This document shows positions 1 through 64,000 of a stretch of DNA of 64,000 nt, piece after piece. Within the stretch, counting starts at the first letter, position 1, and each line of letters begins with the position of its first letter. Origin of the DNA: Bacteroidota bacterium (GTDB lineage Bacteria; Bacteroidota; Ignavibacteria; Tepidaquicellales; Tepidaquicellaceae). The notes under the pieces were generated by a model. That model saw only the letters and a program-made list of their open reading frames with translations. It did no database searches and was not told the origin of the DNA. The stretch covers positions 696,419 to 760,418 of the forward strand of contig JAFDZP010000002.1 in assembly GCA_018266835.1 (NCBI GenBank). The letters are read 5' to 3'. The position numbers and the translations under genes were made by a program.

Positions 1-1702
1 TAAAGTGGCAAACCTCACCGATAATTCTTCCGCCGCCGATTTCTTTATCCTGCACCCAATGGTCTTTCGGCATATTGCCTGCATTGATTCGGTAATTAAT
101 TGCCTTCGGAATTCCTTTATCCATCGTGCTCATTATTTTCTGAATAGCAGGTGAAAATCTTCTGTTATATCCAACCATCAGATGAAGATTATTTTTTGCT
201 TTATATAACTCAGCTATTCTTTCCAGCTCTTCACGGTTCATGCATAACGGTTTTTCAACAAAAACATTCTTATTATTTTTTAATCCGTCTACTACATTTG
301 CTGCATGTAAATTGTGACGTGTCGCTATAAATATTGTATTAATCTTATCATCTGAAAATATTTTATCAGCTTCGCCTGTAGAGTATTGAAAGCCATATTT
401 ATCTGCAATACCTTTTGCTGTATTGCCGCGCGCTGTTGCAACTCCAACCATATCAGCATGTAACTTTACATTCGGAAGAAGGTAATTCTGCGCAAAAGAA
501 CCAGCGCCTACAAATCCGATTTTTGTTTTCGTTCCTTTATGTTCTCCTTTGCTTTGTTTGGTTTCACTTCCGTTAATTACTTCATCTTCATACTTTAAAA
601 GAATTCCTACAAACGGTTCACTCTTTGAAAGAATCATATCATAAGCTTTCTTGGCGTCTTCAAATTCAAATACATGTGTGATAAGAGGTTCAAGCACTAA
701 TTTTTTTCTATCTACGAGTTCTATATAAGATTCCATATTACGGTTCTCCGTCCATCTCACGTATTCATAAGGGTAATCAATTCCTTTTTCTTCATAAGCT
801 CTGTCATACCTTCCGGGACCATAAGAGCATGACATTCTTAAATCCAGCTCTTTCTTAAAATAATTTACTCTGTCAAAACCTGTCGGGACTGCGCCGACAA
901 TTATAATTTTTGCTTTCCTTCTGGCGACTGCACCGGCAAACTCCACGGGGTCAAGTGAACTTGTACCTGCCGTTATAATGACACCATCTGCACCGAACCC
1001 TTTTGTTGATTCTTTTATTATTCCTTCAAGGTCATCGCGATTACGCAGGTATGATTTACCAATACCGATTTTATTTGCAAGGTCAACCTGGCTTTGACTT
1101 ATATCTACACCTAAAGCTTTTATTCCCGATGCTTCCAGTATCTGCATCGTCAACTGCCCTATTAATCCCAAACCAATTACAACTGCTGTCTCACCGAAAG
1201 TAAGTTCTGCCTGTCTTATTCCCTGAATTGCAATTGAAGCTATCGTTGTAATCGCACCGAATTTTAAATCTACTGTCTTAGGTATTTTTACACAAAGATT
1301 TTTATATACAGAAACTATATCAGCGTGATAGGCGCCTTCACCTCCGCATGCAACATAATCCCCCACTTTAAAATCATATACATCATCTGCTACTGCAAGT
1401 ACTTCTCCAGCGCAGCTGTATCCTAACGGTGAAGGAGCTTCAAGTTTACTCATTACAACATTGTATGTTTCGCTGAAGCCGCTGGATTTAATCATTTCAA
1501 TTACCTGCTGTACTTCTTTTTTTCTTGATTTTGCTTTGGCAATTAATCCCATGCGCGCATCTGAAACCGTTTTGCCCTCAGTGCCTGCGCTTATCAATGA
1601 ATAGTGATTTCTGACTAATATCTGTCCGCTTCCCAGTGCAGGAACCGGAACATCCATTACTTCCATATGCCCTGATTTCAATTGTTGTGTAAGTTGCTCC
1701 AT
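1..1702 (-). CDS. Two-domain oxidoreductase (Zn-alcohol dehydrogenase-like + Gfo/Idh/MocA), partial
   Basis: The gene starts at the ATG at 1702 and runs off the left edge; 567 codons are present. The first ~340 residues read as a medium-chain alcohol dehydrogenase: a GroES-like part, a GGEGAYHAD stretch, then a Rossmann segment (VVIGLGLIGQL). After a short linker, a second Rossmann domain of the Gfo/Idh/MocA type begins (KIGFVGAGSFAQNYLL), with the family's EKP motif (FVEKPL). The last readable residues are GEVCHF, where these proteins normally continue ~150 residues further. This architecture is known from surface-polysaccharide clusters, often beside AsnB-type genes as here, but its reaction is not settled. 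It lies 15 nt downstream of asnB and is the last visible gene of the long operon. Confidence 0.85.
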   Translation of the reverse strand, partial: MEQLTQQLKSGHMEVMDVPVPALGSGQILVRNHYSLISAGTEGKTVSDARMGLIAKAKSRKKEVQQVIEMIKSSGFSETYNVVMSKLEAPSPLGYSCAGEVLAVADDVYDFKVGDYVACGGEGAYHADIVSVYKNLCVKIPKTVDLKFGAITTIASIAIQGIRQAELTFGETAVVIGLGLIGQLTMQILEASGIKALGVDISQSQVDLANKIGIGKSYLRNRDDLEGIIKESTKGFGADGVIITAGTSSLDPVEFAGAVARRKAKIIIVGAVPTGFDRVNYFKKELDLRMSCSYGPGRYDRAYEEKGIDYPYEYVRWTENRNMESYIELVDRKKLVLEPLITHVFEFEDAKKAYDMILSKSEPFVGILLKYEDEVINGSETKQSKGEHKGTKTKIGFVGAGSFAQNYLLPNVKLHADMVGVATARGNTAKGIADKYGFQYSTGEADKIFSDDKINTIFIATRHNLHAANVVDGLKNNKNVFVEKPLCMNREELERIAELYKAKNNLHLMVGYNRRFSPAIQKIMSTMDKGIPKAINYRINAGNMPKDHWVQDKEIGGGRIIGEVCHF

Positions 1703-1717
1703 GTAATAATTATAGTC

Positions 1718-3640
1718 CTATTTTATTTTAAAATTTTGTTGAGTGTTATCGAAAAAAGTCCTAAACCAGATTTCATTAGTCAATAATCTCCATATCAGCT
1801 GCGAGTTATCCTGAATACCTTTTTTATTATTTTCTATTAATTGAGAAACATATTTGGGATTATAAATCCCGCGCTTCTTCATAGATTCCTCTGATAAAAT
1901 ATCTCCTACCATTTCTGCAAGAGGACCTTTCAGCCATGCTCTCATTGGCGCGCTGAACGGGGCTTTAGGTCTGTGAATAATTTCGTTCGTAAGATAATTT
2001 TCGGAAACTTTTTTCAATAAATATTTCTGAATATTTTTTTGTATCCTCATTTCAGGAGGAAGAGTAAACATAAACTCAATTATTCTGTGGTCTGTAAGCG
2101 GAGGTCTTCCTTCCACACTGGCTGCCATTGCAGCTTTATCCGAGTAAGTCAAATTGTGGTCAGGTAAATAAACACGGGTATCATTCAGGCACATCTTTGT
2201 AAGATATGACATGTCGTTATCATTAAATAATTCTTTTTCTCTCTTATAAAAAAATGTATCGGGTAGATTATAAGGACAATTGGTAAAATATTCATTGAAA
2301 TTTTTATCTGTAAGCGCAACATTCCCCGATGAAATATACCTATCCAATCTTGACATATTAGAATAATTAAAAAATTCCTTAGCCCATCTTATATATTTAA
2401 AATTTTTCTTTGCCGAAGATTGAGGAATTTTAGAAACTGTATATCTAAACATGGAATCTACAAAACCTGGGACATATTTTTGATAATGGTCTAAAGCCAG
2501 GCAAGCAAGATACGAACGATAACCTCCAAAAATTTCATCGCCGCCCATTCCATTTAATAATACAACTATACCGTGATCACGCGCTGCTTGTGAAATAAGA
2601 TATGTATTGATTGCAGAAGGGTCCGCAATTGGTTCATCAAGATGCCATATCATTTTAGGCAATAAATCAATTACATCGGGCTCGATTAAAATTTCAATAT
2701 GTTCAAACTTTAATTTTTTTGCTACCTGCTGTGCGTAGTAACTGTCATCAACATTTCCCTGAAGTTTTAAATCATCCTGATTAAATTTTATTGTAAAAGA
2801 TTTTATTTCTTTTCTTGTATTCTTCACCATCAAGGCGGCTATTATAGAGGAGTCAAGTCCGCCGCTCAATAACAATCCTACGGGTACATCTGCAACCATC
2901 TGATATTCGGTGGCGCTGAGCAATAATTCTTCCAGCTGCTCTGCAGCATGTTCTTCTTTTATTGAATTATTTTCCGACGGATTAATTTTCCAGTACTCCT
3001 GAATATCAAGCTTTCCGTACTGAAAAGTAAAACAATGTCCGGGTAATAACTTGGAAACATTTTTAAACCCTGTTTTGGGTGATATCTGAAAGTGTATTGG
3101 AGTATAAATTGCATCGTAATCTACTTCCACCGGTAAAAAACCTGAAGCAAGAATAGATTTTATTTCAGAGCCGAAGATAAACGCATCACCCGAGTGAGAA
3201 TAATAGAATGGTTTTATGCCTGCTCTATCCCGGGCGCCAAATAACTTTTTACTGACGGAATCATAGATTGTAAAAGCAAACATTCCGTTTAACTTATCGA
3301 GAGATTTAACTCCCCACTCTTCATATGCTTTGAGAATTACTTCAGTATCCGAATGGGATTTAAATCTGTATCCAAGAGAAGCAAGTTCATTTCGGATTTC
3401 TTTATAGTTATAAATTTCCCCGTTAAAAGTTATCCATAGCGTTCCGTTATCGTTTGCCATTGGCTGATGACCTGCGGGACTTAAATCAATTATAGATAAT
3501 CTTCTATGACCGAATCCTGTATTGGAATCCTGAAACCATTTCATTCCGGAATCGTCGGGGCCGCGATGCTCAATTATAGATGTAATTTTCTGTAAGACAA
3601 TTTCATCTCCCCAGTTTATTATTCCGGTTATTCCGCACAT
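1718..3640 (-). CDS. AsnB-type glutamine-dependent amidotransferase (first copy)
   Basis: This 640-residue protein has the class II glutamine amidotransferase N-terminus with catalytic Cys2 (MCGITG). RGPD is near residue 27, GHRRLSI near 44 and NGEIYNY near 73. The C-terminal synthetase domain carries the PP-loop SGGLDSS at 259-265. In the family, ammonia from glutamine is used to amidate an ATP-activated carboxylate. Inside a polysaccharide operon that makes a uronic acid, the likely substrate is a sugar carboxyl group, as proposed for WbpS-type proteins, rather than free aspartate. That is inference from context. A divergent paralogue lies two genes upstream, so the pair brackets the double glycosyltransferase. 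Confidence 0.88.
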   Translation of the reverse strand: MCGITGIINWGDEIVLQKITSIIEHRGPDDSGMKWFQDSNTGFGHRRLSIIDLSPAGHQPMANDNGTLWITFNGEIYNYKEIRNELASLGYRFKSHSDTEVILKAYEEWGVKSLDKLNGMFAFTIYDSVSKKLFGARDRAGIKPFYYSHSGDAFIFGSEIKSILASGFLPVEVDYDAIYTPIHFQISPKTGFKNVSKLLPGHCFTFQYGKLDIQEYWKINPSENNSIKEEHAAEQLEELLLSATEYQMVADVPVGLLLSGGLDSSIIAALMVKNTRKEIKSFTIKFNQDDLKLQGNVDDSYYAQQVAKKLKFEHIEILIEPDVIDLLPKMIWHLDEPIADPSAINTYLISQAARDHGIVVLLNGMGGDEIFGGYRSYLACLALDHYQKYVPGFVDSMFRYTVSKIPQSSAKKNFKYIRWAKEFFNYSNMSRLDRYISSGNVALTDKNFNEYFTNCPYNLPDTFFYKREKELFNDNDMSYLTKMCLNDTRVYLPDHNLTYSDKAAMAASVEGRPPLTDHRIIEFMFTLPPEMRIQKNIQKYLLKKVSENYLTNEIIHRPKAPFSAPMRAWLKGPLAEMVGDILSEESMKKRGIYNPKYVSQLIENNKKGIQDNSQLIWRLLTNEIWFRTFFDNTQQNFKIK

Positions 3641-3678
3641 ATTACAAAAATATTTTTATTAATCTTCTTAATTAAAAT

Positions 3679-5916
3679 TTAATTTACTACCGATGTAAAT
3701 ATTTTTTCAATTCTTCTTGCTACATTTGAAGATAGGAAATGATTTCTTGAATACTCGTAGTTATTTAATGCAATTTTTTTCATTAGTTCAGTATCAGAAA
3801 ATAAATTATCTGCAAACTGATAGAAACATTTCGGATCTTTGCTGTCGGTAAAATAACCGTTTTCACCGTTTACAAAAAAGTCTTTCAATCCGCCCACCTC
3901 TCTTGTAATGACTGGAAGCCCGAAAGCCATAGCTTCGCAGACTGTAACAGGCATACCCTCAGTATATGATGGAAGGAAAAAAATGTGTGATGTTACAAAC
4001 TCATGTATCTTTTCATTCCCGGTCAAATGTCCTGTAATATTTATATTTTTTATCTTATGGTCATCTATATATTTGATAACTTTAGCTTCTTCGAGTCCGT
4101 CTCCTGCGATTGTAAGTTTTATATTTCTGTATTTCTTCTGGAGCAGTACAAATGTATCTATTGTTTCATAAATACCCTTTGCTACCTCTATTCTTGAAAG
4201 AAATAATATTTTTGGTGTTACAATATTTGAAAATTTTTGTTCAATATTTGTTGTATTGAAATTTTTAACTAATTCTGAATCTACTAAAGTCGTTTCAATA
4301 TATACTGGCTTATCGTATCCCCATTCTATTAATTTATCTTTGAACTCCGAAGATAATACTATGGAGCATTTAGCTTTGAAAAAGATTTTCTTAAAAGTCT
4401 CTATGAAAGTATTCTCAAGTTTATTCTGAAATGTCTTTTTCCAGCCTCTGTAAAAAACAACTACATCGATTTTATAAAATGAGGCTGCAAGAATAAAGAG
4501 GCAGTCTCTTATTACTGAAATATCATCAAGCGAAGTAGAGGTTTGAATCAATGAGTACTTTCTCTTTCTTATAATTCTTATGAAATTAAAAATATCTAAA
4601 ACCGATTGTCCTAAATCTTTAAAGTAAGGCTGCCTGTAAGGATAATTTCTAGCTCCTCTTACAAAATAATCTACAGGCATTTGAAACTCTTTTTTTATAG
4701 AATAATAGTAGTTTGAAATTCCGCCTCTTGCATTTTCTCCCGGGACCAGGATAAGAATTTTCTTTTGGTCTTTAAATTCTGCAGTTTCCGGTACGCCGTG
4801 TTTCTTATTATTTTTTTCTAATACTTCATCAAAAATTTTTTCTATTCTTAAAGCTACTTTATCCGATAGGAATTTTTCTGCTGCATAATTAAAATTATTT
4901 TGTGAGATTTTTCTGAGTAAAGCTTTATCTTTTAACAATTTTTCAATGAATCCCGCAAATACTTCCGGATCTTTGCTGTTAGTAAAATATCCGTTCACAT
5001 CATTCTCAAAAAAATCTACCAGCCCGCCAACTTTTCTGGTGACAACGGGCAAGCCAAATGCCATAGCTTCAAGTACCGTATTCGGCATACCCTCAGAGTA
5101 TGAAGGGAAAAGATAAATATGGCTGTTTTTAAAACACCGAATTTTTTCTTCTCCTGAAACATGTCCCAAAAGACTTACACCTTTTATTCCCTGCGACTTA
5201 ATGTAATTTCCAACGTTATCAGTTTCTCTGCCGTCTCCTGCAATTGTTAATTTTGCGTTTGGATAGCTTTCTTTTAAAAGAGAGTACGCATCAAGGGTTT
5301 CATATATCCCCTTAGCAGCTTCAATCCGTGCAAGGAATAAAATATTAATATTCTCCGCTCCGTTATATTTAGATTCAATTTCATCTTTATTTAAATCCTT
5401 TACTAACTCCTTATTTACTAAAGTAGTCTCTAAATAAATTTTCTTTTTATATCCCCATTGAATTAGTTTTTTCCTGAAGTCAGATGATAGTTCAATAATT
5501 GCATCAGCTTTAAAATAAACAATTTTAAATAATCCTAAATATTTTTTCTCAAGTTTTTGAGCAAAGCTCTGGTCCCATCCTCTGAAAAACACAATAACTT
5601 TCATTTTATAGCGCTTAGCAAGAACTATAAACATAAAATCCCGGATTAACGATACGTCATCAAATGCAGTTGTAGTCTGCAATAAAGAAAATTCTTTTTT
5701 TCTTATTTTTTTATAAAATCTCCATAAATCTTTAAATGGCTGAATAGCATCTTTTAAAATAGATTCTCTGAAGGGATATGTTCGGGAACCTCTTAAAAAA
5801 TACTCAACTTCATGCTTAAACTCTTTTTTAATTGAGTAATAATAGTTAGTGATGCCTCCTCTTGCATTTTCACCCGGAACAAGTATTAATATTTTATCTT
5901 TGCTACTTTCAGTCAT
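3679..5916 (-). CDS. Tandem double GT4-family glycosyltransferase
   Basis: The product (745 residues from ATG 5916) contains two complete GT4/GT-B glycosyltransferases in a row, about residues 8-370 and 386-745, joined by a short charged linker. Each half opens with KILILVPGENARGG and holds the donor-site pattern EGMP-x-TV-x-EAMAFGLPV followed by VGGL-DFF. By eye more than half of the residues match between halves. A longer reading from a TTG at 5946 is possible, but ATG 5916 leaves a typical 8-nt overlap with the upstream asnB. Each half is full length for the family, so both may be active and add two sugars in succession. Retaining transfer from a nucleotide sugar at the cytoplasmic membrane face is expected. 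Donor and acceptor are unknown. Confidence 0.88.
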   Translation of the reverse strand: MTESSKDKILILVPGENARGGITNYYYSIKKEFKHEVEYFLRGSRTYPFRESILKDAIQPFKDLWRFYKKIRKKEFSLLQTTTAFDDVSLIRDFMFIVLAKRYKMKVIVFFRGWDQSFAQKLEKKYLGLFKIVYFKADAIIELSSDFRKKLIQWGYKKKIYLETTLVNKELVKDLNKDEIESKYNGAENINILFLARIEAAKGIYETLDAYSLLKESYPNAKLTIAGDGRETDNVGNYIKSQGIKGVSLLGHVSGEEKIRCFKNSHIYLFPSYSEGMPNTVLEAMAFGLPVVTRKVGGLVDFFENDVNGYFTNSKDPEVFAGFIEKLLKDKALLRKISQNNFNYAAEKFLSDKVALRIEKIFDEVLEKNNKKHGVPETAEFKDQKKILILVPGENARGGISNYYYSIKKEFQMPVDYFVRGARNYPYRQPYFKDLGQSVLDIFNFIRIIRKRKYSLIQTSTSLDDISVIRDCLFILAASFYKIDVVVFYRGWKKTFQNKLENTFIETFKKIFFKAKCSIVLSSEFKDKLIEWGYDKPVYIETTLVDSELVKNFNTTNIEQKFSNIVTPKILFLSRIEVAKGIYETIDTFVLLQKKYRNIKLTIAGDGLEEAKVIKYIDDHKIKNINITGHLTGNEKIHEFVTSHIFFLPSYTEGMPVTVCEAMAFGLPVITREVGGLKDFFVNGENGYFTDSKDPKCFYQFADNLFSDTELMKKIALNNYEYSRNHFLSSNVARRIEKIFTSVVN

Positions 5917-7780
5917 TCTTTCTGTTACAAATCTCCTGCAAAACAATCAGCATCCAAATTATATTACTATTATCTTTTTTACCAAGGGAATTCTCTGTTA
6001 TGAAATTTTTAATTGCGGATTCATTCAGACCGAAATCATTCTTGTACAATTTTTCCAATCTCTCTTTCATTTCAGGTTCTTTGAACCATTCAACTAGGGG
6101 TACTCTGAATCCTTTCTTCGAAGCTTTCAATAAAGATGGAGGCAGCAGCTTTTTCCCGATTGTATTTCTTAATATACTTTTTCTCTCAAGTCTTTCCATC
6201 TTAACACTTTTATCTATTCCAACCGAAAATTCAACAAGCCTGTGATCTATAAAAGGAACACGTGCTTCAAGTGAGTGCGCCATAGACATTCTGTCTACTT
6301 TTACAAGATAATCTTCAGGAAGAAAAAGTTTAAAATTTAAAAACATTAATTTATAAAAATCTCCTTTATAGCTGCAGTGTGAAAGCAAATCGTTTGTATA
6401 GTCCTCAATAGAATAAATATCGTTTCTGTTTTTGAATAAATTTTTTACCGAACTGATTTCATTAGTGGGCATACGCTCTATCATACTTGAAGCAAAATCA
6501 AGGTTTGCAGTCCTGAATAATCTTTCATATCTGTTTATTCTGTACCGCATTGTCCCTCTGGTAGATTTCGAAACCAAACCTAAAGCACCCGGTACAACTT
6601 CTCGGACGAAACCCGGTACTTTTTTATAATAAGAGGAAAGCTTAACTCCCTGAAAAGAAGGGTAACCTGAAAGTACTTCATCACCTCCGTCACCGGTAAG
6701 AACCATCTTGACATATTTTCGTGCAAACTGCGATACAATTCCTGTCGGGATTGCAGAAGAATCTCCGAACGGTTCATCATAATGATACAAAACCTTATTT
6801 AAAGATTCATCAAATGATTCCGGAATTACGTTATAAACATGATGATTAGTATTAAATTTATCCGCGACATCCTGTGCGAGATCTTTTTCATCAAATGCAG
6901 ATTGTTCGTATCCTATCGTAAATGTTTCTACCGGATATTTTGAAATTTCTGACATCATTGCAACGATACTGGCGGAATCAAGTCCCCCGCTGAGCAGCGC
7001 TCCGAAAGGAACATCACTTCTCATTCTTATATCAATGGAATTTTTCAGCAGTGATTCAAACTCTTCATAAATGGCTGGTTTGTTTTTAGCCATGCTCCTT
7101 TCATCAATTTCAGGCAGGTCCCAGTATTTATGTTCCTTTACGTCATTATCTTTTATTATAAGATAATGTCCCGGCATTAACTTTTTAATATTTTTAAAAA
7201 ATGTAAACGGGGCAGGAATGAATTTCAGGAAGAAATATAACTCAACTAACGATAAATCTTTTTCATCCGGAACTCCAAAAGCAAACAGGCTTTTTATTTC
7301 AGAACCAAATATAAATGTATTATTAAAGACGGAATAGTGTATAGGTTTTTCACCTAATCTATCCCTTGAAACAAATAAATATTTTTCTTTGTCATCCCAT
7401 ATGGCAAACCCCCAGCAGCCGTTTAATTTCGATTGGCAGGCTGTTCCCCATTGCTGATAGGCATGAATTATTACCTCAGTATCGGAAGTTGTCCGGAATT
7501 TATGTCCTAAAGATCTTAATTCTTCTTTTAGTTCTATATAATTATAAATCTCTCCGTTAAAAACTAAAGCAATAGTCTTATCATCACTGAACATCGGCTG
7601 GTCACCGGTGGATAAATCTATTATAGATAGTCTTCTGTGACCCAGCGCTAAATTTTTATCAATAAAAAATCCTTCTCCGTCAGGTCCGCGATGAGCAATA
7701 ACATCAGTCATTCTCTTTGCAATTTCCTTTGAAGCAAATTTTTCTTTATCAAAATTTATATATCCTGCTATTCCGCACAT
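5909..7780 (-). CDS. AsnB-type glutamine-dependent amidotransferase (second copy)
   Basis: This 623-residue protein shows Cys2 (MCGIAG), RGPDGEG near 31, GHRRLSIIDLS near 48, NGEIYNY near 75 and the PP-loop SGGLDSA at 264-270, so both the glutaminase and ATP-pyrophosphatase domains look intact. It differs widely from the copy at 1718-3640, so the two are old paralogues rather than a fresh duplication. The start codon overlaps the stop of the upstream acyltransferase (TAATG), and the 3' end overlaps the double glycosyltransferase, which implies translational coupling. A role in amidating a uronic or nonulosonic acid carboxyl group is inferred from the operon. Ordinary asparagine synthesis cannot be excluded from sequence alone. 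Confidence 0.88.
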   Translation of the reverse strand: MCGIAGYINFDKEKFASKEIAKRMTDVIAHRGPDGEGFFIDKNLALGHRRLSIIDLSTGDQPMFSDDKTIALVFNGEIYNYIELKEELRSLGHKFRTTSDTEVIIHAYQQWGTACQSKLNGCWGFAIWDDKEKYLFVSRDRLGEKPIHYSVFNNTFIFGSEIKSLFAFGVPDEKDLSLVELYFFLKFIPAPFTFFKNIKKLMPGHYLIIKDNDVKEHKYWDLPEIDERSMAKNKPAIYEEFESLLKNSIDIRMRSDVPFGALLSGGLDSASIVAMMSEISKYPVETFTIGYEQSAFDEKDLAQDVADKFNTNHHVYNVIPESFDESLNKVLYHYDEPFGDSSAIPTGIVSQFARKYVKMVLTGDGGDEVLSGYPSFQGVKLSSYYKKVPGFVREVVPGALGLVSKSTRGTMRYRINRYERLFRTANLDFASSMIERMPTNEISSVKNLFKNRNDIYSIEDYTNDLLSHCSYKGDFYKLMFLNFKLFLPEDYLVKVDRMSMAHSLEARVPFIDHRLVEFSVGIDKSVKMERLERKSILRNTIGKKLLPPSLLKASKKGFRVPLVEWFKEPEMKERLEKLYKNDFGLNESAIKNFITENSLGKKDNSNIIWMLIVLQEICNRKND

Positions 7781-8379
7781 TATATCTTCATACCGATTTC
7801 GTTATACAACTTTTCTATTTCTTCAAAAGTGTATTTTGAGTTTACCAGTTTCAAATGTTCCTTTAATTCTTCCCGTGAGAATCTGCATTTTATTGTTTTC
7901 GAAGGACTGCCGACATTTATAGAATAAGGAGGAACGGATTTTGTTACCATTGAACCTGCCCCGATAACTGAACCCTCACACGCTTTCACACCTTTTAAAA
8001 TCATTGCTCTTGCTCCAACCCAAACATCATTTTCAAAAATCACCGGAATATTTTTCCCTCCGGTATGAACAAATCTCATTGGTTTACCCACAACACTTAT
8101 ATTATGATCACCTCCCATTACCATTACTTCAGGACCAAACATCACATTGTCACCAATTTTTACAGGAACAATTGCTGCAATCACAGACTTATCCCCTATA
8201 AATACATTATCACCGACTTCAATTTTGCGATGGTCTGAAAATGTACAGTTAGAACCAAACTTAAAATTTTTCCCATGACTTTTAAGTGAATACCGTGTTA
8301 AATAAAATTTTAACGGCCATAAGAAATTTGGTATCGCTCTGAGTACCCAGCTTAATTTTGTAGGATTAATATTAATCAA
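7780..8379 (-). CDS. Left-handed beta-helix acyltransferase (CysE/LacA/WbbJ-like)
   Basis: The 199-residue protein is dominated by hexapeptide repeats (IEVGDNVFIGDKSVIAAI, then VKIGDNVMFGPEVMVMGG) and has the catalytic-type His in GGDHN. The C-terminal VPPYSINVGSPSKTIKCRF stretch is typical of maltose/galactoside O-acetyltransferase relatives. It probably acetylates a sugar hydroxyl using acetyl-CoA. No PglD-type N-terminal nucleotide-sugar domain is present, so it is a poor candidate for the missing 4-N-acetyltransferase of the nonulosonic pathway. The only reachable start is TTG at 8379, 6 nt after the upstream stop. No ATG occurs in frame before about residue 84. Confidence 0.85.
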   Translation of the reverse strand: MININPTKLSWVLRAIPNFLWPLKFYLTRYSLKSHGKNFKFGSNCTFSDHRKIEVGDNVFIGDKSVIAAIVPVKIGDNVMFGPEVMVMGGDHNISVVGKPMRFVHTGGKNIPVIFENDVWVGARAMILKGVKACEGSVIGAGSMVTKSVPPYSINVGSPSKTIKCRFSREELKEHLKLVNSKYTFEEIEKLYNEIGMKI

Positions 8380-8385
8380 AATAAT

Positions 8386-9534
8386 TTAAATAATATTTTT
8401 TTTCCAAACGGTTGTATTTATGTAATCAGTATATGAAATAATAATACGCACAACTTTATCGGAAACGTTATCCATTGAATAATCTTTCACATGATGGAAT
8501 TTAGTTTTTTGATTTTCTTCGTACTCAAGCTGCTTCAACCCGTTTATTACCAAGTCCGGATTCATTCCCACCATCATTACAGCTGACTCTTCCATACCTT
8601 CCGGTCTTTCATGCGCTTCTCTGATATTCAAAGCAGGAAATTTAAGTATTGATGACTCTTCCGTTATTGTTCCGCTGTCTGAAAGTACTGCTTTTGAATT
8701 CTTCTGAAGCTTAACATAATCAGTAAACGAAAACGGCTTAAGAAATTGTATAAGAGGATTAAATTCAAGCTTACCTTCTTCAATTCTTTTTCTTGTTCTC
8801 GGATGTGTGGATAAAATTACAGGCATCTTATATAATTCAGCAATCTCATTTAAAATTTTAACAAGATTTGAAAAATTTCTGTCTGAGCTTATATTTTCTT
8901 CCCGGTGAGAAGAAACTACAAAATAATTTTTTGGTGTTAGTGAAAGATGTTTTAATATTTCGGAGTTTTCAATTTTGTCTGAAAAATAATTCAGCACCTC
9001 ATACATAGGACTTCCTGTTTTTATTATTCTATCGGCAGGCAATCCTTCCCTCAACAAATATTCTCTTGCAATATCGCTGTATGTCAAATTTATATCGCTG
9101 ATGTGGTCAACAATTTTCCTGTTTGTTTCTTCAGGCACTCTCTGGTCGAAACACCTGTTGCCGGCTTCCATATGAAAAATAGGAATTTTTCTTTTCTTAG
9201 CATTAAGACAGCAAAGACAGCTGTTAGTATCTCCCAGAACCAGAAAGGCATCGGGTTTTTCTTTTTCTAAAACTTCATCTATGTTAACTATAGTGTTGCC
9301 AATTGTCGTTGAAGCATTATTGCTCGACGCATTAAGAAAATGGTCAGGCTTTCTAAGCTCCATATCATCGAAAAAAATCTGGTTGAGCTCATAATCATAA
9401 TTTTGCCCCGTATGGACGAGTATATGCTCAATCGCAGGAGAACTATCCAGCTTGTTTAAAACTCTTGCCAGCCTTATAATTTCAGGTCTGGTACCTACAA
9501 CTGTCATTACTTTTAATTTTTTATGCTCAGACAT
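8386..9534 (-). CDS. capG: UDP-sugar 2-epimerase of the L-FucNAc pathway (FnlC/WbjD/CapG-like)
   Basis: This 382-residue protein belongs to the non-hydrolysing UDP-GlcNAc 2-epimerase (WecB) superfamily. Near the N-terminus it has TVVGTRPEIIRL, then HTGQNYDYELN and HMEAGNRCFDQRVPEETNR, and towards the end SDSGTITEESS. The long conserved block around RVPEETNRKIVDHISDINL and YLLREGLPADRIIKTGSPM is the form I associate with the FnlC/WbjD/CapG subgroup, which converts the 6-deoxy-L-talose intermediate to UDP-L-FucNAc. Its partner capF lies immediately upstream, 9 nt away, which supports the subgroup call. The first pathway enzyme (CapE/WbjB) is not in the window. Confidence 0.85.
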   Translation of the reverse strand: MSEHKKLKVMTVVGTRPEIIRLARVLNKLDSSPAIEHILVHTGQNYDYELNQIFFDDMELRKPDHFLNASSNNASTTIGNTIVNIDEVLEKEKPDAFLVLGDTNSCLCCLNAKKRKIPIFHMEAGNRCFDQRVPEETNRKIVDHISDINLTYSDIAREYLLREGLPADRIIKTGSPMYEVLNYFSDKIENSEILKHLSLTPKNYFVVSSHREENISSDRNFSNLVKILNEIAELYKMPVILSTHPRTRKRIEEGKLEFNPLIQFLKPFSFTDYVKLQKNSKAVLSDSGTITEESSILKFPALNIREAHERPEGMEESAVMMVGMNPDLVINGLKQLEYEENQKTKFHHVKDYSMDNVSDKVVRIIISYTDYINTTVWKKNII

Positions 9535-9543
9535 TATAATTTA

Positions 9544-10662
9544 TTAAACGTTTTCAAAATAAGTGTCGGGATTTGCTTCGTCATAAAATTCATTTATCCA
9601 GAAGACAGTAAAAAGCTCATCACTCCCTACATTTTTAATATTATGCGTGTACCATATAGGCATATCTACATACGAAGGTTCATCTCCGTTCAGATGAAAA
9701 GTATAAACTTTATCGGTATTAATTTTTCTGAATTCAATTACAGCTTTACCTTTTATAACTGCAAATCTTTCGACTTTTCTTGTATGAAAATGATTTCCTC
9801 TTACTATATCTGGTTTAGTAGTTGAAAAAGAAATCTGTCCGCCTGAGTGTAATTTCACAAGTTCAATAAATACACCTCTATTGTCTTCGTTTCTTTTTAG
9901 TTTATACGGGAAAAAACTCTCAGGATTTATATAGCTTCTGAAAGTATTGAACAGGTCAATGGAAAACTTATCATCTAAAGCAGGTATAATACCTTTATCG
10001 CAATACAAGCTTTGAAAGTTCATAAGCTTGGCAAGTATTTCAGTCACAAGAAAACTATCAGTAGCTTTTATAACATGCTTTGGCTCATTTGTTTTATTAA
10101 TTATACAATCTATGATTTCCTTGCAAAGGTCATCAACATAAATCAGATTAAGTTTTTTATCAACAAGAATCTCCGGCATTCCCCCGCTGCAAAGCAGATC
10201 AGAAAAAGTTGCAACTACGGAATTGTATTTTGGCTTTCCGAACGGACCGAACACATTTGATATAATCAGTCCGGAAAAAACAGAACCTGTTTCTTTAGAC
10301 CAATCGGTAAATAATTCCCGGGCTTTTCTTTTTGAGTTACCGTAAGCATTATCTTCTTCCTCCTGAGTAGAAGAAGCAAAAATAAGATGCGTAGGATTTT
10401 TTTTATTCCTTAGAGCTGTAATTAAATCAGTTGCAAGCCTTAGATTTGTTTCTAAAATCTCATTCGGATTCGAGCTTCTGTTCAACCCTGCTAAGTGAAC
10501 TACTACGTCACACTCAGCAACCCATTTATTTAAAGCATCCGGCTCATCGAAAAATTCTTTTTCAAACGGAATTAATTGAAATCTATCTTTTGACAGACTA
10601 ATTCTGTTATATAAATTGGAGCCGATAAATCCGTTTTGCCCGGTGATACCGATTTTTACCAT
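9544..10662 (-). CDS. capF: UDP-2-acetamido-2,6-dideoxy-hexulose reductase (CapF/WbjC-like)
   Basis: The 372-residue protein joins an N-terminal SDR domain (GITGQNGFIGSNL at the NAD(P) site, YGNSKRKARE as the Y-x3-K pair) to a C-terminal cupin from about residue 245. The cupin metal-site motif GNHFHTRKVERFAVIKGKA is clear. This SDR-cupin fusion is characteristic of CapF/WbjC/FnlB, the bifunctional epimerase-reductase acting before the CapG 2-epimerase in UDP-L-FucNAc synthesis. The gene lies directly upstream of capG, and the pair is normally preceded by capE. A gap of about 80 nt with no hairpin separates it from the next gene upstream. Confidence 0.88.
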   Translation of the reverse strand: MVKIGITGQNGFIGSNLYNRISLSKDRFQLIPFEKEFFDEPDALNKWVAECDVVVHLAGLNRSSNPNEILETNLRLATDLITALRNKKNPTHLIFASSTQEEEDNAYGNSKRKARELFTDWSKETGSVFSGLIISNVFGPFGKPKYNSVVATFSDLLCSGGMPEILVDKKLNLIYVDDLCKEIIDCIINKTNEPKHVIKATDSFLVTEILAKLMNFQSLYCDKGIIPALDDKFSIDLFNTFRSYINPESFFPYKLKRNEDNRGVFIELVKLHSGGQISFSTTKPDIVRGNHFHTRKVERFAVIKGKAVIEFRKINTDKVYTFHLNGDEPSYVDMPIWYTHNIKNVGSDELFTVFWINEFYDEANPDTYFENV

Positions 10663-10740
10663 ATTAGTAATTTGTTATTAAAAAATTTCAGCAGGAATTT
10701 TTCCGCTTTGATAAAAAACCTTTAATTATTATTTGCTCTT

Positions 10741-11922
10741 CTAATTAACAGCATTTGCAGTGAGAAACTTCAGGAGTTTTGCAGATTGAACTTTATAGTT
10801 AAATACATTTTTAGCAGCCTTCTTTCCATTCATGCCCATTTCTTTATATCTATCGTAATCAGAAAGAATCTTCTCAATTGCAGATGCTAAAGCAGCACTG
10901 TCATCAGGAGGAATAATCAACGCCTCTTTTTCGTTTTCTAAAACTTTACTCACATCACTAATATCTGTAACAACAACCGGAGTACCGCTTGCCAGATATT
11001 CTCCCAATTTTGTCGGAAATCCAAAATCAGCTTGAGGTGATGAAGGCCTTGCAAGAACTGCCATAACTGAGTTTTGAAGAAAAGTTACAATCTCATCTCC
11101 GCTAAGATAACTCGTGACTTCAATTTTTGATTCAAGCTTATGTTCAGAAATCAGTTTATCCATCTCTGTTTTATAATCTGAAAAATATGAACCTGCTAAC
11201 TTTAATCTGATACCAGGATAATTTTTTGAAACAACGGAAAGTGCATTTATTAAATCAGAGACTCCGTCTTTATGCTGATTTATAGAACCACAGTATGCAA
11301 TGTAACCGTTAGTTATATTCTTGTTGATTTCATTATCAAATGTTGAAAACCGTTCGTAATCAACAGTCATACTAATAATTTCTACGTTTTTATTGAACTG
11401 ACTTACATATGAAAACAATGCTGAAGAGATAACGTAGCACATATCATATTTTGCTATGTGCTTTTCATAAATTTTTACTTCCAGAGGATCATTTGTATAA
11501 ACTTTGACATCTTCAGTCAACTCCAGCACAGTAGTATACTTTTTTATTTTGGATATCAACAGAACAATATTATCAACAAACCAGAATTTTCTTTTTGACT
11601 GATAATTTATAACAATATCATTTTTTCCGGCAAAAAGAGTTAACCATAAAATCAAATTTATTGTACCTATGTAAAGCGCTGCTATGTTATTGAATTTTCC
11701 TTCACGTTGAGACTTAACTGTAAAAAAACTAAGATTTGAATATTCCAAATATTCTGTCTTTAGTTTCAGAGACTTGCTTGGAACCAGACCCCATATTTTT
11801 ACATGTTTTGTAATTAATCCCAGACCTTTAGCTAACGAGCTTAACCTGTTTACACCTGCATCAGCTTTTAAGTTAAAATCCTGTAATGTTATAAATATTA
11901 TTTTTCGATCGGAAAGGCTCAT
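10741..11922 (-). CDS. GT4-family glycosyltransferase
   Basis: This 393-residue GT-B protein has an N-terminal acceptor domain beginning IIFITLQDF and a C-terminal nucleotide-sugar domain. The latter shows IAYCGSINQHKDGVSDLI, LKLAGSY and, near residue 300, PSSPQADFGFPTKLGEYLASGTPVV, where the second Glu of the E-x7-E motif is in GEYLASG. No signal peptide or membrane anchor is evident, so it should act at the cytoplasmic face on lipid-linked intermediates. It lies 18 nt after the upstream polymerase gene. The sugar transferred cannot be told from the sequence. Confidence 0.82.
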   Translation of the reverse strand: MSLSDRKIIFITLQDFNLKADAGVNRLSSLAKGLGLITKHVKIWGLVPSKSLKLKTEYLEYSNLSFFTVKSQREGKFNNIAALYIGTINLILWLTLFAGKNDIVINYQSKRKFWFVDNIVLLISKIKKYTTVLELTEDVKVYTNDPLEVKIYEKHIAKYDMCYVISSALFSYVSQFNKNVEIISMTVDYERFSTFDNEINKNITNGYIAYCGSINQHKDGVSDLINALSVVSKNYPGIRLKLAGSYFSDYKTEMDKLISEHKLESKIEVTSYLSGDEIVTFLQNSVMAVLARPSSPQADFGFPTKLGEYLASGTPVVVTDISDVSKVLENEKEALIIPPDDSAALASAIEKILSDYDRYKEMGMNGKKAAKNVFNYKVQSAKLLKFLTANAVN

Positions 11923-11940
11923 TAATCTTTAACTATTGAA

Positions 11941-13221
11941 TCAAGCTTGCTCAAGATTTTCAACAAGCTTACCTTGCGATCTTAATAAAGGAACTCGTCT
12001 TCGGATTGGTTCTTTAGCCCAGAAAGTATGATTATCAAATCTTACCAAGAACATAAAGCATAAAGCCATAAAGAACGGTTTTTGGAAAAGACCTTGAGAG
12101 TAGCCAAGTACCAGCATTCCCGCTAATATAGCAAATGGAAAGAGTGTATTAAATTTATGTTTTCTGCAGTAAGCTCTGTACGATAAAAACATCATCAAAA
12201 AATAATATGAAAATCCGACTAATCCAAACTCAGCCAATAACAGTGTCGTTCCGTTATTACCTGTATTTTCTTCATCACTAACCTGAAAAAATCTTCCTAT
12301 ACCAAAAATTGGAGAAGAAAAAAAGTTGTTCAGATTAATTTGACCACTGACAATCCTGGAGTAAACTTTCTCCGTACCGGCTTTTTTGGAATCCGAATAC
12401 ATTTTATTTACCTTTTCCTCCATGAAATCCAGTCTTGAATATAGATTAAGGAAGATAAAAATAAGTAACGGCATTAGTATAAAAGAATAAATGCTTCTAT
12501 ATGAAATAAGAATGTAGATACAAATAAAAATAAAGAAAGCAAGGTAAGCGGTAGTAGATTGAGTTGTCAGAATAGCAATAAGGAAAATAATATTTTTCTT
12601 ATTGAAGAATTTTTTATTTCTTACAATGTTAAAAGTCAGAGCGATGAATAAAAAAACAGAGAATCCGCCCGGTTCCCAAAATGGTCCCGAATTTCTCGGT
12701 ATCTCAACCTTCCATCCAAGCTCCATAGTATAGATAATAAAATGCTGACGATTAGGTTGAAAAATTGTAATTTTATCAAACCAGGGAGTAATGTTTGCAA
12801 AAATATAATCTGCTAAGCCGGGATTTGCAAAAATCAATCCTGTTACAATTAAGCTGATAACCGAGAAGAAATATATTTGATTTACAATGTACCTGTCGAT
12901 CTGGCTTCCTATAATTTTTACAGTGAAATAAGCAAAATAAATTCGCATGAAATATGCGACAATGATGCTCAATATAAATTTATCATAGGCCAGAACATGA
13001 AGCCCGAATAAAGCAAGGAAGACAAGATTGTAAGAAACGATAACACGATCAAATCTTTTCCCCTTCCCAATGAAAATTAACATTGATAAGAAAAAGCCGA
13101 CAATTAAATACTCATTACCGAACAATATGGGCATGGAAGACACACCCATTAAAAGATATAACAGAAAATGGTTTAAAAAAGAATTCTCAGTTTTTTTCTG
13201 TAGTAAGAGATTATTCTGCAT
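11941..13221 (-). CDS. Wzy/WaaL-like O-antigen polymerase, copy B
   Basis: This 426-residue integral membrane protein has roughly ten hydrophobic helices and one large loop holding PNRQHFIIYTMELGW and RNSGPFWEPGGFS, as expected of O-antigen polymerase/ligase-type proteins. The later GNNGTTLLLAEFGLVGFSYY segment also fits this class. It is closely similar along its whole length to the gene just upstream (13211-14494), and the two overlap by 11 nt. Both copies look intact. In a Wzx/Wzy pathway one polymerase is usual, so the second could be a ligase or make a second linkage. Which copy does what cannot be decided from sequence. Confidence 0.82.
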   Translation of the reverse strand: MQNNLLLQKKTENSFLNHFLLYLLMGVSSMPILFGNEYLIVGFFLSMLIFIGKGKRFDRVIVSYNLVFLALFGLHVLAYDKFILSIIVAYFMRIYFAYFTVKIIGSQIDRYIVNQIYFFSVISLIVTGLIFANPGLADYIFANITPWFDKITIFQPNRQHFIIYTMELGWKVEIPRNSGPFWEPGGFSVFLFIALTFNIVRNKKFFNKKNIIFLIAILTTQSTTAYLAFFIFICIYILISYRSIYSFILMPLLIFIFLNLYSRLDFMEEKVNKMYSDSKKAGTEKVYSRIVSGQINLNNFFSSPIFGIGRFFQVSDEENTGNNGTTLLLAEFGLVGFSYYFLMMFLSYRAYCRKHKFNTLFPFAILAGMLVLGYSQGLFQKPFFMALCFMFLVRFDNHTFWAKEPIRRRVPLLRSQGKLVENLEQA

Positions 13222-14494
13222 CTAGAGCTAAACTTGTTTTTGATTTCAAAATATTATTTCTCATTCTTGAATTACTATTCAGAATATTTTTGTATTCAAA
13301 GTTTAAATGAGGTTTAAAATTAATCAAGTACATGAATGAAAGTCCGATAAAAAAAGGTTTTTGGAAAATTCCTTGGGAATAGCCAAGTATTAAAATAGAA
13401 ATAATTATTACAAAAGGATACTTATTGTTAAAATTCAAAGCCTTACAGTAATTTTTGTAAGAAGCATACATGCAAATCATATAATAACTGAATCCCACAA
13501 TTCCAAACTCTGCAAGAAGCAGAGTTGTTCCGTTGTTCCCGGTGTTTTCTTCATCTTCAATTTGAAAGAACCTGCCGATACCAAATATAGGAGAGGAAAG
13601 GAAATTACTGAAATTAATATTTCCGCTTACAATTCGTGAGTTTACTCTTTCTTTATAAGCAATTTGTGATTCAGAGTACATTTTTTCTACTTTACCTTCC
13701 ATAAAATCCAGTTTTGAGTAGAGGTTAAAAAACACAATAACTAAAATTGGAAGTACTACTGCAGAATATATTAACTTGTAGCGAATAACAATAAATAAAA
13801 TTACAAATACGAATAAAGCCAGATATGCTGAAGTTGACTGCGTTGTAATAATTGACAGAAAAAAAATAATATTCTTTAAATTTACAATTTTCTTGTGGCG
13901 CGCTATATTAAAAAAAAGTGCTACAAAAAGAAAAATCGCAAACCCTCCCGGTTCCCAGAAGGGTCCGGAGTTTCGTGGTATATCCAGCTTCCAACCCAAC
14001 TCCATTGTATAAATTATAAAATGCTGTCTATTAGGATGGAAATAAGTAAGTCTATCAAAAAAAGGAGTGATTTCCGAATTTACAAAATCAATTAACTGAG
14101 GGAATAAATAAAATAAAAAAGTAATGATGAGACTTATAATAGCAAAAAAATAAATCTGATTTATAATGTATCTGTCTGAATTTTTCCCGACAATTTTTAT
14201 TATAAAATATGCCAGAAATATCCTCAGGAAATACGCTATAAAAATTGAATATATAAACTGATTATAAACAAATATGTGTACGAAGAACAAACCAAGGAAG
14301 GCCAAAGAATAACTTATAATAAACGAGTCTATCTTTAAACCCTTCAGAAAAAAAATTACGAGAGCTAAAAAAAAACTTATAATTAAAAAAGGATTCCCGA
14401 TCAAAATAGGAATTGAAGAAATTCCCATCAGCAAGAAAATCATGAAGTGATTTAGAAATGCTGATTCCCTGGGAGCAGAATATAAATTGAACAT
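13211..14494 (-). CDS. Wzy/WaaL-like O-antigen polymerase, copy A
   Basis: This 427-residue polytopic membrane protein shares with its downstream neighbour nearly the whole pattern: AYFLRIFLAYF, DRYIINQIYFF, PNRQHFIIYTMELGW, RNSGPFWEPGGF, SRIVSG and GNNGTTLLLAEFG. By eye more than half of the residues are identical, and the insert positions match, so the pair arose by tandem duplication followed by substantial divergence. The role is polymerisation of lipid-linked repeat units on the periplasmic side, or ligation. The start codon lies 7 nt after the stop of the upstream GT-like gene. Confidence 0.82.
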   Translation of the reverse strand: MFNLYSAPRESAFLNHFMIFLLMGISSIPILIGNPFLIISFFLALVIFFLKGLKIDSFIISYSLAFLGLFFVHIFVYNQFIYSIFIAYFLRIFLAYFIIKIVGKNSDRYIINQIYFFAIISLIITFLFYLFPQLIDFVNSEITPFFDRLTYFHPNRQHFIIYTMELGWKLDIPRNSGPFWEPGGFAIFLFVALFFNIARHKKIVNLKNIIFFLSIITTQSTSAYLALFVFVILFIVIRYKLIYSAVVLPILVIVFFNLYSKLDFMEGKVEKMYSESQIAYKERVNSRIVSGNINFSNFLSSPIFGIGRFFQIEDEENTGNNGTTLLLAEFGIVGFSYYMICMYASYKNYCKALNFNNKYPFVIIISILILGYSQGIFQKPFFIGLSFMYLINFKPHLNFEYKNILNSNSRMRNNILKSKTSLALDAE

Positions 14495-14501
14495 TTATTT
14501 A

Positions 14502-15821
14502 CTAAGGCAATTTAATATTCTCAAGTTTTTTAGCTGTCCCGCTCTGTATAAGATTATCCATCATTTCAGCACCGGGTAAATCTATCACAAAAATTTCACA
14601 GTTAAAATACAATGCCTCTATAAGCGCAGTAGTATAAACGCCAATTACTTTTTTCCCGTCTGAGAGATGGGAATAAAGATTTTCATTTATACCTATAGTA
14701 GTAAAATTTTTAAACCCGGAAAGTTCTTCATATTTTTTAATACCTGATATAAATGTGTATTCATTCGGATGAGGCTTATAAAAAAAATTATACTTTGGAT
14801 TATCTTTTACTAAACCAAAAATATTGTCTAAAATTCGTTCTGTCAATGTATCCTGTGAAAGTATTAAAACTTTATTAGGAATTTTAGCAACACCCTTGTA
14901 TTTTTCCGCTTCTGTTTTCAGAGTATAATTTTCAATATACTCGATGTTATCTGAAGAAAGCGGCAGCTTGCATCCGCCCAGCCATGACTCCGACCACGCT
15001 AAAAATTTATCCGGAAAATAATCTAATTTATTTTCCGGTGAAGCCGGATAATGATAAATGATATCTTTCGAAGAAACAAATCCGTGCTGAATATCAATCA
15101 CCTGAATTTTTCTTTTCTTACATTCACTTATAAGCGCAGCTTTATCACAGAAGTTAACAATGTAAATTTGTTTCGGTTTTTTTATTTCAAGCAGCTGCGA
15201 ATAAAAACCGGACAGTATAAAAAAATTAATTAACTGGTTTTTGATAAGGCTTAACAAATTTAAAGTCAGGTTTAAATTAGTTTTAAGCTCTTTCCCCAGT
15301 TTATTAATTGAATCAAGTTCTTCCTGTGTAAATTCTAATTTAAAAGATTTTGATTTATAACCGACTGTAAGAAAAAAATAATCTAAATGTTTTGTGTTTT
15401 TAGTTTTTACTGAAAGTCTGTCAAAAAAATATGAAGACTGATAAACTGTATATTCTGAATTAGATTTTTTAAGCTGTAGTTTAATCGAGGCAGTGAAAGG
15501 GTCTATATACTCATTATTTATTTTTTGCTTTCGTGAACTTTCAAAAAGCAGTGTATCTATCTGCTGCTTATCTTTTAACGGATTATAAAAAAAAAAATTC
15601 TTCAGCCTCGAAGCTTTATTCAAAATTTTACTGAATAAACCGCTATTTAGAACAGAACCCTTTCCTTTCTGCTCAATATTTGAATTTATTGCGTTAATGT
15701 ATATCAGATATCTTACAACCTGATAAATTTTTACTCCCTTTAGCTCCCAGTTGAGAAGATCGTGCTTAGCTTCAAGCTCAAGCATTTTATCTGTAATCTT
15801 TCCAATGGTATCAAATTTCAT
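14502..15821 (-). CDS. Putative GT-B polysaccharide transferase (capsule-synthesis/CDP-glycerophosphotransferase-like)
   Basis: The 439-residue protein has no signal peptide. Its C-terminal half carries a recognisable set: QVIDIQHGFVSS, VLILSQDT, FFYKPHPNE and GVYTTALIEALYF followed by IFVIDLPG. This resembles polysialyltransferase, KpsS and CDP-glycerol glycerophosphotransferase-type GT-B enzymes, in which the HG and KPHP motifs contact the donor. The N-terminal half is lysine-rich and unrecognised. It sits beside the flippase and the CMP-nonulosonate genes, so transfer of the nonulosonic acid is an attractive guess, not a demonstrated role. It overlaps the wzx gene by 11 nt. Confidence 0.6.
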   Translation of the reverse strand: MKFDTIGKITDKMLELEAKHDLLNWELKGVKIYQVVRYLIYINAINSNIEQKGKGSVLNSGLFSKILNKASRLKNFFFYNPLKDKQQIDTLLFESSRKQKINNEYIDPFTASIKLQLKKSNSEYTVYQSSYFFDRLSVKTKNTKHLDYFFLTVGYKSKSFKLEFTQEELDSINKLGKELKTNLNLTLNLLSLIKNQLINFFILSGFYSQLLEIKKPKQIYIVNFCDKAALISECKKRKIQVIDIQHGFVSSKDIIYHYPASPENKLDYFPDKFLAWSESWLGGCKLPLSSDNIEYIENYTLKTEAEKYKGVAKIPNKVLILSQDTLTERILDNIFGLVKDNPKYNFFYKPHPNEYTFISGIKKYEELSGFKNFTTIGINENLYSHLSDGKKVIGVYTTALIEALYFNCEIFVIDLPGAEMMDNLIQSGTAKKLENIKLP

Positions 15822-17121
15822 TTTTCTTTTTTAAAGAAAGTAATTTCTTTTTGAAATCAAAACCCTTTGTTACTTTATAGCAGACTGCTAAAGAAAAAAT
15901 CAGATATAGAAACTGGGCAATTACCAAACCAACCGAAACTCCATCAATAGGAGACATTATTGAAGCAAAAAATTGCATCAAAAACCAGAATGCAGCAAGC
16001 TTAAAAATTAAAAGTATGGTAAGCCACTTAAACTCTTTTAAAGTGTTAAGAACATTTATACCAACACCTGCAGAATCTAAAACTCCGGCAATCAATGCCA
16101 TCTGACATGCAAAAATCCCGGGAATATAATTCTGAAAATATTTTTCTATAAAAAACGGGATAGTGAACCAGCCTATTAACACTGCAGGAAAACCTATTAA
16201 TAGCATTGCAAAGGCAGACTTCCATACCCACTTCCATAACTTTTTTGCATCGTTAAACTTTCCAAGATTGTATGACATCTGCGGATAAATGTACTGCCCT
16301 ATAGCTGCAGGCAGCATTGCTATGCCGGATAAAATTGCAATAGCAGGCGAATAATATCCTACCACAACAACTCCGCCGATAGTCAGTAAAATTGTTCTGT
16401 TGAATGTTTTTGACAGGTCATCAAAATATCCAACGATATAAATTGGCAGTCCTGTTTTTATTAATTCTTTAAAAGAAGATTTAATAAATTTAGGTTTCAC
16501 CCTGATAGGTCTGACAGCGTAAACAAAAACAGTGGTAAAAATACTTATAAGAACGGTTCTTAAAACTAATCCGTAATAATTCCAAAAATACGGAAGCACA
16601 ATTGTTACAATTGTAAACCCGCTTATATACAACTGAATCTTAGAAAGTTTTACAAACTCATGATTAGCGCGGTAAGTAACATTCAGATATGTATTATAAA
16701 AAGCTGACGCAGTAATTAATCCTATAGAGAGGATACCAAATAAAAGTTTTATATCATTAGATACAAAAAAATAAACATATGCTGATGCAAGCACACATAC
16801 GGCAAGCAAAATATAATTTAAGTATGTGATAAAAGCATTTGCAGTCTGCGCCAGCTTAACTATGTATTCATTATCACCTTTGCCTATGAAAAACGGAAGT
16901 TCCCTGTTCAATCCGCTTAACGCTCCAAGCTGTAAAATTGCAGCATATGACTGAATGAGAGACACGGAATTCCACATGCCAACATCCTCGGGAATAACCC
17001 ACTTAATAATTATTATTCCGCTTATCAGCTTTACAACACTGAGTATTACCGAAGATGAAGAAAATAACAGCGCAGCTTTATTATTAAAAGTGGCTATTAG
17101 TTTTTTAGAACGTTCAATCAA
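15811..17121 (-). CDS. wzx: Wzx-type oligosaccharide flippase
   Basis: This 436-residue membrane protein has about twelve hydrophobic segments in the MATE/polysaccharide-transporter arrangement. These include the N-terminal SSSVILSVVKLISGIIII helix, WVIPEDVGMWNSV, and a middle repeat GLPIYIVGYFDDLSKTFNR. It should move undecaprenyl-linked repeat units from the cytoplasmic to the periplasmic face for the adjacent Wzy-like polymerases. The start is a TTG at 17121; no better start exists nearby. The 3' end overlaps the following transferase gene. Confidence 0.87.
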   Translation of the reverse strand: MIERSKKLIATFNNKAALLFSSSSVILSVVKLISGIIIIKWVIPEDVGMWNSVSLIQSYAAILQLGALSGLNRELPFFIGKGDNEYIVKLAQTANAFITYLNYILLAVCVLASAYVYFFVSNDIKLLFGILSIGLITASAFYNTYLNVTYRANHEFVKLSKIQLYISGFTIVTIVLPYFWNYYGLVLRTVLISIFTTVFVYAVRPIRVKPKFIKSSFKELIKTGLPIYIVGYFDDLSKTFNRTILLTIGGVVVVGYYSPAIAILSGIAMLPAAIGQYIYPQMSYNLGKFNDAKKLWKWVWKSAFAMLLIGFPAVLIGWFTIPFFIEKYFQNYIPGIFACQMALIAGVLDSAGVGINVLNTLKEFKWLTILLIFKLAAFWFLMQFFASIMSPIDGVSVGLVIAQFLYLIFSLAVCYKVTKGFDFKKKLLSLKKKNEI

Positions 17122-17146
17122 GAGGGAGTAGGCAATAAAAGTTCAT

Positions 17147-18226
17147 TTATGAGATGTGCAGTCTTTCAACAGCTTTTTTGTATTCAGTCCATTCGCCGGT
17201 ATCTATCCAGGAATTTTCGCTGATAGGATAAACACCAACCTTACCTCCGTTATTTTTAATTGCCTCAATAAAATCTGTCATATCAAAATATTTATCTTCA
17301 GGTATAAAATTTATTGTGTCAGGATTAATAACATACATTCCTGTATTTACAAGATAATCATATTCGGGCTTCTCATTAATTTTAGTTAGCTCACCGCCAT
17401 TTTCAATCTCGCAGATACCGTATGGAATTTTATATTTTTTAAATGATGCAGCAATAGTTAGATCAAATCCTTTGTTCTTATGAAATTCAACAAAGCTTGC
17501 ATAGTCACAGTCAATTATTATATCACAGTTAGTTATAAATATAGGTTCTGAGAATTTTTTATTTAATAGTTTCATACTCCCTGCCGTTCCCAGCGGTTTA
17601 TCTTCAACAACATACTCAACATTATACTCAGGAGCTAATTCCTCAAAATAAGATTTAATAATTTTAGCTTTATGATTAAGCGTCAAGTAAAAATTCCTTA
17701 TATCGTTTTCAATAAAAAATTTATCTATGATAATTTCAATTACTGCTTTTTCTCCTATGGGAATTAACGGTTTCGGAAGAATTCTGGTAAACGGATCTAA
17801 ACGGGAACCCTTCCCCCCCGCCATAATAACTACAGAATTAGTTAACTTTGTTTTGAAAGATTTATGTTCATGAAGGTCAAATATATTATTCCAGAAAAGT
17901 ATATCAATTATTCTTTTATCTTTATCAAGTACCGGTATAGCTGATATTCTTAAATCTAATATTACCTTTTTTATTTCTTCTATATCATAATTTTCATATG
18001 CAAATGTCGGATTTTTAAAGCACACTTTTTCTGCAGTTAAATCCATATTCCCTTCCGATAGAATCCATCTTCTGATGTCACCGTCAGAAATTGAACCATA
18101 TAAGCTTTCATTGTCATCGACTACAAATAAAATTCTTTCTCCTGCTTTATCAAGCATTGAGATAGCATCTTTTATTAAAACGTTTCTGTGTATTATAAAT
18201 TTCTTATTTTCTTCTCTCAAATTCAT
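17147..18226 (-). CDS. CBS-domain sugar-1-phosphate nucleotidyltransferase (PtmE-like)
   Basis: The 359-residue protein begins with a pair of CBS domains (about 1-115; SDGDIRRWIL and ISAIPVLDKDKRI). A nucleotidyltransferase domain follows, with the signature MAGGKGSRLDPFTRILPKPL near residue 131 and the metal-site segment NCDIII. In Campylobacter this fusion (PtmE) makes GDP-glucosamine at the start of the GDP-linked legionaminic acid route. The neighbouring nonulosonate genes support the same role, though the nucleotide specificity is not readable. CBS domains suggest regulation by adenine nucleotides. ATG 18226 was chosen over a TTG two codons earlier; it lies just after the upstream stop. 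Confidence 0.8.
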   Translation of the reverse strand: MNLREENKKFIIHRNVLIKDAISMLDKAGERILFVVDDNESLYGSISDGDIRRWILSEGNMDLTAEKVCFKNPTFAYENYDIEEIKKVILDLRISAIPVLDKDKRIIDILFWNNIFDLHEHKSFKTKLTNSVVIMAGGKGSRLDPFTRILPKPLIPIGEKAVIEIIIDKFFIENDIRNFYLTLNHKAKIIKSYFEELAPEYNVEYVVEDKPLGTAGSMKLLNKKFSEPIFITNCDIIIDCDYASFVEFHKNKGFDLTIAASFKKYKIPYGICEIENGGELTKINEKPEYDYLVNTGMYVINPDTINFIPEDKYFDMTDFIEAIKNNGGKVGVYPISENSWIDTGEWTEYKKAVERLHIS

Positions 18227-18228
18227 AT

Positions 18229-19383
18229 TCAAACATTAATATCATAAAACTTCTTTTTAGAAGAAATATTGTTTATATTTTTTTTAATTATTGTCAGCAT
18301 TTGTTTTGCCGCAGTTCCGTTGCCGTACGGACTTTTATTTGCTGATGAATTTCTTTTTATACTTATTGCTTTTTTTATTCCTGAAACTATATCCGCTGTT
18401 CCACACTTAACGCTTATAATACTTTCACTCATTATTCTGCCTTTCTGTCTATCGCCAATATTAATAGTCGGAATTCCCATAAAAGGAACTTCAACAATTC
18501 CGCTTGAAGAATTTCCAATGACTAAATCAACATTCTTTAAAGTTGAAAGATATCTTTTCTGTCCGAGATTCGTGAATGCGTAAGCATTATTTCTCTTTGC
18601 GACAAATTTATTAACCATCTCAATTATTTCTCTGCCGCCTGTATCGGAATTCGGCATTGTAAAGATTAATTTCATTTGAGGAAATTTTTCTAAAGCTGAT
18701 AGTACCTTTTCAAATTGTTTCTTTGGAGACTCTTTATCCAATGTAACAGGATGAAATGTTACTAAAGCAGTTTTGCTGTCAAATGTAAGATTTAAATCTT
18801 TTTCTAAATCCTTTTTTGAAATTAATTTCAGATTTTTAATATTGTCTAATCCTAAAGCTCCGACATTGTAAACCGATTTTGGATTTTCCCCCAGCTGAAT
18901 AATTCTTTTTTTATAAATTTCAGTGGCAGCAAAGTGAAGCGACGACATTTTTGTTATTGAGTGTCTGATACCTTCATCAAACGCACCCTCAGTTGTTTCT
19001 CCACCTGCAATGTGTGCAATCGGAATATTCATTAAGTATGCACTTGTAGCAAGCGCCATCATTTCGTATCTATCTCCGAGAATAACAAGTAAATCGGGCT
19101 TTAATCTGTTAAAAACATCCGATGCCGATATCATTGCAAGTCCCATTGCTTTTACAATTGCAGTATCTGTATCTGCTGAAAGCAGCATTTCAATTTTTTC
19201 AGTAACTTTGAATCCGTCTTTTTCAATTTCATTCACAGTCATTCCAAACTCAGGAGATAAGTGCATAGCAGTAGCAATAATCTGCAGTTCAAGATTTTTA
19301 TCTTTTTTAATAAGAGTCATTAACGGATTTAATAATCCGTACTCTGCTCTTGTACCCGTAGCTATGCAGATTTTGTTTTTCAC
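18229..19383 (-). CDS. Hydrolysing NDP-N-acetylsugar 2-epimerase (NeuC/LegG-like)
   Basis: This 384-residue protein of the NeuC family has IATGTRAEYGLLNPLM at the N-terminus, LLVILGDRYEMMA near residue 100, HIAGGETTEGAFDEGIRH and, near the C-terminus, VIGNSSSGIVEVPFMGIPTINIGDRQKGR. These enzymes invert C2 and release the nucleotide, giving the ManNAc-type sugar that NeuB condenses with phosphoenolpyruvate. The neighbouring PtmE-like and LegC-like genes favour a di-N-acylated bacillosamine substrate (LegG) over UDP-GlcNAc, an inference from context. The start is GTG at 19383, overlapping the neuB stop by 4 nt. Confidence 0.87.
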   Translation of the reverse strand: MKNKICIATGTRAEYGLLNPLMTLIKKDKNLELQIIATAMHLSPEFGMTVNEIEKDGFKVTEKIEMLLSADTDTAIVKAMGLAMISASDVFNRLKPDLLVILGDRYEMMALATSAYLMNIPIAHIAGGETTEGAFDEGIRHSITKMSSLHFAATEIYKKRIIQLGENPKSVYNVGALGLDNIKNLKLISKKDLEKDLNLTFDSKTALVTFHPVTLDKESPKKQFEKVLSALEKFPQMKLIFTMPNSDTGGREIIEMVNKFVAKRNNAYAFTNLGQKRYLSTLKNVDLVIGNSSSGIVEVPFMGIPTINIGDRQKGRIMSESIISVKCGTADIVSGIKKAISIKRNSSANKSPYGNGTAAKQMLTIIKKNINNISSKKKFYDINV

Positions 19384-20384
19384 AATTCTATAAATTCATC
19401 TTTAGAAAATTTTCTCTTCGCTTTTTTGCCAACAACTTCATTCCATCTCATAGGATTAATTCCGGAACCCGGTCTCTTCACAATCAAATTCTCATCAGTA
19501 AAAACTTCTCCCTCTTCTATATCATGCGCAGCTAAAATACTTTTGCGGGCTATTACTATATTTTTTTCTTCAGATGCTGCAATTTGTTTATCGCCGTCTC
19601 CCATTGCTAAATCAACATTACGGATGCATCGAACCATTTCTGCCAGCTCATAGGGTTCTAACGAAGCAAGATGGTCGGGACCTTCCATAGTTTTATCTAG
19701 TGTAAAATGTTTTTCCACGACAGTTGCTCCAATAGCCGCTGCAGCAATTGAAACTTCAATCCCTTTTGTATGGTCAGAATATCCGACATTAACATTAAAT
19801 GTATCTTTCAATGTAAGCATAGCTTTTAAATTAACATCTTCAAGCGGTGTAGGATATTCAGTTGTGCAATGAAGCAGTGTGATTTTTTCTTTATCAGTTC
19901 CTGATGCAACAATTAAATTCAAACACTCTTCAACATCATTTAGAGTAGACATGCCTGTTGAAATTATAACATTCATATTCTGTTCGCCGATTCTTTTCAG
20001 ATATGGATAATTTGTAATTTCTCCGGAAGGAATTTTCATATAAGGCATATTAAAGCTAAGCAAAAGCTCTAAGGATTTCATATCGAACGGAGTGGATAAA
20101 AACATAATATTGTTTTTTTCACAGTACTCTTTAAGCTCTTTGTATGCTTCCAGCGGTAAATGAATTTTTTTCGCCATCGCTATCTGCGAACCTGCTTCAC
20201 CTGTATTGGTAATCTGATATTCTGCCTTCGTTGCATATTCAGTCATAACAAGTTCAGGAACTGCTGTCTGAAATTTCACTGCATCTGCCCCTGCTTTAAC
20301 TGCTTCATTAATTAGTTTGTAAGCAAGCTTAATATTCCCGTTGTGATTTACTCCTGCCTCTGCTATTATAAAGGTTCTCTTCAT
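19380..20384 (-). CDS. Nonulosonic acid synthase (NeuB/LegI-like)
   Basis: This 334-residue protein has the NeuB TIM-barrel opening FIIAEAGVNHNG, then AVKFQTA, MKIPSGE and TLLHCTTEYPTP. DHTKGIEVSIAAAAIGATVVEKHFTLD follows, and from about residue 275 a C-terminal SAF (antifreeze-like) domain with VKRPGSGINP. It condenses a ManNAc-type hexose with phosphoenolpyruvate to form a nine-carbon nonulosonic acid. The neighbours point to a legionaminic-type product rather than sialic acid. The gene overlaps both neighbours by 4 nt, a tightly coupled set with the 2-epimerase and the HAD protein. Confidence 0.9.
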   Translation of the reverse strand: MKRTFIIAEAGVNHNGNIKLAYKLINEAVKAGADAVKFQTAVPELVMTEYATKAEYQITNTGEAGSQIAMAKKIHLPLEAYKELKEYCEKNNIMFLSTPFDMKSLELLLSFNMPYMKIPSGEITNYPYLKRIGEQNMNVIISTGMSTLNDVEECLNLIVASGTDKEKITLLHCTTEYPTPLEDVNLKAMLTLKDTFNVNVGYSDHTKGIEVSIAAAAIGATVVEKHFTLDKTMEGPDHLASLEPYELAEMVRCIRNVDLAMGDGDKQIAASEEKNIVIARKSILAAHDIEEGEVFTDENLIVKRPGSGINPMRWNEVVGKKAKRKFSKDEFIEL

Positions 20385-21016
20385 TGTTCTGCTATATCAA
20401 GGATTTCGTATAATTTTTTGTACTCTGTATTAAATAAAAACTTGATCCCAAGTTTTTCACAAACTCCGTCTTTTTCAATCGAATCACCTATATAAATCAT
20501 TTCTTCCGGCTTTATGTTGAAATCATTCAGTACCGTTTCAAATATCTTTAAATCAGGCTTTCTCATCGGGGGATTGAACTCATCAGAAATATAAATCTTA
20601 TCGACTACAGATAAAAGATTCAAAACCTGAATTTTGTTTTTCTGGATTGTAACTCCTCCATTTGTAATCAGAATAATTTTGTAACCTTTGTTTCTGATTT
20701 TTTGCAGAACAGGTTTTACCCACTCAAAAGTCTTCAGGGTAAAATCAGGCTTATGATTTCTGTAAAAAGGAAGAATCTTATCTTTTACAAAATCATCCCA
20801 TGTATTTGGTAGTTCATATCCGCTGTTAACTACTGCCTTATCAAACAATCTGTCAAAATCTTTTACATCAAATAGCTTCTGCATTTCTGCAAAAACTTTT
20901 TCTTTATCAAATCCGAATTTATATTCTACCGATTTTGCAATCGATTCAAAAAGAATTTTTTCATAATCCCATTGAGAATATAAAGTGTCATCTAAATCAA
21001 ACCCTATAACTTTCAA
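20381..21016 (-). CDS. HAD-superfamily phosphatase (subfamily I)
   Basis: The 211-residue protein has the HAD motifs FDLDDTLYS (nucleophile Asp7, acid Asp9), ITNGG in motif II, the conserved Lys in RKPDLKIF and YIGDSIEKD in motif IV. A helical cap lies between motifs I and II. HAD phosphatases in nonulosonate clusters may remove the 9-phosphate when a phosphorylated route is used, or act on an intermediate specific to this glycan. The immediate neighbours are NeuB and an ATP-grasp protein. The start is a TTG at 21016 overlapping the ATP-grasp stop. Substrate unknown. Confidence 0.8.
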   Translation of the reverse strand: MKVIGFDLDDTLYSQWDYEKILFESIAKSVEYKFGFDKEKVFAEMQKLFDVKDFDRLFDKAVVNSGYELPNTWDDFVKDKILPFYRNHKPDFTLKTFEWVKPVLQKIRNKGYKIILITNGGVTIQKNKIQVLNLLSVVDKIYISDEFNPPMRKPDLKIFETVLNDFNIKPEEMIYIGDSIEKDGVCEKLGIKFLFNTEYKKLYEILDIAEQ

Positions 21017-21999
21017 ATCAGATCCAGTAATTTATCAGTGTAAACTGCATTATCGTACCTTAAAACGTAAAAACCGGTTTTATATCTTATGCCGTTTATC
21101 TTTTCAAATGGAGTATTTTCAACATAATTTTTTATATGCTGAATCATATTTGCCCCTGCAGTATGTGATAAAGGATATCCGCCGCCGAATCGTGGATTTA
21201 TTTCTCCGAGGTAAACCTTATCCTTTTCAATCATAACCTGTATATTTACCATTCCCTCAATTTTCAATTCACTTACAACTTTCTTGATCACATCTGCAAC
21301 TTCGGGAATATTTACTGTCACTCCTTTTTCAACTTCTCCGCCTCTCGTACTGATTCTTTTTCTCTGACAATACTCTACTACATTTCCCTGACCGTCACCA
21401 TAAACATCAACTGTAATTTCTTCAGAAAAATTTATATACTGCTGAACAATATATGAATCCGAATCTAATTTTTTAGTATCAGCTATGGATTTTACCTCAT
21501 CAGGCGAAGCAAAATAAATTCCTTTAGAAGCAGAACCTGCCGAAGGCTTAAGAATTAATTTTTCGTGATTAGTGTCAGCAGCTTTTAAAAGATAATCTTT
21601 CAACAGCCATGTTTCGGGCTGTAATATATCTGTGTCTCTGAATCTTAAAAAGGTTTGATACTTATCGTTGGATAACTTAACAACTTCGTAGTCAGGTACA
21701 CAGACATGAACTCCAATCTCATTAAATTTTTTCTTGTGTTTTGCAAACAATGGAAGCTCGGGATCAATTAACGGAAGTACAATCTGAGGCTTCTCTTTTT
21801 TACAAATTTCTAAAACATCATCTAAATATTTTTCATCTATTTTAAGCGGCACTTCATGAACTCTATCCAGAATATAGGCTGCCGGAGAAGTTTTAAATGC
21901 ATCTGCGCCGATGAATTCATAACCTGAAAATTCTTTTTTAAAAAAACTTATCAGTTCAAATCTTCTTCCGGGAGATGTAAATAAAATTTTCTTTGTCAA
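21013..21999 (-). CDS. ATP-grasp ligase (carbamoyl-phosphate-synthase-like)
   Basis: The 328-residue protein has an N-terminal Rossmann-like part (ILFTSPGRRFELI) and a central ATP-grasp domain. The latter shows LILKPSAGSASKGIYFA in the ATP loop, DSYIVQQYINFSEEITVDVY, and the metal-binding segment VYLGEINPRFGGGYPLS. The family joins a carboxylate to an amine or thiol through an acyl-phosphate. Homologues occur in surface-polysaccharide loci without firm assignment. Lying between NeuB/HAD and the WbpG amidine module, it could attach an amino acid or other acyl group to the amino-sugar, a role otherwise lacking an enzyme here. The start is TTG 21999. Confidence 0.8.
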   Translation of the reverse strand: MTKKILFTSPGRRFELISFFKKEFSGYEFIGADAFKTSPAAYILDRVHEVPLKIDEKYLDDVLEICKKEKPQIVLPLIDPELPLFAKHKKKFNEIGVHVCVPDYEVVKLSNDKYQTFLRFRDTDILQPETWLLKDYLLKAADTNHEKLILKPSAGSASKGIYFASPDEVKSIADTKKLDSDSYIVQQYINFSEEITVDVYGDGQGNVVEYCQRKRISTRGGEVEKGVTVNIPEVADVIKKVVSELKIEGMVNIQVMIEKDKVYLGEINPRFGGGYPLSHTAGANMIQHIKNYVENTPFEKINGIRYKTGFYVLRYDNAVYTDKLLDLI

Positions 22000-22006
22000 A
22001 ACTTTA

Positions 22007-23236
22007 TTAATCGTCTAAACCTGTTTTGTTAACAGTGTGTCTTAGTTTCCAGTTACCGTCAGAATCTTTTCCCCATAAATGCGGTGAGCGGAATTTATCT
22101 GCAAGTTCAAAAAATCTTTCTTCAGTCATTCCAATATGCTCCATAATTTCTTTGAAATATCTGTCCGGGAACTCACCGTCAAATTTTCTTACCAGAGCAA
22201 GACCTTCTTCTCTTGTTAGATGCTTGTTTCTGATTTCCTGCGATGCATCATAGGTAGTTCTGCCTATTCCGAATTTAATAAACGTTGTATAATAATGTAA
22301 ATCGTCAATCTTATCATCTATGCTGTTATATTTTGAATATGTTCCTTGTGTTCTGAAAGGGCGCGCTTTAAATCCTGTATGCTCTACTGCATGATAATAA
22401 ACTTCCTGTGGCACCCATTTCAGATAGTATCCAAGATAATGAACTTCTATTTTTGATTTTTCAAGCTGGTCATGATCTGCCGGTAAAAACGTCATAAGGT
22501 CTGCAAGCTTCACATCATATTTTTCCATTAACTCTTCAATCGATACTCCTGCAAGATACATATCTTTTAAATGAGTCATGCTGAAGTAAGATTTATCTCT
22601 TAAAGATGTTGCATCGTCGGCAATAGGGTTTCCGTACTCAGCTTCATTCTCACCGTAAAAAATAAGAGGTATATCATAATTGATTGCAATTTTAGGTGCG
22701 AGATTTTTTTGTCCTAATATAAACGTCTGAAAAGGATGGAATAAATTTTCTATTGATAACCTTGTAAGCAGTTTCATAATCCTTCCGTTCTGCTTGAACA
22801 TAAGATTATCAAAACCGCCAACCTCTACCCAATTTTTCCAGTTCTGATATCCGTAATCTGTATATAAAATCGGAGGCCATGTTATAGTTAAAGGATTCAT
22901 TCCGTATTTATACTTTAGCATCCATGATTGATACGCACTGTCTTTTCCTCCGCTGCCGGGAACAATACAATCATACTTTCCGTCATTTCTTCTGTGCTTA
23001 TCAAGAAGCTTTAATAATTCCTGTTCTCTTTTTTCCCAATCTATAGTTTCCTTACCTTCATTAACTTTGCAAGCATCGCATATTCCGTCTTCGCCAATAT
23101 TCAAAGTTGTTTTCTTACTTTGTATTGTGTGCTTAAATTCAGGAGTTGAAGCCGGACGCTGATTTGACATAACGCACTTCTTACAGAACTTCACTTCTTC
23201 AGGTAATCCATAATAAGCTTCTAATTTCTTACTCAT
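22007..23236 (-). CDS. N-acetyl sugar amidotransferase (WbpG/PseA/PtmG-like)
   Basis: This 409-residue member of the WbpG family has the N-terminal CKKCVMSNQRP motif and a second Cys pair in CDACK, probably forming a metal site. The ATP-pyrophosphatase loop is VPGSGGKDSAYQ, near residue 94. The family, with ammonia supplied by a HisH-HisF pair, turns the N-acetyl group of a sugar into an acetamidino group; the same three genes occur together in Pseudomonas O-antigen and flagellin-glycan loci. hisH and hisF follow directly here. The likely substrate is the legionaminic-type sugar or its CMP form. Confidence 0.88.
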   Translation of the reverse strand: MSKKLEAYYGLPEEVKFCKKCVMSNQRPASTPEFKHTIQSKKTTLNIGEDGICDACKVNEGKETIDWEKREQELLKLLDKHRRNDGKYDCIVPGSGGKDSAYQSWMLKYKYGMNPLTITWPPILYTDYGYQNWKNWVEVGGFDNLMFKQNGRIMKLLTRLSIENLFHPFQTFILGQKNLAPKIAINYDIPLIFYGENEAEYGNPIADDATSLRDKSYFSMTHLKDMYLAGVSIEELMEKYDVKLADLMTFLPADHDQLEKSKIEVHYLGYYLKWVPQEVYYHAVEHTGFKARPFRTQGTYSKYNSIDDKIDDLHYYTTFIKFGIGRTTYDASQEIRNKHLTREEGLALVRKFDGEFPDRYFKEIMEHIGMTEERFFELADKFRSPHLWGKDSDGNWKLRHTVNKTGLDD

Positions 23237-23247
23237 TAAATTATAAT

Positions 23248-23928
23248 TTAAATTTTTTCTTTATGATTCTTAATTTCAGAACTCCAGTTCTGATAAATTT
23301 TTATTCCTTCCGTTCCGCTTTTTTCAGGATGAAACTGAAACGCGGTGATGTTTCCTTTTTTCACTCCGGAGCAATATTCAATTCCTTCGTAATTAGTCAG
23401 TGTCAGAATATCCTTTTCATTTTTTGGTTTCACGTAATAGGAATGAACAAAATACATAAACTCTTTTGATGAAGTGTCTTTCAGAATAGAATCACTCCAA
23501 TGATTTTCATTTTTAGGTTCATATATGTGGTTCCATCCAATCTGAGGAACCTTCATAGTTTTTCCATCAGAAGTTGTATTTGGAAACTTTACAACATTTC
23601 CTTCAACTAAATCTAATCCTTTATAATATCCAAACTCTTCGCTTTCCGTAAATAATAACTGTAATCCTAGACATATACCAAGGAATGGTTTTCCTGACGA
23701 AACAAAATCTTTTATTGGTGAAACTAAATCGAGCCTGTTTAAATTATCCATACAATTACCAAAGGCACCGACACCGGGTAATATTGCAGCATCGGAATTC
23801 ATTATAACATTTTTATCTTTTGTAATAATTGAATTCAAACCAACATACTTGCATGCATGGTCAACACTGAACATGTTCCCCATTTCATAATCTATAATTG
23901 CTACCTGAAATTTTTTATCTTCACTCAT
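23248..23928 (-). CDS. hisH: HisH-type glutamine amidotransferase subunit of the amidine module
   Basis: The 226-residue class I glutamine amidotransferase has the nucleophile in FLGICLGLQLLF and the His-Glu pair in FQFHPEKSG. The opening AIIDYEMGNMFSV and LPGVGAFG are HisH-like. It supplies ammonia from glutamine to its partner barrel HisF, which overlaps its 3' end by 4 nt. The gene order wbpG-hisH-hisF and the absence of other histidine genes indicate a role in sugar acetamidino formation rather than histidine synthesis. Confidence 0.87.
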   Translation of the reverse strand: MSEDKKFQVAIIDYEMGNMFSVDHACKYVGLNSIITKDKNVIMNSDAAILPGVGAFGNCMDNLNRLDLVSPIKDFVSSGKPFLGICLGLQLLFTESEEFGYYKGLDLVEGNVVKFPNTTSDGKTMKVPQIGWNHIYEPKNENHWSDSILKDTSSKEFMYFVHSYYVKPKNEKDILTLTNYEGIEYCSGVKKGNITAFQFHPEKSGTEGIKIYQNWSSEIKNHKEKI

Positions 23929-24776
23929 TGTGTGTACCTGCAGTCTATTCCGTTATCACTTAGATATTTTTTTATATCCTGAATTTCTGCTTTGTCAATT
24001 TTTCCGAATGTCTTACCGCTGTTTATAAATGTTACATTTCCTTCGGCGGAAAATTCATTAACTGATTTATTTTTGGCAGCATAATTATAATGAAGCATTG
24101 ATGCAACTGAAACTGCATCTGCATGTCCTTCTTGAATTACTTCTTTGAAATGTTCTAATTTCCCGGGACCGCCGTGAGCAATCACAGGGATTTTCACATT
24201 ATCAGAAATTTTTCTGGTTAGCTCCACATCAAATCCTTCGCCCGTACCTTCTTTGTCGACAGATGTAACTATCAATTCGCCCGCACCAAGTTCTTCTGCT
24301 CGCTGCGCCCATTCAAACGCATCAACCCCTGTGTATTCACGTGCGTTATCAGTGTAGCACAAATATTTTCCGTCGTTCTGTTTTATTGCTTCTATTGCAA
24401 TAACAATTGTAGAAGAACCGAACGCTTCGGATGCCTGCTTTATTATTTCAGGATTTTTTATTGCAGCTGTATTCAACGAAACTTTATCTGCGCCGTATCT
24501 TAATACTTCAGTTATATCTTCTATGGTTCTTAATCCGCCGCCGACTGTTAAAGGAATAAATATTTCCTTCGCTGTTCTTGTAATAATATCTTTCAGGCTA
24601 TTCCTGTCATACAAACTTGCAACAACATCCATATACAATAATTCATCTGCGCCGCTTTCGTTATAATATGATGCAAAATCTTCAGGTTTACCCATAACTC
24701 GCAAACCTTCAAGGTGAATTCCTTTTACTAAGTTCGGACCTTTTATATCAAGTCTTGCTATTATTCTATGGTTCAC
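23925..24776 (-). CDS. hisF: HisF-type cyclase/ammonia-channel subunit of the amidine module
   Basis: The 283-residue beta-alpha barrel is HisF-like: IIARLDIKGPNLVKGIHLEGL at the start, FIPLTVGGGLR, GADKVSLNTAAI, VTSVDKEGTGEG and VIAHGGPG. The first catalytic Asp (LDI) is present. The second acidic residue, Asp in the AID motif of histidine-pathway HisF (Asp130 in Thermotoga), reads Glu here (IVIAIEAIK). The change fits a protein kept mainly to pass ammonia from HisH to WbpG. It is also longer than the ~250 residues usual for HisF. The start is GTG 24776. Confidence 0.87.
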   Translation of the reverse strand: MNHRIIARLDIKGPNLVKGIHLEGLRVMGKPEDFASYYNESGADELLYMDVVASLYDRNSLKDIITRTAKEIFIPLTVGGGLRTIEDITEVLRYGADKVSLNTAAIKNPEIIKQASEAFGSSTIVIAIEAIKQNDGKYLCYTDNAREYTGVDAFEWAQRAEELGAGELIVTSVDKEGTGEGFDVELTRKISDNVKIPVIAHGGPGKLEHFKEVIQEGHADAVSVASMLHYNYAAKNKSVNEFSAEGNVTFINSGKTFGKIDKAEIQDIKKYLSDNGIDCRYTQ

Positions 24777-24782
24777 TTAAGG

Positions 24783-25487
24783 CTAAACTAATTTTTGTTT
24801 ATAATATAACTCGGCAATTTTCAAATCTACAGGTTCATCAATATCAACGGAAGAATAGTAAGGCATGATGTAACTTAAAGTCTTAGGAGTCTGAAAGGTT
24901 TTATATTTCTCAAAATTTTTTATATCAATTAAATATATAGCGCCGTTTATAAAGTATGTAATAGGTATATCCTGTCTTCTTTTCTCACTCTTCACATCAA
25001 ATAGATTTTCAATAAATCCCTTTTGATTAATCTTTCTGGATAAATATGGACTTTTAATGTTTTCTGTTACAGATATTAATGAAAGAGCTTCCTTGTTTGC
25101 TACAAACTTTTTGATTGAATTATCAATCTGTTCTGATTTTCTGAATGGTGATGTGGGCTGCAGAAGTAGCAAAGTATTATAATCATTGCCGCTCTTTTTC
25201 AGATAATCTATAAAATGCAGAATTACATCTGTGCTTGTAGCTTTATCTGATGCTAAATTTTTGGGTCTTTTAAAAGGGACTTCAACAGGAAATTTCTTGA
25301 CTGAATTTATTATCTCGTCTGAATCTGTTGATAAGAAAATTTTATCAATATATTTTGATTTCAGCGCGCTCTCAACCGTCCAGTGTATTAATGGCTTTCC
25401 GCAGAAATTTATAATATTCTTTCTCGGAATACCTTTTGAGCCTCCGCGGGCAGTTATTAACGCAGCTATTTTTTTGTTTTTGTACAG
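24783..25487 (-). CDS. CMP-nonulosonate cytidylyltransferase (NeuA/LegF-like), no ordinary start codon
   Basis: Reading minus from about 25469 gives IAALITARGGSKGIPRKN, FLSTDSDEI, RPKNLASDKATST and LLLLQPTSPFR, the full N-terminal CMP-sialate synthetase pattern. About 225 residues follow in one open frame to 24783. The enzyme activates the nonulosonic acid with CTP. The frame is open back to a TAG at 25506-25508, yet between that stop and IAALITARGG there is no ATG, GTG or TTG. The codon aligned with the usual Met is AAC or AAA. CTG at 25485-25487 is the best near-cognate start and was used here. A TTG at 25172 lies inside the catalytic domain and cannot be the real start. The upstream gene ends 31 nt away, so coupled reinitiation is possible. 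Confidence 0.8.
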   Translation of the reverse strand: MYKNKKIAALITARGGSKGIPRKNIINFCGKPLIHWTVESALKSKYIDKIFLSTDSDEIINSVKKFPVEVPFKRPKNLASDKATSTDVILHFIDYLKKSGNDYNTLLLLQPTSPFRKSEQIDNSIKKFVANKEALSLISVTENIKSPYLSRKINQKGFIENLFDVKSEKRRQDIPITYFINGAIYLIDIKNFEKYKTFQTPKTLSYIMPYYSSVDIDEPVDLKIAELYYKQKLV

Positions 25488-25518
25488 AGAGTACGGAAAT
25501 GAATTCTATGAAGATGAA

Positions 25519-26673
25519 CTATTTATTCTTTAGTGCTTGTATTACTGTATCGATGTTTTCGTCAGTCAGATTTACGCTGCAAGGGATATTAAGAGTTTCT
25601 TCCAGCATTTTGTAAGCATGTTCTATTTTATAAGAATAATTATTCTTGTAAGGTTTTTGTTCGTGATTTAAGAACCAAACGGGACGTGTCTGAATTTTCT
25701 GTTGCCCTAATTTTTCCATCAATTGTTCTCTGTCCATTCCATATACATTTTTGTCAATTCGCATTGCGTACATCCACAAATTATTATCAGCATGCGAAGG
25801 TGTGCAGTTAATTTTTAATCCTTCAATTTTGTCAATTTCGGATTTATACTTATTATAGTTTTTCTTTTTTATTTTTAAATATTCGGGAAGAACTTCCATC
25901 TGAGCAACTCCGATTGCAGCCAATACATTTGGTAATCTGTAATTATATCCTACTTCATGATGTACATACCTTACTTCATCATCTTTTGCCTGAGTTGTAA
26001 GATATTTCGCTTTCTCAGCTTTCTGTGAATCATTAGTAACTATCATTCCACCGCCGCCCGTTGTAATAATCTTATTTCCGTTGAAAGAAAAACAGCCCAT
26101 TTCACCGATGGTTCCTGTGAATTTATTTTTATTCTTTCCTTCTAAGTAATATGTCCCTAAACTTTCGGTTGCATCTTCGATAACTGCAATATTTCTTTCT
26201 TTGCATAACAAAACCAATTCATCCAGCATAATTGCGCTTCCGAAAACATGGACGGGAATAATTGCAGAAATTCTTTTACCTGAAATATTATTGTATGTGT
26301 ATCCGTTTTTATAGCTTGTCTGAGTTTTTATAAATTCAATTGTCTTCTCAATATCAATGTTGTAGAAATCATCACTGTCCATAAAAACCGGCTCGGCAAA
26401 AGCATACCTCACTGCATTTATGGGAGCTATGAAAGTTAATGTCGGCACAATTACTTCATCTCCCGGTTCAACACCACAAAGTAAGAGTGAAATGTGAATC
26501 GCTTCAGTACCGTTAACACATGCTATTGCAAATTCTGATTTCGTGAAGTCCCTTACCGTCTCTTCAAAAAGATTTACATATTTTCCTGCTGTTGAAACCC
26601 ATTCGGTATCAAGACATTCTTTTACGTACTTCCATTCATTGCCTTTAATGGAAGGAACTGATAATGGTATCAT
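25519..26673 (-). CDS. DegT-family sugar aminotransferase (LegC-like)
   Basis: The 384-residue PLP enzyme begins MIPLSVPSIKGNEWKYVKECLDT and continues with EWVSTAGKYV, NGTEAIHISLLLCGVEPGDEVIVPTLTFIAP and the PLP-lysine segment CFSFNGNKIITTGGGG. This N-terminal pattern is that of the LegC subgroup, which puts the 4-amino group on the 4-keto-6-deoxy nucleotide sugar of the legionaminic/bacillosamine route. The matching 4,6-dehydratase (LegB) is not in the window. The 3' end lies just before the neuA-like frame. Confidence 0.87.
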   Translation of the reverse strand: MIPLSVPSIKGNEWKYVKECLDTEWVSTAGKYVNLFEETVRDFTKSEFAIACVNGTEAIHISLLLCGVEPGDEVIVPTLTFIAPINAVRYAFAEPVFMDSDDFYNIDIEKTIEFIKTQTSYKNGYTYNNISGKRISAIIPVHVFGSAIMLDELVLLCKERNIAVIEDATESLGTYYLEGKNKNKFTGTIGEMGCFSFNGNKIITTGGGGMIVTNDSQKAEKAKYLTTQAKDDEVRYVHHEVGYNYRLPNVLAAIGVAQMEVLPEYLKIKKKNYNKYKSEIDKIEGLKINCTPSHADNNLWMYAMRIDKNVYGMDREQLMEKLGQQKIQTRPVWFLNHEQKPYKNNYSYKIEHAYKMLEETLNIPCSVNLTDENIDTVIQALKNK

Positions 26674-26706
26674 TAATAGATTAGATTGATTGAGTTAATT
26701 TGTGTA

Positions 26707-27678
26707 TCAGGTGTTCTGGTAAGCTTTTGAATACGGGTCTGCTAAAACTTTATTTTTTATTATAGAATTAACTTCTATGACTCCGTCTTTAAGGTGTTTT
26801 GTTATTTGAAATCCGAGTGTATTTTTTATCTTTGAAAAATCCACTCTGTAGTCTCTAGGGTCTTCATCTTTCTGAACGTATTTTACAATTGTTTCAGGAA
26901 TAACATTTATTATTTCATCGGCAATCATTTTCTTCTGATAGTTTTCATCTGTATCGCCTACTCCGAAAACATTCTGATTTACAAGTGAAGCATCACTTTC
27001 AATTACGAGTATCACTGCTCTTGCAAGATCTTCAACATGGCAGTACGGTCTCCAGAATTGTTCTCCGAAAATTACTAACTCTTTTCCTGATGCAGCATCG
27101 CGTGTAAATTCATTCACTGTCAAATCAAATCTCATTCTTGTTGATAATCCGTAAACAGTAGCAAACCTTAACGCCGTTGCCACGAATCCGTCACGCAATT
27201 TAGATTCAAGAAGATATTTTTCAAATTTCACTTTCAATTCAGCATACAATGAAACAGGATTCAATGCTGACTCTTCAGTTACAAAACTGTCACCTTCCAT
27301 CTTTCCGTAATTACTGCAAGTCGACGCAAAAACAAATCTTTTAACATTGCTGAGAGTATTGCATTTATCAAACAGAAGCTTTGAACCTTCCCAGTTAATA
27401 GAGCGTGCCTCATCTGCATACTTAGAGCATGCAGGATCACCCACGATTGCAGCTAAATGAGCTACAGCATCTGCTTCTTTTAATACTTCATCAAGTATTT
27501 TCTCATCACGTATATCGCCGTGAACAAAATTGAATTTTTTATTATTATAGAATGAAAGCATGGAGTCTCCTCCAAAGCTTAAATTGTCAAGCCCAATTAC
27601 GTCATACCCCTTATCTAATAAGAGTCTTGTTAGTGTAGAACCTATGTATCCGGCGCAGCCGGTAACTAATATTTTCAT
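26707..27678 (-). CDS. Extended SDR nucleotide-sugar epimerase/reductase
   Basis: The 323-residue extended SDR has the NAD-binding GCAGYIGSTL, HLAAIVGDPA, the Y-x3-K pair in SLYAELKVK and FWRPYCHVEDLARA in the C-terminal substrate domain. The catalytic Ser/Thr segment reads ASTCSNYG, without the Asp-Glu pair that follows this position in 4,6-dehydratases. It is therefore probably an epimerase or reductase and not the missing LegB. It overlaps wzc by one base. Its sugar is unknown; the position next to legC suggests the nonulosonate branch. Confidence 0.78.
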   Translation of the reverse strand: MKILVTGCAGYIGSTLTRLLLDKGYDVIGLDNLSFGGDSMLSFYNNKKFNFVHGDIRDEKILDEVLKEADAVAHLAAIVGDPACSKYADEARSINWEGSKLLFDKCNTLSNVKRFVFASTCSNYGKMEGDSFVTEESALNPVSLYAELKVKFEKYLLESKLRDGFVATALRFATVYGLSTRMRFDLTVNEFTRDAASGKELVIFGEQFWRPYCHVEDLARAVILVIESDASLVNQNVFGVGDTDENYQKKMIADEIINVIPETIVKYVQKDEDPRDYRVDFSKIKNTLGFQITKHLKDGVIEVNSIIKNKVLADPYSKAYQNT

Positions 27679-29921
27679 TATGCTTTAGGGTCCTGTTTTT
27701 GGTAATAGTAATAATAATTATAATAATAACCGTAGGCTGTCTTGAAGTTAAAGTTATTCAGAACTGCTCCAAGTAAATTATGCGGATTTATAGAGCTCAA
27801 TCTTACATAACTCTTCACAAATGCTTCAAACGGAGTTTTATCTGCCTGGGCAACAAGTATTGTTCCATCAGTCATATTAAATAAAATTTCTGCATCAGTA
27901 ACCGTAATAAACGGCGGCGAGTCAAGGACAATTATATCAAATTTTTCTTTCATCAATGCTAAGAAATTTTTCATCTGCACAGAACCTAAAAGTTCTGAAG
28001 GATTCGGAGGAATTGTTCCGCTTGTAATGAAAGACATATTGTCTAACTGAGTCTTTCTTACTATTTCTTCGAAAGCAACATTTTTAAACAAGTAATCACT
28101 TAAGCCGGGGTATCTATCTACACCTAATGCAGAGTGAACTCTCGGTTTTCTTAAGTCACAGTCAACAAGTAATACTTTTTTACCTGCCTGAGCAAATGTA
28201 CCGGCTAAGTTAAGAGCTACAATTGTTTTACCCTCTGAAGGAATGGAGCTGGTTATTAAAATTGTTTTAATGGGTTCAGATTCCAGCTTGGAAAATTCTA
28301 CACGCGTTCTCAGTGCTTTGAATGATTCCGCTATCGGAGATTTCGGTTTTATAGCTACAATAAATTCCGAGCCGGCAATTGACTTATCTGTCATTCCTTC
28401 AATGTTCGGAATCCATGAAAGCACACTCATGCCTTTGTTTTCAATCTGTTCAGGAGTCTTGATTGTTTTATCTAAGAAGTTTCTTGTGAACGCAAAAGCT
28501 AAACCAAGTGCTAAACCAACAATAACACCTGATAAAAGTATTATTCCTTTTTTTGGTTTTACAGGACCGAAATCATCAACACCAGGATCAAGAAGGAATG
28601 CATTCGCAATTCTTGCTCTTTCGTTAATTGTTGCTTCCTGATATTTTTCTTCCAGTATTAAATATAATTTTTCAGCGGAAGTTGCTTCTCTTTCAAGTTT
28701 TGCAAGTTCAATGCTTTCTGAAGGAAGTTTAGCAAAGTCACCTTCATATTTACTTAAGAAAATTTTCAAAGAAGCAGCTTTTGATCTTAGAGCCTGATTC
28801 TGAATAGCTGCATCTAAAAGTTTGGATGATAGTTCTTTCTTTTCTTCAGGAGTATTTGCCAGAACACCGGCTGAAAGCTGTTTAACTTTATCGTTTAAAT
28901 TCTTTCTAAGCTCTGCAATCTTTATATTAGCTTCGTTTGTCAGTTTTTCCTTTACAGCAGGATCTTTAATTGTAGAATTTTCCAGATCGCGCTTTACTTC
29001 ATACTCTGCAATTTGTCTTTGAAATTCTTCAACATATGATTTTGAAACCACACCTTGCACGTAATCATACATGGTAGGGTCTATTTTGCTATACTCATTT
29101 TTCAATGTAGCAAGTCCGTTATCGGAAGCTTTTAATTCTATTTCCGCAGCATTTTTCTGTGCATCATATTGTGATATTGTAGCTACTAAATTCTGAGCCT
29201 GAGCATCTAATATCAATAAGCCGGTTCTTTTTTGGAAATCTTCAAGCTTCGCTTCTGCAGAATTTAAATCATTGAACTTTTTTTCCTTTTCCTGTGCAAG
29301 AAACTGTTTTACCGCAGTAATATCTTGTCTGGAAAGATCTTTCAGATAGCTTACATAAATATCAGTATAAGTCAAGGTTATCAGCTGGGCTTCCCTGAAA
29401 GAAGGACTTTCAACACTTAGCTCTACAGCATCCAAACCTTTCTTTTGAGAGATGCTTACTAATCCTATCAAAGACTTTCTTAATCCTTCCGGAGAAATGT
29501 AAGAAATTTTTCCGTCTTTAGATTTACTTACCAGGAACGCAAAATCTTTATAGTCCGTATTGTTTTTGAGCGAATCAATTATTGCAGTCGCCGCAACATC
29601 TCTGATATAAAAACTTTTCAGTACTTCAATCTGATTTAAAATATACCTTTCAGTTCTGTAATCGCCAAGCTCCGCAAAAGGGTCAGCAAGAATACTTCCC
29701 TTGGGGTTATCAATTTTTAAGACTGTAGTAGAGCGATAAATATTTTTTGCGAAATACAGATAGGTAAAAGTACAGGCAAGCGCAACAATGAATATGATTA
29801 AGATAGGAAGGAAGTTCGCTCTGATTACATTAATATAGAACTTGAAATCAGCTCCTTGCTCATTAGAAATAGAATCTAATAGTTCCCTATTAATTTCAGA
29901 GTTAGTGTTTTTTTTGTCCAT
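27678..29921 (-). CDS. wzc: Wzc-type polysaccharide co-polymerase with tyrosine autokinase
   Basis: The 747-residue protein starts with a cytoplasmic segment and a first membrane helix near 36-56. A large periplasmic Wzz/GNVR domain with long coiled coils follows (about 200-430), then a second helix near 458-478. The BY-kinase domain shows Walker A SSIPSEGKT (558-566), Walker A' LLVDCDLRKPR (584-594) and Walker B IIVLDSPP (663-670). The tail has a dense tyrosine cluster, nine Tyr among residues 730-740, the expected autophosphorylation site. It controls chain length and export with the outer-membrane partner. No Wzb phosphatase gene is seen in the window. Confidence 0.93.
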   Translation of the reverse strand: MDKKNTNSEINRELLDSISNEQGADFKFYINVIRANFLPILIIFIVALACTFTYLYFAKNIYRSTTVLKIDNPKGSILADPFAELGDYRTERYILNQIEVLKSFYIRDVAATAIIDSLKNNTDYKDFAFLVSKSKDGKISYISPEGLRKSLIGLVSISQKKGLDAVELSVESPSFREAQLITLTYTDIYVSYLKDLSRQDITAVKQFLAQEKEKKFNDLNSAEAKLEDFQKRTGLLILDAQAQNLVATISQYDAQKNAAEIELKASDNGLATLKNEYSKIDPTMYDYVQGVVSKSYVEEFQRQIAEYEVKRDLENSTIKDPAVKEKLTNEANIKIAELRKNLNDKVKQLSAGVLANTPEEKKELSSKLLDAAIQNQALRSKAASLKIFLSKYEGDFAKLPSESIELAKLEREATSAEKLYLILEEKYQEATINERARIANAFLLDPGVDDFGPVKPKKGIILLSGVIVGLALGLAFAFTRNFLDKTIKTPEQIENKGMSVLSWIPNIEGMTDKSIAGSEFIVAIKPKSPIAESFKALRTRVEFSKLESEPIKTILITSSIPSEGKTIVALNLAGTFAQAGKKVLLVDCDLRKPRVHSALGVDRYPGLSDYLFKNVAFEEIVRKTQLDNMSFITSGTIPPNPSELLGSVQMKNFLALMKEKFDIIVLDSPPFITVTDAEILFNMTDGTILVAQADKTPFEAFVKSYVRLSSINPHNLLGAVLNNFNFKTAYGYYYNYYYYYQKQDPKA

Positions 29922-29958
29922 AAACAGATATTACATTAAAAATACAAAATAAAATAAA

Positions 29959-30237
29959 TTAAATAAAATTTTCTAAATAATAATAGACCAGCACAATTGT
30001 GAGTCCCATTATTACTATATAAAACAATAAGGTTCTAAACCAATGTTTGGCTAATTTATAGGTGAAATACTTTCCGCGCCATTGACAAATTCTACAGAAA
30101 TATGTGCGGAAGAAAAATATTTTCGCTAATTTATCAGCAAAGCCTCTTGAGCGATACTTTTTTAATGACCCTACTTCTCCGCAATTTTTACATCTGGCAA
30201 ATTCCGGGTTACTCCGACTTAATACTTTAAAATTCAT
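29959..30237 (-). CDS. Small zinc-ribbon membrane protein of unknown function
   Basis: This 92-residue protein has two Cys pairs, CKNCG near residue 16 and CRIC near 47, spaced like a zinc ribbon. Basic, aromatic residues lie around them. A single membrane helix follows (TLLFYIVIMGLTIVLVYYYL, about 69-88), with almost nothing after it. The order suggests a cytoplasmic zinc ribbon tethered to the inner membrane. It sits 2 nt after the SLBB export gene and 37 nt before wzc, so a part in assembling or regulating the export machinery is plausible. I do not recognise the family. Confidence 0.7.
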   Translation of the reverse strand: MNFKVLSRSNPEFARCKNCGEVGSLKKYRSRGFADKLAKIFFFRTYFCRICQWRGKYFTYKLAKHWFRTLLFYIVIMGLTIVLVYYYLENFI

Positions 30238-30239
30238 TC

Positions 30240-30773
30240 TTAATTATTTCTTGAAATTGTTAAAACTAAAATCCCAAGTGAAATTAGTACAGAGGCAATC
30301 GACAGAATAAATGAAAGATTGTCTCTGAAAAAATATCTTGGCCCCCCGGGCACTAATACAATATCGCCTGAAGTTAAAACTGGATTTGGTTTAGACTGTG
30401 TAGAAATCTGTTCACCCCAAAGATAATCATTATAGTTTAAATTAATAATCTGATCACTGCTTATTCGTAATGTATCATTTTTAGGTCTTATAATTCTAAC
30501 ATTTTCAAGTTTAGAATCCGGGATAGGTCCTCCCCCTAAAGTTAATAAATCTAAAAAAGTCGTGCCTTTCGGTATCAGGTATTTACCGGGATTTTTTACA
30601 TATCCCCAGAGATTTACTTCTATATTAACTTTTTCTTTATCTGCGTAGTTATAATAATTTGCGCCCGATATTCTCAACTCTTCGGAACCAATTTTTTCTT
30701 TGCCATCCTGAGCCAATAAATTGCCCGAAATGCATAGGAATAGAAACGATAATAAGTAAAATTTTAATTTCAT
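30240..30773 (-). CDS. SLBB-domain polysaccharide export protein, minimal Wza-like
   Basis: The 177-residue protein has a signal peptide (MKLKFYLLSFLFLCISGNLLAQ), then an SLBB-type domain: VNLWGYVKNPGKYLIPKGTTFLDLLTLGGG and later SGDIVLVPGGPRYFF. It ends in a hydrophobic helix (FILSIASVLISLGILVLTIS). The N-terminal Poly_export domain that forms the Wza ring is absent, so this is a periplasmic SLBB module anchored at its C-terminus, not a complete outer-membrane channel. Its neighbour wzc supports an export role. It may extend or gate a channel encoded elsewhere. Confidence 0.8.
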   Translation of the reverse strand: MKLKFYLLSFLFLCISGNLLAQDGKEKIGSEELRISGANYYNYADKEKVNIEVNLWGYVKNPGKYLIPKGTTFLDLLTLGGGPIPDSKLENVRIIRPKNDTLRISSDQIINLNYNDYLWGEQISTQSKPNPVLTSGDIVLVPGGPRYFFRDNLSFILSIASVLISLGILVLTISRNN

Positions 30774-30887
30774 TGAATTATAATTTGGGAAATATCCTGC
30801 TAAGATACAAAAAATAGAAAAACAGGAATTTAAAGGATTTCGAATTTAAAAGAAATATAAAAAACTTAATTAATACTATTGAATTCT

Positions 30888-32084
30888 TTAAAAATGTTGT
30901 ATTACTCTATCTTTAATATAATCACCTATTGATAACGAAGATGTTGCTGCCGGTGAAGGCGCATTACAAACATTAAGCATCCGTTCGTTTTCTATAATCA
31001 AAAAATCGTCAATCAATTTTCCATCTTTGCTGCATGCCTGGGCTCGCACACCTGCTCCGCCTGCCTCTAAATCATCTTCTGTAATTTCCGGTATCAGCTG
31101 CTGAAGAGCGTGAGTAAAAGCTGATTTTGAAAACGAACGGTACATCTCACCCATTCCAGTTCTCCAGTATTTTACTGCAACTTTTAAAAATCCGGGATAA
31201 GTTAATGAAGAGAAAAGCTCTCCTAAATTTATTTGTGACTTTGTGTAGCCCTCTTTTGCAAATGCGAAAACTGCATTAGGACCTGCTTCAATTCCGCCTT
31301 CAATCATTCTGGTAAAGTGAACTCCTAAAAATGGGAATGCAGGATCGGGCACCGGGTAGATAAGATTCTTAACAAGATACTGTTTCTCTTTTTTAATCTT
31401 GTAATACTCACCTCTGAAAGGAATTATTTTAAAATTTGTCTCTGAGGAAGCAAATGAAGCAAGCTTATCGGAATACAATCCTCCGCACGATACAACATAG
31501 TTTGATTCATATTCATGTTTATCAGTTGTTACAATATTCTTAGCGTTTACTTTTTTTATATTCACAACTTTTTCGTTAAACTTTGCATCGCCGCCTTTAG
31601 CTTTTATCAGTTCCAGTAGTTTTTTCGATACCTGCTTATAATCTACAATTCCGGTTTGCGGTACTTGTATTCCTTTAATGCAGGTTACGTGAGGCTCTAT
31701 CTCGTTTACTTCTTCTTTTGTTAAATACTTTAAATTTTTAAGTCCGTTCTCATTTCCCCGTATAAAAATATTATCAAGCGCCGGCAGTTCTTTTTCATTT
31801 AATGCTACAATTACCTTTCCGCAAAGTTCATACTTTATTCCGTTAGCATCACAAAACTTTAATAGCTGGTTATATCCGTTAATACAATTAGATGCTTTTA
31901 AGCTTCCCGGCTTATAATAAATACCTGAGTGAATTACTCCGCTATTATTTCCGGTCTGATGCATTGCAACATCATTTTCTTTTTCAAGAATCAGAAGCTT
32001 AATATTTGGCTTAGCTAAAAGAATTTTATACGCTGATGCAAGTCCTACTATCCCTGCACCTATAACTATTACATCGTAGTTCAA
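30888..32084 (-). CDS. lhgO: L-2-hydroxyglutarate oxidase-like FAD enzyme (LhgO)
   Basis: The 398-residue flavoprotein begins with the FAD-binding VIVIGAGIVGLASAY and has the LhgO hallmark NNSGVIHSGIYYKPGSLKA near residue 47. VPQTGIVDYKQV, FRGEYYKI, the PDPAFPFLGVHFTRM stretch and GAGVRAQA near the end also fit. The family oxidises L-2-hydroxyglutarate to 2-oxoglutarate and passes electrons to the quinone pool. The start is a TTG at 32084, only 3 nt after the wbpB stop. WbpB enzymes reduce 2-oxoglutarate to 2-hydroxyglutarate to recycle their NAD, so this gene probably disposes of that by-product. Stereochemistry must match for that to hold. Confidence 0.87.
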   Translation of the reverse strand: MNYDVIVIGAGIVGLASAYKILLAKPNIKLLILEKENDVAMHQTGNNSGVIHSGIYYKPGSLKASNCINGYNQLLKFCDANGIKYELCGKVIVALNEKELPALDNIFIRGNENGLKNLKYLTKEEVNEIEPHVTCIKGIQVPQTGIVDYKQVSKKLLELIKAKGGDAKFNEKVVNIKKVNAKNIVTTDKHEYESNYVVSCGGLYSDKLASFASSETNFKIIPFRGEYYKIKKEKQYLVKNLIYPVPDPAFPFLGVHFTRMIEGGIEAGPNAVFAFAKEGYTKSQINLGELFSSLTYPGFLKVAVKYWRTGMGEMYRSFSKSAFTHALQQLIPEITEDDLEAGGAGVRAQACSKDGKLIDDFLIIENERMLNVCNAPSPAATSSLSIGDYIKDRVIQHF

Positions 32085-32087
32085 AAG

Positions 32088-33116
32088 TTATTCATTTTTA
32101 TCTTTCAGAGAATAAATTCTTTCAATAATATCAACCACTTTTAATCCTTCAAGTGCATTTGTTGTTATTGTATTCCTTCCTTTTATAACATCTATTACAT
32201 TTTCGAAAATATAATGATGATTAGCTGCAGAACCTTTATAGTCTCCGTAATCATTTGCAGGATTTACAGGACCTAACTTCGGCAATGTATAATTTTTAAT
32301 ATTACAATACTCGACTTCATTCATATACTGTCCTCCAATCTTCACACCTCCGTTACTTCCGATTACAGTAATACTGCTTTCCATATTGGTGTTCCAAACT
32401 GAAGTTGAATAATTAATGCATCCCATTCCTCCATTAATAAAATCAAAACTTACCATACCAGAGTCTTCGAAATCTGTCAGACCTGCGTGATTAAAATTAT
32501 TGAATTTTGCCTGAATATTTTTTATATCTCCGAACAACCAGTACATAATATCTATGAAGTGAGAAAACTGGGTAAACAAAGTACCACCGTCAAGCTCTTT
32601 AGTACCTTTCCAGTTTCCTTTTTTGTAGTAACGTTCGTCTCTGTTCCAGTAACAATTTAACTGAACCATATAAGTATCACCAAGAATTTTGTTTTCAACT
32701 ACTTCTTTTATCCATTGTGAAGGAGGAGAATATCTATTTTGCATTACGCAAAATACATGTCTTGATGCCTGTAAAGCCTTGAAAATAATTTTCTCGCAGT
32801 CAGCAACAGTCAGAGCCATTGGCTTTTCGCAAACAACGTGCTTTCCGCTTTCCAATGCTTTAAGTGAATGCTCTGCGTGCAGCCCGTTAGGAGTTGCAAC
32901 GCAAAGCACGTCAAACTTTATATTGGAATTCAGCATATCATCAATTGAAGAAAAGAATGGAACGTTGTAATTTTCAAGCCCCAGTTTTTCCTTCGGAAGA
33001 ATATCGCACATTGCAGCAAGCTCGGACTCATCATTTCTGTTTATCATTTCAGCATGTCTCTTGCCTATATGGCCCGAACCGACTACTGCAAATTTTACCT
33101 TCTCGTTACGCTGCAT
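32088..33116 (-). CDS. wbpB: UDP-GlcNAcA 3-dehydrogenase (WbpB/WlbA-like)
   Basis: The 342-residue Gfo/Idh/MocA oxidoreductase has the Rossmann opening KFAVVGSGHIGKRHAEMI and the family motif CEKPMALT near residue 97. KELDGGTLFTQFSHFIDIMYWLFG is in the substrate-binding half. With wbpA upstream and wbpD and wbpE in the same operon, it should oxidise C3 of UDP-GlcNAcA so that WbpE can add an amino group. Characterised members keep NAD bound and regenerate it with 2-oxoglutarate. It lies 8 nt after wbpA. Confidence 0.88.
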   Translation of the reverse strand: MQRNEKVKFAVVGSGHIGKRHAEMINRNDESELAAMCDILPKEKLGLENYNVPFFSSIDDMLNSNIKFDVLCVATPNGLHAEHSLKALESGKHVVCEKPMALTVADCEKIIFKALQASRHVFCVMQNRYSPPSQWIKEVVENKILGDTYMVQLNCYWNRDERYYKKGNWKGTKELDGGTLFTQFSHFIDIMYWLFGDIKNIQAKFNNFNHAGLTDFEDSGMVSFDFINGGMGCINYSTSVWNTNMESSITVIGSNGGVKIGGQYMNEVEYCNIKNYTLPKLGPVNPANDYGDYKGSAANHHYIFENVIDVIKGRNTITTNALEGLKVVDIIERIYSLKDKNE

Positions 33117-33124
33117 TTAAATTA

Positions 33125-34432
33125 TTAAGCTTTGTAAAGTTTTTTACCTTTGAATTTCTTGAATGCATTTCTTGAATCAACAATAATCTTCGCATTCTTA
33201 AATATCATTTCATGATCGTAATAACTATGGTCGGTTGATACAAGTATCAGATCATATTTTTTTATAGCTGCAGGTGTTAACTTCACAGATTTTTTCTTGT
33301 ATTTATATTCTCTTGTTTCCGGGGTTGTTTTGCAATACTCGTCATTGTAATCTACGATTGCGCCGTCATGTTCAAGTAATTCGATTAATTTTAATGATGG
33401 TGATTCTCTTAAATCATCAATGTCTTTTTTATAAGCTAATCCTAAAAGAAGAATTTTAGAACCTTTTAAACATTTTTTGTTATCATTAAGAGCATGATAT
33501 ACTTTTTCTACAACATAATGAGGCATATATGTATTTACTTCACCTGCAAGTTCAATGAACTTGGTTGAAATTTCATATTCCCTTGCTTTCCAGGTTAAGT
33601 AGAAAGGATCGATCGGAATACAGTGTCCGCCTAATCCGGGACCGGGATAGAATGGTGTGTAACCAAACGGCTTTGTAGAAGCTGCCTCGATTACTTCCCA
33701 TACATCGATATTCATTTTATCAAAAACAACCTTCAGCTCATTTACCATTGCAATGTTAATCGATCTGAAAATATTTTCAAGAAGCTTTGTAGCTTCTGCA
33801 GCTCTTGTTGAAGATACAGTAACCACTTTGTGAATAACTTTTTCATAAACCATCTTACCAAGCTCTGTACATAACGGAGTTAATCCCCCAAGTACCTTTG
33901 GAATAGTTGCAGTTGTATATTTTGCATTGTTCGGGTCTTCCCTTTCAGGTGAGAAACATAAATGATAATCTTTTCCTGCTTTCAAACCTGACTTATTGAA
34001 AATACCTACGAGAACTTCATCCGTTGTTCCGGGATAAGTTGTGCTCTCAAGAGAAACGATATGACCTTTTCTCAGGTACTTTACAATTGTTTCACCGGTG
34101 TTTGTGATATAGCTTAAGTCCGGCTCTCTGTTTGCATTTAACGGAGTAGGAACACAAATAATAATCACATCAACATTTTTCAGCTTTGAAAAATCTGTTG
34201 TAGCATCAAGCATTTTTCTATCAACAGAATCTTTAATATGTTCTGTGGGAATATGCTTTATATAGGATTCCTTGTCCTTTAATATTTTTTTGACTTTAAA
34301 ATCGTCTAAGTCTAAACCGAGGACTTTTATGTTGTTCTTGCAAAATTCCAGCGCTAAGGGCAGCCCTACGTACCCTAAACCGATTATCCCTACTGTAAAA
34401 TTATTCGATTTGATTTTCTCTTTGAGGTTCAC
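33125..34432 (-). CDS. wbpA: UDP-N-acetylglucosamine 6-dehydrogenase (WbpA-like)
   Basis: The 435-residue nucleotide-sugar dehydrogenase has GIIGLGYVGLPLALEF for NAD binding, VPTPLN near residue 95, STTYPGTT, the conserved FSPERE segment and the catalytic-Cys motif FYPGPGLGGHCIPIDP. A C-terminal UDP-binding domain carries LGLAYKKDIDDLRESPS. It oxidises C6 of UDP-GlcNAc (or an epimer) to the uronic acid in two steps. It is the first dedicated enzyme of the UDP-GlcNAc3NAcA route encoded around it. The start is GTG 34432. Confidence 0.9.
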   Translation of the reverse strand: MNLKEKIKSNNFTVGIIGLGYVGLPLALEFCKNNIKVLGLDLDDFKVKKILKDKESYIKHIPTEHIKDSVDRKMLDATTDFSKLKNVDVIIICVPTPLNANREPDLSYITNTGETIVKYLRKGHIVSLESTTYPGTTDEVLVGIFNKSGLKAGKDYHLCFSPEREDPNNAKYTTATIPKVLGGLTPLCTELGKMVYEKVIHKVVTVSSTRAAEATKLLENIFRSINIAMVNELKVVFDKMNIDVWEVIEAASTKPFGYTPFYPGPGLGGHCIPIDPFYLTWKAREYEISTKFIELAGEVNTYMPHYVVEKVYHALNDNKKCLKGSKILLLGLAYKKDIDDLRESPSLKLIELLEHDGAIVDYNDEYCKTTPETREYKYKKKSVKLTPAAIKKYDLILVSTDHSYYDHEMIFKNAKIIVDSRNAFKKFKGKKLYKA

Positions 34433-34460
34433 TTTATACCTTCCTTTATGTTTGTGTGTT

Positions 34461-35384
34461 TTATTTAAAGCTTTCTATTGTAATTCTTAAACCTTCTTTG
34501 AAATTCACAAGAGGTTTGTAATGCAGATTTGTTTCAGCAAGATTTATATCGGCAAATGAATGCTTAATATCTCCTGCTCTTGGTTCTTTGTAAATAGGTT
34601 TTACATCTTTACCCAAAATCTCATTTATATCTGTAACAAGCTCGTTAAGTGTTATTCTTCCGTGGCATGCGCAGTTCATGGCAATCCCCGATTCGCAGTC
34701 AGTTGTTGCTGCAAGAATGTTCCCTTCAATAACGTTTCTTACAAATGTAAAATCTCTGCTCTGTTCTCCATCACCAAAAATTACAGGAGATTCACCTGCC
34801 ATTATTGCTTTTATAAATCTTGGAATAACTGCTGAGTATTGTGAGTTCGGGTCTTGTCTCGGTCCGAATACATTGAAATATCTTAGCGCGACAGTTTTAA
34901 GTCCGTATATTCTCGTGAATACATTACAGTATTTTTCACCTGATAATTTTGAAACTGCATATGGTGATAACGGATTAGGAATCATTGATTCATCTTTCGG
35001 CAGTTTAGGATTATCTCCGTAAACTGATGATGAAGATGCGAACACAATCTTCTGTACATTATTTTTTCTTGCTGCTTCTAAAATATTCAAAGTACCTGTA
35101 ACATTTACTTCGTTAGATGTTATCGGGTCATTGATTGAGCGCGGAACAGAAGGTAATGCTGCCTGATGCAGAATTACATCTATACCCTGAACTGCATCTT
35201 TTACTATGTGATAACTTCTTATATCACCTTCAATCAGTTCAATATCGTTTCCGTAAGATGTTAAATTCTCTCTTTTTCCTGTAGAAAAATTATCAAGTAC
35301 TCTCACTTCATAGTTTCTTTTAAGCAGTTCACCGACAATATTTGAACCGATAAATCCTGCACCACCTGTTACTAAAAATTTCAT
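34461..35384 (-). CDS. UDP-N-acetylhexosamine(uronate) 4-epimerase-like SDR (WbpP-like)
   Basis: The 307-residue extended SDR has VTGGAGFIGSNIV, LDNFSTGKRENL, HQAALPSVPRSI, catalytic SSSSVYG and Y-x3-K (YAVSKLSGE), LRYFNVFGPRQDPNSQYSAVIPRF and FGDGEQSRDFTFV. The last motifs are those of WbpP/Gne-type epimerases that accept N-acetylated UDP-hexosamines. The SSS segment rules out dehydratase chemistry. Placed between wbpD and wbpA, it may convert UDP-GlcNAc or UDP-GlcNAcA to the galacto form, giving a second uronic acid, or serve another glycan branch. Confidence 0.85.
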   Translation of the reverse strand: MKFLVTGGAGFIGSNIVGELLKRNYEVRVLDNFSTGKRENLTSYGNDIELIEGDIRSYHIVKDAVQGIDVILHQAALPSVPRSINDPITSNEVNVTGTLNILEAARKNNVQKIVFASSSSVYGDNPKLPKDESMIPNPLSPYAVSKLSGEKYCNVFTRIYGLKTVALRYFNVFGPRQDPNSQYSAVIPRFIKAIMAGESPVIFGDGEQSRDFTFVRNVIEGNILAATTDCESGIAMNCACHGRITLNELVTDINEILGKDVKPIYKEPRAGDIKHSFADINLAETNLHYKPLVNFKEGLRITIESFK

Positions 35385-35521
35385 ACTGGGATTGTGTTAA
35401 AAGTTTTAAACAAGGCTCCGCCAATTACCTCCCATTTTCTTTTCAAAAAAATATAAGGTATCAGCGGGGAAATTCTTTTAAACCATAATACTGTAAATAA
35501 AAATTATTGTACTACTTCCTG

Positions 35522-36103
35522 CTACAACTCAGATACTATTCCGTTCTCAAACTTGTACTTCTTGTTTGACTGCTCGCAAAACGCTTCACCATTATCATCA
35601 AAATTTAATCTCTTTCCTGCTTCACTTACCCACCCGATAATCCTTGCCGGATTGCCGACAACCAGCGCATAATCCGGAACATCTTTTGTAACAACACTTC
35701 CTGCTCCGACTAAGCAATGCCTGCCAATAGTATTCCCGCAGACAATTGTCGAATTAGCACCGAGTGATGCGCCTTCTTTCACTAATGTTTTAATATAAAA
35801 TGCTGCACCGACTTGCGGATACTTACACTTAGGGTCTAAAATATTTGTAAACACCATTGATGGTCCGCAGAAAACATAATCTTCAAGAGTTACACCTTCG
35901 TAAATAGAAACATTATTCTGAACTTTTACAAAATCCCCTATAGAAACATTATTACCGACATTTACATTTTGCCCGAACACGCATTTTTTTCCAATCTTTG
36001 AACCGGTTTGTATATGAGAAAAATGCCATACCTTCGTGCCTTCGCCAATTTCTACACCGTCATCTACAACTGCATATTCATTTACATAATAATTTTTATC
36101 CAT
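35522..36103 (-). CDS. wbpD: UDP-2-acetamido-3-amino-uronate 3-N-acetyltransferase (WbpD/WlbB-like)
   Basis: The 193-residue left-handed beta-helix protein shows hexapeptide repeats from the start (VDDGVEIGEGTKVWHFSHIQTGSKIGK) and the WlbB/WbpD segments VGNNVSIGDFVKVQNNVSIYEGV and FCGPSMVFTN. VCGNTIGRHCLVGAGSVVTKDVPDYALVVGNPARIIGW follows. It transfers acetyl from acetyl-CoA to the 3-amino group made by WbpE, completing UDP-GlcNAc3NAcA. The aminotransferase gene lies immediately upstream. About 140 nt of gene-free sequence without an obvious hairpin follow it. Confidence 0.9.
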   Translation of the reverse strand: MDKNYYVNEYAVVDDGVEIGEGTKVWHFSHIQTGSKIGKKCVFGQNVNVGNNVSIGDFVKVQNNVSIYEGVTLEDYVFCGPSMVFTNILDPKCKYPQVGAAFYIKTLVKEGASLGANSTIVCGNTIGRHCLVGAGSVVTKDVPDYALVVGNPARIIGWVSEAGKRLNFDDNGEAFCEQSNKKYKFENGIVSEL

Positions 36104-36125
36104 GAAGAATCTGTTAGGGCTTTTC

Positions 36126-37292
36126 TTATTTATTTAAAAATTCAGTAATTTTATCAGCAACAAATGTAATCTGCTCAGTAGTAAGCTCAGGATAAATAGG
36201 TATTGCCAGTGATGTATCTGCACAAAACTCTGCCATAGGGAAATCACCTTTCTTATGATTCAGGAATTGAAAACACTCCTGAAGATGGAATGGAATCGGA
36301 TAATAAATTTCGTTTCCTATTTCATTTTCTGATAAGAATTTCTTCAGTTCATCTCTCTTTTCAATTCTGATGATATACTGATTGTAAATATGATAATGCT
36401 CTCCTGCAGTTTTTTTGTAAACCGCTGCCGGCAATAAAATTTTATTTTTTGCGTTGAACGAAGTAACGCCTTCTCTCTCTGCAATTCCTCTTTCAAGAAA
36501 AAGTTTTGTATAAAGCTCAGCATTCTCCTGCCTTCTCTTAGTCCACGAATCCAAATAAGGTAATTTTACATTAAGCACAGCTGATTGAATTTCATCTATT
36601 CTGAAGTTTGCTCCGATGAATTTGTGATGATATTTCGGCTGCCCGCCATGAACTCTTAAGATTTTCATTCTTTCGTATAAGAAGTCATCGTTTGTAGTTA
36701 CAAGTCCAGCATCACCGAACCCGCCAAGATTTTTACTTGGGAAGAAAGAGAAACATCCTATGTGCCCGATTGAACCGACTTTTCTTCCGTCTTTGTATTC
36801 TGTTCCGATTGCCTGCGCGCCGTCTTCAATCACTGTAAGATTATGCTTCTTTGCTATTTCCATTATAGGGTCCATATCTGCAGATTGTCCATAAAGATGA
36901 ACAGGAATAATTGCTTTTGTCTTAGGAGTGATTGCTGCTTCTATTTTTGCAGGATCAATGTTGAATGTTACCGGGTCGCTATCAACTAATACGGGTTTTG
37001 CATTAAGTCTGCTTACAACACCTGCTGTAGCAAAGAATGAATATGTAGGAATTATAACTTCGTCGTCAGGTTTTATATCGATTGCCATTAAGGCAAGAAG
37101 GAGTGCATCAGTTCCCGATGAAACACCGAGAGAATATTTACAGTCAAGATATTTTGCGCATGAAGCTTCAAGCTTATCAACTTCAGGTCCGAGAATAAAG
37201 TATTGGGATTCTGCGCATTTTATGAGCGCTGCATCAACGTCTTTTTTTATTGTTGCATATTGGGCTTTAAGGTCTAATAATGGTACTTTCAT
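36126..37292 (-). CDS. wbpE: UDP-2-acetamido-3-keto-uronate aminotransferase (WbpE/WlbC-like)
   Basis: The 388-residue DegT/DnrJ/EryC1 aminotransferase begins VPLLDLKAQYATIKKDVD and has SSGTDALLLALMAIDIKPDDEVIIPTYSFFA. VIPVHLYGQSADMDPI, EDGAQAIG and the PLP-lysine segment CFSFFPSKNLGGFGDAG follow. This is the WbpE/WlbC pattern: the 3-keto sugar from WbpB is aminated with glutamate, giving 2-oxoglutarate that WbpB uses to recycle NAD. It is the first enzyme gene after the antiterminator, overlapping it by one base. Confidence 0.9.
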   Translation of the reverse strand: MKVPLLDLKAQYATIKKDVDAALIKCAESQYFILGPEVDKLEASCAKYLDCKYSLGVSSGTDALLLALMAIDIKPDDEVIIPTYSFFATAGVVSRLNAKPVLVDSDPVTFNIDPAKIEAAITPKTKAIIPVHLYGQSADMDPIMEIAKKHNLTVIEDGAQAIGTEYKDGRKVGSIGHIGCFSFFPSKNLGGFGDAGLVTTNDDFLYERMKILRVHGGQPKYHHKFIGANFRIDEIQSAVLNVKLPYLDSWTKRRQENAELYTKLFLERGIAEREGVTSFNAKNKILLPAAVYKKTAGEHYHIYNQYIIRIEKRDELKKFLSENEIGNEIYYPIPFHLQECFQFLNHKKGDFPMAEFCADTSLAIPIYPELTTEQITFVADKITEFLNK

Positions 37293-37816
37293 TAGTTATA
37301 TGTATTAATTTTTTTAAGATGGCTTATTTCATCAGCAAACAGTTCTATCGATAACGAAGCAGATAGCTCGGTTATATTTATTAGCAATTTGTAATGTCCC
37401 CTGGTTTCACTTACTATTCCCTGTAATCCTGAAAGCGGTCCGCTTGTAATCAAAACTTCATCACCTTTCTGGAAGGTCTTGTTTTCAACGTTTACTCTCT
37501 CAGCAAGATTTAGTGAAATTTTAATTAAATCGATTTCTTTTGCTGAAACTATAGCCGGGCGTTTCTGATACATCACATACTTCAGTGCGCCCACCGTATT
37601 CGATATTGCGCTGATTCTTTCATCCGGATTTGCGTGAACAAACAGATATCCTGAAAATAACGGCTTGTGAATTCTTTTCTTCCTGTCAGACCAGACTCGT
37701 ATCGTTTCAATTTCCGGCAGAAATGCCTCTATTTTTTTATCTTCAATTTGCTTAAATACCTTTTTTTCAAATAAGGGTCTCGTCTGAATTACGTACCATT
37801 TTTTATCATTATCCAT
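37292..37816 (-). CDS. NusG-like specialised transcription antiterminator (RfaH/UpxY class)
   Basis: This 174-residue protein (ATG 37816, preferred over a TTG two codons earlier) has a NusG N-terminal domain: WYVIQTRPLFEKKV, IEAFLPEIETIRVW and KPLFSGYLFVH. From about residue 115 a KOW domain follows (FQKGDEVLITSGPLSGLQGIV). The KOW and linker sequence differs from housekeeping NusG. Such proteins, encoded first in long polysaccharide operons of Bacteroidota and other phyla, bind RNA polymerase at the leader and prevent early termination. It precedes 32 co-directional genes here and is preceded by a long leader, the expected arrangement. Confidence 0.88.
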   Translation of the reverse strand: MDNDKKWYVIQTRPLFEKKVFKQIEDKKIEAFLPEIETIRVWSDRKKRIHKPLFSGYLFVHANPDERISAISNTVGALKYVMYQKRPAIVSAKEIDLIKISLNLAERVNVENKTFQKGDEVLITSGPLSGLQGIVSETRGHYKLLINITELSASLSIELFADEISHLKKINTYN

Positions 37817-38194
37817 AGGCAAAAATGCTAGCCGTAATATATTTAGATTATCTGAAGTGCATTTGAAAAATAAAAAATGCCTCTGGGATTAATTTTAAAA
37901 AAGAGTTTGGAATAGGAATCTTTTTTGGGAATAACAGCGGATAGCAGGCAAGAAAAAAGGGATAAATTTAATTCTCTTTGAACTGCTTGGGTATTAAATT
38001 TCTTTATGAATTTTATAATTTTTTTTAAAACTATAAAAGCTTCCAAACCATAAACAGATGTTTCAAAATAATCCTTAAAATAGCGATTTATTGAGCATTT
38101 TTCAATCCTTTATTTTGTCGGAGACCCATACCAAAATGCCACATTATAGCAAAAATTTAGCCTATTTCTGTAAACTTTGCTCTATGCCCTTATT
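37817..38194 (-). other. Gene-free leader upstream of the antiterminator
   Basis: This ~380-nt stretch contains the candidate promoter and would give an untranslated leader of about 320 nt. Leaders of this kind carry the pause or ops-like sites through which RfaH/UpxY-type proteins load. I see no clear ops element and no strong hairpin. A 67-codon TTG-initiated frame (37843-38046) and a very short ATG frame lie here but show nothing protein-like. Confidence 0.45.
38143..38151 (-). promoter_or_regulatory. Candidate extended -10 promoter of the polysaccharide operon
   Basis: On the minus strand the sequence reads TGCTATAAT, a perfect extended -10 element, about 330 nt upstream of the antiterminator ATG. 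It lies just beyond the terminator of the preceding secreted-protein gene. A TTTACA about 20 nt further upstream is too far to be a good -35, which an extended -10 can tolerate. No experimental support; the consensus used by this lineage may differ. Confidence 0.4.
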
Positions 38195-38199
38195 TTGCA

Positions 38200-38241
38200 T
38201 AAATAAAAAAATCCACCCTTGCCCTAACTCAAAGGTGGATT
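38200..38241 (-). terminator. Rho-independent terminator after the T9SS cargo gene
   Basis: On the minus strand an 8-bp stem (AATCCACC at one arm, GGTGGATT at the other; 38210-38217 with 38234-38241) is followed by a run of T (GGATTTTTTTATTT). It sits 35 nt after the stop of the gene ending at 38276 and insulates it from the polysaccharide operon. Confidence 0.85.
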
Positions 38242-38275
38242 ATTGATCAATAAGGAAAAAAGTACTAACCCAATA

Positions 38276-39934
38276 TTATTTTACTAACATCATTTTCTTT
38301 GTTTCACTGAAATTATCTGTCTTCAATGTGTAGAAGTAAACGCCTGATGTTAAGTTCGCTGCATTAAAGTCGGCGCTGTAAGTACCGTTACCCAGTGTTT
38401 CGTTTACAAGCACTGAAACTTCTTTTCCTGTCATATCATAAACTTTTAAGGATACAAACCCTGATTTCACTACTGAAAAACTAATCTTCGTTGTCGGGTT
38501 GAAAGGATTCGGATAGTTCTGTGATAATTTATAAGCTGCAGGAACTTCTGATGAAATTGTTTTTATACCGATAACAAAATTCTGCGGGTCCCAGTTAGCC
38601 CATCCTGCTGTCCAGTCAGTTGTTCCGTCGAATGCGCCTACGTACGTAGTAGGTGTGAAAAATGAATTTGCAAGATTCGGATATGTAAAGTTCCCACCGG
38701 ATAATGCAGCTGAACCTCCTGTAGGTCTGAAGTCAGGTGTTCCGCCATAGAATCCATAAGGATTTGCTAAACCTACATCTGTATTGTTTGTATAAGTTCT
38801 GTTGTTGTAGCCTGATGTCTGAACAAAAGTTACTGCACTTCCCATTACACCGCTTCCTCCGGCTGTATCAGCTATCACAGGACATCCTGCAATAATATTG
38901 CTTCTGAATTTTGATGTATCATTTTTCATGGCAGTCTGTACTCCTGTACCATCAAACAATGGTCCTTTCGGCCAGCCCATTATGATTGTATTATAAATGG
39001 AAGTCAAGTTGTTTCTTCTTAAGTGCGCACCGACTCCGAACAATGGATTTATTACTGTACTTAAAGTTTTCTTAGGACCAATCATAGTAACATTTGAATA
39101 TGTAACCTGTGTTCTTGGAGAATTATAATTATTCGGCGAGTTTGCATTGTTATCACACTCAAACCCGTTTGATTTGCTCTGGTCAGCTATTGAACTGTCG
39201 CTTACAGCCAGCAAGAACTGACAATATCCTCTGTAGCCGTTATCTGTATCCCAGCAGTCATCAAGAGTTTTATAAGCAATCATGTGTTTAAGATTTACAG
39301 TACCGCCAAAACATTCAACTGCGTCATCACCTGCATAACTTATTTGGATGTAATCGATTGTTGTTCCTGAACCGACTCCGCCAAGAGTCAGTCCGTTAAT
39401 TTCGTTTCCTGATACACCTGTTAAGTTGATGCCGCCGAATTCAAATCTGCAATATTTTAAAGTACCTGAGTTATCTGCATCGTTTCTTGGCTGTCCGCCA
39501 TAATATGCTGGTGTCACTTCAGGCGGAAGACCTTCGATTAGATTGCTGTCTGCTCCGCTTACAGTATTAATTCCTGCTCTTCCTAAAATAATAAGTCCGC
39601 CCCAGTCACCCGTTGCTCTTTGTCCTGCAGGTTTATTTGAAGTAAAAATTATCGGCTGACTTACAGTTCCAACTGCATTTATCTGCGCGCCTCTTTGAAT
39701 TATTAATGTTCCCTTTGTATTGAAATCACCTCTGATAATTGTGCCTGCGGGAATTGTCAGTGTTGTGTTTTTTTCCATATAGACAAAACCTTTAAGCAAA
39801 TAAACTTTATTTGCAGAAAGTGTAATGCTGCTGTTGTAATGCCCGTCAACTAAAGTTGTTGAATCTACAGGCAATGCATAAGATAAGCTTTGTAAAGATA
39901 AAATAAGTAATAAGGTCAGAAATAATTTTTTCAT
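38276..39934 (-). CDS. Secreted T9SS cargo, beta-helix-like
   Basis: The 552-residue protein has a signal peptide (LFLTLLLILSLQSLSYALP) and ends in a T9SS type A sorting domain (from about 470). The sorting domain shows SQNYPNPFNPTTKISF, VYDMTGKEV, SGVYFYTL and a terminal KKMMLVK. The central part has GDWGGLIILGRAGIN, NEINGLTLGGVGSGTTIDYIQISY and DDAVECFGGTVNLKH, a pattern seen in many Bacteroidota secreted proteins and suggestive of a right-handed parallel beta-helix. It should cross the outer membrane by T9SS and be surface-attached or released. It lies 87 nt downstream of a TonB-dependent receptor, so the two may work together, for example in binding a nutrient. Substrate unknown. Confidence 0.85.
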   Translation of the reverse strand: MKKLFLTLLLILSLQSLSYALPVDSTTLVDGHYNSSITLSANKVYLLKGFVYMEKNTTLTIPAGTIIRGDFNTKGTLIIQRGAQINAVGTVSQPIIFTSNKPAGQRATGDWGGLIILGRAGINTVSGADSNLIEGLPPEVTPAYYGGQPRNDADNSGTLKYCRFEFGGINLTGVSGNEINGLTLGGVGSGTTIDYIQISYAGDDAVECFGGTVNLKHMIAYKTLDDCWDTDNGYRGYCQFLLAVSDSSIADQSKSNGFECDNNANSPNNYNSPRTQVTYSNVTMIGPKKTLSTVINPLFGVGAHLRRNNLTSIYNTIIMGWPKGPLFDGTGVQTAMKNDTSKFRSNIIAGCPVIADTAGGSGVMGSAVTFVQTSGYNNRTYTNNTDVGLANPYGFYGGTPDFRPTGGSAALSGGNFTYPNLANSFFTPTTYVGAFDGTTDWTAGWANWDPQNFVIGIKTISSEVPAAYKLSQNYPNPFNPTTKISFSVVKSGFVSLKVYDMTGKEVSVLVNETLGNGTYSADFNAANLTSGVYFYTLKTDNFSETKKMMLVK

Positions 39935-40021
39935 TTTCAGAATTAATTTTAAAATTTATTTATCAAAAATCGTCATTCAATGTTTCGATGCTGTTACGTG
40001 CATGTTAATTAATTTTAAACT

Positions 40022-42790
40022 TTAAAATTTATATGATAAAGTTAATGATTGTGAGTTACCGGAGTTCACTCTCTTCACAACTTTATCTTCATCATTCACT
40101 CTCTGAATTAAAAGGTCATCCTTATTCAGCAAATCTTTGAAGGCAAGCTTAAGCTCAAATTTCTTAAAGAGTCTCTGTGTTACTGTAAGGTCAACCAAGT
40201 CTTTTCCTTTTTCTTTTATATCGTTAAATCCGTTGAGGCCAACTTCTGCAATTCTGTCTCCGAATTTATTATACATAAGATTTACACTGGTGCCCAGATC
40301 ATAATTGTCATAGAACAATCCTACATTAACTGTATAAGGTGACTGCCCCTGCAAGGTTCTTTCCTGGCTTGTTGCAGTGGAGCCAAGCCCTGCTAAATTT
40401 ACTTTTGAATCTATAAGTGATAAATTTACATTCATCGAAACGTAATTTAAAAGCTTGTGAATAAATCCTAAATTTTTCCTTACTTCAAACTCGACTCCAT
40501 AATTTCTTGCCCCGTCAGTAGCATTCTGAAATGTTTTTATTCTGTTAGTTGAAGTGGAAAGAAATACTTCTTCTATGGGACTGTTCATGTGCTTATAAAA
40601 CAAGCTCACTGCCATTATCTCGCCTGCTTGCGGGAACATCTCCAATCTTAAATCATAATTCTGATTCAGGCTTCTGTCCAAATCAGTTGAATTGCCTACT
40701 GTAGTAATTCCGGAAACAAAATCTGTATAGGAGAACGGAGCAATTTCTCTGAGCTCAGGACGCGAAACGGTTTGCGTTGCAGATGCTCTTAAGTTTGTAG
40801 TTTCATTAATGCTGTAAGATAAATTTATAGAAGGAAGGAAGTCATTGTTTTTATTTGATACAGAAATCGGCTGTGAAATTCTTCCGAGCGTAAATAAATT
40901 CTGCTGATCTGATTCAAATCTTAATCCTGTAATAATGCGCAATTTTTTCAGGGGTAATTCATACATTAAATATCCTGCATAAAGATTTTCAGTTGCAGAA
41001 TAATTATCCGATTCTCTTGTCAGCTCAGAATAATAATAACCCGTGGGAGAAATATTTTCCGCTTTGAAAATTGTATCTATGCCTTCATAGTTTAATAAAA
41101 AAGATGCACCGCTGCTTAGAGCAGGAGCGAAATTTCTTGCATTAAAAAATCTTGTTGTGCCATTTGCAAGCGTTCCGAATTTTAATCGTGAATCAATTGA
41201 CTTACCGATTTTTATAGGAAGCTCGAAATCTAAATTTATACCTCTTGCAATATCATATAGCTTAGAAAAAAATCTGCCTCCTGCAGGTGAGCTTGGAACG
41301 TTAGTAAGAATAGGTGCAAAAAAATCATCCGTAGTGCCAATGTCTCTCTGATATGTCATAGTTTTTATATCCGGCTGATTTCTTTTTGATTCTGAATAAG
41401 ATGCGGTCCAGTTAAATTCCAGTCTTCCCAGGTCATGGAGATAGTGACTTCCGATTAACTGTGAAGAGAACAAATATCTTTCAGTGAAAGCTGTTGTATA
41501 TAAATGGCGTTCGACGTTTTCTGGTATATAAAGCCCGCTATAGTATTCCGTTTGGTTTTCCGAGCTCTGGCTGTAAGTATTTTTTGAACTGATTTTATGA
41601 TTTGTGCCAAGTTTATAGTTAAGATTCAAAATACCGCCGTCTAAAACTGTATATTCGGAAGAACGTCCTCCATAACTGCTGAGCGTTGTATTGTCTGTAT
41701 TGTAATCATCTTTATCGATTGTCTTATTTGAAAATGAATTCTTGTATGTAAATGCCGCTAAATATCCCAAAGGATTGTTCAAAAATTTCATATTGTTTCC
41801 AATAGAAAATTGAAACCCTGCATTCAATGGCGCACTTGTTGTATTTTGAGTCCAGTTATTTCTCAATGATCTTCCAAATGACTGCAGTTCATCGGGAGTA
41901 AAATTCTGGCGGCTCATTGTCTGTACAGGAAAACTCGATGGTATACTTCTTCCGCCGTCATCGCTTCCCATATTAAAGAATAAAAATTTTGACTGCCCTG
42001 CATCGTAATTGTAAAAATCTTTTCCGGTTGTTTGGGAAGTGATTGAAGAGTTTACATTAAAACCATATGTAAAAGATTCAGGAAACTCCTTTGTGGTAAT
42101 CTGCACAAGCCCGCCTGTGTAATTTCCCGGCTGGTCTGCAGTGAATGATTTTGAAATAATTATATTCTCGATGAGATTCGAGGGGAAGATATCAAACGAA
42201 AATGCCTTTTTGTCGGGTTCAGTGCTTGGGATCAACACGCCATTCAAAGTAGTATTATTATATCTGTCCGATGTACCTCTTACATAAACAAATTTATCTT
42301 TTACAATTGATACACCGATAACTCTTTTCAAAACATCTGATGCAGCTGCATCGGGAGCGCGTTTTATCTGCTGCTCACTGATACCATCTGAAATTTTATT
42401 TGAGTTTTTCTGCTGCTGCAATAAAGTGTTTTCATTTGCCATTGATGTAGTTGCTTCAACAACAATCTCTTCAGTTGAAACTCCCTCGGCATTCATAGTA
42501 GCATCAAGCTTAGTCACTTCTCCTTTTTTTACAACCACTCCTTTCACACTGTAAGTTTTATACCCTACATAAGAAAACTCTACTGTATAAGTACCGGCTT
42601 TTGAAAGCTGTACTGTATAGCTTCCGTCTAAATCTGTTTCCGCGCCTGATTTATCCTCCGTAACTTTTACAATTGCTCCTATAAGCGGCTGCGAGTTTGA
42701 AGCATCTAACACTTTACCTTTGATTTCCTGTGAAAATAATTTCGGGGTTATTAGAATTAAGAATGCTAAAGCAAATAAAATTTTTGACAT
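40022..42790 (-). CDS. TonB-dependent outer-membrane receptor
   Basis: The 922-residue protein has a signal peptide (to about residue 20) and a carboxypeptidase-regulatory-like beta domain (about 22-105; IKGKVLDASNSQPLIGAIVKV). A plug domain follows (about 130-240; VLKRVIGVSIV, FVYVRGTSDRYNNTTLNGV), then a long barrel ending in an aromatic-terminated strand (SLTLSYKF). It would import a ligand across the outer membrane using TonB energy. The T9SS cargo follows it on the same strand without a visible terminator. No SusD-like gene is present, so it is not a standard glycan-uptake pair. Confidence 0.92.
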   Translation of the reverse strand: MSKILFALAFLILITPKLFSQEIKGKVLDASNSQPLIGAIVKVTEDKSGAETDLDGSYTVQLSKAGTYTVEFSYVGYKTYSVKGVVVKKGEVTKLDATMNAEGVSTEEIVVEATTSMANENTLLQQQKNSNKISDGISEQQIKRAPDAAASDVLKRVIGVSIVKDKFVYVRGTSDRYNNTTLNGVLIPSTEPDKKAFSFDIFPSNLIENIIISKSFTADQPGNYTGGLVQITTKEFPESFTYGFNVNSSITSQTTGKDFYNYDAGQSKFLFFNMGSDDGGRSIPSSFPVQTMSRQNFTPDELQSFGRSLRNNWTQNTTSAPLNAGFQFSIGNNMKFLNNPLGYLAAFTYKNSFSNKTIDKDDYNTDNTTLSSYGGRSSEYTVLDGGILNLNYKLGTNHKISSKNTYSQSSENQTEYYSGLYIPENVERHLYTTAFTERYLFSSQLIGSHYLHDLGRLEFNWTASYSESKRNQPDIKTMTYQRDIGTTDDFFAPILTNVPSSPAGGRFFSKLYDIARGINLDFELPIKIGKSIDSRLKFGTLANGTTRFFNARNFAPALSSGASFLLNYEGIDTIFKAENISPTGYYYSELTRESDNYSATENLYAGYLMYELPLKKLRIITGLRFESDQQNLFTLGRISQPISVSNKNNDFLPSINLSYSINETTNLRASATQTVSRPELREIAPFSYTDFVSGITTVGNSTDLDRSLNQNYDLRLEMFPQAGEIMAVSLFYKHMNSPIEEVFLSTSTNRIKTFQNATDGARNYGVEFEVRKNLGFIHKLLNYVSMNVNLSLIDSKVNLAGLGSTATSQERTLQGQSPYTVNVGLFYDNYDLGTSVNLMYNKFGDRIAEVGLNGFNDIKEKGKDLVDLTVTQRLFKKFELKLAFKDLLNKDDLLIQRVNDEDKVVKRVNSGNSQSLTLSYKF

Positions 42791-42921
42791 TTTTTCAGAT
42801 GATATTTAGTTTGTCTATAAAACTACCTTTCACCTGTCAAATGATTATTACCTTAATGTTAAGATTGTAAACGGAATGTTACGGAATTGTAAAGTAAGTT
42901 TATGAATTGTTAATTTTAGAA

Positions 42922-42952
42922 CATCCCCTCCATTTTTTTGAAGGAGGGGATG
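42922..42952 (-). terminator. Hairpin between the lipoprotein and TonB-receptor genes
   Basis: A perfect 10-bp stem (CATCCCCTCC with GGAGGGGATG) closes an 11-nt loop, 30 nt after the lipoprotein stop. The T-tract after it on the minus strand is weak (TTCTAAAATT), so termination may be partial. The position makes it most likely the lipoprotein terminator. Confidence 0.6.
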
Positions 42953-42981
42953 CTGTAATAGGAGAAAAACCCGGCTGTTTT

Positions 42982-44295
42982 TTATTGAATGGTAAATGTT
43001 TTGACCGTTGCTTCCTGCCCTGCTGCTAATGTACCGGTAAAGTTTGTTGATGAACCATTCAGAATTACTCTAGCATTAAAATTTTTTGTTGCACCGGAAT
43101 AATGAACAACTTTTACCGTATATGAACCCGCTGGCATTGTGCTTCTTAAACTATAAATATTTTCTATTGCATCACCAAGCGTTTGCTGCCAGTCTCTGTC
43201 CAGTGAAAAATCAGCAGTTGTTCTCGCTCCGTAATAAATATGAATATTGTTCGGACCATACAGATGTAAATCTAAATCAGTTGCTGCACTTGATGAATTG
43301 TTCCAGGTTAAAGTTGCCTGCAATACTCCTGAACCGTATGGCACTGTGGGAGTGGGCCATGCGCCTGAGCCTGTCGGTCTTCCAAGTACCCACGTACCTC
43401 CTGCAGGTAAAGTAAACGGTACATACGTAACAGCATCGTAAGTTGACCAGCCGATAAAATTCAGCGGATCAGAAACAGTTACTGTTGCAGGAACTGTATA
43501 AGTATAAACACGTGAATCTGAACCCTGGCAGATAGTCCTTGAAATCCAGAACTCAATTGTCCCCTGAGGAACTATTGCTTTTGTTTTTCCATTTGGGCAA
43601 CCGAGAAATATAGGTCCCGAATAAACCTTACCTATATATCCTCCGACAAACTGAGCAAGCTGCTCAGGCTTTTCAAGCGCTGCGCTTTTAACTGTAAGAA
43701 TGTAATTCGTCCAAGTATCTTCACGGTCAAAAACACATCCTCCCTGACGCGTATCTGACATTGCGTCTGTTACATTTTTTCTGGTAAGAACAAAGTATCC
43801 TAAGCGAAGAACATCAACGGCAACTCTTTTCCTTGCGGTATCTATTGCTGATACAGGGATAATTTTCCATGTCTGAGTATCGGGAGAGTAGTACATAACT
43901 TCAAGATTTTGCGGTGAAGATTGACTTGATGCCGGAAAGTAAATTGTAACAGGACCGCCGAAATTAAATGCTTCAGGACCTGCTTTTAAATATTTACCGA
44001 TAACGCTGTTGCCCGTAATAGCAGGTATTCCTGTTTCAATCGATGTAGAAGTATTTAGTGAAAATGTAACGGTGCCGTCTCCACCTGTTGAAAGATTCGG
44101 AACATCGCCTTTATCAACTACCAATGAAAAATCATCATAATCAAGGCTTGCCTGCGAACTTGATGTGTAAGATGCAGTTGCTCCTTCTCCGCCTGTTGTA
44201 GGGGGAGTAACAGGGTCTTCGGTTTTTTCACATCCGAAAAAAAATACGGAATAAAATATTGCCAGTGTAACTGTAATAATGTATGCTTTTTTCAT
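42982..44295 (-). CDS. Lipoprotein with C-terminal beta-sandwich domain
   Basis: The 437-residue protein carries a lipobox near residue 22 (FFFGCEKTE) followed by a proline/glycine-rich spacer, so it should be lipid-anchored in the envelope. The middle holds ZU5-like or sandwich strands (FNFGGPVTIYFPASS). The C-terminal ~110 residues (TDLDLHLYGPNNIHIYYG, then PAGSYTVKVVHYSG) resemble DUF2135/pre-peptidase-type modules. It has its own strong ribosome-binding site and a structured upstream region. Function not recognised. Confidence 0.75.
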   Translation of the reverse strand: MKKAYIITVTLAIFYSVFFFGCEKTEDPVTPPTTGGEGATASYTSSSQASLDYDDFSLVVDKGDVPNLSTGGDGTVTFSLNTSTSIETGIPAITGNSVIGKYLKAGPEAFNFGGPVTIYFPASSQSSPQNLEVMYYSPDTQTWKIIPVSAIDTARKRVAVDVLRLGYFVLTRKNVTDAMSDTRQGGCVFDREDTWTNYILTVKSAALEKPEQLAQFVGGYIGKVYSGPIFLGCPNGKTKAIVPQGTIEFWISRTICQGSDSRVYTYTVPATVTVSDPLNFIGWSTYDAVTYVPFTLPAGGTWVLGRPTGSGAWPTPTVPYGSGVLQATLTWNNSSSAATDLDLHLYGPNNIHIYYGARTTADFSLDRDWQQTLGDAIENIYSLRSTMPAGSYTVKVVHYSGATKNFNARVILNGSSTNFTGTLAAGQEATVKTFTIQ

Positions 44296-44658
44296 ACAAC
44301 CTCCTTAAGTTTTAAAATATTGTTGAATGATTCAGGACAATACCCTCTTCGCTTCAGTTAAAAATAATTTTGCGCAAGAGGGCATATATCCGCCTCTGTG
44401 AGTGAGGAAATTGATGAATTACTCTTCCCCCTGATTGAATATATTGGAATAGTAAAAATATTTTGATTGGTTCTTCTCACAGAGTTTTTTTAAATCTCCT
44501 CAAAACTATTGATAAGATGAAACTCAAGCAAAGAGAAATATTGAAATTTGTCACACAAAGTTTTATCAACAGAATAATTCCAATTGGATTTTTATTCCGT
44601 TTTTGATATTTTTTCTATAATTAAGATGTTAATTGTCCCACAAATTCAACTCAACAAA
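44296..44658. other. Divergent intergenic region with inverted repeats
   Basis: This stretch separates the minus-strand lipoprotein from a plus-strand gene and should hold both promoters. It contains CCCTCTT/AAGAGGG arms (44343-44349 with 44376-44382) and a separate perfect 9-bp inverted repeat, CTCTGTGAG (44394-44402) with CTCACAGAG (44476-44484), 73 nt apart. I could not assign promoters with confidence. Confidence 0.5.
44300..44306 (-). promoter_or_regulatory. Perfect Shine-Dalgarno of the lipoprotein gene
   Basis: The minus strand reads AAGGAGG, then 4 nt, then the ATG at 44295. Full-consensus sites like this were not noticed ahead of other genes in the window, so the lipoprotein may be highly translated. 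It also fixes the start codon. Confidence 0.7.
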
Positions 44659-46116
44659 ATGCCTGAATCAGAATCCAAATCTCCCAATTCATTTCAATCA
44701 GGAAACTTAATTCAGCTGTTAAAATCGTTTTCAAAAGAAGAAATGCGAGAGTTTGGCAAGTTTGTAAACTCACCGTTTCACAATAACAGAAGTGAAGTTA
44801 TTCTTTTTTTTGATGAGGTGATGAAATTTTATCCGGGTTTTAATCAATCAGAGCTTTCAAAAGAAAATATATATTATTCATTGTATTTAAATAAAAAATA
44901 TAAAGATGATGTGATGAGGCGGCTTTCAAGCAATCTGTTTAAGCTTGCAGAGGAATTCTGTGCTTATAATAATTTCAGAAAGGACACTTGGAGTTATGAA
45001 AAAAATCTGCTTGAATCATATTCGGCAAGAAACATCGATAAGCTTTTCTGGAAGCAGCATTCAAAGACGGAAACATACCTTGAAGAACAAACCCTTCGTG
45101 ACTCGGAATACTATAGTAAACTCAGTGTTATAAACGAAATAGAAATGAAGTATATATTAAAGGATGACCCGACTTATAAAAAATCGGGTTATGAAAAAGA
45201 AATGAACAATTTATGGAAATATACGCTTTCCGCTTTGCTGCGTCTTCATGGATTTGCCGAATACGAAAAATATTTTTTTAATAAGAAATATGAAATTAAA
45301 TTCGAGAAAGAACTTTTAAAAATTGCTGAGGAATCCGGTTATATGAATTCAGCGGCAATTGAAATTTATTATCTTATTTTAAAACTATACGGTGAAGATA
45401 AAAACGATGAAGTTTTTTTCAGACTAATGAATTTAATAGAGGAAAATTTTTTCAAGTTCGAAAAGTCTGAGTGTTTCAGCTTTTACGTTCATCTGATAAA
45501 TTACTGCAACATAAATAAGCTTGCCAATGATAAAGAATATATCAGAATAAAATTTGAAATCGTAAAGAAAATGGTTGAGCGGGATTTAGTTGTTCAGAAC
45601 GGAGTAATTGACCCCGGATGGTTCAGGGGGATTTTCTCAATGGCTTTCAATGCAGGTGAAATAAAATTTGCTGAAGATTTTATTGAGAAGCATAAAGAGC
45701 TGGTGACCGGCAGAGATAAAGAAAATATTGTAAAACATGTTTATGCTAATCTTGCTATATATAAAAAAGATTATAACAGTGCCCTTGAATATCTATCAAC
45801 TTCAAGCTATCAGCACCTTAACGATAAATGGACGGTCAAACAAATGTATCTGACAATCTACTATGAAATGAATGATTTCGAACAATTCTCATATACTGCT
45901 GATAGTATAAAGCATTTAATAAAAGACGAAGGTTCATGGAATGAAAATCTTATTGTGCCGATCAGAAACTTTATTAACATTCTTACAAAGCTCTTCAGGA
46001 TAAAGATAAATGAGAAAAAAATTCCTCTGGATGAAATCCGGAAAGAAGTGATGGATTCAAAAATAATTTCCCGAAAATGGCTTTTAGAGAAAATTGATGA
46101 GCTTGAAAGCAGATAA
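44659..46116 (+). CDS. Unrecognised all-helical cytoplasmic protein, paralogue 1
   Basis: The 485-residue protein (ATG 44659; ATG 44626 and TTG 44584 are in frame but give unlikely N-termini) has no signal peptide or membrane segment and reads as continuous amphipathic helices. The conserved opening, LIQLLKSFSKEEMREFGKFVN followed by SPF, then NIYYSLYLNKKY and LSSNLFKLAEEF, is matched by the protein at 49455-50921, as is the ending SRKWLLEKIDELE. Helical-repeat proteins of the TPR kind are the closest impression. Both copies are on the plus strand next to minus-strand T9SS cargo genes. Function unknown; I recall similar uncharacterised proteins in other Bacteroidota. Confidence 0.72.
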   Translation: MPESESKSPNSFQSGNLIQLLKSFSKEEMREFGKFVNSPFHNNRSEVILFFDEVMKFYPGFNQSELSKENIYYSLYLNKKYKDDVMRRLSSNLFKLAEEFCAYNNFRKDTWSYEKNLLESYSARNIDKLFWKQHSKTETYLEEQTLRDSEYYSKLSVINEIEMKYILKDDPTYKKSGYEKEMNNLWKYTLSALLRLHGFAEYEKYFFNKKYEIKFEKELLKIAEESGYMNSAAIEIYYLILKLYGEDKNDEVFFRLMNLIEENFFKFEKSECFSFYVHLINYCNINKLANDKEYIRIKFEIVKKMVERDLVVQNGVIDPGWFRGIFSMAFNAGEIKFAEDFIEKHKELVTGRDKENIVKHVYANLAIYKKDYNSALEYLSTSSYQHLNDKWTVKQMYLTIYYEMNDFEQFSYTADSIKHLIKDEGSWNENLIVPIRNFINILTKLFRIKINEKKIPLDEIRKEVMDSKIISRKWLLEKIDELESR

Positions 46117-46120
46117 AAAC

Positions 46121-46153
46121 AAATCCTCATCCCGTGTGGTGAGATGAGGATTT
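46121..46153. terminator. Bidirectional terminator between convergent genes
   Basis: A perfect 11-bp stem (AAATCCTCATC with GATGAGGATTT) has an 11-nt loop. It starts 5 nt after the plus-strand stop and about 75 nt after the minus-strand stop at 46228. The minus side continues into GTTTTTATC, a good T-tract; the plus side has only a short one. Confidence 0.8.
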
Positions 46154-46227
46154 ATTGCAGCCGGCTGTACAGCAGGTTTTTAAGTACAGCTGACGGAATA
46201 AATATTTATTACTTCCCCCTTTAAAAC

Positions 46228-49041
46228 TTACTTAACCAATGTCATTTTCTTAGTTGCATTATATTCACCGGCTTCAATTCGATAGAAATAAATCCCGCTT
46301 GCAAAATTGCTTCCGTTAAATTCTACTGTATAATATCCGGCAGCTCTCTGCTCATTAACAAGTTCACTAGCGAGTTTTCCCGTTATATCGTAAACAGAGA
46401 GCTTTACATTCGAGCTGCGCGGAAGCTCGAAGTTAATTTTTGTTGCCGGATTAAAAGGATTAGGATAATTCTGAGATAAATTAAATTTCTTCGGCACTTC
46501 AATTTCAACTTCATTTGATAATTCATAATATTTGTAATTACCGTTGAAGTCTATTTGTTTTAATCTGTACTGGTATTTTCCCGAAGCAGCAATCTTATCT
46601 TCGTAAGAATAATTATGTGTTTCGTTTGAAGTTCCGTTACCGTTTACAAAAGAAATTTTCTTCCACTCATTGCTGCCCGAAGTTTTTCTTTCTACATCAA
46701 ATCCGGAATTGTTCTGTTCGTTAACTGTTGACCATTCTAACTTTACATTGCTTCCGTTTACTTGTGAAGTGAAGGAAGATAATTCTACGGGAAGCAGAGA
46801 AGCGTCAGGTCCTAATGCAAGAGTAAGGTTAGAACTAAAAATGGGACCTGAGTTTATCAACTGAAAAGATGAATTGAAAAATCTGTATTGAAACTCCTGA
46901 GCTGATTCGCTTGTTCCTTTGATGCCCACAAGCATCGGATATATTGTATTATTATTATATTTAGAAACGAATGAGCTTCCTGTCTGGTCATAATTGTAAA
47001 CAAAATCTATTTTAGAATTTTGTACCGGGTTTGAAGTGTATTGTAAAATTGTCTGAAAACTAACATAATCATTTGCATCTACAGAAGCATTATAACTTGG
47101 AACTTTGCTGAATGTAATAATTATCTCGTTTGAAGTAACTTTAATGCAAAGACTTCTTCCTGTAACATCAGCATCGCCAAAGTTAAAATCTTTCCACAAT
47201 GGAAGTATTGCATTCAGCATATTATTTTGTGAAAGTCCATCTGTTGGAGGTTCAATGTTTACTCCCAACTGAGGGTCAAATGTTCCAAATGAAATTATTC
47301 CGTTAGTCCCAATGTAAATTGTTTGATAATTATTCCCGAAGAATCTAACCGCATTATTGCCTGTGAGAATATTTGTAAATCTGAACAATCCGTCGTCAAG
47401 ATTACCGGCAATCAAAGATCCCAGCAATGAGCCGTTCAATATAATGTATGTGCTTCCTGTTGTATCTCTCCAATTATAAGTCGGTTTATTTGGAGACAAA
47501 TTTGCTCCGGAAGTTGAGTTTGCAAAATAATATAGGTTACTGCCTGAGCTCATATTATTACCATAGTTTGGATTCTGAAATATGAAATCTCTGTATGGTG
47601 TAAAGAGACTATTATTTAACAGGCTCGAAACTTTTACTCTCCAGTAATATCTTGTTGAGTTTTGTAAGTTAGCCGGAGGAACCGGACTTGAAGTTAAACC
47701 AGGAGCTATAATTGTATAAACTATATTGGAAAAATTTGTATCGCTCGCAACCTGCAATGTATAAGTAAATGCATTTGGCACTGTTGTCCATTGCAGCACG
47801 GGAACATAAGGAATTACAGTTCCGGCTTCCGGTGAGGAAAGCGTTGGGGCAGTCATCGGTGTTCTTATCCATTCAGCGGACGAATATCCTGATGTAAAAA
47901 TTATTTTTTTACCATATACTCTGAAGTAGTATAACTGGTCAGTGCTAAGACCTGTGCTTTGATAAGAAGTTACGTCTGCATTTACGGAGTCTATAATGCT
48001 CCAGTTGTTGCCGTCTGAACTACGTTCAATTATAAATTTTTCTTCATCAGATGAATTGTCAGTCCAGCTTAAATTTATTTGTGAAGTTGAGACAGGTACT
48101 AATGCAAGGTTCGATGGAGCATTTAAGTTAAATCCTCCGGATGTTGATTTATAAACATTTTGTGAAACTGCGTAAATTGTATTCGGACTAATGTAGGAAA
48201 CTGCAGCAATATTACTACTGCCGGGAGGAGTTTGATTTATCCACGAAGTACCGTTATCTGTGGTTAAAGCAATACCACTAGCCCCGCTCAGCCATCCGAT
48301 AGATGAATTAATAAAATTTGTTTTATCGTAACGGTAATTAAAAGGACCCGCAACAGAAGTCCAGTTTGTTCCTCCATTAGTTGTTCTAAGAAAAACGCCG
48401 GGATTTCCACCAACGGCTCTTCCTGTATTTGCATCCGAAAAATTTATCGAATAAAGGTCCTGTGTCGTTACCGGAGTTTGTGCAGTCCAGTTAACTCCAC
48501 CGTTAGTTGTTTTAAAAATTCCCCCGTTATATCCGGCAGCCCATCCGGTATTTGCATTTATGAAACTAATGGCATTAAGTGTATGATTATATTGGTTATT
48601 GATCATTGTCCAGTTATTCCCGCTGTCAGTAGTCCTCCAAATACCGTTGCTGTTACTTACTACCCAGCCGGTAGAAGAATTAATAAAAGACATATCACAA
48701 TAGTTACCAGCATCAGTAAGGGCTTTAGTCCAGTTATTGCCGCCGTTTGTAGTTTTCCAGAGATAGAAGCTGCCGGCAAATCCTGTATTAGCATCGATGA
48801 AATGAATATTAGTAATTACATTACTTTCAGGGTTTGGTAAGTTTATCCAGTTAATCCCACCGTTTGTAGTTTTAGCTATACCGCTGCCGCATATCCATCC
48901 GGTATTATCGTTAATGAAAGAAACATCATCTAAAAAAGTGCCTGTAGGATTATTTTGCTGCACCCATTGAGCCGAAGCCTGGTTAATACAGCAGACAAGA
49001 ATAAGAAGAATTAAAGCTGATTTAAATTTTTTCGCGCTCAT
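46228..49041 (-). CDS. Large T9SS cargo with YCF48-like repeats and a fibronectin III domain
   Basis: The 937-residue protein has a signal peptide (SALILLILVCCINQASAQ) and about seven YCF48/BNR-type repeats in the first ~300 residues (units like NTGWICGSGIAKTTNGGINW). A fibronectin type III domain lies near 310-395 (PSNLALVPVSTSQINLSWTDNS), followed by a second sandwich segment (TAPTLSSPEAGT). After a ~200-residue beta-rich region it ends in a T9SS sorting domain with SQNYPNPFNPATKINF. The repeats should fold as a beta-propeller exposed on the cell surface. The partner is not known. A small gene lies 4 nt upstream. Confidence 0.85.
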   Translation of the reverse strand: MSAKKFKSALILLILVCCINQASAQWVQQNNPTGTFLDDVSFINDNTGWICGSGIAKTTNGGINWINLPNPESNVITNIHFIDANTGFAGSFYLWKTTNGGNNWTKALTDAGNYCDMSFINSSTGWVVSNSNGIWRTTDSGNNWTMINNQYNHTLNAISFINANTGWAAGYNGGIFKTTNGGVNWTAQTPVTTQDLYSINFSDANTGRAVGGNPGVFLRTTNGGTNWTSVAGPFNYRYDKTNFINSSIGWLSGASGIALTTDNGTSWINQTPPGSSNIAAVSYISPNTIYAVSQNVYKSTSGGFNLNAPSNLALVPVSTSQINLSWTDNSSDEEKFIIERSSDGNNWSIIDSVNADVTSYQSTGLSTDQLYYFRVYGKKIIFTSGYSSAEWIRTPMTAPTLSSPEAGTVIPYVPVLQWTTVPNAFTYTLQVASDTNFSNIVYTIIAPGLTSSPVPPANLQNSTRYYWRVKVSSLLNNSLFTPYRDFIFQNPNYGNNMSSGSNLYYFANSTSGANLSPNKPTYNWRDTTGSTYIILNGSLLGSLIAGNLDDGLFRFTNILTGNNAVRFFGNNYQTIYIGTNGIISFGTFDPQLGVNIEPPTDGLSQNNMLNAILPLWKDFNFGDADVTGRSLCIKVTSNEIIITFSKVPSYNASVDANDYVSFQTILQYTSNPVQNSKIDFVYNYDQTGSSFVSKYNNNTIYPMLVGIKGTSESAQEFQYRFFNSSFQLINSGPIFSSNLTLALGPDASLLPVELSSFTSQVNGSNVKLEWSTVNEQNNSGFDVERKTSGSNEWKKISFVNGNGTSNETHNYSYEDKIAASGKYQYRLKQIDFNGNYKYYELSNEVEIEVPKKFNLSQNYPNPFNPATKINFELPRSSNVKLSVYDITGKLASELVNEQRAAGYYTVEFNGSNFASGIYFYRIEAGEYNATKKMTLVK

Positions 49042-49045
49042 TTTT

Positions 49046-49249
49046 TTATTTTATTAAGTTTTTATAATTTTCAATTAAGGTGTTGACCTTCTTTTCAAGC
49101 AGAGGATATTTGGAAATTCCCGGTTCATTTTTTCTTATAATTATTTCTATCTCTGCAGCAGCATTTATAAGTATTACCATTTCGGAATTTAATTTATCAA
49201 TGATTGTTTTTAAGACTCTTAATGTTTCTAATGCCTGATTTGCGCTCAT
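49046..49249 (-). CDS. Small helical protein of unknown function
   Basis: The 67-residue frame starts at an ATG, ends 4 nt before the large T9SS cargo and is predicted almost wholly alpha-helical with heptad-like spacing (LKTIIDKLNSEMVILINAAAEIEIII). No signal peptide. It could be a small regulator or a leader frame coupled to the cargo gene, since both begin MSA. I do not recognise it. Confidence 0.5.
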   Translation of the reverse strand: MSANQALETLRVLKTIIDKLNSEMVILINAAAEIEIIIRKNEPGISKYPLLEKKVNTLIENYKNLIK

Positions 49250-49376
49250 TTTATTCTGAAGGTTGTTTTGTTAAAGTTGATTCAAAATTATGTTCAAAAA
49301 GTCTCACGCTCAAATAGAATTTTCTCAAAAGTCTCATAAAAGTTTTCTTGAAAATGTGCTTAAAACCTCATTTTTA

Positions 49377-49406
49377 AAGTAAAAAACAAGTTTTACGTTT
49401 TTACTT
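49377..49406. repeat. Inverted repeat upstream of helical paralogue 2
   Basis: AAGTAAAAA (49377-49385) and TTTTTACTT (49398-49406) form a perfect 9-bp inverted repeat with a 12-nt spacer, about 50 nt before the ATG at 49455. Position and size suit an operator, but AT-rich DNA makes such repeats common by chance. Confidence 0.35.
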
Positions 49407-49454
49407 AGTCTTAGAAATCCTATATTAGTCTCAATATTTCAGAGGGCAATATTA

Positions 49455-50921
49455 ATGCAGGACAGCAAACTTATAGAGATTTTGAAGGTCTTTTCACCAA
49501 AAGAATGGAAGGATTTTGAAAAATTTGTAAACTCACCGTATTTTTCGACAGGACGCGACGTAAGCGGTTTGTATTCTGTACTCAAAAAACACCATCCCGA
49601 ATTTAATTCTGATAATCTAGATAAAGAAAAAGTTTTTGCAACGCTATATCCATCCGAACAGTACAATGAAAAGAAATTAAAGAATATAACATCGGATTTA
49701 ACGGGGATGGCTGAGCAGTTTCTGGTAAGTGAAAGACTTTCTGCAGATGATAAACTATTTGATGAAACTCTAGCAAAGGTATATAAAGATAAAAAGAATG
49801 ATAAACTTTTTTTGAAGACATTAAACTCGTTAGAAAAAAAACTATCCGGCGAAAAATTTAAGAGCGATTCAGGGTTTAAGGAAAATGAAATACTGGAAAG
49901 ACTTTTTGAAGAGTATTATATCGGTAATCATAAGTTTGATAAGTCAGTTCCTAAACGTGTAAAATATACTGAGTATGTTACGCTCACATTCCTTGTAACT
50001 TTTTTACGTAAACAGCGGGATAAAATTATAATAAAGGATTATTATAATCTTGATATGACTAGCCCTCTGCTGGAAAGTGTATACGAGAGTATTGACTTTG
50101 AAAAAATGCTTAGGCTGCTGAAAGAAAAAAAATCCGAATGGCTGTGGCTTGTCGAGTTCTATTATTATATTCTAAAATCATTGCAGAATGTTGATGACAA
50201 TTCAATGTTCGAAAAATTACAAAATTTATTTTATCAGAGCACAGAAAAATTTGACAGGAAAGAAAAATATTTCATATTTAATGATTTTATTGCCTGGATA
50301 CACACTAAGGATTATAAATTTGATACTATATCTTCACAGGATGAATTTGATGTTTTCAAAAAAATGCTGGAACACGATGCATACTCTCCTTCCGAAAATG
50401 AATTTATGAGTGTATTATTATACCGCAACATTATGAATATGGCTGTTAGTCTGGGTGAGTTTGAATGGTTTGAAATTTTCATTTCAAAATATACTGAAAA
50501 ACTGAAACCGGAATTCAGATATAATATGCAAAATCTTGCAAAGGCAAATTTATATTTTGAAAAAGGAAAATTTGAAGACGCACTCGGATGCTTAAGCAAA
50601 ATCTCATACGACGTATTTATGTACAAAGTGGATATAAAAAACTTAATGCTGAGAATTTATTATGAACTGGATTTATATGAATCTGCATTTTCAATGATAA
50701 GTGCTTTCAAAAATTTTCTTACTGCAACAGATGAAATATCTGACATTTTTAAAACACAGCAGATGAACTTCATAAATTTTTATAATAAGCTTTTGAAAAT
50801 GAAAGCAGATAATAAATCAACGGATGCGGGATTTATTTCCAAGGAAATAGAAAGAAAAGATTCAATTGCATCGAAGAGCTGGCTAATAGAAAAAGCGAAG
50901 GAGTTAAATAAAAAGAAGTAA
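49455..50921 (+). CDS. Unrecognised all-helical cytoplasmic protein, paralogue 2
   Basis: The 488-residue protein starts at ATG 49455 and has no export signal. It shares with the 44659-46116 protein the N-terminal block LIEILKVFSPKEWKDFEKFVN + SPYF, then EKVFATLYPSEQYNEKKLKNITSDL and MAEQFLV, and the C-terminal KSWLIEKAKEL. Identity outside these blocks is low, so the pair is old. The rest is a run of helices of 12-20 residues with aromatic-rich faces. A beta-lactamase-fold gene follows on the same strand 86 nt later. Function unknown. Confidence 0.72.
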   Translation: MQDSKLIEILKVFSPKEWKDFEKFVNSPYFSTGRDVSGLYSVLKKHHPEFNSDNLDKEKVFATLYPSEQYNEKKLKNITSDLTGMAEQFLVSERLSADDKLFDETLAKVYKDKKNDKLFLKTLNSLEKKLSGEKFKSDSGFKENEILERLFEEYYIGNHKFDKSVPKRVKYTEYVTLTFLVTFLRKQRDKIIIKDYYNLDMTSPLLESVYESIDFEKMLRLLKEKKSEWLWLVEFYYYILKSLQNVDDNSMFEKLQNLFYQSTEKFDRKEKYFIFNDFIAWIHTKDYKFDTISSQDEFDVFKKMLEHDAYSPSENEFMSVLLYRNIMNMAVSLGEFEWFEIFISKYTEKLKPEFRYNMQNLAKANLYFEKGKFEDALGCLSKISYDVFMYKVDIKNLMLRIYYELDLYESAFSMISAFKNFLTATDEISDIFKTQQMNFINFYNKLLKMKADNKSTDAGFISKEIERKDSIASKSWLIEKAKELNKKK

Positions 50922-51007
50922 GTTTTTTTTATTTTTTTTCTTATTCATAATTTTGTTAAGTTTAACAACTCCCCCTGCCTTAAATTTTCATAATTTAAAT
51001 ACTCCGG

Positions 51008-52078
51008 ATGAAAACAAAAATATTTCTACTTCTTTTTTTCTTTTCCGCTTCATGTTTTTCACAAACATATCTTGATAAAGAATTTGATAGAATAACCGAT
51101 TCGGTTTTATCTGTAAATCCTTTAATACCGGGTATGCTTGTATCATACGTTTGCGGTGATTTCAAATGGGAAAAAGCAAAAGGTTATGCAGACATTGATA
51201 AGAAAATCCCTATGAGACTTGATAACACTTACAGAATAGGCAGCGTCACAAAAACATTTACCATTTCTGTTCTGCTTCAGCTTGTTGATGAAGGAAAAGT
51301 ATCTTTAGATGATAATATTTCGAGATTTTTCCCTGATATTCCCAATGGTGAAAATATTACAGTGAAAATGCTAGCAAATATGCGCTCGGGACTTTATAAT
51401 TACTCTGAATCACAGCAGTTTGACGACACTTTAACTAACAGACCATCTAAAGTTTGGAGTGATGACGAACTGATACAGTTAGCTTTAAAATATCCGCCTT
51501 ATTTTCCGCCTGACTCAAATTTTCACTATTCTAATACAAATACAATTCTCATAGGAAAAATTATAGAAAAGGTCACAGGAAATAAATGGCAGGACGAAAT
51601 TAAAAAAAGAATCTTTGAACCCTTAGAATTAAAAAACACATGGACTGCAAACGGTCGGGATATGATCGGAGACTACTCTCACGGATATATGCAGATGGAT
51701 TCAACTTCATCAAAACTTACCGATGTGACTTCTTACTACGATGTTTCATGGGCAAGTGCTGCCGGAGATATTATATCCGATATAAATGATATAAAAATTT
51801 ATCTGAGAGCTCTGGGAACGGGGAAATTTTATTCGGAAAAAATGAGAGAGGCGAGAAAAGAATGGGCCATCACACATGGAAATTTAAAATATGGATTAGG
51901 AATGTTTTCTGTCTCGGGATTTCTGGGGCATAACGGAGGCATTCCCGGATTTACAAATTTTTCCGGATACAACCCTGAAAGCGACTGCTCTATTATCGTT
52001 GTGTATAACACTCAAAGACCCGGAGCAGATATGCCGGATGAATTAGCTAAAAGATTATTACAAGTAGCAGGATATTAA
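51008..52078 (+). CDS. Serine hydrolase of the beta-lactamase/PBP-like family, secreted
   Basis: The 356-residue protein has a signal peptide (to about residue 19). Its catalytic motifs are S79-V-T-K82 within YRIGSVTKTFT, Y174-S-N (HYSNTNTILIG) and H308-N-G-G, the class C-like set. The family includes D-alanyl-D-alanine peptidases, esterases and class C beta-lactamases. The absence of usual beta-lactamase extras and the common occurrence of such genes favour a peptidase or esterase. It acts in the periplasm. Confidence 0.88.
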   Translation: MKTKIFLLLFFFSASCFSQTYLDKEFDRITDSVLSVNPLIPGMLVSYVCGDFKWEKAKGYADIDKKIPMRLDNTYRIGSVTKTFTISVLLQLVDEGKVSLDDNISRFFPDIPNGENITVKMLANMRSGLYNYSESQQFDDTLTNRPSKVWSDDELIQLALKYPPYFPPDSNFHYSNTNTILIGKIIEKVTGNKWQDEIKKRIFEPLELKNTWTANGRDMIGDYSHGYMQMDSTSSKLTDVTSYYDVSWASAAGDIISDINDIKIYLRALGTGKFYSEKMREARKEWAITHGNLKYGLGMFSVSGFLGHNGGIPGFTNFSGYNPESDCSIIVVYNTQRPGADMPDELAKRLLQVAGY

Positions 52079-52093
52079 TAAGATTTTAAAATG

Positions 52094-52132
52094 AAACCCT
52101 TCTGAAAATTATTCGGAAGGGTTTTTATTTTT
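52094..52132. terminator. Terminator between convergent genes
   Basis: AAACCCTTC pairs with GAAGGGTTT (9 bp, 52094-52102 with 52116-52124) and is followed on the plus strand by TTATTTTTAAA. It terminates the serine hydrolase gene; the minus-strand DinB gene ends at 52131 and may share the hairpin. Confidence 0.8.
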
Positions 52133-52574
52133 AAATTTCCAGTCTTCGCAAATAATTTATTTGCCCCAAATGATAGTTGAGATGAGTGAGCAAATGAAGA
52201 AGCATGTGATCATGCTTTACAATCCTTTCATGTTTTTCCAGCGGATAATTTTTTTCAAAAATGTCCTCAGGTAAACTGCGAAGCGTACTCATAACAATTG
52301 CCGTAGTTTTTTCTAAATCTGAGAGAATTTTTTCTCTTGGAATATTACTTGATGAAAATTCTTTATCTCGCTCTCTTATATATCCTGAGTTTCCCAATGT
52401 TGCTCCGATGAAATGATTCAGATTTCCGTTAAGATGTAAAAATAAATTCCCTGTGCTGTTTTTTACATCACCCTTTATTTTCCATAAGTCTTCTTCATTC
52501 TTAAAAGCCACCAATTCATCTTTCAGTTTGTTTAAATCTCTTTCAAAAAATTCCACTAAAACTTCTTTAAGCAT
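52131..52574 (-). CDS. DinB-family four-helix protein
   Basis: The 147-residue protein fits the DinB/YfiT metal-binding four-helix fold. One His lies in the FLHLNGNLNHFIGA helix and others in the C-terminal HDHMLLHLLTHLNYHLGQINYLRR. Members often act as thiol-dependent S-transferases using bacillithiol or similar, but many are unassigned. It is a single gene; an uncharacterised thiol- or stress-related role is likely. Confidence 0.8.
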   Translation of the reverse strand: MLKEVLVEFFERDLNKLKDELVAFKNEEDLWKIKGDVKNSTGNLFLHLNGNLNHFIGATLGNSGYIRERDKEFSSSNIPREKILSDLEKTTAIVMSTLRSLPEDIFEKNYPLEKHERIVKHDHMLLHLLTHLNYHLGQINYLRRLEI

Positions 52575-52622
52575 GTTTTATGTTTTAAGTTTATCAAAAA
52601 TAAAAAGTAAACGTAAAACAAA

Positions 52623-52642
52623 AAAGGGGCTTCCACCCCTTT
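52623..52642 (-). terminator. Terminator of the small T9SS cargo gene
   Basis: AAAGGGG pairs with CCCCTTT around a 6-nt loop. On the minus strand it continues into CCCCTTTTTTGTTTT, a strong T-tract, 17 nt after the stop at 52659. It is nearly the same sequence as the dnaJ terminator at 54025-54044. Confidence 0.85.
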
Positions 52643-52658
52643 CAATTTTTAAATTAAA

Positions 52659-53900
52659 TTATTTTATTAAAATCATTTTCTTTGTATCAATAAAACTTCT
52701 AGTTTCTATTCTATAATAGTATATACCACTGCAAAGATTTCCCCCATTAAATTCAGTTTCATACACTCCTGCTAATTGATTTTCGTTAACCAATATTTCT
52801 ACTTCCTTCCCTGTTATATCCGATACCGTTAATTTTACAAAATCTGATTTTGTAATTTCATATCTGATTTTCGTTGACGGATTAAATGGATTCGGATAGT
52901 TCTGATGCAGAATAAACGATGACGGAATTTCAGATGAAATATTCTGCACTCCAATTATATCCGTGTAACTTCTACGCCAAACTGATTTGCCATATGTACC
53001 TGCAAAGATATAATTATTAGTTGTGAACAATTTGAATATTGGTGGTGTGTAGTTACCAAATCCTGTATTTTTCTTTATCCATGTTGTACCGTGATTAGTG
53101 CTCAGATAAATCCCTCCGTTTGTTCCTGCAAATAAATTTTCGCCGCTTACACAAAAGTTATATATTATTTTACTTCCCATGCCTGCAGTATCGTTGCTCC
53201 AGCTTATTCCATTGTTTGTGGTGTGAAATAATCCGCCCGCACCGGGATAACTTGAAGCAGCATAGAGATGTCCTCCGAGAGTTGCCATACAATCAATAAC
53301 CTTATATGTCAATCCGATTGAAGTAAAATTATTCCCGTTATTGGTTGAAAGATAAACTCCATTGCCGCAGCCTGCATAAAGATAGTTTCCATTAACTGCC
53401 AGAGAGGTAACTGCACCATGATTTGTGAAACCTGTCGGTATCCAGGTATAGCCGTTATTTGCAGAACGGAAAATACCCACTGTATCAATTATGGAAGCTG
53501 CAAAAATATTGTTTCCTATAATTGTAAATTCTTCGACATTACGATTATTAATAGATGAAATAGTCCAGTTAGCGCCGCTGTTTTCACTGACCCAGGCACC
53601 GTAATCCGTTCCCGCTAAAAAATAACTCCCATACTGAATTATTGAATTCACGCATCTGTTATTCATCACGGTCTGAGTCCAGTTAGTACCGTTGTTTGTT
53701 GAACTGTAAATACCTGTGCCGACTCCGTTGAACCCTGAACCCATAAGAATTACAGTTCCGTTAGTTGCAAAAGATAATATACTTTGACTAGTGCTGATTC
53801 CGTTTGATATCTGTTCCCATTGTGCAGGTGATTGAGAAGTAAAAATAAGCAAGGAAATGAAATTGAACAGGGCAAAGAGAATAGGAATGAACTTCTTCAT
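52659..53900 (-). CDS. T9SS cargo with YCF48/BNR-like repeats
   Basis: The 413-residue protein has a signal peptide (ending near SPAQ, residue 27) and six or so beta-propeller repeats (GIYSSTNNGTNWTQT, GIFRSANNGYTW, GLFHTTNNGISW, GIYLSTNHGTTW). From about 335 a T9SS sorting domain follows, with HQNYPNPFNPSTKIRY, VSDITGKEVEIL and SGIYYYRI. It is a shorter relative of the 46228-49041 protein without the fibronectin part. A surface role in binding is inferred. Confidence 0.85.
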   Translation of the reverse strand: MKKFIPILFALFNFISLLIFTSQSPAQWEQISNGISTSQSILSFATNGTVILMGSGFNGVGTGIYSSTNNGTNWTQTVMNNRCVNSIIQYGSYFLAGTDYGAWVSENSGANWTISSINNRNVEEFTIIGNNIFAASIIDTVGIFRSANNGYTWIPTGFTNHGAVTSLAVNGNYLYAGCGNGVYLSTNNGNNFTSIGLTYKVIDCMATLGGHLYAASSYPGAGGLFHTTNNGISWSNDTAGMGSKIIYNFCVSGENLFAGTNGGIYLSTNHGTTWIKKNTGFGNYTPPIFKLFTTNNYIFAGTYGKSVWRRSYTDIIGVQNISSEIPSSFILHQNYPNPFNPSTKIRYEITKSDFVKLTVSDITGKEVEILVNENQLAGVYETEFNGGNLCSGIYYYRIETRSFIDTKKMILIK

Positions 53901-54024
53901 ACATTTATGCCGCCTTTCCCCAAGCGCTCTATAAATAACTTATGTTATACTCATATGTAATGTAATTCAGAAATTCAGTATGCAATAATTGAATTATTTA
54001 ACAGTAACAATTTTTCAAAACAAA

Positions 54025-54044
54025 AAAGGGGCTTTCGCCCCTTT
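54025..54044 (-). terminator. Terminator of the hrcA-grpE-dnaJ operon
   Basis: AAAGGGGC pairs with GCCCCTTT (8 bp, tetraloop TTTC); the minus strand continues into CCCCTTTTTTGTTTTG. It begins 27 nt after the dnaJ stop. Confidence 0.88.
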
Positions 54045-54071
54045 CAATTATATAAATCAAAATATTTATTT

Positions 54072-55235
54072 TTACTCTGAGAAAACTTTCTTAAAAAAAC
54101 CTTTCTCAGATTTTTTCTTTCCATTCGGTTTAAAGTTTTCTGATTTTGCAAGTTCCCTTAAAATATCTTTTTCTTTACCTGATAGTTTTGTCGGTATATG
54201 TACATTCACTCTTACAAGCTGGTCGCCTCTTCTGTCTGAGTGCAGTCTCTGAATTCCTTTGCCGGACATTTTCAAAATACTTCCGGGCTGAGTGCCTGCA
54301 TCTATTTTTAACTTAGCTTTTCCTTTTAATGTCGGCACAATAACATCTGCGCCTATTGCAGCATCTATTATACTCAGCTCGAGCTCGTAATAAATATCAT
54401 CTTCTTCTCTTACAAAAATTGAATGTGCTTCTTCTTCAAGATGTATGAACAAATCACCTGCCGGACCGCCGCGCAAACCTGCATTGCCCTGTCCTTCAAG
54501 CGGAATATAATTTCCTTCGCTTACTCCCGATGGAATATTTACTTTTATTTCAGCTTCTGTTTTTACTCTTCCTTCACCGTGGCAATCTCCGCATCTTTCT
54601 TTAACTACTCTTCCTTCGCCGTTACAAACGTTACACATTGTTACATTTACAAATTGCCCGAATATCGAACGAGACACCTGTCTTACTTCACCTGTTCCGT
54701 TACAGTGAGTACACTTCGCATATCCACTCTCACCTTTTGCTCCCGAGCCTTTACATGTATCACAAGTTTTAAACTTTTTAACTTTAATTGTCTTTTCAAC
54801 TCCGTCGGCAATTTCTTCAAGAGTAAGCTTAAGATTTATTTTTAAATCACTTCCTCTGCTTCCGCTGCCTTGTCTTCTTCTGCCCTGATTTCTTCCTCCG
54901 CCGAAAAATTCATCGAATATACTTCCACCGCCGCCGCCGCCGAATATATCACCGAAGTGCGAGAAGATATCGTTCATATCGGTGAAGCCTGAAAATCCTC
55001 CCGGACCTCCGCTTACTCCCTGATGCCCGAACTGGTCATATCTTTGTCTCTTTGTCGGATCTGATAAAACTTCGTATGCCTCGGCGCATTCCTTAAACAT
55101 CTCCTCTGCTTCATGGTTTCCGGGATTTCTATCAGGATGATATTTCATCGCAAGCTTTCTATATGAGCTTTTTATTTCATCACCTGTTGCTGTTCGCTCA
55201 ACCGATAATATTTCGTAGTAATCTCTTTTTGTCAT
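54072..55235 (-). CDS. dnaJ: Chaperone DnaJ
   Basis: The 387-residue type I J-protein has an N-terminal J domain with HPD in KYHPDRNPG and a Gly/Phe-rich part with the run GGGGGS. Four zinc-finger repeats follow (CDTCKGSG, CTHCNGTG, CNVCNGEG, CGDCHGEG, about 150-220), then two C-terminal client-binding domains. It delivers unfolded proteins to DnaK and stimulates its ATPase. It lies about 90 nt after grpE in an hrcA-grpE-dnaJ operon; dnaK is not nearby. HrcA control is likely through the CIRCE site upstream. Confidence 0.96.
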   Translation of the reverse strand: MTKRDYYEILSVERTATGDEIKSSYRKLAMKYHPDRNPGNHEAEEMFKECAEAYEVLSDPTKRQRYDQFGHQGVSGGPGGFSGFTDMNDIFSHFGDIFGGGGGGSIFDEFFGGGRNQGRRRQGSGSRGSDLKINLKLTLEEIADGVEKTIKVKKFKTCDTCKGSGAKGESGYAKCTHCNGTGEVRQVSRSIFGQFVNVTMCNVCNGEGRVVKERCGDCHGEGRVKTEAEIKVNIPSGVSEGNYIPLEGQGNAGLRGGPAGDLFIHLEEEAHSIFVREEDDIYYELELSIIDAAIGADVIVPTLKGKAKLKIDAGTQPGSILKMSGKGIQRLHSDRRGDQLVRVNVHIPTKLSGKEKDILRELAKSENFKPNGKKKSEKGFFKKVFSE

Positions 55236-55324
55236 TTTAAAAATTTTTGATTTCCTCAGTTAATCCTTTAATGTAATCACCATTAAGATATATCAAGAAA
55301 TCAATTAACTAAATTTATTTTTAT

Positions 55325-55873
55325 TTATGCGGATACTAAAACTTTTGCATGCTTTATAACTTTATCTTTAAGCATATATCCTTTTTCTACAACTTCAACT
55401 ACTGTGTTTGGGGCGACTTCCTTCGGCACCTGCATTAATGCATCTGAAGTATTTACATCAAACGCTTTTCCCATCACATCAATTTCTTTCAGTCCTTCAT
55501 TTTCAAGAACGTTTGAAAATTTCTGATACACAAGTTCAAGTCCCTGTTTCAAAGTGTCTAAATCTTTTGTCTCTCCTTTGTTTACGGAGTGCAATGACCT
55601 GTCCAGGTCATTATAAACAGGAATAAGTTCCTTAATAATTTTCTCTGCTGAATATTTTACGAACTCAGTTACTTCAGTGTCTTTTCTTTTTTTGTAATTT
55701 TCAAACTCAGCAACTTTTCTCAGGAGCAGATCTCGCAGCTCAGCGTTTTCCTGTTTCAGCTTTTCAATTTCGGTAAGTTCAACAGTTTCTTTTCCGTTTT
55801 CTGCTGCTGTTTCATTTACATTTTCTTCTGTGGTTTCTACAGGGTTATTTTCTTTTTTATTTTTATCTTTCAT
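55325..55873 (-). CDS. grpE: Nucleotide exchange factor GrpE
   Basis: The 182-residue protein starts with an acidic, disordered stretch. A long coiled coil follows (IEKLKQENAELRDLLLRKVAEFENYKKRKDTE), then the GrpE beta domain (VNTSDALMQVPKE, VVEVVEKGYMLKDKVIKHAKVLVS). It releases ADP from DnaK. ATG 55873 is chosen over a TTG at 55915, 14 codons earlier and one base from the hrcA stop; AAGGAAA lies about 16 nt upstream of the ATG. Confidence 0.94.
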   Translation of the reverse strand: MKDKNKKENNPVETTEENVNETAAENGKETVELTEIEKLKQENAELRDLLLRKVAEFENYKKRKDTEVTEFVKYSAEKIIKELIPVYNDLDRSLHSVNKGETKDLDTLKQGLELVYQKFSNVLENEGLKEIDVMGKAFDVNTSDALMQVPKEVAPNTVVEVVEKGYMLKDKVIKHAKVLVSA

Positions 55874-55916
55874 TATAGCTTTATAAATATTTCCTTTTTT
55901 AAAATTTTTAAACAAA

Positions 55917-56954
55917 TTACATCACCATTTCCGTAATAAGTTTTGAAGTGTATTCAAGCAAAGTTATCATCTTTGCGTAGTTCATTCTCTTTGGTCCTAT
56001 AACACCTATTTTTCCTTTTACATCTCCAAGCGAATAAGCAGTAGCTAATACGCTTAAGTCCTTCAGTTTATCATCCGCATTCTCATCACCGATTTTTATC
56101 GATACGTTCTGATTCAGCAAATCCGAGTTCTGAAAAATATGAACAACAAAATTTCTGTCTTCAGTCAGATTAATAATGCTCTTAACATTTTTCATATCGA
56201 TAAATTCCGGCTGAGAAATTATCTCGCTTGTACCGCCTAAATAAATCTTCCCGCCCTTTTCCTCATCGTAAAACTTATCGATTGTATTTATGAAAAGCTG
56301 AATCAACTCGGGACTCTCTGACTTTAAATCACCAATCCTCTGTGAGAATGTTTCCTTAATCTCTTTCAATGTCAGTCCTGCAAGTCTTTCATTCAGTAAA
56401 GAAGAAATTCTATCAAGCTTTGATTTTAAAATTTCGGAGTCAAGTTCAAGGATGAGCGTCTTTACAATTCCTGAACGGATGTTCAGCACTGCAAGAATTT
56501 TTGTAGAAGATAAACTAACCAGCTCAAGCTTTGCAAATATTCCCGTAGTTAATAGCGGTTCGCTTACAACTGCAAGCATGTGCGAAATTTTTCCGAGAAT
56601 TTTAGAAGTCTCCGAAAAAATCTCTTCGGGCTCGCTGACAGTATTTTTTAATTCGTTAATCTGATTTTTAATTGACCTTATCTCAGCATCCTGCAAAATT
56701 TCTTTTCCCATCAATGTATCAATATAGTATCTGTAAGCTTTATCGGTAGGGACTCTTCCCGCAGATGTGTGCGGAGTTCTGAGCAGTTCCATCTCTTCCA
56801 AGTCGCTCATAACATTTCTTATTGTTGCCGGCGAGAGATTCAAATCACTTTGCTTTGAAATATTACGCGAGCCAACAGGCACTGCATTGAAAATAAAATT
56901 CTCCACAACGCATCGTAATATTTCTTTTTCCCTGTCTGTTAAATTTGCTATCAT
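55917..56954 (-). CDS. hrcA: Heat-inducible transcription repressor HrcA
   Basis: The 345-residue protein begins with the HrcA winged-helix domain (LTDREKEILRCVVENFI, PVGSRNISKQSDLNLSPATIRNVMSDLEEMELL, HTSAGRVPTDKAYRYYID). A GAF-like middle follows, with VIGPKRMNYAKMITLLEYTSKLI at the end. It represses heat-shock operons by binding CIRCE; a matching site lies 76 nt upstream. It is the first gene of the operon with grpE and dnaJ. Confidence 0.95.
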   Translation of the reverse strand: MIANLTDREKEILRCVVENFIFNAVPVGSRNISKQSDLNLSPATIRNVMSDLEEMELLRTPHTSAGRVPTDKAYRYYIDTLMGKEILQDAEIRSIKNQINELKNTVSEPEEIFSETSKILGKISHMLAVVSEPLLTTGIFAKLELVSLSSTKILAVLNIRSGIVKTLILELDSEILKSKLDRISSLLNERLAGLTLKEIKETFSQRIGDLKSESPELIQLFINTIDKFYDEEKGGKIYLGGTSEIISQPEFIDMKNVKSIINLTEDRNFVVHIFQNSDLLNQNVSIKIGDENADDKLKDLSVLATAYSLGDVKGKIGVIGPKRMNYAKMITLLEYTSKLITEMVM

Positions 56955-57029
56955 AAATCGTTTACAAAAATAAGAAATTTGCCTTACAATATAAATGCCA
57001 AATAAAATTCAATTTTATATGAATTTAGT

Positions 57030-57056
57030 TTGGCACTCTGTTACTCCCAGTGATAA
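57030..57056. promoter_or_regulatory. Degenerate CIRCE operator
   Basis: TTGGCACTC, 9 nt, CAGTGATAA. Compared with the consensus TTAGCACTC-N9-GAGTGCTAA, the left arm has one mismatch and the right arm two, and the 9-nt spacer is exact. It lies 76 nt upstream of the hrcA start, where HrcA autoregulation is expected. Confidence 0.8.
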
Positions 57057-57082
57057 ATATAACGTAAAATCTGAATAAAAGT

Positions 57083-57922
57083 TCAGCTTTTATTCAGTTT
57101 GGAAAGGTTCTTTATTGTTTTATCAATATCTTCATCGATAAAATGTCGGGCATTTCTGCGTGCTCTCTGCACTTCATTTTCACTAATTTCAGCATAAATC
57201 ACATCCTCATCAAAAATTTTTGCAACTGTCAGAATATTTCCGGAAGGGTCTACAATTTCGCTGCCACCCCAGAAATTTACCCCGTCTTCAAATCCAACTC
57301 TGTTACAGAAAAGTAAATATGAAGAAAGAATTCTTGCATAAGTTTTATGGTGGTCAGAATTGATATCGTAATTTTTGAATTTATCTGTATCAACTGCAAG
57401 TCTTGTCGGCGAGCATGCAATTCCTATCAAAATTTTTGCCCCTGCCATTGCCATCGTGTAAGGAACTGACATGTGCCACAAATCTTCACAAACCATAACC
57501 CCGAGCTTTCCGAATTTGGATTCAATCGGAGTACATTCAGTCCCCATTGAAAAATATCTGTACTCTTCAAATATTCCGTAAGTCGGGGGATAAATTTTTC
57601 TGTGCACTCCTTTTATTTCTCCGTCTTCTAATAGAATTGCAGAATTATACACAGCAAAATTTTCTGCTTCTTCTACAAATCCGCAAATGATTGAAATCTT
57701 TTTGCTGAGCTTTAGTAAATCCTTCAGCTTGTCACTCTTGTAAGGATTGAATGCAATATCATAGTTAATATCCTTCAGCGAGTATCCCGTTAAAGATAGC
57801 TCCGGAAAAATAATCATATCCGCTTTTTCAGCGATTGCCTTATTGCAGCAATCGATGTGTCTCTCAATATTTTTATTTAAATCTCCGAGTACTGAATTTA
57901 TTTGTGCTATGGCTGCTTTCAT
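57083..57922 (-). CDS. Nitrilase-superfamily amidohydrolase
   Basis: The 279-residue carbon-nitrogen hydrolase shows the catalytic triad Glu41 (FPELSLTGY), Lys109 (HRKIYPPTYG) and Cys145 (VMVCEDLWH). The CEDLWH form and LTGYSLKD resemble the glutaminase domain of glutamine-dependent NAD synthetase, but the synthetase half is absent, so it is a free-standing amidase. It lies 7 nt after a glycosyltransferase gene. Substrate unknown. Confidence 0.88.
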   Translation of the reverse strand: MKAAIAQINSVLGDLNKNIERHIDCCNKAIAEKADMIIFPELSLTGYSLKDINYDIAFNPYKSDKLKDLLKLSKKISIICGFVEEAENFAVYNSAILLEDGEIKGVHRKIYPPTYGIFEEYRYFSMGTECTPIESKFGKLGVMVCEDLWHMSVPYTMAMAGAKILIGIACSPTRLAVDTDKFKNYDINSDHHKTYARILSSYLLFCNRVGFEDGVNFWGGSEIVDPSGNILTVAKIFDEDVIYAEISENEVQRARRNARHFIDEDIDKTIKNLSKLNKS

Positions 57923-57929
57923 AATAAAT

Positions 57930-58790
57930 CTATTTTCTGAATGGAAGAGAAAGTTTTAATCCGATGCTAAGCAAAGGGATTAATAAAAAATTATTATAAT
58001 GCTTTTTAAAATAAGTAACACAGTCATCGTTCCAGATTCTCAGCATATTTTTCCTATCTCTATAAATACTTGCGCCTTTTAGATGAAATATTTTCGAGTC
58101 AGGATAAAAATAAATCTTATACCCCGCATCAACAATGCTTTTACAAAGGTCAACATCATTAAAGAACATTTTATATCTCTCATCAAATCCGTTTACTTTA
58201 TCCATAACATTTTTTTTAATCATCAATGCTGCTGCCATCGGCTGCTCAACTTCATCAATCTCATTATGATTAAAATAATTCATCTTCCACCTTGCAAAAA
58301 TCCTGCTCATTGGAAATAATCTAGAAAGCAGAATCAGCTCGCAAAACATATCCCAGTATCGGGGAAAAGTCCTGCATGAGGGCTGTATAGTCAAATCTTC
58401 GTTCAGCAGCTGCGGAGCAATCGCTCCCATTGTACCCGATGTTGCAAGCTGTTCAATTAATTTTATCAGAGAATTCTCTGTAACTTTCGTATCGGGATTT
58501 AGCAGTAAAATAAAATCTCCCTGCGCAATTTTTATTCCCTGATTATTCGCTAATGTAAATCCTTTGTTATTGTCGTTCAGAATTACTTTTATAAAATCCG
58601 TTTGAACTGCATAGTTCTTTAAAATATTTCTTGTCTTATCTTTAGAATCGTTATCAATAACGATTATCTCAATAGGAATATCGTTATTATATTTTATAAT
58701 TGAATTTATGCACGCTTCAATTTCACTCTCTGCATTCCATGTTACAATAATAATCGAAAGTAAAATTCTATTTTCAGATTGTGCTTGCAA
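57930..58790 (-). CDS. GT2-family glycosyltransferase
   Basis: The 286-residue GT-A protein has LLSIIIVTWNAESEIEACINSI, VIDNDSKDKT, the DxD-like LLNPDTKV near residue 97 and FNDVDLCKSIVDAGYKIYFYPDSKIFHLKG, a rhamnosyltransferase-like pattern. Only a TTG (58790) is available as start, 17 nt inside the upstream lipoprotein gene. It acts at the membrane face on an unknown glycan and is not connected with the large cluster by position. Confidence 0.87.
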   Translation of the reverse strand: MQAQSENRILLSIIIVTWNAESEIEACINSIIKYNNDIPIEIIVIDNDSKDKTRNILKNYAVQTDFIKVILNDNNKGFTLANNQGIKIAQGDFILLLNPDTKVTENSLIKLIEQLATSGTMGAIAPQLLNEDLTIQPSCRTFPRYWDMFCELILLSRLFPMSRIFARWKMNYFNHNEIDEVEQPMAAALMIKKNVMDKVNGFDERYKMFFNDVDLCKSIVDAGYKIYFYPDSKIFHLKGASIYRDRKNMLRIWNDDCVTYFKKHYNNFLLIPLLSIGLKLSLPFRK

Positions 58791-59727
58791 TAGGCGGAAG
58801 TTTAGATATAAATTTTTTCAGGTCCTGATACTCATCTTCGGCAAGATTTTTTTGAAGAAATGCATTATCATCGCTCCAGAATTTTGCAGCTGTGCTGTTC
58901 TCACCCGCTGCAGAATATGCTAAAATTATTTCAGCAACTTTCTTATACAAAAGATACTCAGAGCTTTTTATCTTCTCCCCTTTATTAACCCTGTCTTTTA
59001 CTTTATTATATTCATCAAGCGCTGCCGATGCCTTATCTAAAAAATACTTTTTAAACTCTTTATTACATTGGTTTAGCTTGCCGTCGTTGTATTTGAATAT
59101 TTCCGATGTGTAATAAATTGCGGAGGACTCAGGCAAAATTCCGAAAAAAGAATCCGAAACAAGTATTTCTTTATTCCCGTCACTGTTCACATCTTTTACC
59201 TCAGGATTTCCTGTATCAAAGTACTTTACAAGGTTTACTTTATCTTTTTCATAATTAAAAACATACATCCCTCTGGAGTTCACAACGTCGTTCCCTCCCA
59301 TATTCGTCTTTACAATTATCTGTTTCGATTTATCTTTTTCAAGATTCATAATCCAGTACTCATCTGAAAAATCCACAGTATCGGTTGAGATTTTTCTATA
59401 CGAATTACTCACACTATCCTTTACAAAAACTTCCATCATGTCAAATTTATAAAACTGGTGCGCAGTCTTATTCAGCGTATCATTTGCAACACTGAATACA
59501 ATGTATTCATCCTTTCCGTTATTATCTAAATCAGCTTCTTCTATTTTATAAACAACTCTTGGAGAAGCATACTGAACTTTAAAATTTTTGTCCTTCTCTC
59601 CTGTGCCTGCAGCAGAAAGAGTGCTGTTATTATTATTTGCCGGACTCTCCTGCTTTACTTCTTTCTTCGAACATCCCGCAAGTAATACCGCTCCACTTAA
59701 AATTAATATGTTGAAAATACTTTTCAA
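58774..59727 (-). CDS. Lipoprotein with FG-GAP-like segments
   Basis: The 317-residue protein has a lipobox (VLLAGCSKKE, Cys near 19), then a Ser/Asn-rich linker. It contains two DxDxNGxxE-like segments, EEADLDNNGKDEYIVF and VKDVNSDGNKEILVSD, of the kind found in FG-GAP/VCBS calcium-binding repeats. The C-terminal part is helical. The start is TTG 59727, immediately after the aminopeptidase stop (TAATTG), which implies coupled translation. Function unknown. Confidence 0.72.
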   Translation of the reverse strand: MKSIFNILILSGAVLLAGCSKKEVKQESPANNNNSTLSAAGTGEKDKNFKVQYASPRVVYKIEEADLDNNGKDEYIVFSVANDTLNKTAHQFYKFDMMEVFVKDSVSNSYRKISTDTVDFSDEYWIMNLEKDKSKQIIVKTNMGGNDVVNSRGMYVFNYEKDKVNLVKYFDTGNPEVKDVNSDGNKEILVSDSFFGILPESSAIYYTSEIFKYNDGKLNQCNKEFKKYFLDKASAALDEYNKVKDRVNKGEKIKSSEYLLYKKVAEIILAYSAAGENSTAAKFWSDDNAFLQKNLAEDEYQDLKKFISKLPPIASTI

Positions 59728-62169
59728 TTATTTTTCCCCGTTTAGTTTTTTTATTGCATCGGATAAATTTTTCTTTATTCTTTCATCGGAAGTATTCTTT
59801 TTTATTTCTGTTAAAAAATCTATCATTGATTTGTCTTTCGATTCTCCCAGTAATGCAATCAATTCTGACTTCACAAATCTTGCATTGAAATCTATGTATT
59901 TCTTTGCAAGCGATTTCACATCTTCATCTTTTGCAAACGGTCTCAATCCCCTTAACACATCTGCTCTCAATCTGCTTGGTACACTAACTCCAAATCCTAT
60001 CTCTTTAAAATATGCTTTTATTCTTTCATCACTCTTAACTTTATTTGCTGACTTCAATGCATCTGCAACTGAACCCATTACAACATTTCTGTGTGACTCT
60101 CTGTGCATAAACGGCTTAACATATCCGTATAAATCTCCCGGCTCAGCCAATTTTACCAAAGCATCTAAGCCATCTGAAACTATATAATCGTCTTTCTCAT
60201 CTTTTATTTTTCTGAGCACAAACTTCAAAACTTTTTCATCTTTATAGTTACTGAGCGCTTTTAATATCTCTCTTTTTACTTTCGGATGTGTTTGTATATC
60301 ATATCCTTTCATTAAAATATCAGCTACTGCAACTCTTTTTAATTTTCCGAGTGCGCTGGCAGCTTCATTTCTTACTCCGTAAAATTTATCATTGGTAAGA
60401 ACATTGTACAATACATCGGTAATCATTCTGTCAAACGGCTTATCGGGTAATTCACGAATCGCCATAATTCTATCTATCGCATTTTCACTCTGTAAAATCT
60501 GATTATATATATCACCAACACTTCTGTCTATCTTTGATTTATCCAGAATATTATTTCCATAATCAAACTCAACAAAATCAGGAGCTGAATTAAAACTGAT
60601 TTTAAACTGTTCTTCTCTCTGTGAAATATTTATCTTCTCAATTTTATTTTCATCTTCGCTTTTTATTCTTATATCCATCGGAGTTCTGAACACAGGCGTC
60701 AGCGAATCTTCCTTCTGTGTCTGCTTTACATTCAGAACAACTAATTTATTGGCTGCATCATATGAGTAATTCACATCGAACTCAGGCTGTCCCGCTTTCC
60801 ATATCCACTGGTCAAACATCCATTTAAAATCGGATGGCGGCTGATCAAGATTCGGGTCGCTGTTCCATGTTTTATTTATTGCATTAACTAAATCCTGACT
60901 CTCTACATTTTTATACCCGTTATCAGTTAAAAAAGTTTTGAGTGAAGGAAAAAATTTATCTCCTAAAATATATCTGAATGTATTAATTATAACAGACCCT
61001 TTATCATATATGTTCGTGCCGACACTTCCGTAACCTGCCCATATAGGGTAACGTCCCGTTGTTGCATCAACACGCAGCGCATTATCGCCGTTGCGTAAAA
61101 TCTGATAATCATACTCATCTCTTCCGTATTTAACTTCACTCCATAAAGCATCGCTGAACGTTGCAAAACTTTCATTAAGCCACATCTCGTTCCAGTTGCG
61201 GCAGGTTGTTAAATCTCCCCACCATTGATGTCCGAGCTCATGAGAAATTAATCCCTCAGCAGAATAATCTTTTTCAATCTCCGGCGAATAATATGCGCGT
61301 TCATTGAGTACAACTGCGCTTGTGTTTTCCATTCCTCCGTAAATAAAATCAGTAACAGTTATCTGCGAGAACTTTGCCCAGGGATACATCACTCCGTACT
61401 TCTCTGAAAATGCTTTCACCATCTCTTTTGTATTTCTGAATGAATACATTCCGTCCGCAAGTCTATCGGGATAAACATACGACTGTATCGGAATATCATT
61501 ATAAGCGTCTTGTATAATATCGTAGTCGCCGACTCCAAGCATAATTAAATATGTTGAGTGCGGCTTATCCTGCACCCAGTGCGCAGTATATTTATCAGAG
61601 CCGGCCGGAGTTTGTGATTCAAGGTAACCGTTAGATAAAGTCTGAAGATTTAAATCAGTCGTTACATACATTTCACTTGTGCACTTATCATTGGGATAAT
61701 CATAGATGGGAATCCAATACCTGTTATCTTCGCCTTCGCCCTGTGTCCATATTTGTTTTTTATAATTCGGAGTTAGCTCCTGCGGATAAACAAAATATAA
61801 TCCGCTTTGCGGAACGCAATTATAATCTACAGTATAAATTATAGTATCACTTGGAGTATAAGATTTATCAAGTATAACAGTAATTTTTTTATCATCGTAA
61901 TCGTACTTTAATCTGTTCCCGTTTCTATCGGTAATAAAATTTATTTTAAAAGCTACTGCATCCACTTCAAACTCGCTGAAGTTATCTGCAAGCGGTACAA
62001 TTTTCGTTTCAACATTTCCGAGAATCATTTTTTTATCCCAGTCAATATTGATGTTCATTTTTATATGCTGCACGTCATAAGTTCTTACGCGTTCGGGTGC
62101 ATTTTTTTCCTGCGCAAAACTTGTAGAGAAAATTAACATTAAAAAACAGATAATGAGGGTCTTCTTCAT
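59728..62169 (-). CDS. Secreted M1-family aminopeptidase with HEAT-like C-terminus
   Basis: The 813-residue protein has a signal peptide (to about residue 19) and the exopeptidase motif GGMEN (278-282). The zinc site is HELGH (310-314) with the downstream Glu at 333 (LNESFATF), so the gluzincin centre is complete. From about residue 560 the sequence becomes short helical repeats (EAASALGKLKRVAVADILM, VSDGLDALVKLAEPGDLYG), HEAT-like and in place of the classic ERAP C-terminal domain. It removes N-terminal residues from peptides in the periplasm or outside. It sits upstream of a lipoprotein gene to which it is coupled. Confidence 0.93.
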   Translation of the reverse strand: MKKTLIICFLMLIFSTSFAQEKNAPERVRTYDVQHIKMNINIDWDKKMILGNVETKIVPLADNFSEFEVDAVAFKINFITDRNGNRLKYDYDDKKITVILDKSYTPSDTIIYTVDYNCVPQSGLYFVYPQELTPNYKKQIWTQGEGEDNRYWIPIYDYPNDKCTSEMYVTTDLNLQTLSNGYLESQTPAGSDKYTAHWVQDKPHSTYLIMLGVGDYDIIQDAYNDIPIQSYVYPDRLADGMYSFRNTKEMVKAFSEKYGVMYPWAKFSQITVTDFIYGGMENTSAVVLNERAYYSPEIEKDYSAEGLISHELGHQWWGDLTTCRNWNEMWLNESFATFSDALWSEVKYGRDEYDYQILRNGDNALRVDATTGRYPIWAGYGSVGTNIYDKGSVIINTFRYILGDKFFPSLKTFLTDNGYKNVESQDLVNAINKTWNSDPNLDQPPSDFKWMFDQWIWKAGQPEFDVNYSYDAANKLVVLNVKQTQKEDSLTPVFRTPMDIRIKSEDENKIEKINISQREEQFKISFNSAPDFVEFDYGNNILDKSKIDRSVGDIYNQILQSENAIDRIMAIRELPDKPFDRMITDVLYNVLTNDKFYGVRNEAASALGKLKRVAVADILMKGYDIQTHPKVKREILKALSNYKDEKVLKFVLRKIKDEKDDYIVSDGLDALVKLAEPGDLYGYVKPFMHRESHRNVVMGSVADALKSANKVKSDERIKAYFKEIGFGVSVPSRLRADVLRGLRPFAKDEDVKSLAKKYIDFNARFVKSELIALLGESKDKSMIDFLTEIKKNTSDERIKKNLSDAIKKLNGEK

Positions 62170-62203
62170 TAATTTATTGAGAGAGATGTTATTAAAAGTA
62201 TTT

Positions 62204-62701
62204 TTAAAATCTTATATAGGAATATCCCGATTTTTCCAAATCAATTATTCTTGAGTATGCTCCGGTTTCCAGCATCACAACTCCCGGCAGCAGGTCTTTT
62301 GCAGTCCAGCCGTTATTAAGCATTGTTACTCCGCATATTTCAATACTCACTCCGTCATTTATTAATTGCGCCACCAATGTTTTATTCGGATTGCCACCTG
62401 ACTTCTTAGTGTGTTTTGCGTAAGCTTCGTCATTCAGCAGCCAGTAACCCGCTGCTAAATGAACTACTACAGAAATCTGATAATCACCTTTCTTTAATCC
62501 TAACGTTTGATATTTAGCGTTGAGAAGAGAAGGATAATGCAGCCCGGCGCCGACACCATTTTCCCACACATCTGTATTAACTTCCCATACAGATGTAACA
62601 TTTGTTTTATGGGTAATATCTTTTATCTCAGGATTCTGAGCTTTTACATTTGAAGAAATAAAAAACAAAACTGAGAATAAAACAAAAGAGAGAATTTTCA
62701 T
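62204..62701 (-). CDS. Secreted DsrE/DsrF-like protein
   Basis: The 165-residue protein has a signal peptide (ILSFVLFSVLFFISSNVKAQ). A DsrE-type alpha/beta domain follows: YQISVVVHLAAGYWLLNDEAY, then TLVAQLINDGVSIEICGVTML and KDLLPGVVMLETGAYSRIIDLEKSGYSYI. The single Cys lies at the place typical of the family (EICG). Cytoplasmic relatives handle sulfur relay; exported ones are common and unassigned. It lies one base after the nadB stop. Confidence 0.8.
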   Translation of the reverse strand: MKILSFVLFSVLFFISSNVKAQNPEIKDITHKTNVTSVWEVNTDVWENGVGAGLHYPSLLNAKYQTLGLKKGDYQISVVVHLAAGYWLLNDEAYAKHTKKSGGNPNKTLVAQLINDGVSIEICGVTMLNNGWTAKDLLPGVVMLETGAYSRIIDLEKSGYSYIRF

Positions 62702-62702
62702 T

Positions 62703-64000
62703 TTACTGTTTTATATTTTTAATTTTTTTCTTTATGATTGTATCCTTTAAAAAATTTTTATCGTCTTTCTTAGGATAATCCAGCATGTAATGTAGCCCGC
62801 GCGATTCTTTTCTTTTCATAGCAGATTCAACAATTAATGCTGCGCATGTCACAAGATTTCTCAACTCAAGCAAGTCAACACTGACTTTTGTTTTTTTATA
62901 AAACTCCCTTATCTCATCCTTCATCATTAAAATTCTTCTGTATGCTCTTTTCAATCTGATTGTATTTCTAACAATCCCTACATAATCGCTCATTATCTCT
63001 TTAATTTCTTTTTTGTTATGAGAAATTAAAATCCATTCTTCTGCGTTCACAGTTCCTTTGTCATTCCAGTTCAGTATACTTTCATAAGATTTGGATAAAT
63101 TATTTTTCTTAGTCTTATCAAAGTTCTTTTTGAAATGTTCGTTAATTGCATTGGAGAAAACAAGTGCTTCCAGTAAAGAATTCGATGCAAGCCTGTTTGC
63201 GCCGTGTACTCCCGTCATTGTAACTTCACCGCATGCAAAAAGATTTTCTATATTTGTCTTGCCTGATAAGTCAGTTTTAATTCCTCCGCATGAGTAATGC
63301 GCAGCGGGCACGACAGGTATCATTTCTTTTGTAGCATCCACACCAATTTTCAGACAATGCTTGTAAATATTCGGAAAGTGATTTAATATTTCTTTTTTAT
63401 CAATGTGACGCATATCTAAAAAAACATTCGTATCTCCGCTCTTTTTTAACTCAGCATCAATTGCGCGGGCAACTATATCTCTGGGAGCAAGTGATTTCCG
63501 TTTATCATATTTATGCATAAACTCTTTGCCGTCGCGTGTTTTTAAAACTGCTCCTGCTCCTCTTACCGCTTCCGAAATTAAAAACACCTGAGAGTCACTT
63601 GTCTCTTTATTCTCGTATAATGCAGTTGGGTGAAACTGTACAAACTCCATATTTGCAATTGTGCAGCCGCCTCTGTATCCCATTGCATATCCGTCTCCGG
63701 TTGCGATTGCAGGATTTGTTGTATGCTGATACACCTGCCCCAATCCCCCTGAGCAAAGTATAGTATAAGATGAAACAATTTTCTCTACTTTATTGGAATT
63801 TATATTGTATGCATAAATACCATAGCAGATATTTTTTTCTTTGGAATTTTTATCTTTAAGATTTCGGGGAGTGAGCAAATCAATTGCGAAGTAGTACTCG
63901 TAAATTTTTATTTTAGGAATAAGAGAAATTTTATGAAGCAGCGCTCGCTCAATTTCTTTTCCGGTTAAATCTCTTGAATGAAGTATTCTGTTTCGAGAGT
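62703..64000 (-). CDS. nadB: L-aspartate oxidase NadB, N-terminus outside the window
   Basis: About 432 codons are visible and the frame stays open to the right edge (the first readable residues are [22 protein letters not shown]). Typical NadB features are [80 protein letters not shown] and [19 protein letters not shown]-terminal helical domain ([19 protein letters not shown]) follows. It oxidises L-aspartate to iminoaspartate for NAD synthesis. The FAD-binding N-terminal ~100 residues lie outside. Confidence 0.94.

Follow-up and report, generated by a model that had tools for sequence, protein, structure and literature searches.

Two overlapping paralogous Wzy-like genes in one polysaccharide operon of a Bacteroidota bacterium, predicted to encode two working polymerases

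What would a polysaccharide operon do with two adjacent, overlapping genes for Wzy-like proteins, and how did the second one arise? The window analyzed here, 64,000 nucleotides of a contig from an Ignavibacteriales-related member of the Bacteroidota, carries on its minus strand wzyB (13211..14494, an open reading frame of 427 aa) followed by wzyA (11941..13221, 426 aa), both assigned by BLASTP, Pfam, tree, and motifs, and WzyA by a structural model as well. The initial annotation, made from the letters of the DNA, had described two intact, polytopic proteins of about 426 residues that are alike over their full length and overlap by 11 nt, and this description holds. Both frames are open from end to end, and 248 of 424 aligned positions are identical (58%) and 330 of 424 similar, in an alignment of 516 bits (BLASTP) that spans residues 6-424 of WzyA and 4-427 of WzyB and excludes chance likeness. 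The predicted structure of WzyA contains long helices, consistent with a polytopic protein. The overlap (13211..13221, minus strand), ATGCAGAATAA, contains the ATG of wzyA, which lies within the 3' end of wzyB, together with the stop of wzyB, and translational coupling from wzyB to wzyA is likely. The two loop motifs reported for both proteins were also located in each, PNRQHF at A156 and B154 and RNSGPFWEPGGF at A176 and B174.

On their sequences, WzyA and WzyB belong to the Wzy_C polymerase/ligase superfamily. In the protein scan against Pfam PF04932 (Wzy_C), WzyB scores 33.0 bits, 1.3 above the cut-off of 31.7, and WzyA 31.4 bits, 0.3 below it; in the genome search, WzyB (35.2 bits) and WzyA (34.0 bits) both exceed the cut-off. 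The NCBIfam scan gave no name to either protein, and a sequence search of solved structures with query A5 returned no meaningful match. An AlphaFold2 model, which covers WzyA and was built on 43 aligned sequences (pLDDT 85.8, pTM 0.87), has WaaL (7TPG) as its best match among solved structures (Z 15.1 over 344 residues, rmsd 5.5, 13% sequence identity), with RodA and FtsW, both SEDS proteins, next (Z 7.4 to 8.3). WzyA is thus modeled with a GT-C, WaaL-like fold, and WzyB is close enough in sequence for the same prediction. Together with the family match, this fold agrees with the original designation of the pair as Wzy-like.

We also looked for the motifs GN1 and GN2 as defined in section 8 of PMC12502699. 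GN1, Rx(11-24)GxG, is present in both copies (A289, B287) with a spacing of 17 (Rx17GxG), whereas GN2, HNx9Gx(2-4)G, is incomplete, with NNx9Gx2G at A322 and B320 and the His as its one missing residue, a form also seen in the homologues at loci L021-L026. Most type-B Wzys (PMC12502699) carry one or both of these motifs, so that the missing His is no bar to a type-B assignment. At the level of the locus, a Wzx-like flippase (15811-17121) and a Wzz/GNVR/AAA co-polymerase (27678-29921) are found in the same operon. Given the WaaL-like fold, the motifs, and the position beside wzx and the upstream gene X, "polymerase" is the best name for the predicted activity of both proteins. In the available parts of PMC12502699 and PMC4815439, Wzy_C-bearing polymerases are mostly tied to β linkages by inversion, and by analogy β linkages are predicted for both WzyA and WzyB.

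Judged by its gene content, the surrounding region of the minus strand is a Wzx/Wzy capsule-type polysaccharide operon with nonulosonate genes. A NusG-like antiterminator (37295..37888) stands at its head, as such factors also do in capsule loci of other Bacteroidota, followed by sugar genes, a Wzz/Wzc-like co-polymerase and ATPase (27678..29921, domain match), and nonulosonate-type genes (17147..25505), whose orthologues in G015, the sole same-genus genome compared, are 62-98% identical. The latter comprise a nucleotidyltransferase with CBS domains, a 2-epimerase, a NeuB-like synthase, and a HAD protein, then an ATP-grasp protein, a WbuX amidotransferase, HisH/HisF-like proteins, and a cytidylyltransferase. 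The middle part contains the flippase (15811..17121, Polysacc_synt_3 domain match), X (14502..15821), wzyB, wzyA, and, directly downstream of wzyA, a GT4-type glycosyltransferase (10741..11922, domain match). Next come a WbjC-like UDP-2-acetamido-2,6-dideoxy-hexulose reductase (9544..10662, below the curated cut-off), a WecB-like UDP-HexNAc 2-epimerase (8386..9534, family match), a hexapeptide acetyltransferase (7780..8379, domain match), asparagine-synthase-like amidotransferase 2 (5909..7780), a fused tandem pair of glycosyltransferases, GT1+GT2 (3679..5946, 755 aa, domain match), and asparagine-synthase-like amidotransferase 1 (1718..3640).

X is a GT-B fold protein with weak likeness to the BFO_1060-family glycosyltransferase, and is a putative nonulosonate transferase located directly upstream of wzy both in the window and in L021, L024, L025, and L026. 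For its model (pLDDT 84.1), numerous GT-B proteins are matches of similar quality, including 2-epimerases (Z 16.4) and a polysialyltransferase (15.8), so the fold does not settle which sugar it uses; a literature search on BFO_1060 found no paper.

Several other features of the window were recorded alongside. The cytidylyltransferase frame (24783-25519, minus strand, CTP_transf_3) has no ATG, GTG, or TTG before residue ~110, and its conserved N-terminus starts close to a codon CTG or ATA. A usual start is likewise missing there in the orthologue of G015, and a conserved non-canonical start is possible. Between the GT4-type glycosyltransferase and the acetyltransferase lie the WbjC-like and WecB-like genes (8386-10662, minus strand); the reductase is unmatched in the compared G015 stretch and the epimerase has a 33% match to a gene elsewhere, for which reason the two have the look of an additional sugar pathway that was inserted here. 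Zinc-dehydrogenase-like and GFO/IDH/MocA oxidoreductase parts share one frame at 2-1717 (minus strand) and beyond. Three large proteins, at 38279-39955, 46231-49050, and 52662-53939 (minus strand), have ends that match each other and G015 proteins, and the first of them bears a Por_Secre_tail sorting domain. Around the pair itself, inspection by eye for an invertible switch revealed weak AT-rich inverted repeats, none cleanly bracketing either wzy.

Several enzymes of the Wzy_C fold are ligases, and the His of the motif H[NS]x9Gx2G has a role in ligases. Since the WaaL-like fold is common to ligases and polymerases, one copy might have turned into a ligase or a glycan-to-protein transferase while the other continued as a polymerase; the first of these had been raised in the initial annotation. 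The loops make this quite improbable, as every loop motif is common to both copies, with N in place of the ligase-type His in each, and a search for a loop motif exclusive to one of them found none. Eight Wzy_C proteins above the cut-off are encoded in the genome, and H[NS]x9Gx2G occurs in three of the six besides WzyA and WzyB (L089, L091, and L093), which indicates that the best ligase candidate sits elsewhere, for example L089, which has a G015 counterpart that is 76% identical. We therefore set aside ligase conversion of either copy as neither needed nor favored.

The two genes appear to be under strong constraint. Omega (GY+F3X4) is 0.022 for WzyA, WzyB, and the G015 copy (409 codons) and 0.027 for five sequences (395 codons), values that are rough, with dS saturated (NG86 gives no value), and in which a recent relaxation could go unseen. 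Third codon positions differ between wzyA and wzyB twice as often as first and second positions (0.59 versus 0.28). High dN/dS as a sign of relaxed selection, named at the outset as evidence that one copy might be dispensable, was not seen, omega being 0.02-0.03 at saturated dS. In the two loops, WzyA and WzyB are identical at 82 of 100 positions, compared with 156 of 283 elsewhere, and the G015 copy shows the same pattern against each of them. Such a pattern is that of two working enzymes, as far as sequences can tell, and not of one with a changed center. The shared loop motifs and the constraint on both copies suggest that neither looks like a decaying spare, and as a long-term state this candidate was rejected in view of the intact frames and omega of 0.02-0.03. 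Accelerated evolution of WzyB was also considered: relative to the G015 copy, WzyB has 57 unique changes and WzyA 30 (p 0.0038), but no difference was found against seven more distant outgroups, and this candidate was set aside because the excess may reflect tree shape instead of rate.

Is the pair conserved as a pair? WzyA and WzyB are the sole members of their close family in their own genome. The family is present in 3 of 44 genomes of the order (E 1e-30, own genome included), in 8 of 391 of the class (E 1e-40), and in 5 of 395 of the phylum (E 1e-40), where the class and phylum samples overlap and four candidates were scored per genome; at all three levels, two copies occur in the own genome only. 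A contig scan showed one family frame in each of 55 related loci, within the flanking DNA examined (L029 and L042 end at contig ends), and whole-genome search gave a single copy in 13 of 13 of those genomes; several of the 55 loci coincide with genome-search matches, and the sets are not independent. The scan used alignment A3 with a pattern around RN[SAV]G..E and misses relatives without this pattern; queried with one protein alone, it found no relatives. Wzy_C genes at large were also examined for tandem arrangement: 57 of 61 class genomes have a Wzy_C match (own included), and a table read by eye contained no other two separate Wzy_C frames within 5 kb, the four near pairs each being two pieces of one ~700-aa frame. 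Conservation as a pair, proposed in the initial annotation as a check, was thus not found, and within this sampling the pair occurs in one genome, which had been listed there as counting against the proposal. Pair conservation consequently cannot be used as support.

G015 has a syntenic cassette (locus L021) with one wzy. Outside the wzx-to-glycosyltransferase cassette, 13 orthologue pairs are 69-98% identical between the window and G015, a range that also holds for the stretch of nonulosonate genes that begins with the epimerase and ends with the cytidylyltransferase; inside it, identity is 36% for X, 57-63% for wzy, and 33-36% for the next glycosyltransferase, and the Wzx-like flippase has no homologue in the syntenic G015 stretch. 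The gene order in L021, L024, L025, and L026 is X, one wzy, an acetyltransferase, and a glycosyltransferase, and the second wzy of the window occupies the place of that acetyltransferase. With the fused glycosyltransferase pair (3679-5946, minus strand), the cassette holds another duplication besides that of wzy. This glycosyltransferase is a single gene in L021, L022, L023, and L026 (39-65% identity); the halves of the fused pair are 55% identical to each other, and the single 377-aa frame of G015 shares 64% identity with the first of them and 52% with the other. A glycosyltransferase tree comparing the age of this duplication with that of wzy gave no resolution (AU p 0.33, 0.48, and 0.35).

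In a tree of 26 sequences, WzyA and WzyB are sisters (97/91) next to the G015 copy; constraining WzyA with the G015 copy costs 4.7 log units (AU p 0.127) and WzyB with it 5.1 (AU p 0.093), and neither is rejected. With the eight close rows, the sister pair has 89/89 and the two alternatives AU p 0.121 and 0.125, respectively; under LG+G4 these values become 94/92, and 0.065 and 0.062. The tandem duplication that had been proposed is hence supported by the sisterhood of the copies, although the AU test leaves a grouping of either copy with G015 standing. Its claimed age fares better, given the 58% identity and the four-fold sites, identical at 21 of 70 between wzyA and wzyB, at 15 of 77 between wzyA and the G015 copy, and at 19 of 67 between wzyB and the G015 copy. 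All three lie below the 623 of 1432 pooled over 13 further orthologue pairs that the two genomes share (p 0.026, 0.00002, and 0.016, respectively), and the three copies are nearly equidistant. The saturated synonymous sites and the low four-fold identity of wzyA and wzyB suggest that their split is about as old as that between the two species, or older. The copies differ at 38% of their bases, and a search for gene conversion or mosaic structure found none (max-chi p 0.61, best segment p 0.44, runs p 0.29); with a longest identical DNA run of 13 nt, recent conversion was rejected. The pair probably arose by an old duplication in situ, at about the time when this lineage and its same-genus relative diverged; we rank this history above an ancestral pair with loss in G015, and the latter above import of a second allele.

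A different history would make the second wzy a xenologue, brought in by recombination between serotype cassettes, possibly with X-wzyB coming from one cassette and wzyA and its glycosyltransferase from another; we regard both the general and the specific version as possible but doubtful. Of the syntenic locus, the cassette is the part that is hypervariable, and a merger would fit the near-equidistance of the three copies, their four-fold identity below that of the 13 other pairs, the AU results, and the changes shared with neither the other copy nor G015 (57 in WzyB, 30 in WzyA, p 0.0038), an excess absent with distant outgroups. Nevertheless, the two copies are the best-supported sisters in every analysis (97/91, 89/89, and 94/92), the codon make-up of membrane proteins may explain the low four-fold identity, and no donor was found: collections of phages, plasmids, and viral contigs, the last searched with one short pattern only, contained no relative that would indicate a phage or plasmid origin. 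That the pair is an assembly or annotation artefact has a negligible probability, even if the assembly is in 8 contigs, since the copies, with more than a third of their bases different, both lie inside one 1.75-Mb contig, and collapse or misjoin cannot account for a diverged, in-frame second copy.

In the reading we prefer, held with about as much doubt as confidence, two polymerases are at work and differ in the unit or the linkage for which they are specific. WzyA and WzyB would be polysaccharide polymerases of the GT-C type (WaaL fold) whose overlapping genes form a pair in a Wzx/Wzy operon, and one transcript would yield both proteins, WzyB first, with WzyA starting inside the end of WzyB. 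The lipid-linked repeat unit that the adjacent Wzx flips would serve both enzymes, each of them transferring the growing chain onto the next unit, and they would divide the labor by recognizing different unit forms or different hydroxyls of the acceptor; a difference of this kind is presumably why two such enzymes are most often kept. Two linkages, which the initial annotation had already named as a possibility, or a mixed polymer may then result. The duplicated and fused glycosyltransferase in the cassette fits a more varied unit. A fuller version, in which one operon encodes two co-expressed, subfunctionalised polymerases and a matching fused glycosyltransferase pair, and in which the units of one strain's polysaccharide are joined by two linkages, alternating or mixed, with no prophage or second locus involved, is rather unlikely in all its parts.

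The near-identity of the loops that carry the conserved residues would also fit two enzymes with one job. The copies would then form the same linkage from the same unit and be kept for dosage or for recycling of undecaprenyl-phosphate, an explanation that we consider unlikely, slightly more so than the fuller version above. Two identical functions rarely both survive in the long term, and the divergence to 58% identity with saturated synonymous sites, as well as the absence of any gene conversion signal (max-chi p 0.61, longest run 13 nt), argue against it. In its favor are the common loop motifs, the 82% identity of the loops, and the sequestration of the lipid carrier upon loss of the polymerase in Shigella and E. 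coli described in the consulted part of PMC11813082, which could favor a spare.

If the preferred reading of two specificities is right, the pair would be of use beyond this operon. The sequence of a Wzy reveals little of its specificity, as serotype homologues are too diverged and lie in different loci. Two paralogues that are 58% identical, have the same loop motifs, and draw on one pool of units would allow swaps that map the residues for linkage or unit choice. If both work, duplication within a cassette would also be a source of in-strain polysaccharide diversity, beyond prophages or allele exchange.

Compared with known systems, the pair resembles WaaL (7TPG) and other Wzy_C (PF04932) proteins in the fold of the WzyA model and in Pfam scores, and differs from WaaL in the lack of the His in NNx9Gx2G in both copies and in the low sequence identity (13% for WzyA). 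More than one wzy per cell, with a linkage that can change, is described for A. baumannii BAL114 and 36-1454, P. aeruginosa O16 (Wzy-α/β), and Salmonella in the accessible parts of PMC13228068, PMC9241936, PMC4815439, and PMC3715488; the second wzy of those strains has a separate origin and is located in prophages or elsewhere than in the first locus, whereas here the genes are overlapping close paralogues. In BAL114, two prophage wzy genes are associated with two linkages (PMC13228068, in part), and after receiving a second wzy, a pneumococcus produced 23A as well as 23F capsule (PMC12502699, section 9). According to the portion of PMC9241936 consulted, however, only one Wzy is functional in the two-Wzy strains of P. 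aeruginosa and Salmonella, and the phage enzyme of A. baumannii 36-1454 prevails over the second Wzy present, so that two genes need not give two linkages. Among the open-licence papers searched, as far as their text was available, no report was found of a tandem paralogous wzy pair in one operon. In Flavobacterium psychrophilum, likewise a member of the Bacteroidota, the type of O-polysaccharide wzy sets linkage and serotype, but wzy1 and wzy2 are alternative alleles in different strains (PMC6519341, available excerpt), whereas here both genes share one operon. Two Wzys in one cell are thus already known; close paralogues that overlap within the cassette, as seen here in one genome, were not found described in the papers searched.

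Follow-up and report, generated by a model that had tools for sequence, protein, structure and literature searches.

The closest described counterpart of the operon analyzed here is the GDP-legionaminic acid pathway of Campylobacter jejuni (PtmE-LegB-LegC-LegH-LegG-LegI-LegF). Other systems resemble parts of it. Cj1427, a GDP-D-glycero-D-manno-heptose C4-dehydrogenase (PDB 6vo6, 6vo8) encoded beside a C3/C5-epimerase and a C4-reductase, is described as converting alpha-ketoglutarate to L-2-hydroxyglutarate (PMC10680097). Pyl of Bacillus cereus (UDP-yelosamine) and PglB2 of Neisseria (glyceramido sugar) are each reported to use an ATP-grasp enzyme that acylates an aminotransferase-made amine and replaces an acetyltransferase; Pyl reportedly takes 2-oxoglutarate as its acyl source, and PglB2 is described as having an ATP-grasp where PglB has an acetyltransferase (PMC11130364). 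Acetamidino groups are formed by WbuX/PseA-HisH-HisF systems.

In a 64,000-nt stretch of a Bacteroidota genome (the window), PtmE-, LegG-, LegI-, LegF- and LegC-like genes share one minus-strand operon (Table 1), which resembles the C. jejuni pathway in these genes and in neighborhood type. It differs in having, in place of LegB, a Cj1427-like SDR that lacks the acid/base Glu, an ATP-grasp ligase and a HAD phosphatase in place of LegH and, by prediction, a product that keeps its C9 hydroxyl. The operon appears to encode a route to a sialic acid relative by an undescribed path. Gene content, family membership, catalytic-residue differences, the absence of LegB and LegH and conserved synteny are established, and we lean, with modest confidence, towards synthesis of a CMP-nonulosonic acid through a variant GDP-linked legionaminic route with an SDR oxidase and ATP-grasp/HAD acylation, each reaction and the product of which we infer.

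Table 1. Genes of the operon and the evidence for their assignment
Feature	Coordinates	Strand	Evidence
PtmE-like nucleotidyltransferase, predicted GDP-GlcNAc maker	17147-18232	-	CBS PF00571 + NTP_transferase PF00483
LegG/NeuC hydrolysing NDP-sugar 2-epimerase	18229-19383	-	TIGR03568, 491 bits (cut-off 236)
LegI/NeuB nonulosonic acid synthase	19380-20384	-	TIGR03569, 482 bits (cut-off 400)
HAD phosphatase, paired with ATP-grasp ligase	20381-21016	-	HAD_2, intact DLDDT
ATP-grasp ligase, predicted N-acylase of the 4-amine	21013-21999	-	PRK12767-type, 278 bits; PylC-like_N + ATP-grasp_3
WbuX N-acetyl sugar amidotransferase	22007-23236	-	TIGR03573, 354 bits (cut-off 203)
HisH-like glutaminase subunit, acetamidino-forming set	23248-23928	-	TIGR01855, 203 bits (cut-off 105)
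HisF-like subunit, acetamidino-forming set	23925-24776	-	HisF 276 (cut-off 295), WbuZ 268 (cut-off 300)
LegF/NeuA-like CMP-nonulosonate synthetase	24783 to about 25499	-	non-standard start, CTG or ATA
LegC-family PLP aminotransferase, predicted C4 amination	25519-26673	-	TIGR04181, 471 bits (cut-off 420)
SDR at LegB position, predicted GDP-sugar C4-dehydrogenase, Cj1427 family	26707-27678	-	STCSNYG; best PDB match Cj1427
L-2-hydroxyglutarate oxidase (LhgO)	30888-32084	-	PRK11728, 546 bits (cut-off 299)
WbpB, UDP-sugar 6-dehydrogenase (WbpA), TviC-like epimerase, hexapeptide acetyltransferase (WbpD), DegT (WbpE)	32088-37292	-	second sugar pathway
TviC-like epimerase (second SDR)	34461-35384	-	SSSSVYG
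Hexapeptide N-acetyltransferase	35522-36103	-	within WbpA-B-E-D set for a different sugar
UpxY/NusG-like antiterminator	37292-37822	-	NF033644, 139 bits (cut-off 100)

Families were assigned by comparing bit scores with curated family cut-offs. The first-pass annotation had recognized the five legionaminic-type genes, and LegC, LegG and LegI indeed clear their cut-offs; for PtmE and LegF, domains and gene position fit the C. jejuni-type pathway, their activities and the nucleotide used being predicted. The LegF frame lacks an ATG, GTG or TTG start and begins KNKKIAALITARGGSKGIPRKNI; its product is 46% identical to LegF of the same-type cluster in locus L036. Overlaps of 4 bp link the ATP-grasp and HAD, HAD and LegI, LegI and LegG, and LegG and PtmE genes, bearing out the earlier observation that the ligase and phosphatase genes overlap neuB. 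The operon probably starts at the UpxY/NusG-like gene.

A LegB supplied from beyond the window can be ruled out, as none scored above the cut-off in the whole genome (4 Mb, 99% complete); the best match to the LegB profile, at 186.5 of 475 bits, is the operon's own TviC-like epimerase. The second nonulosonic cluster was likewise ruled out as a source of the missing enzymes because it is pseudaminic (PseB, 508 bits). Neither operon SDR has a T-D-E arrangement, as first noted; both lie outside the 17147-26673 interval yet inside the same operon. The initial view that the pathway lacks a dehydratase holds for LegB, but the step is apparently replaced by the Cj1427-like SDR, encoded immediately upstream of legC, rather than simply missing.

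Cj1427 is the closest solved relative of this SDR in both sequence and fold. It is the best PDB match at 201 bits (next, 94 bits), and the AF2 model of the SDR (pLDDT 93.7) most closely matches 6vo6/6vo8 (Z 39.5, rmsd 1.6-1.8 Å, 38-39% identity), the next entry having Z 36.8. In an alignment of about 90 homologue rows, Cj1427 and five LegB sequences, Ser occupies the position of the LegB acid/base Glu (STCSNYG versus STSEVYG); STCSNYG is present in all family members of at least 42% identity, and STSE(V/T)YG in the five LegB sequences. This Glu is the acid in [ST]SE enzymes such as GMD, and the GalE 4-epimerase has no extra acid/base residue (PMC8987622, Table 1). The SDR keeps YxxxK and shares with Cj1427 both the lack of dehydratase residues and an RFATVYGxSxRMRFDL-type stretch (RFATVYGLSTRMRFDLTV). 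Without an acid/base residue to expel the C6 hydroxyl, it should therefore not perform 4,6-dehydration. Kinship to Cj1427 and the active-site residues suggest that a C4-dehydrogenase of this family replaces the dehydratase step and, because an oxidase would act there, that the predicted sugar keeps an oxygen absent from legionaminic acid. The predicted substrate is GDP-GlcNAc, unlike the heptose of Cj1427, and the neighbors are the LegC aminotransferase and a nonulosonate synthase.

GalE-type epimerases also lack dehydratase residues, and the remaining PDB matches of the SDR are mostly epimerases, so that it could be a C4-epimerase (GDP-GlcNAc to GDP-GalNAc) and not a net oxidase. We regard this as quite improbable: the nearest relative is, by a wide margin, a dehydrogenase, the SDR adjoins a ketone-requiring PLP aminotransferase, and its homologues in other loci adjoin an L-2-hydroxyglutarate oxidase. 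In the oxidation that we favor, LhgO is predicted to recycle the L-2-hydroxyglutarate released by the SDR, the dependence on alpha-ketoglutarate being suggested by gene context. An L-specific oxidase fits the SDR and not WbpB because Cj1427 gives the L form and WbpB forms D-2-hydroxyglutarate (PMC8651671), which rules out WbpB as the source for LhgO. In 5 of 51 named loci the gene immediately upstream of the SDR encodes LhgO, and the two are neighbors in L097, L099 and L102-L104; their separation in L239 counts against the pairing. Three of the four tested oxidases beside SDR homologues score above the curated cut-off, and the fourth falls short by 0.1 bit.

In 39 of 54 loci the SDR gene is followed directly by one for a DegT aminotransferase, and in 44 such a gene lies within two genes. 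Complete SDR-LegC-NeuD-LegI-LegG-PtmE-LegF clusters without LegB occur in several phyla (L208, L204, L050, L068), and in L215 LegB takes the place of the SDR within an otherwise identical gene order. Among 40 genomes of the phylum with LegC above the cut-off, LegB is found in none of the 7 with an SDR beside LegC, compared with 15 of the other 33 (hypergeometric p about 0.03). Many SDR-DegT pairs sit in clusters that lack a nonulosonate synthase, which means that the SDR is not confined to the nonulosonate pathway. It might serve another sugar, with an ordinary 9-deoxy legionaminic acid built from a 4-keto-6-deoxy intermediate made by the PglF-like UDP-GlcNAc 4,6-dehydratase encoded elsewhere in the genome (653 aa, C5:608971). 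Bacillus subtilis offers a parallel with UDP-linked precursors and a non-LegB dehydratase (PMC7439481), and other dehydratase-like genes precede LegC in L142, L152 and L161. This alternative is nevertheless unlikely: a PtmE-like nucleotidyltransferase of the GDP type is encoded within the operon itself, legC is immediately preceded by an SDR gene, several phyla share the SDR-LegC-LegI-LegG-PtmE block, and the PglF-like protein could plausibly work instead with a PGT/ATP-grasp/DegT cluster on contig C7.

The first-pass annotation had further suggested that an ATP-dependent ligase acylates the amine, and synteny supports this. Across 30 loci, the slot after LegC holds NeuD in 18, a formyltransferase in 4 and an ATP-grasp in 1. 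Relatives of the ATP-grasp/HAD pair lie next to 4-aminotransferase genes in clusters that contain neither NeuD nor PglD, and in bacillosamine-type clusters such pairs take the place of PglD, between the phosphoglycosyltransferase and DegT (PglF-DegT-HAD-ATP-grasp-PGT in L197, L214, L240 and L241). Locus L202 reads LegB-LegC-ATP-grasp-HAD-LegI-LegG-PtmE-LegF; its ATP-grasp reaches only 27% identity, and the HAD-like protein paired with it is short (104 aa). Replacement of NeuD is not strict because L056 carries both. A HAD gene adjoins 16 of 17 close ATP-grasp relatives. The ATP-grasp fold is complete, with Lys, Glu, Asn and Arg conserved in an alignment of 16, and the model (pLDDT 89.5) best matches 2pn1; matches to biotin carboxylase, PurK and PylC were set aside as clues to function because they reflect the fold only. 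Comparative genomics thus supports a predicted N-acylation module. Its likeness to Pyl and PglB2 is one of published precedent, and it differs from them in its stand-alone ATP-grasp, its HAD partner and its nonulosonic acid operon.

The claim that no PglD/LegH-type N-acetyltransferase is present holds for NeuD/LegH, for which no protein in the whole genome scored above the cut-off (best, 77.6 of 160.8 bits). It needs the correction that a hexapeptide N-acetyltransferase is encoded in the operon. This enzyme, or another hexapeptide enzyme in the genome, could acetylate the 4-amine while the ATP-grasp/HAD pair acts elsewhere, conceivably amidating the second sugar, a predicted uronic acid. Such a division of labor has a low probability, given that the acetyltransferase gene sits among those for WbpA, WbpB and WbpE, the product of which is its expected substrate, and that the ATP-grasp/HAD pair overlaps neuB and has the relatives described above. 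If, as we prefer, the pair acylates the 4-amine, its constant HAD partner suggests a phosphorylated donor or product. By analogy, 3-phosphoglycerate would be the likeliest acyl donor, leaving a glyceroyl group, which is speculative. In a less probable but substantial sub-variant, the ATP-grasp would attach an amino acid or 2-oxoglutarate, with the HAD acting on another phosphate ester; the reported acyl source of Pyl and the resemblance of the model to PylC, a joiner of amino acids, fit this variant, and the constancy of the HAD partner speaks against it. The amino acid originally suggested is thus possible, with glyceroyl or 2-oxoglutaryl having better precedent.

LegI residues did not differ between SDR-type and LegB-type clusters; LegI therefore offers no separate evidence that the substrate carries a C6-OH, and its active-site residues were rejected as a means of telling C6-OH from C6-H. 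The enzyme falls together with the LegI of L202, the cluster with LegB, LegC and ATP-grasp. One position after FQT is V, C, I and I in the four ATP-grasp-linked enzymes, nearly all others carrying K, N, R or S there, and may track the acyl group; the signal is only suggestive because three of these four enzymes share a group in the tree.

In the pathway that we propose, PtmE would make GDP-GlcNAc, as expected of its family, and the SDR would oxidize C4 with tightly bound NAD, passing the hydride to alpha-ketoglutarate and releasing L-2-hydroxyglutarate, which LhgO would return to alpha-ketoglutarate. LegC would aminate C4, the ATP-grasp ligase would couple a carboxylic acid to the 4-amine and the HAD phosphatase would strip a phosphate. 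LegG would then remove GDP and invert C2, LegI would add PEP and LegF would activate the sugar with CMP, with WbuX-HisH-HisF converting an acetamido to an acetamidino group, probably on C5. The expected product is a 5-acetamidino-7-acylamino-3,5,7-trideoxy-nonulosonic acid with a retained C9 hydroxyl. The hydroxyl is the more unusual prediction because the legC-adjacent SDR belongs with the C4-dehydrogenase Cj1427; our literature search found no report of a natural 5,7-diamino-3,5,7-trideoxy-nonulosonic acid that keeps it.

We tentatively propose, at somewhat lower confidence, a further nonulosonic branch in which an alpha-ketoglutarate-driven C4-oxidase with L-2-hydroxyglutarate recycling replaces LegB, leading to natural 7-amino-7-deoxyneuraminic acids (C9-OH) with a non-acetyl acyl group on N7, added by ATP-grasp/HAD, and an amidinated N5. 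If so, nature makes sialic-acid-like sugars that combine a 7-amino group with a 9-hydroxyl; in the cited literature Neu5Ac7NAc has so far appeared as a synthetic mimic with resistance to most sialidases (PMC9840695, PMC11356810). L-2-hydroxyglutarate oxidase would gain a physiological role in making glycans, and an orphan ATP-grasp/HAD pair that is common would gain a testable function. The predicted route, found in several phyla, would today be labeled legionaminic acid biosynthesis, with the result that its product would be misnamed.

The acetamidino prediction from WbuX-HisH-HisF had been overlooked in the first-pass annotation. As in WbuX/PseA-HisH-HisF acetamidino systems, WbuX and HisH score above their cut-offs; the HisF-like subunit differs in falling just below both curated cut-offs, and the predicted substrate here is not 9-deoxy. 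WbuX matches PDB 8wex with 531 bits, and together the three proteins predict an acetamidino group on the product.

The first-pass annotation had described an operon for a legionaminic-type pathway without LegB or LegH, and model searches of the whole host genome (4.0 Mb, eight contigs, 99% complete) bear this out. The window occupies C2:696419-760418 of that genome. No protein comes near the LegB cut-off (best score 186.5 vs 475, from the window's own TviC-like epimerase), and the hits of the NeuD model are all partial matches to hexapeptide proteins (best 77.6 vs 160.8). Every gene claimed for the operon lies on the minus strand, and the frames are intact. LegF is an exception in its start: from the preceding stop codon to the conserved ARGGSKG motif it has no ATG, GTG, or TTG, and CTG (ahead of YKNKKIAALITARGG) or ATA seems to be required. 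LegG, LegI, LegC, WbuX, and HisH exceed curated cut-offs in family scans; domain scans identify CBS and nucleotidyltransferase domains in the PtmE-like protein and assign the HAD and PylC-like ATP-grasp proteins. The 4-bp overlaps between genes make a single transcription unit likely, which probably begins at the UpxY/NusG-like gene.

Features of the window and of separate loci in the same genome
Feature	Position	Strand	Remarks
Tandem glycosyltransferase	window 3679-5946	-	755 aa, single open frame, two similar halves
WbjC- and WbjD-like genes	window 8386-10662	-	L-FucNAc-type
Polymerase-like membrane proteins	window 11941-14494	-	426 and 427 aa, adjacent, clearly related
LegF	window 24783-25550	-	
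SDR	window 26707-27678	-	upstream of legC
L-2-hydroxyglutarate oxidase	window 30888-32084	-	546 bits, cut-off 299
WbpA-WbpB-WbpD-WbpE-like set, TviC-like epimerase	window 32088-37292	-	in nonulosonate operon
UpxY/NusG-like gene	window 37292-37822		
Pseudaminic acid cluster	L029 9008-19080 (C7:19-29 kb)		separate; PseB 508, PseC 466, PseI 490 bits, all above cut-offs
Second ATP-grasp cluster	L203 4682-9352 (C7:50.7-55.4 kb)		phosphoglycosyltransferase, PRK12767-like ATP-grasp, DegT aminotransferase

LegB itself is absent, but its step has a predicted stand-in that the first reading missed: a Cj1427-like SDR encoded 33 bases upstream of legC, in the position that LegB occupies in canonical legionaminic clusters. 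This is a second, larger difference than the ATP-grasp one. Cj1427 is the closest solved structure by sequence (201 bits; next 94) and the best match to the predicted SDR model (pLDDT 93.7; Z 39.5, rmsd 1.6-1.8 Å; next Z 36.8). When the SDR is aligned with its homologues, with Cj1427, and with five LegB sequences, STCSNYG is present in every SDR homologue at 42% identity or more, where Cj1427 has NTNSGYG and LegB has STSEVYG or STSETYG; the stretch RFATVYGLSTRMRFDL is also Cj1427-like and differs from LegB. A review names Glu as the acid catalyst in GMD, an [ST]SE enzyme, and gives no extra acid/base for the 4-epimerase GalE (PMC8987622). Cj1427 oxidizes C4 of a GDP-sugar, and α-ketoglutarate reoxidizes its bound NADH, yielding L-2-hydroxyglutarate (PMC10680097). 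From PtmE and the kinship with Cj1427 we infer that the nucleotide would be GDP rather than UDP.

The operon also encodes an L-2-hydroxyglutarate oxidase, which was not assigned to WbpB of the same operon because WbpB makes the D enantiomer (PMC8651671). The oxidase gene immediately adjoins that of the SDR in loci L034, L035, L037, L042, L054, L097, L099, L102, L103, and L104; three of four SDR-adjacent oxidases scanned pass the cut-off of 299 (402, 408, and 481 bits), and the fourth scores 298.9. Two genes (Wza-like and Wzc-like) separate the pair in the window.

A scan of 84,980 species yielded 59 SDR loci, 54 of them usable, and a DegT aminotransferase gene follows the SDR in 39. The complete set SDR-LegC-NeuD-LegI-LegG-PtmE-LegF occurs in a Bacteroidetes MAG (L036/L208), Pelagibacteraceae (L050, with LegF not adjacent), Sphingobacteriales (L068), and genome G100 (L204); in Alteromonas L046 most of the set is present, but NeuD does not directly follow LegC. 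Locus L215 shares the gene order of L208 and closely related LegI and NeuD, yet carries LegB in place of the SDR. In a phylum sample, LegB was found in none of seven genomes with the SDR beside a curated LegC vs 15 of 33 others. The SDR-type variant is real and widespread, and its reactions are predicted. LegI residues give no sign whether the substrate has a C6-OH. Many further SDR-DegT pairs belong to clusters that have no nonulosonate synthase; their probable products are GDP-4-amino-4-deoxy sugars. On a contig of an Azovibrio restrictus MAG (L069), an SDR-LegC pair of typical Bacteroidetes-like character possibly reflects misbinning.

The proposal that the ATP-grasp protein N-acylates the amine gains support from gene order. 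Among 30 LegC loci, LegC is followed by NeuD in 18, a formyltransferase in four (PF00551 in both tested), and an ATP-grasp in one, which marks this position as an acylation slot, occupied by enzymes that are unrelated to one another. The single ATP-grasp case, L202, reads LegB-LegC-ATP-grasp-short HAD-LegI-LegG-PtmE-LegF, and its LegI clusters with that of the window (support 0.85-0.90). The HAD-ATP-grasp synteny recurs: in the 4-kb loci of 17 close relatives including the window's own (>370 bits to the family HMM), a HAD gene is adjacent in 16, with a phosphoglycosyltransferase (PGT) in 11 and a DegT aminotransferase in eight. Several of these are bacillosamine-type PGT-ATP-grasp-HAD-DegT-PglF clusters, in which the ATP-grasp/HAD pair takes PglD's expected place. 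The HAD partner suggests a phosphorylated acyl donor; 3-phosphoglycerate is a guess. NeuD, an ATP-grasp/HAD pair, and a PIG-L-like deacetylase within one cluster (L056 3997-10573), an exception to the replacement pattern, suggest that an N-acetyl group is removed and then replaced; L050 and L205 also have PIG-L-like genes. Formyltransferase-like genes lie between LegC and LegI in L158, L161, L162, and L168, from which N7-formyl legionaminic acids are predicted. The second ATP-grasp cluster of the window's genome is a possible further N-acylation site.

Legionella legionaminic acid bears an acetamidino group, and WbuX-HisH-HisF, located between LegF and the ATP-grasp in the window and after LegF in L036 and L068, predict one here. 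A survey of nonulosonic acids published in 2020 includes tetradeoxy forms, neuraminic acids, and a single trideoxy member, which is 3,5,9-trideoxy (PMC7371886); Neu5Ac7NAc is described as a chemoenzymatic mimic (PMC9840695, PMC11356810). Among the openly accessible papers searched, none reports a natural nonulosonic acid that is 5,7-diamino and also has a 9-OH.

The Wbp-like set and the TviC-like epimerase together predict a 2,3-diacetamido-2,3-dideoxy-hexuronic acid as second sugar. FnlA/WbjB is absent from the genome despite the WbjC- and WbjD-like genes, for which PseB on contig C7 may supply the intermediate. The polymerase-like pair is apparently a tandem duplication.
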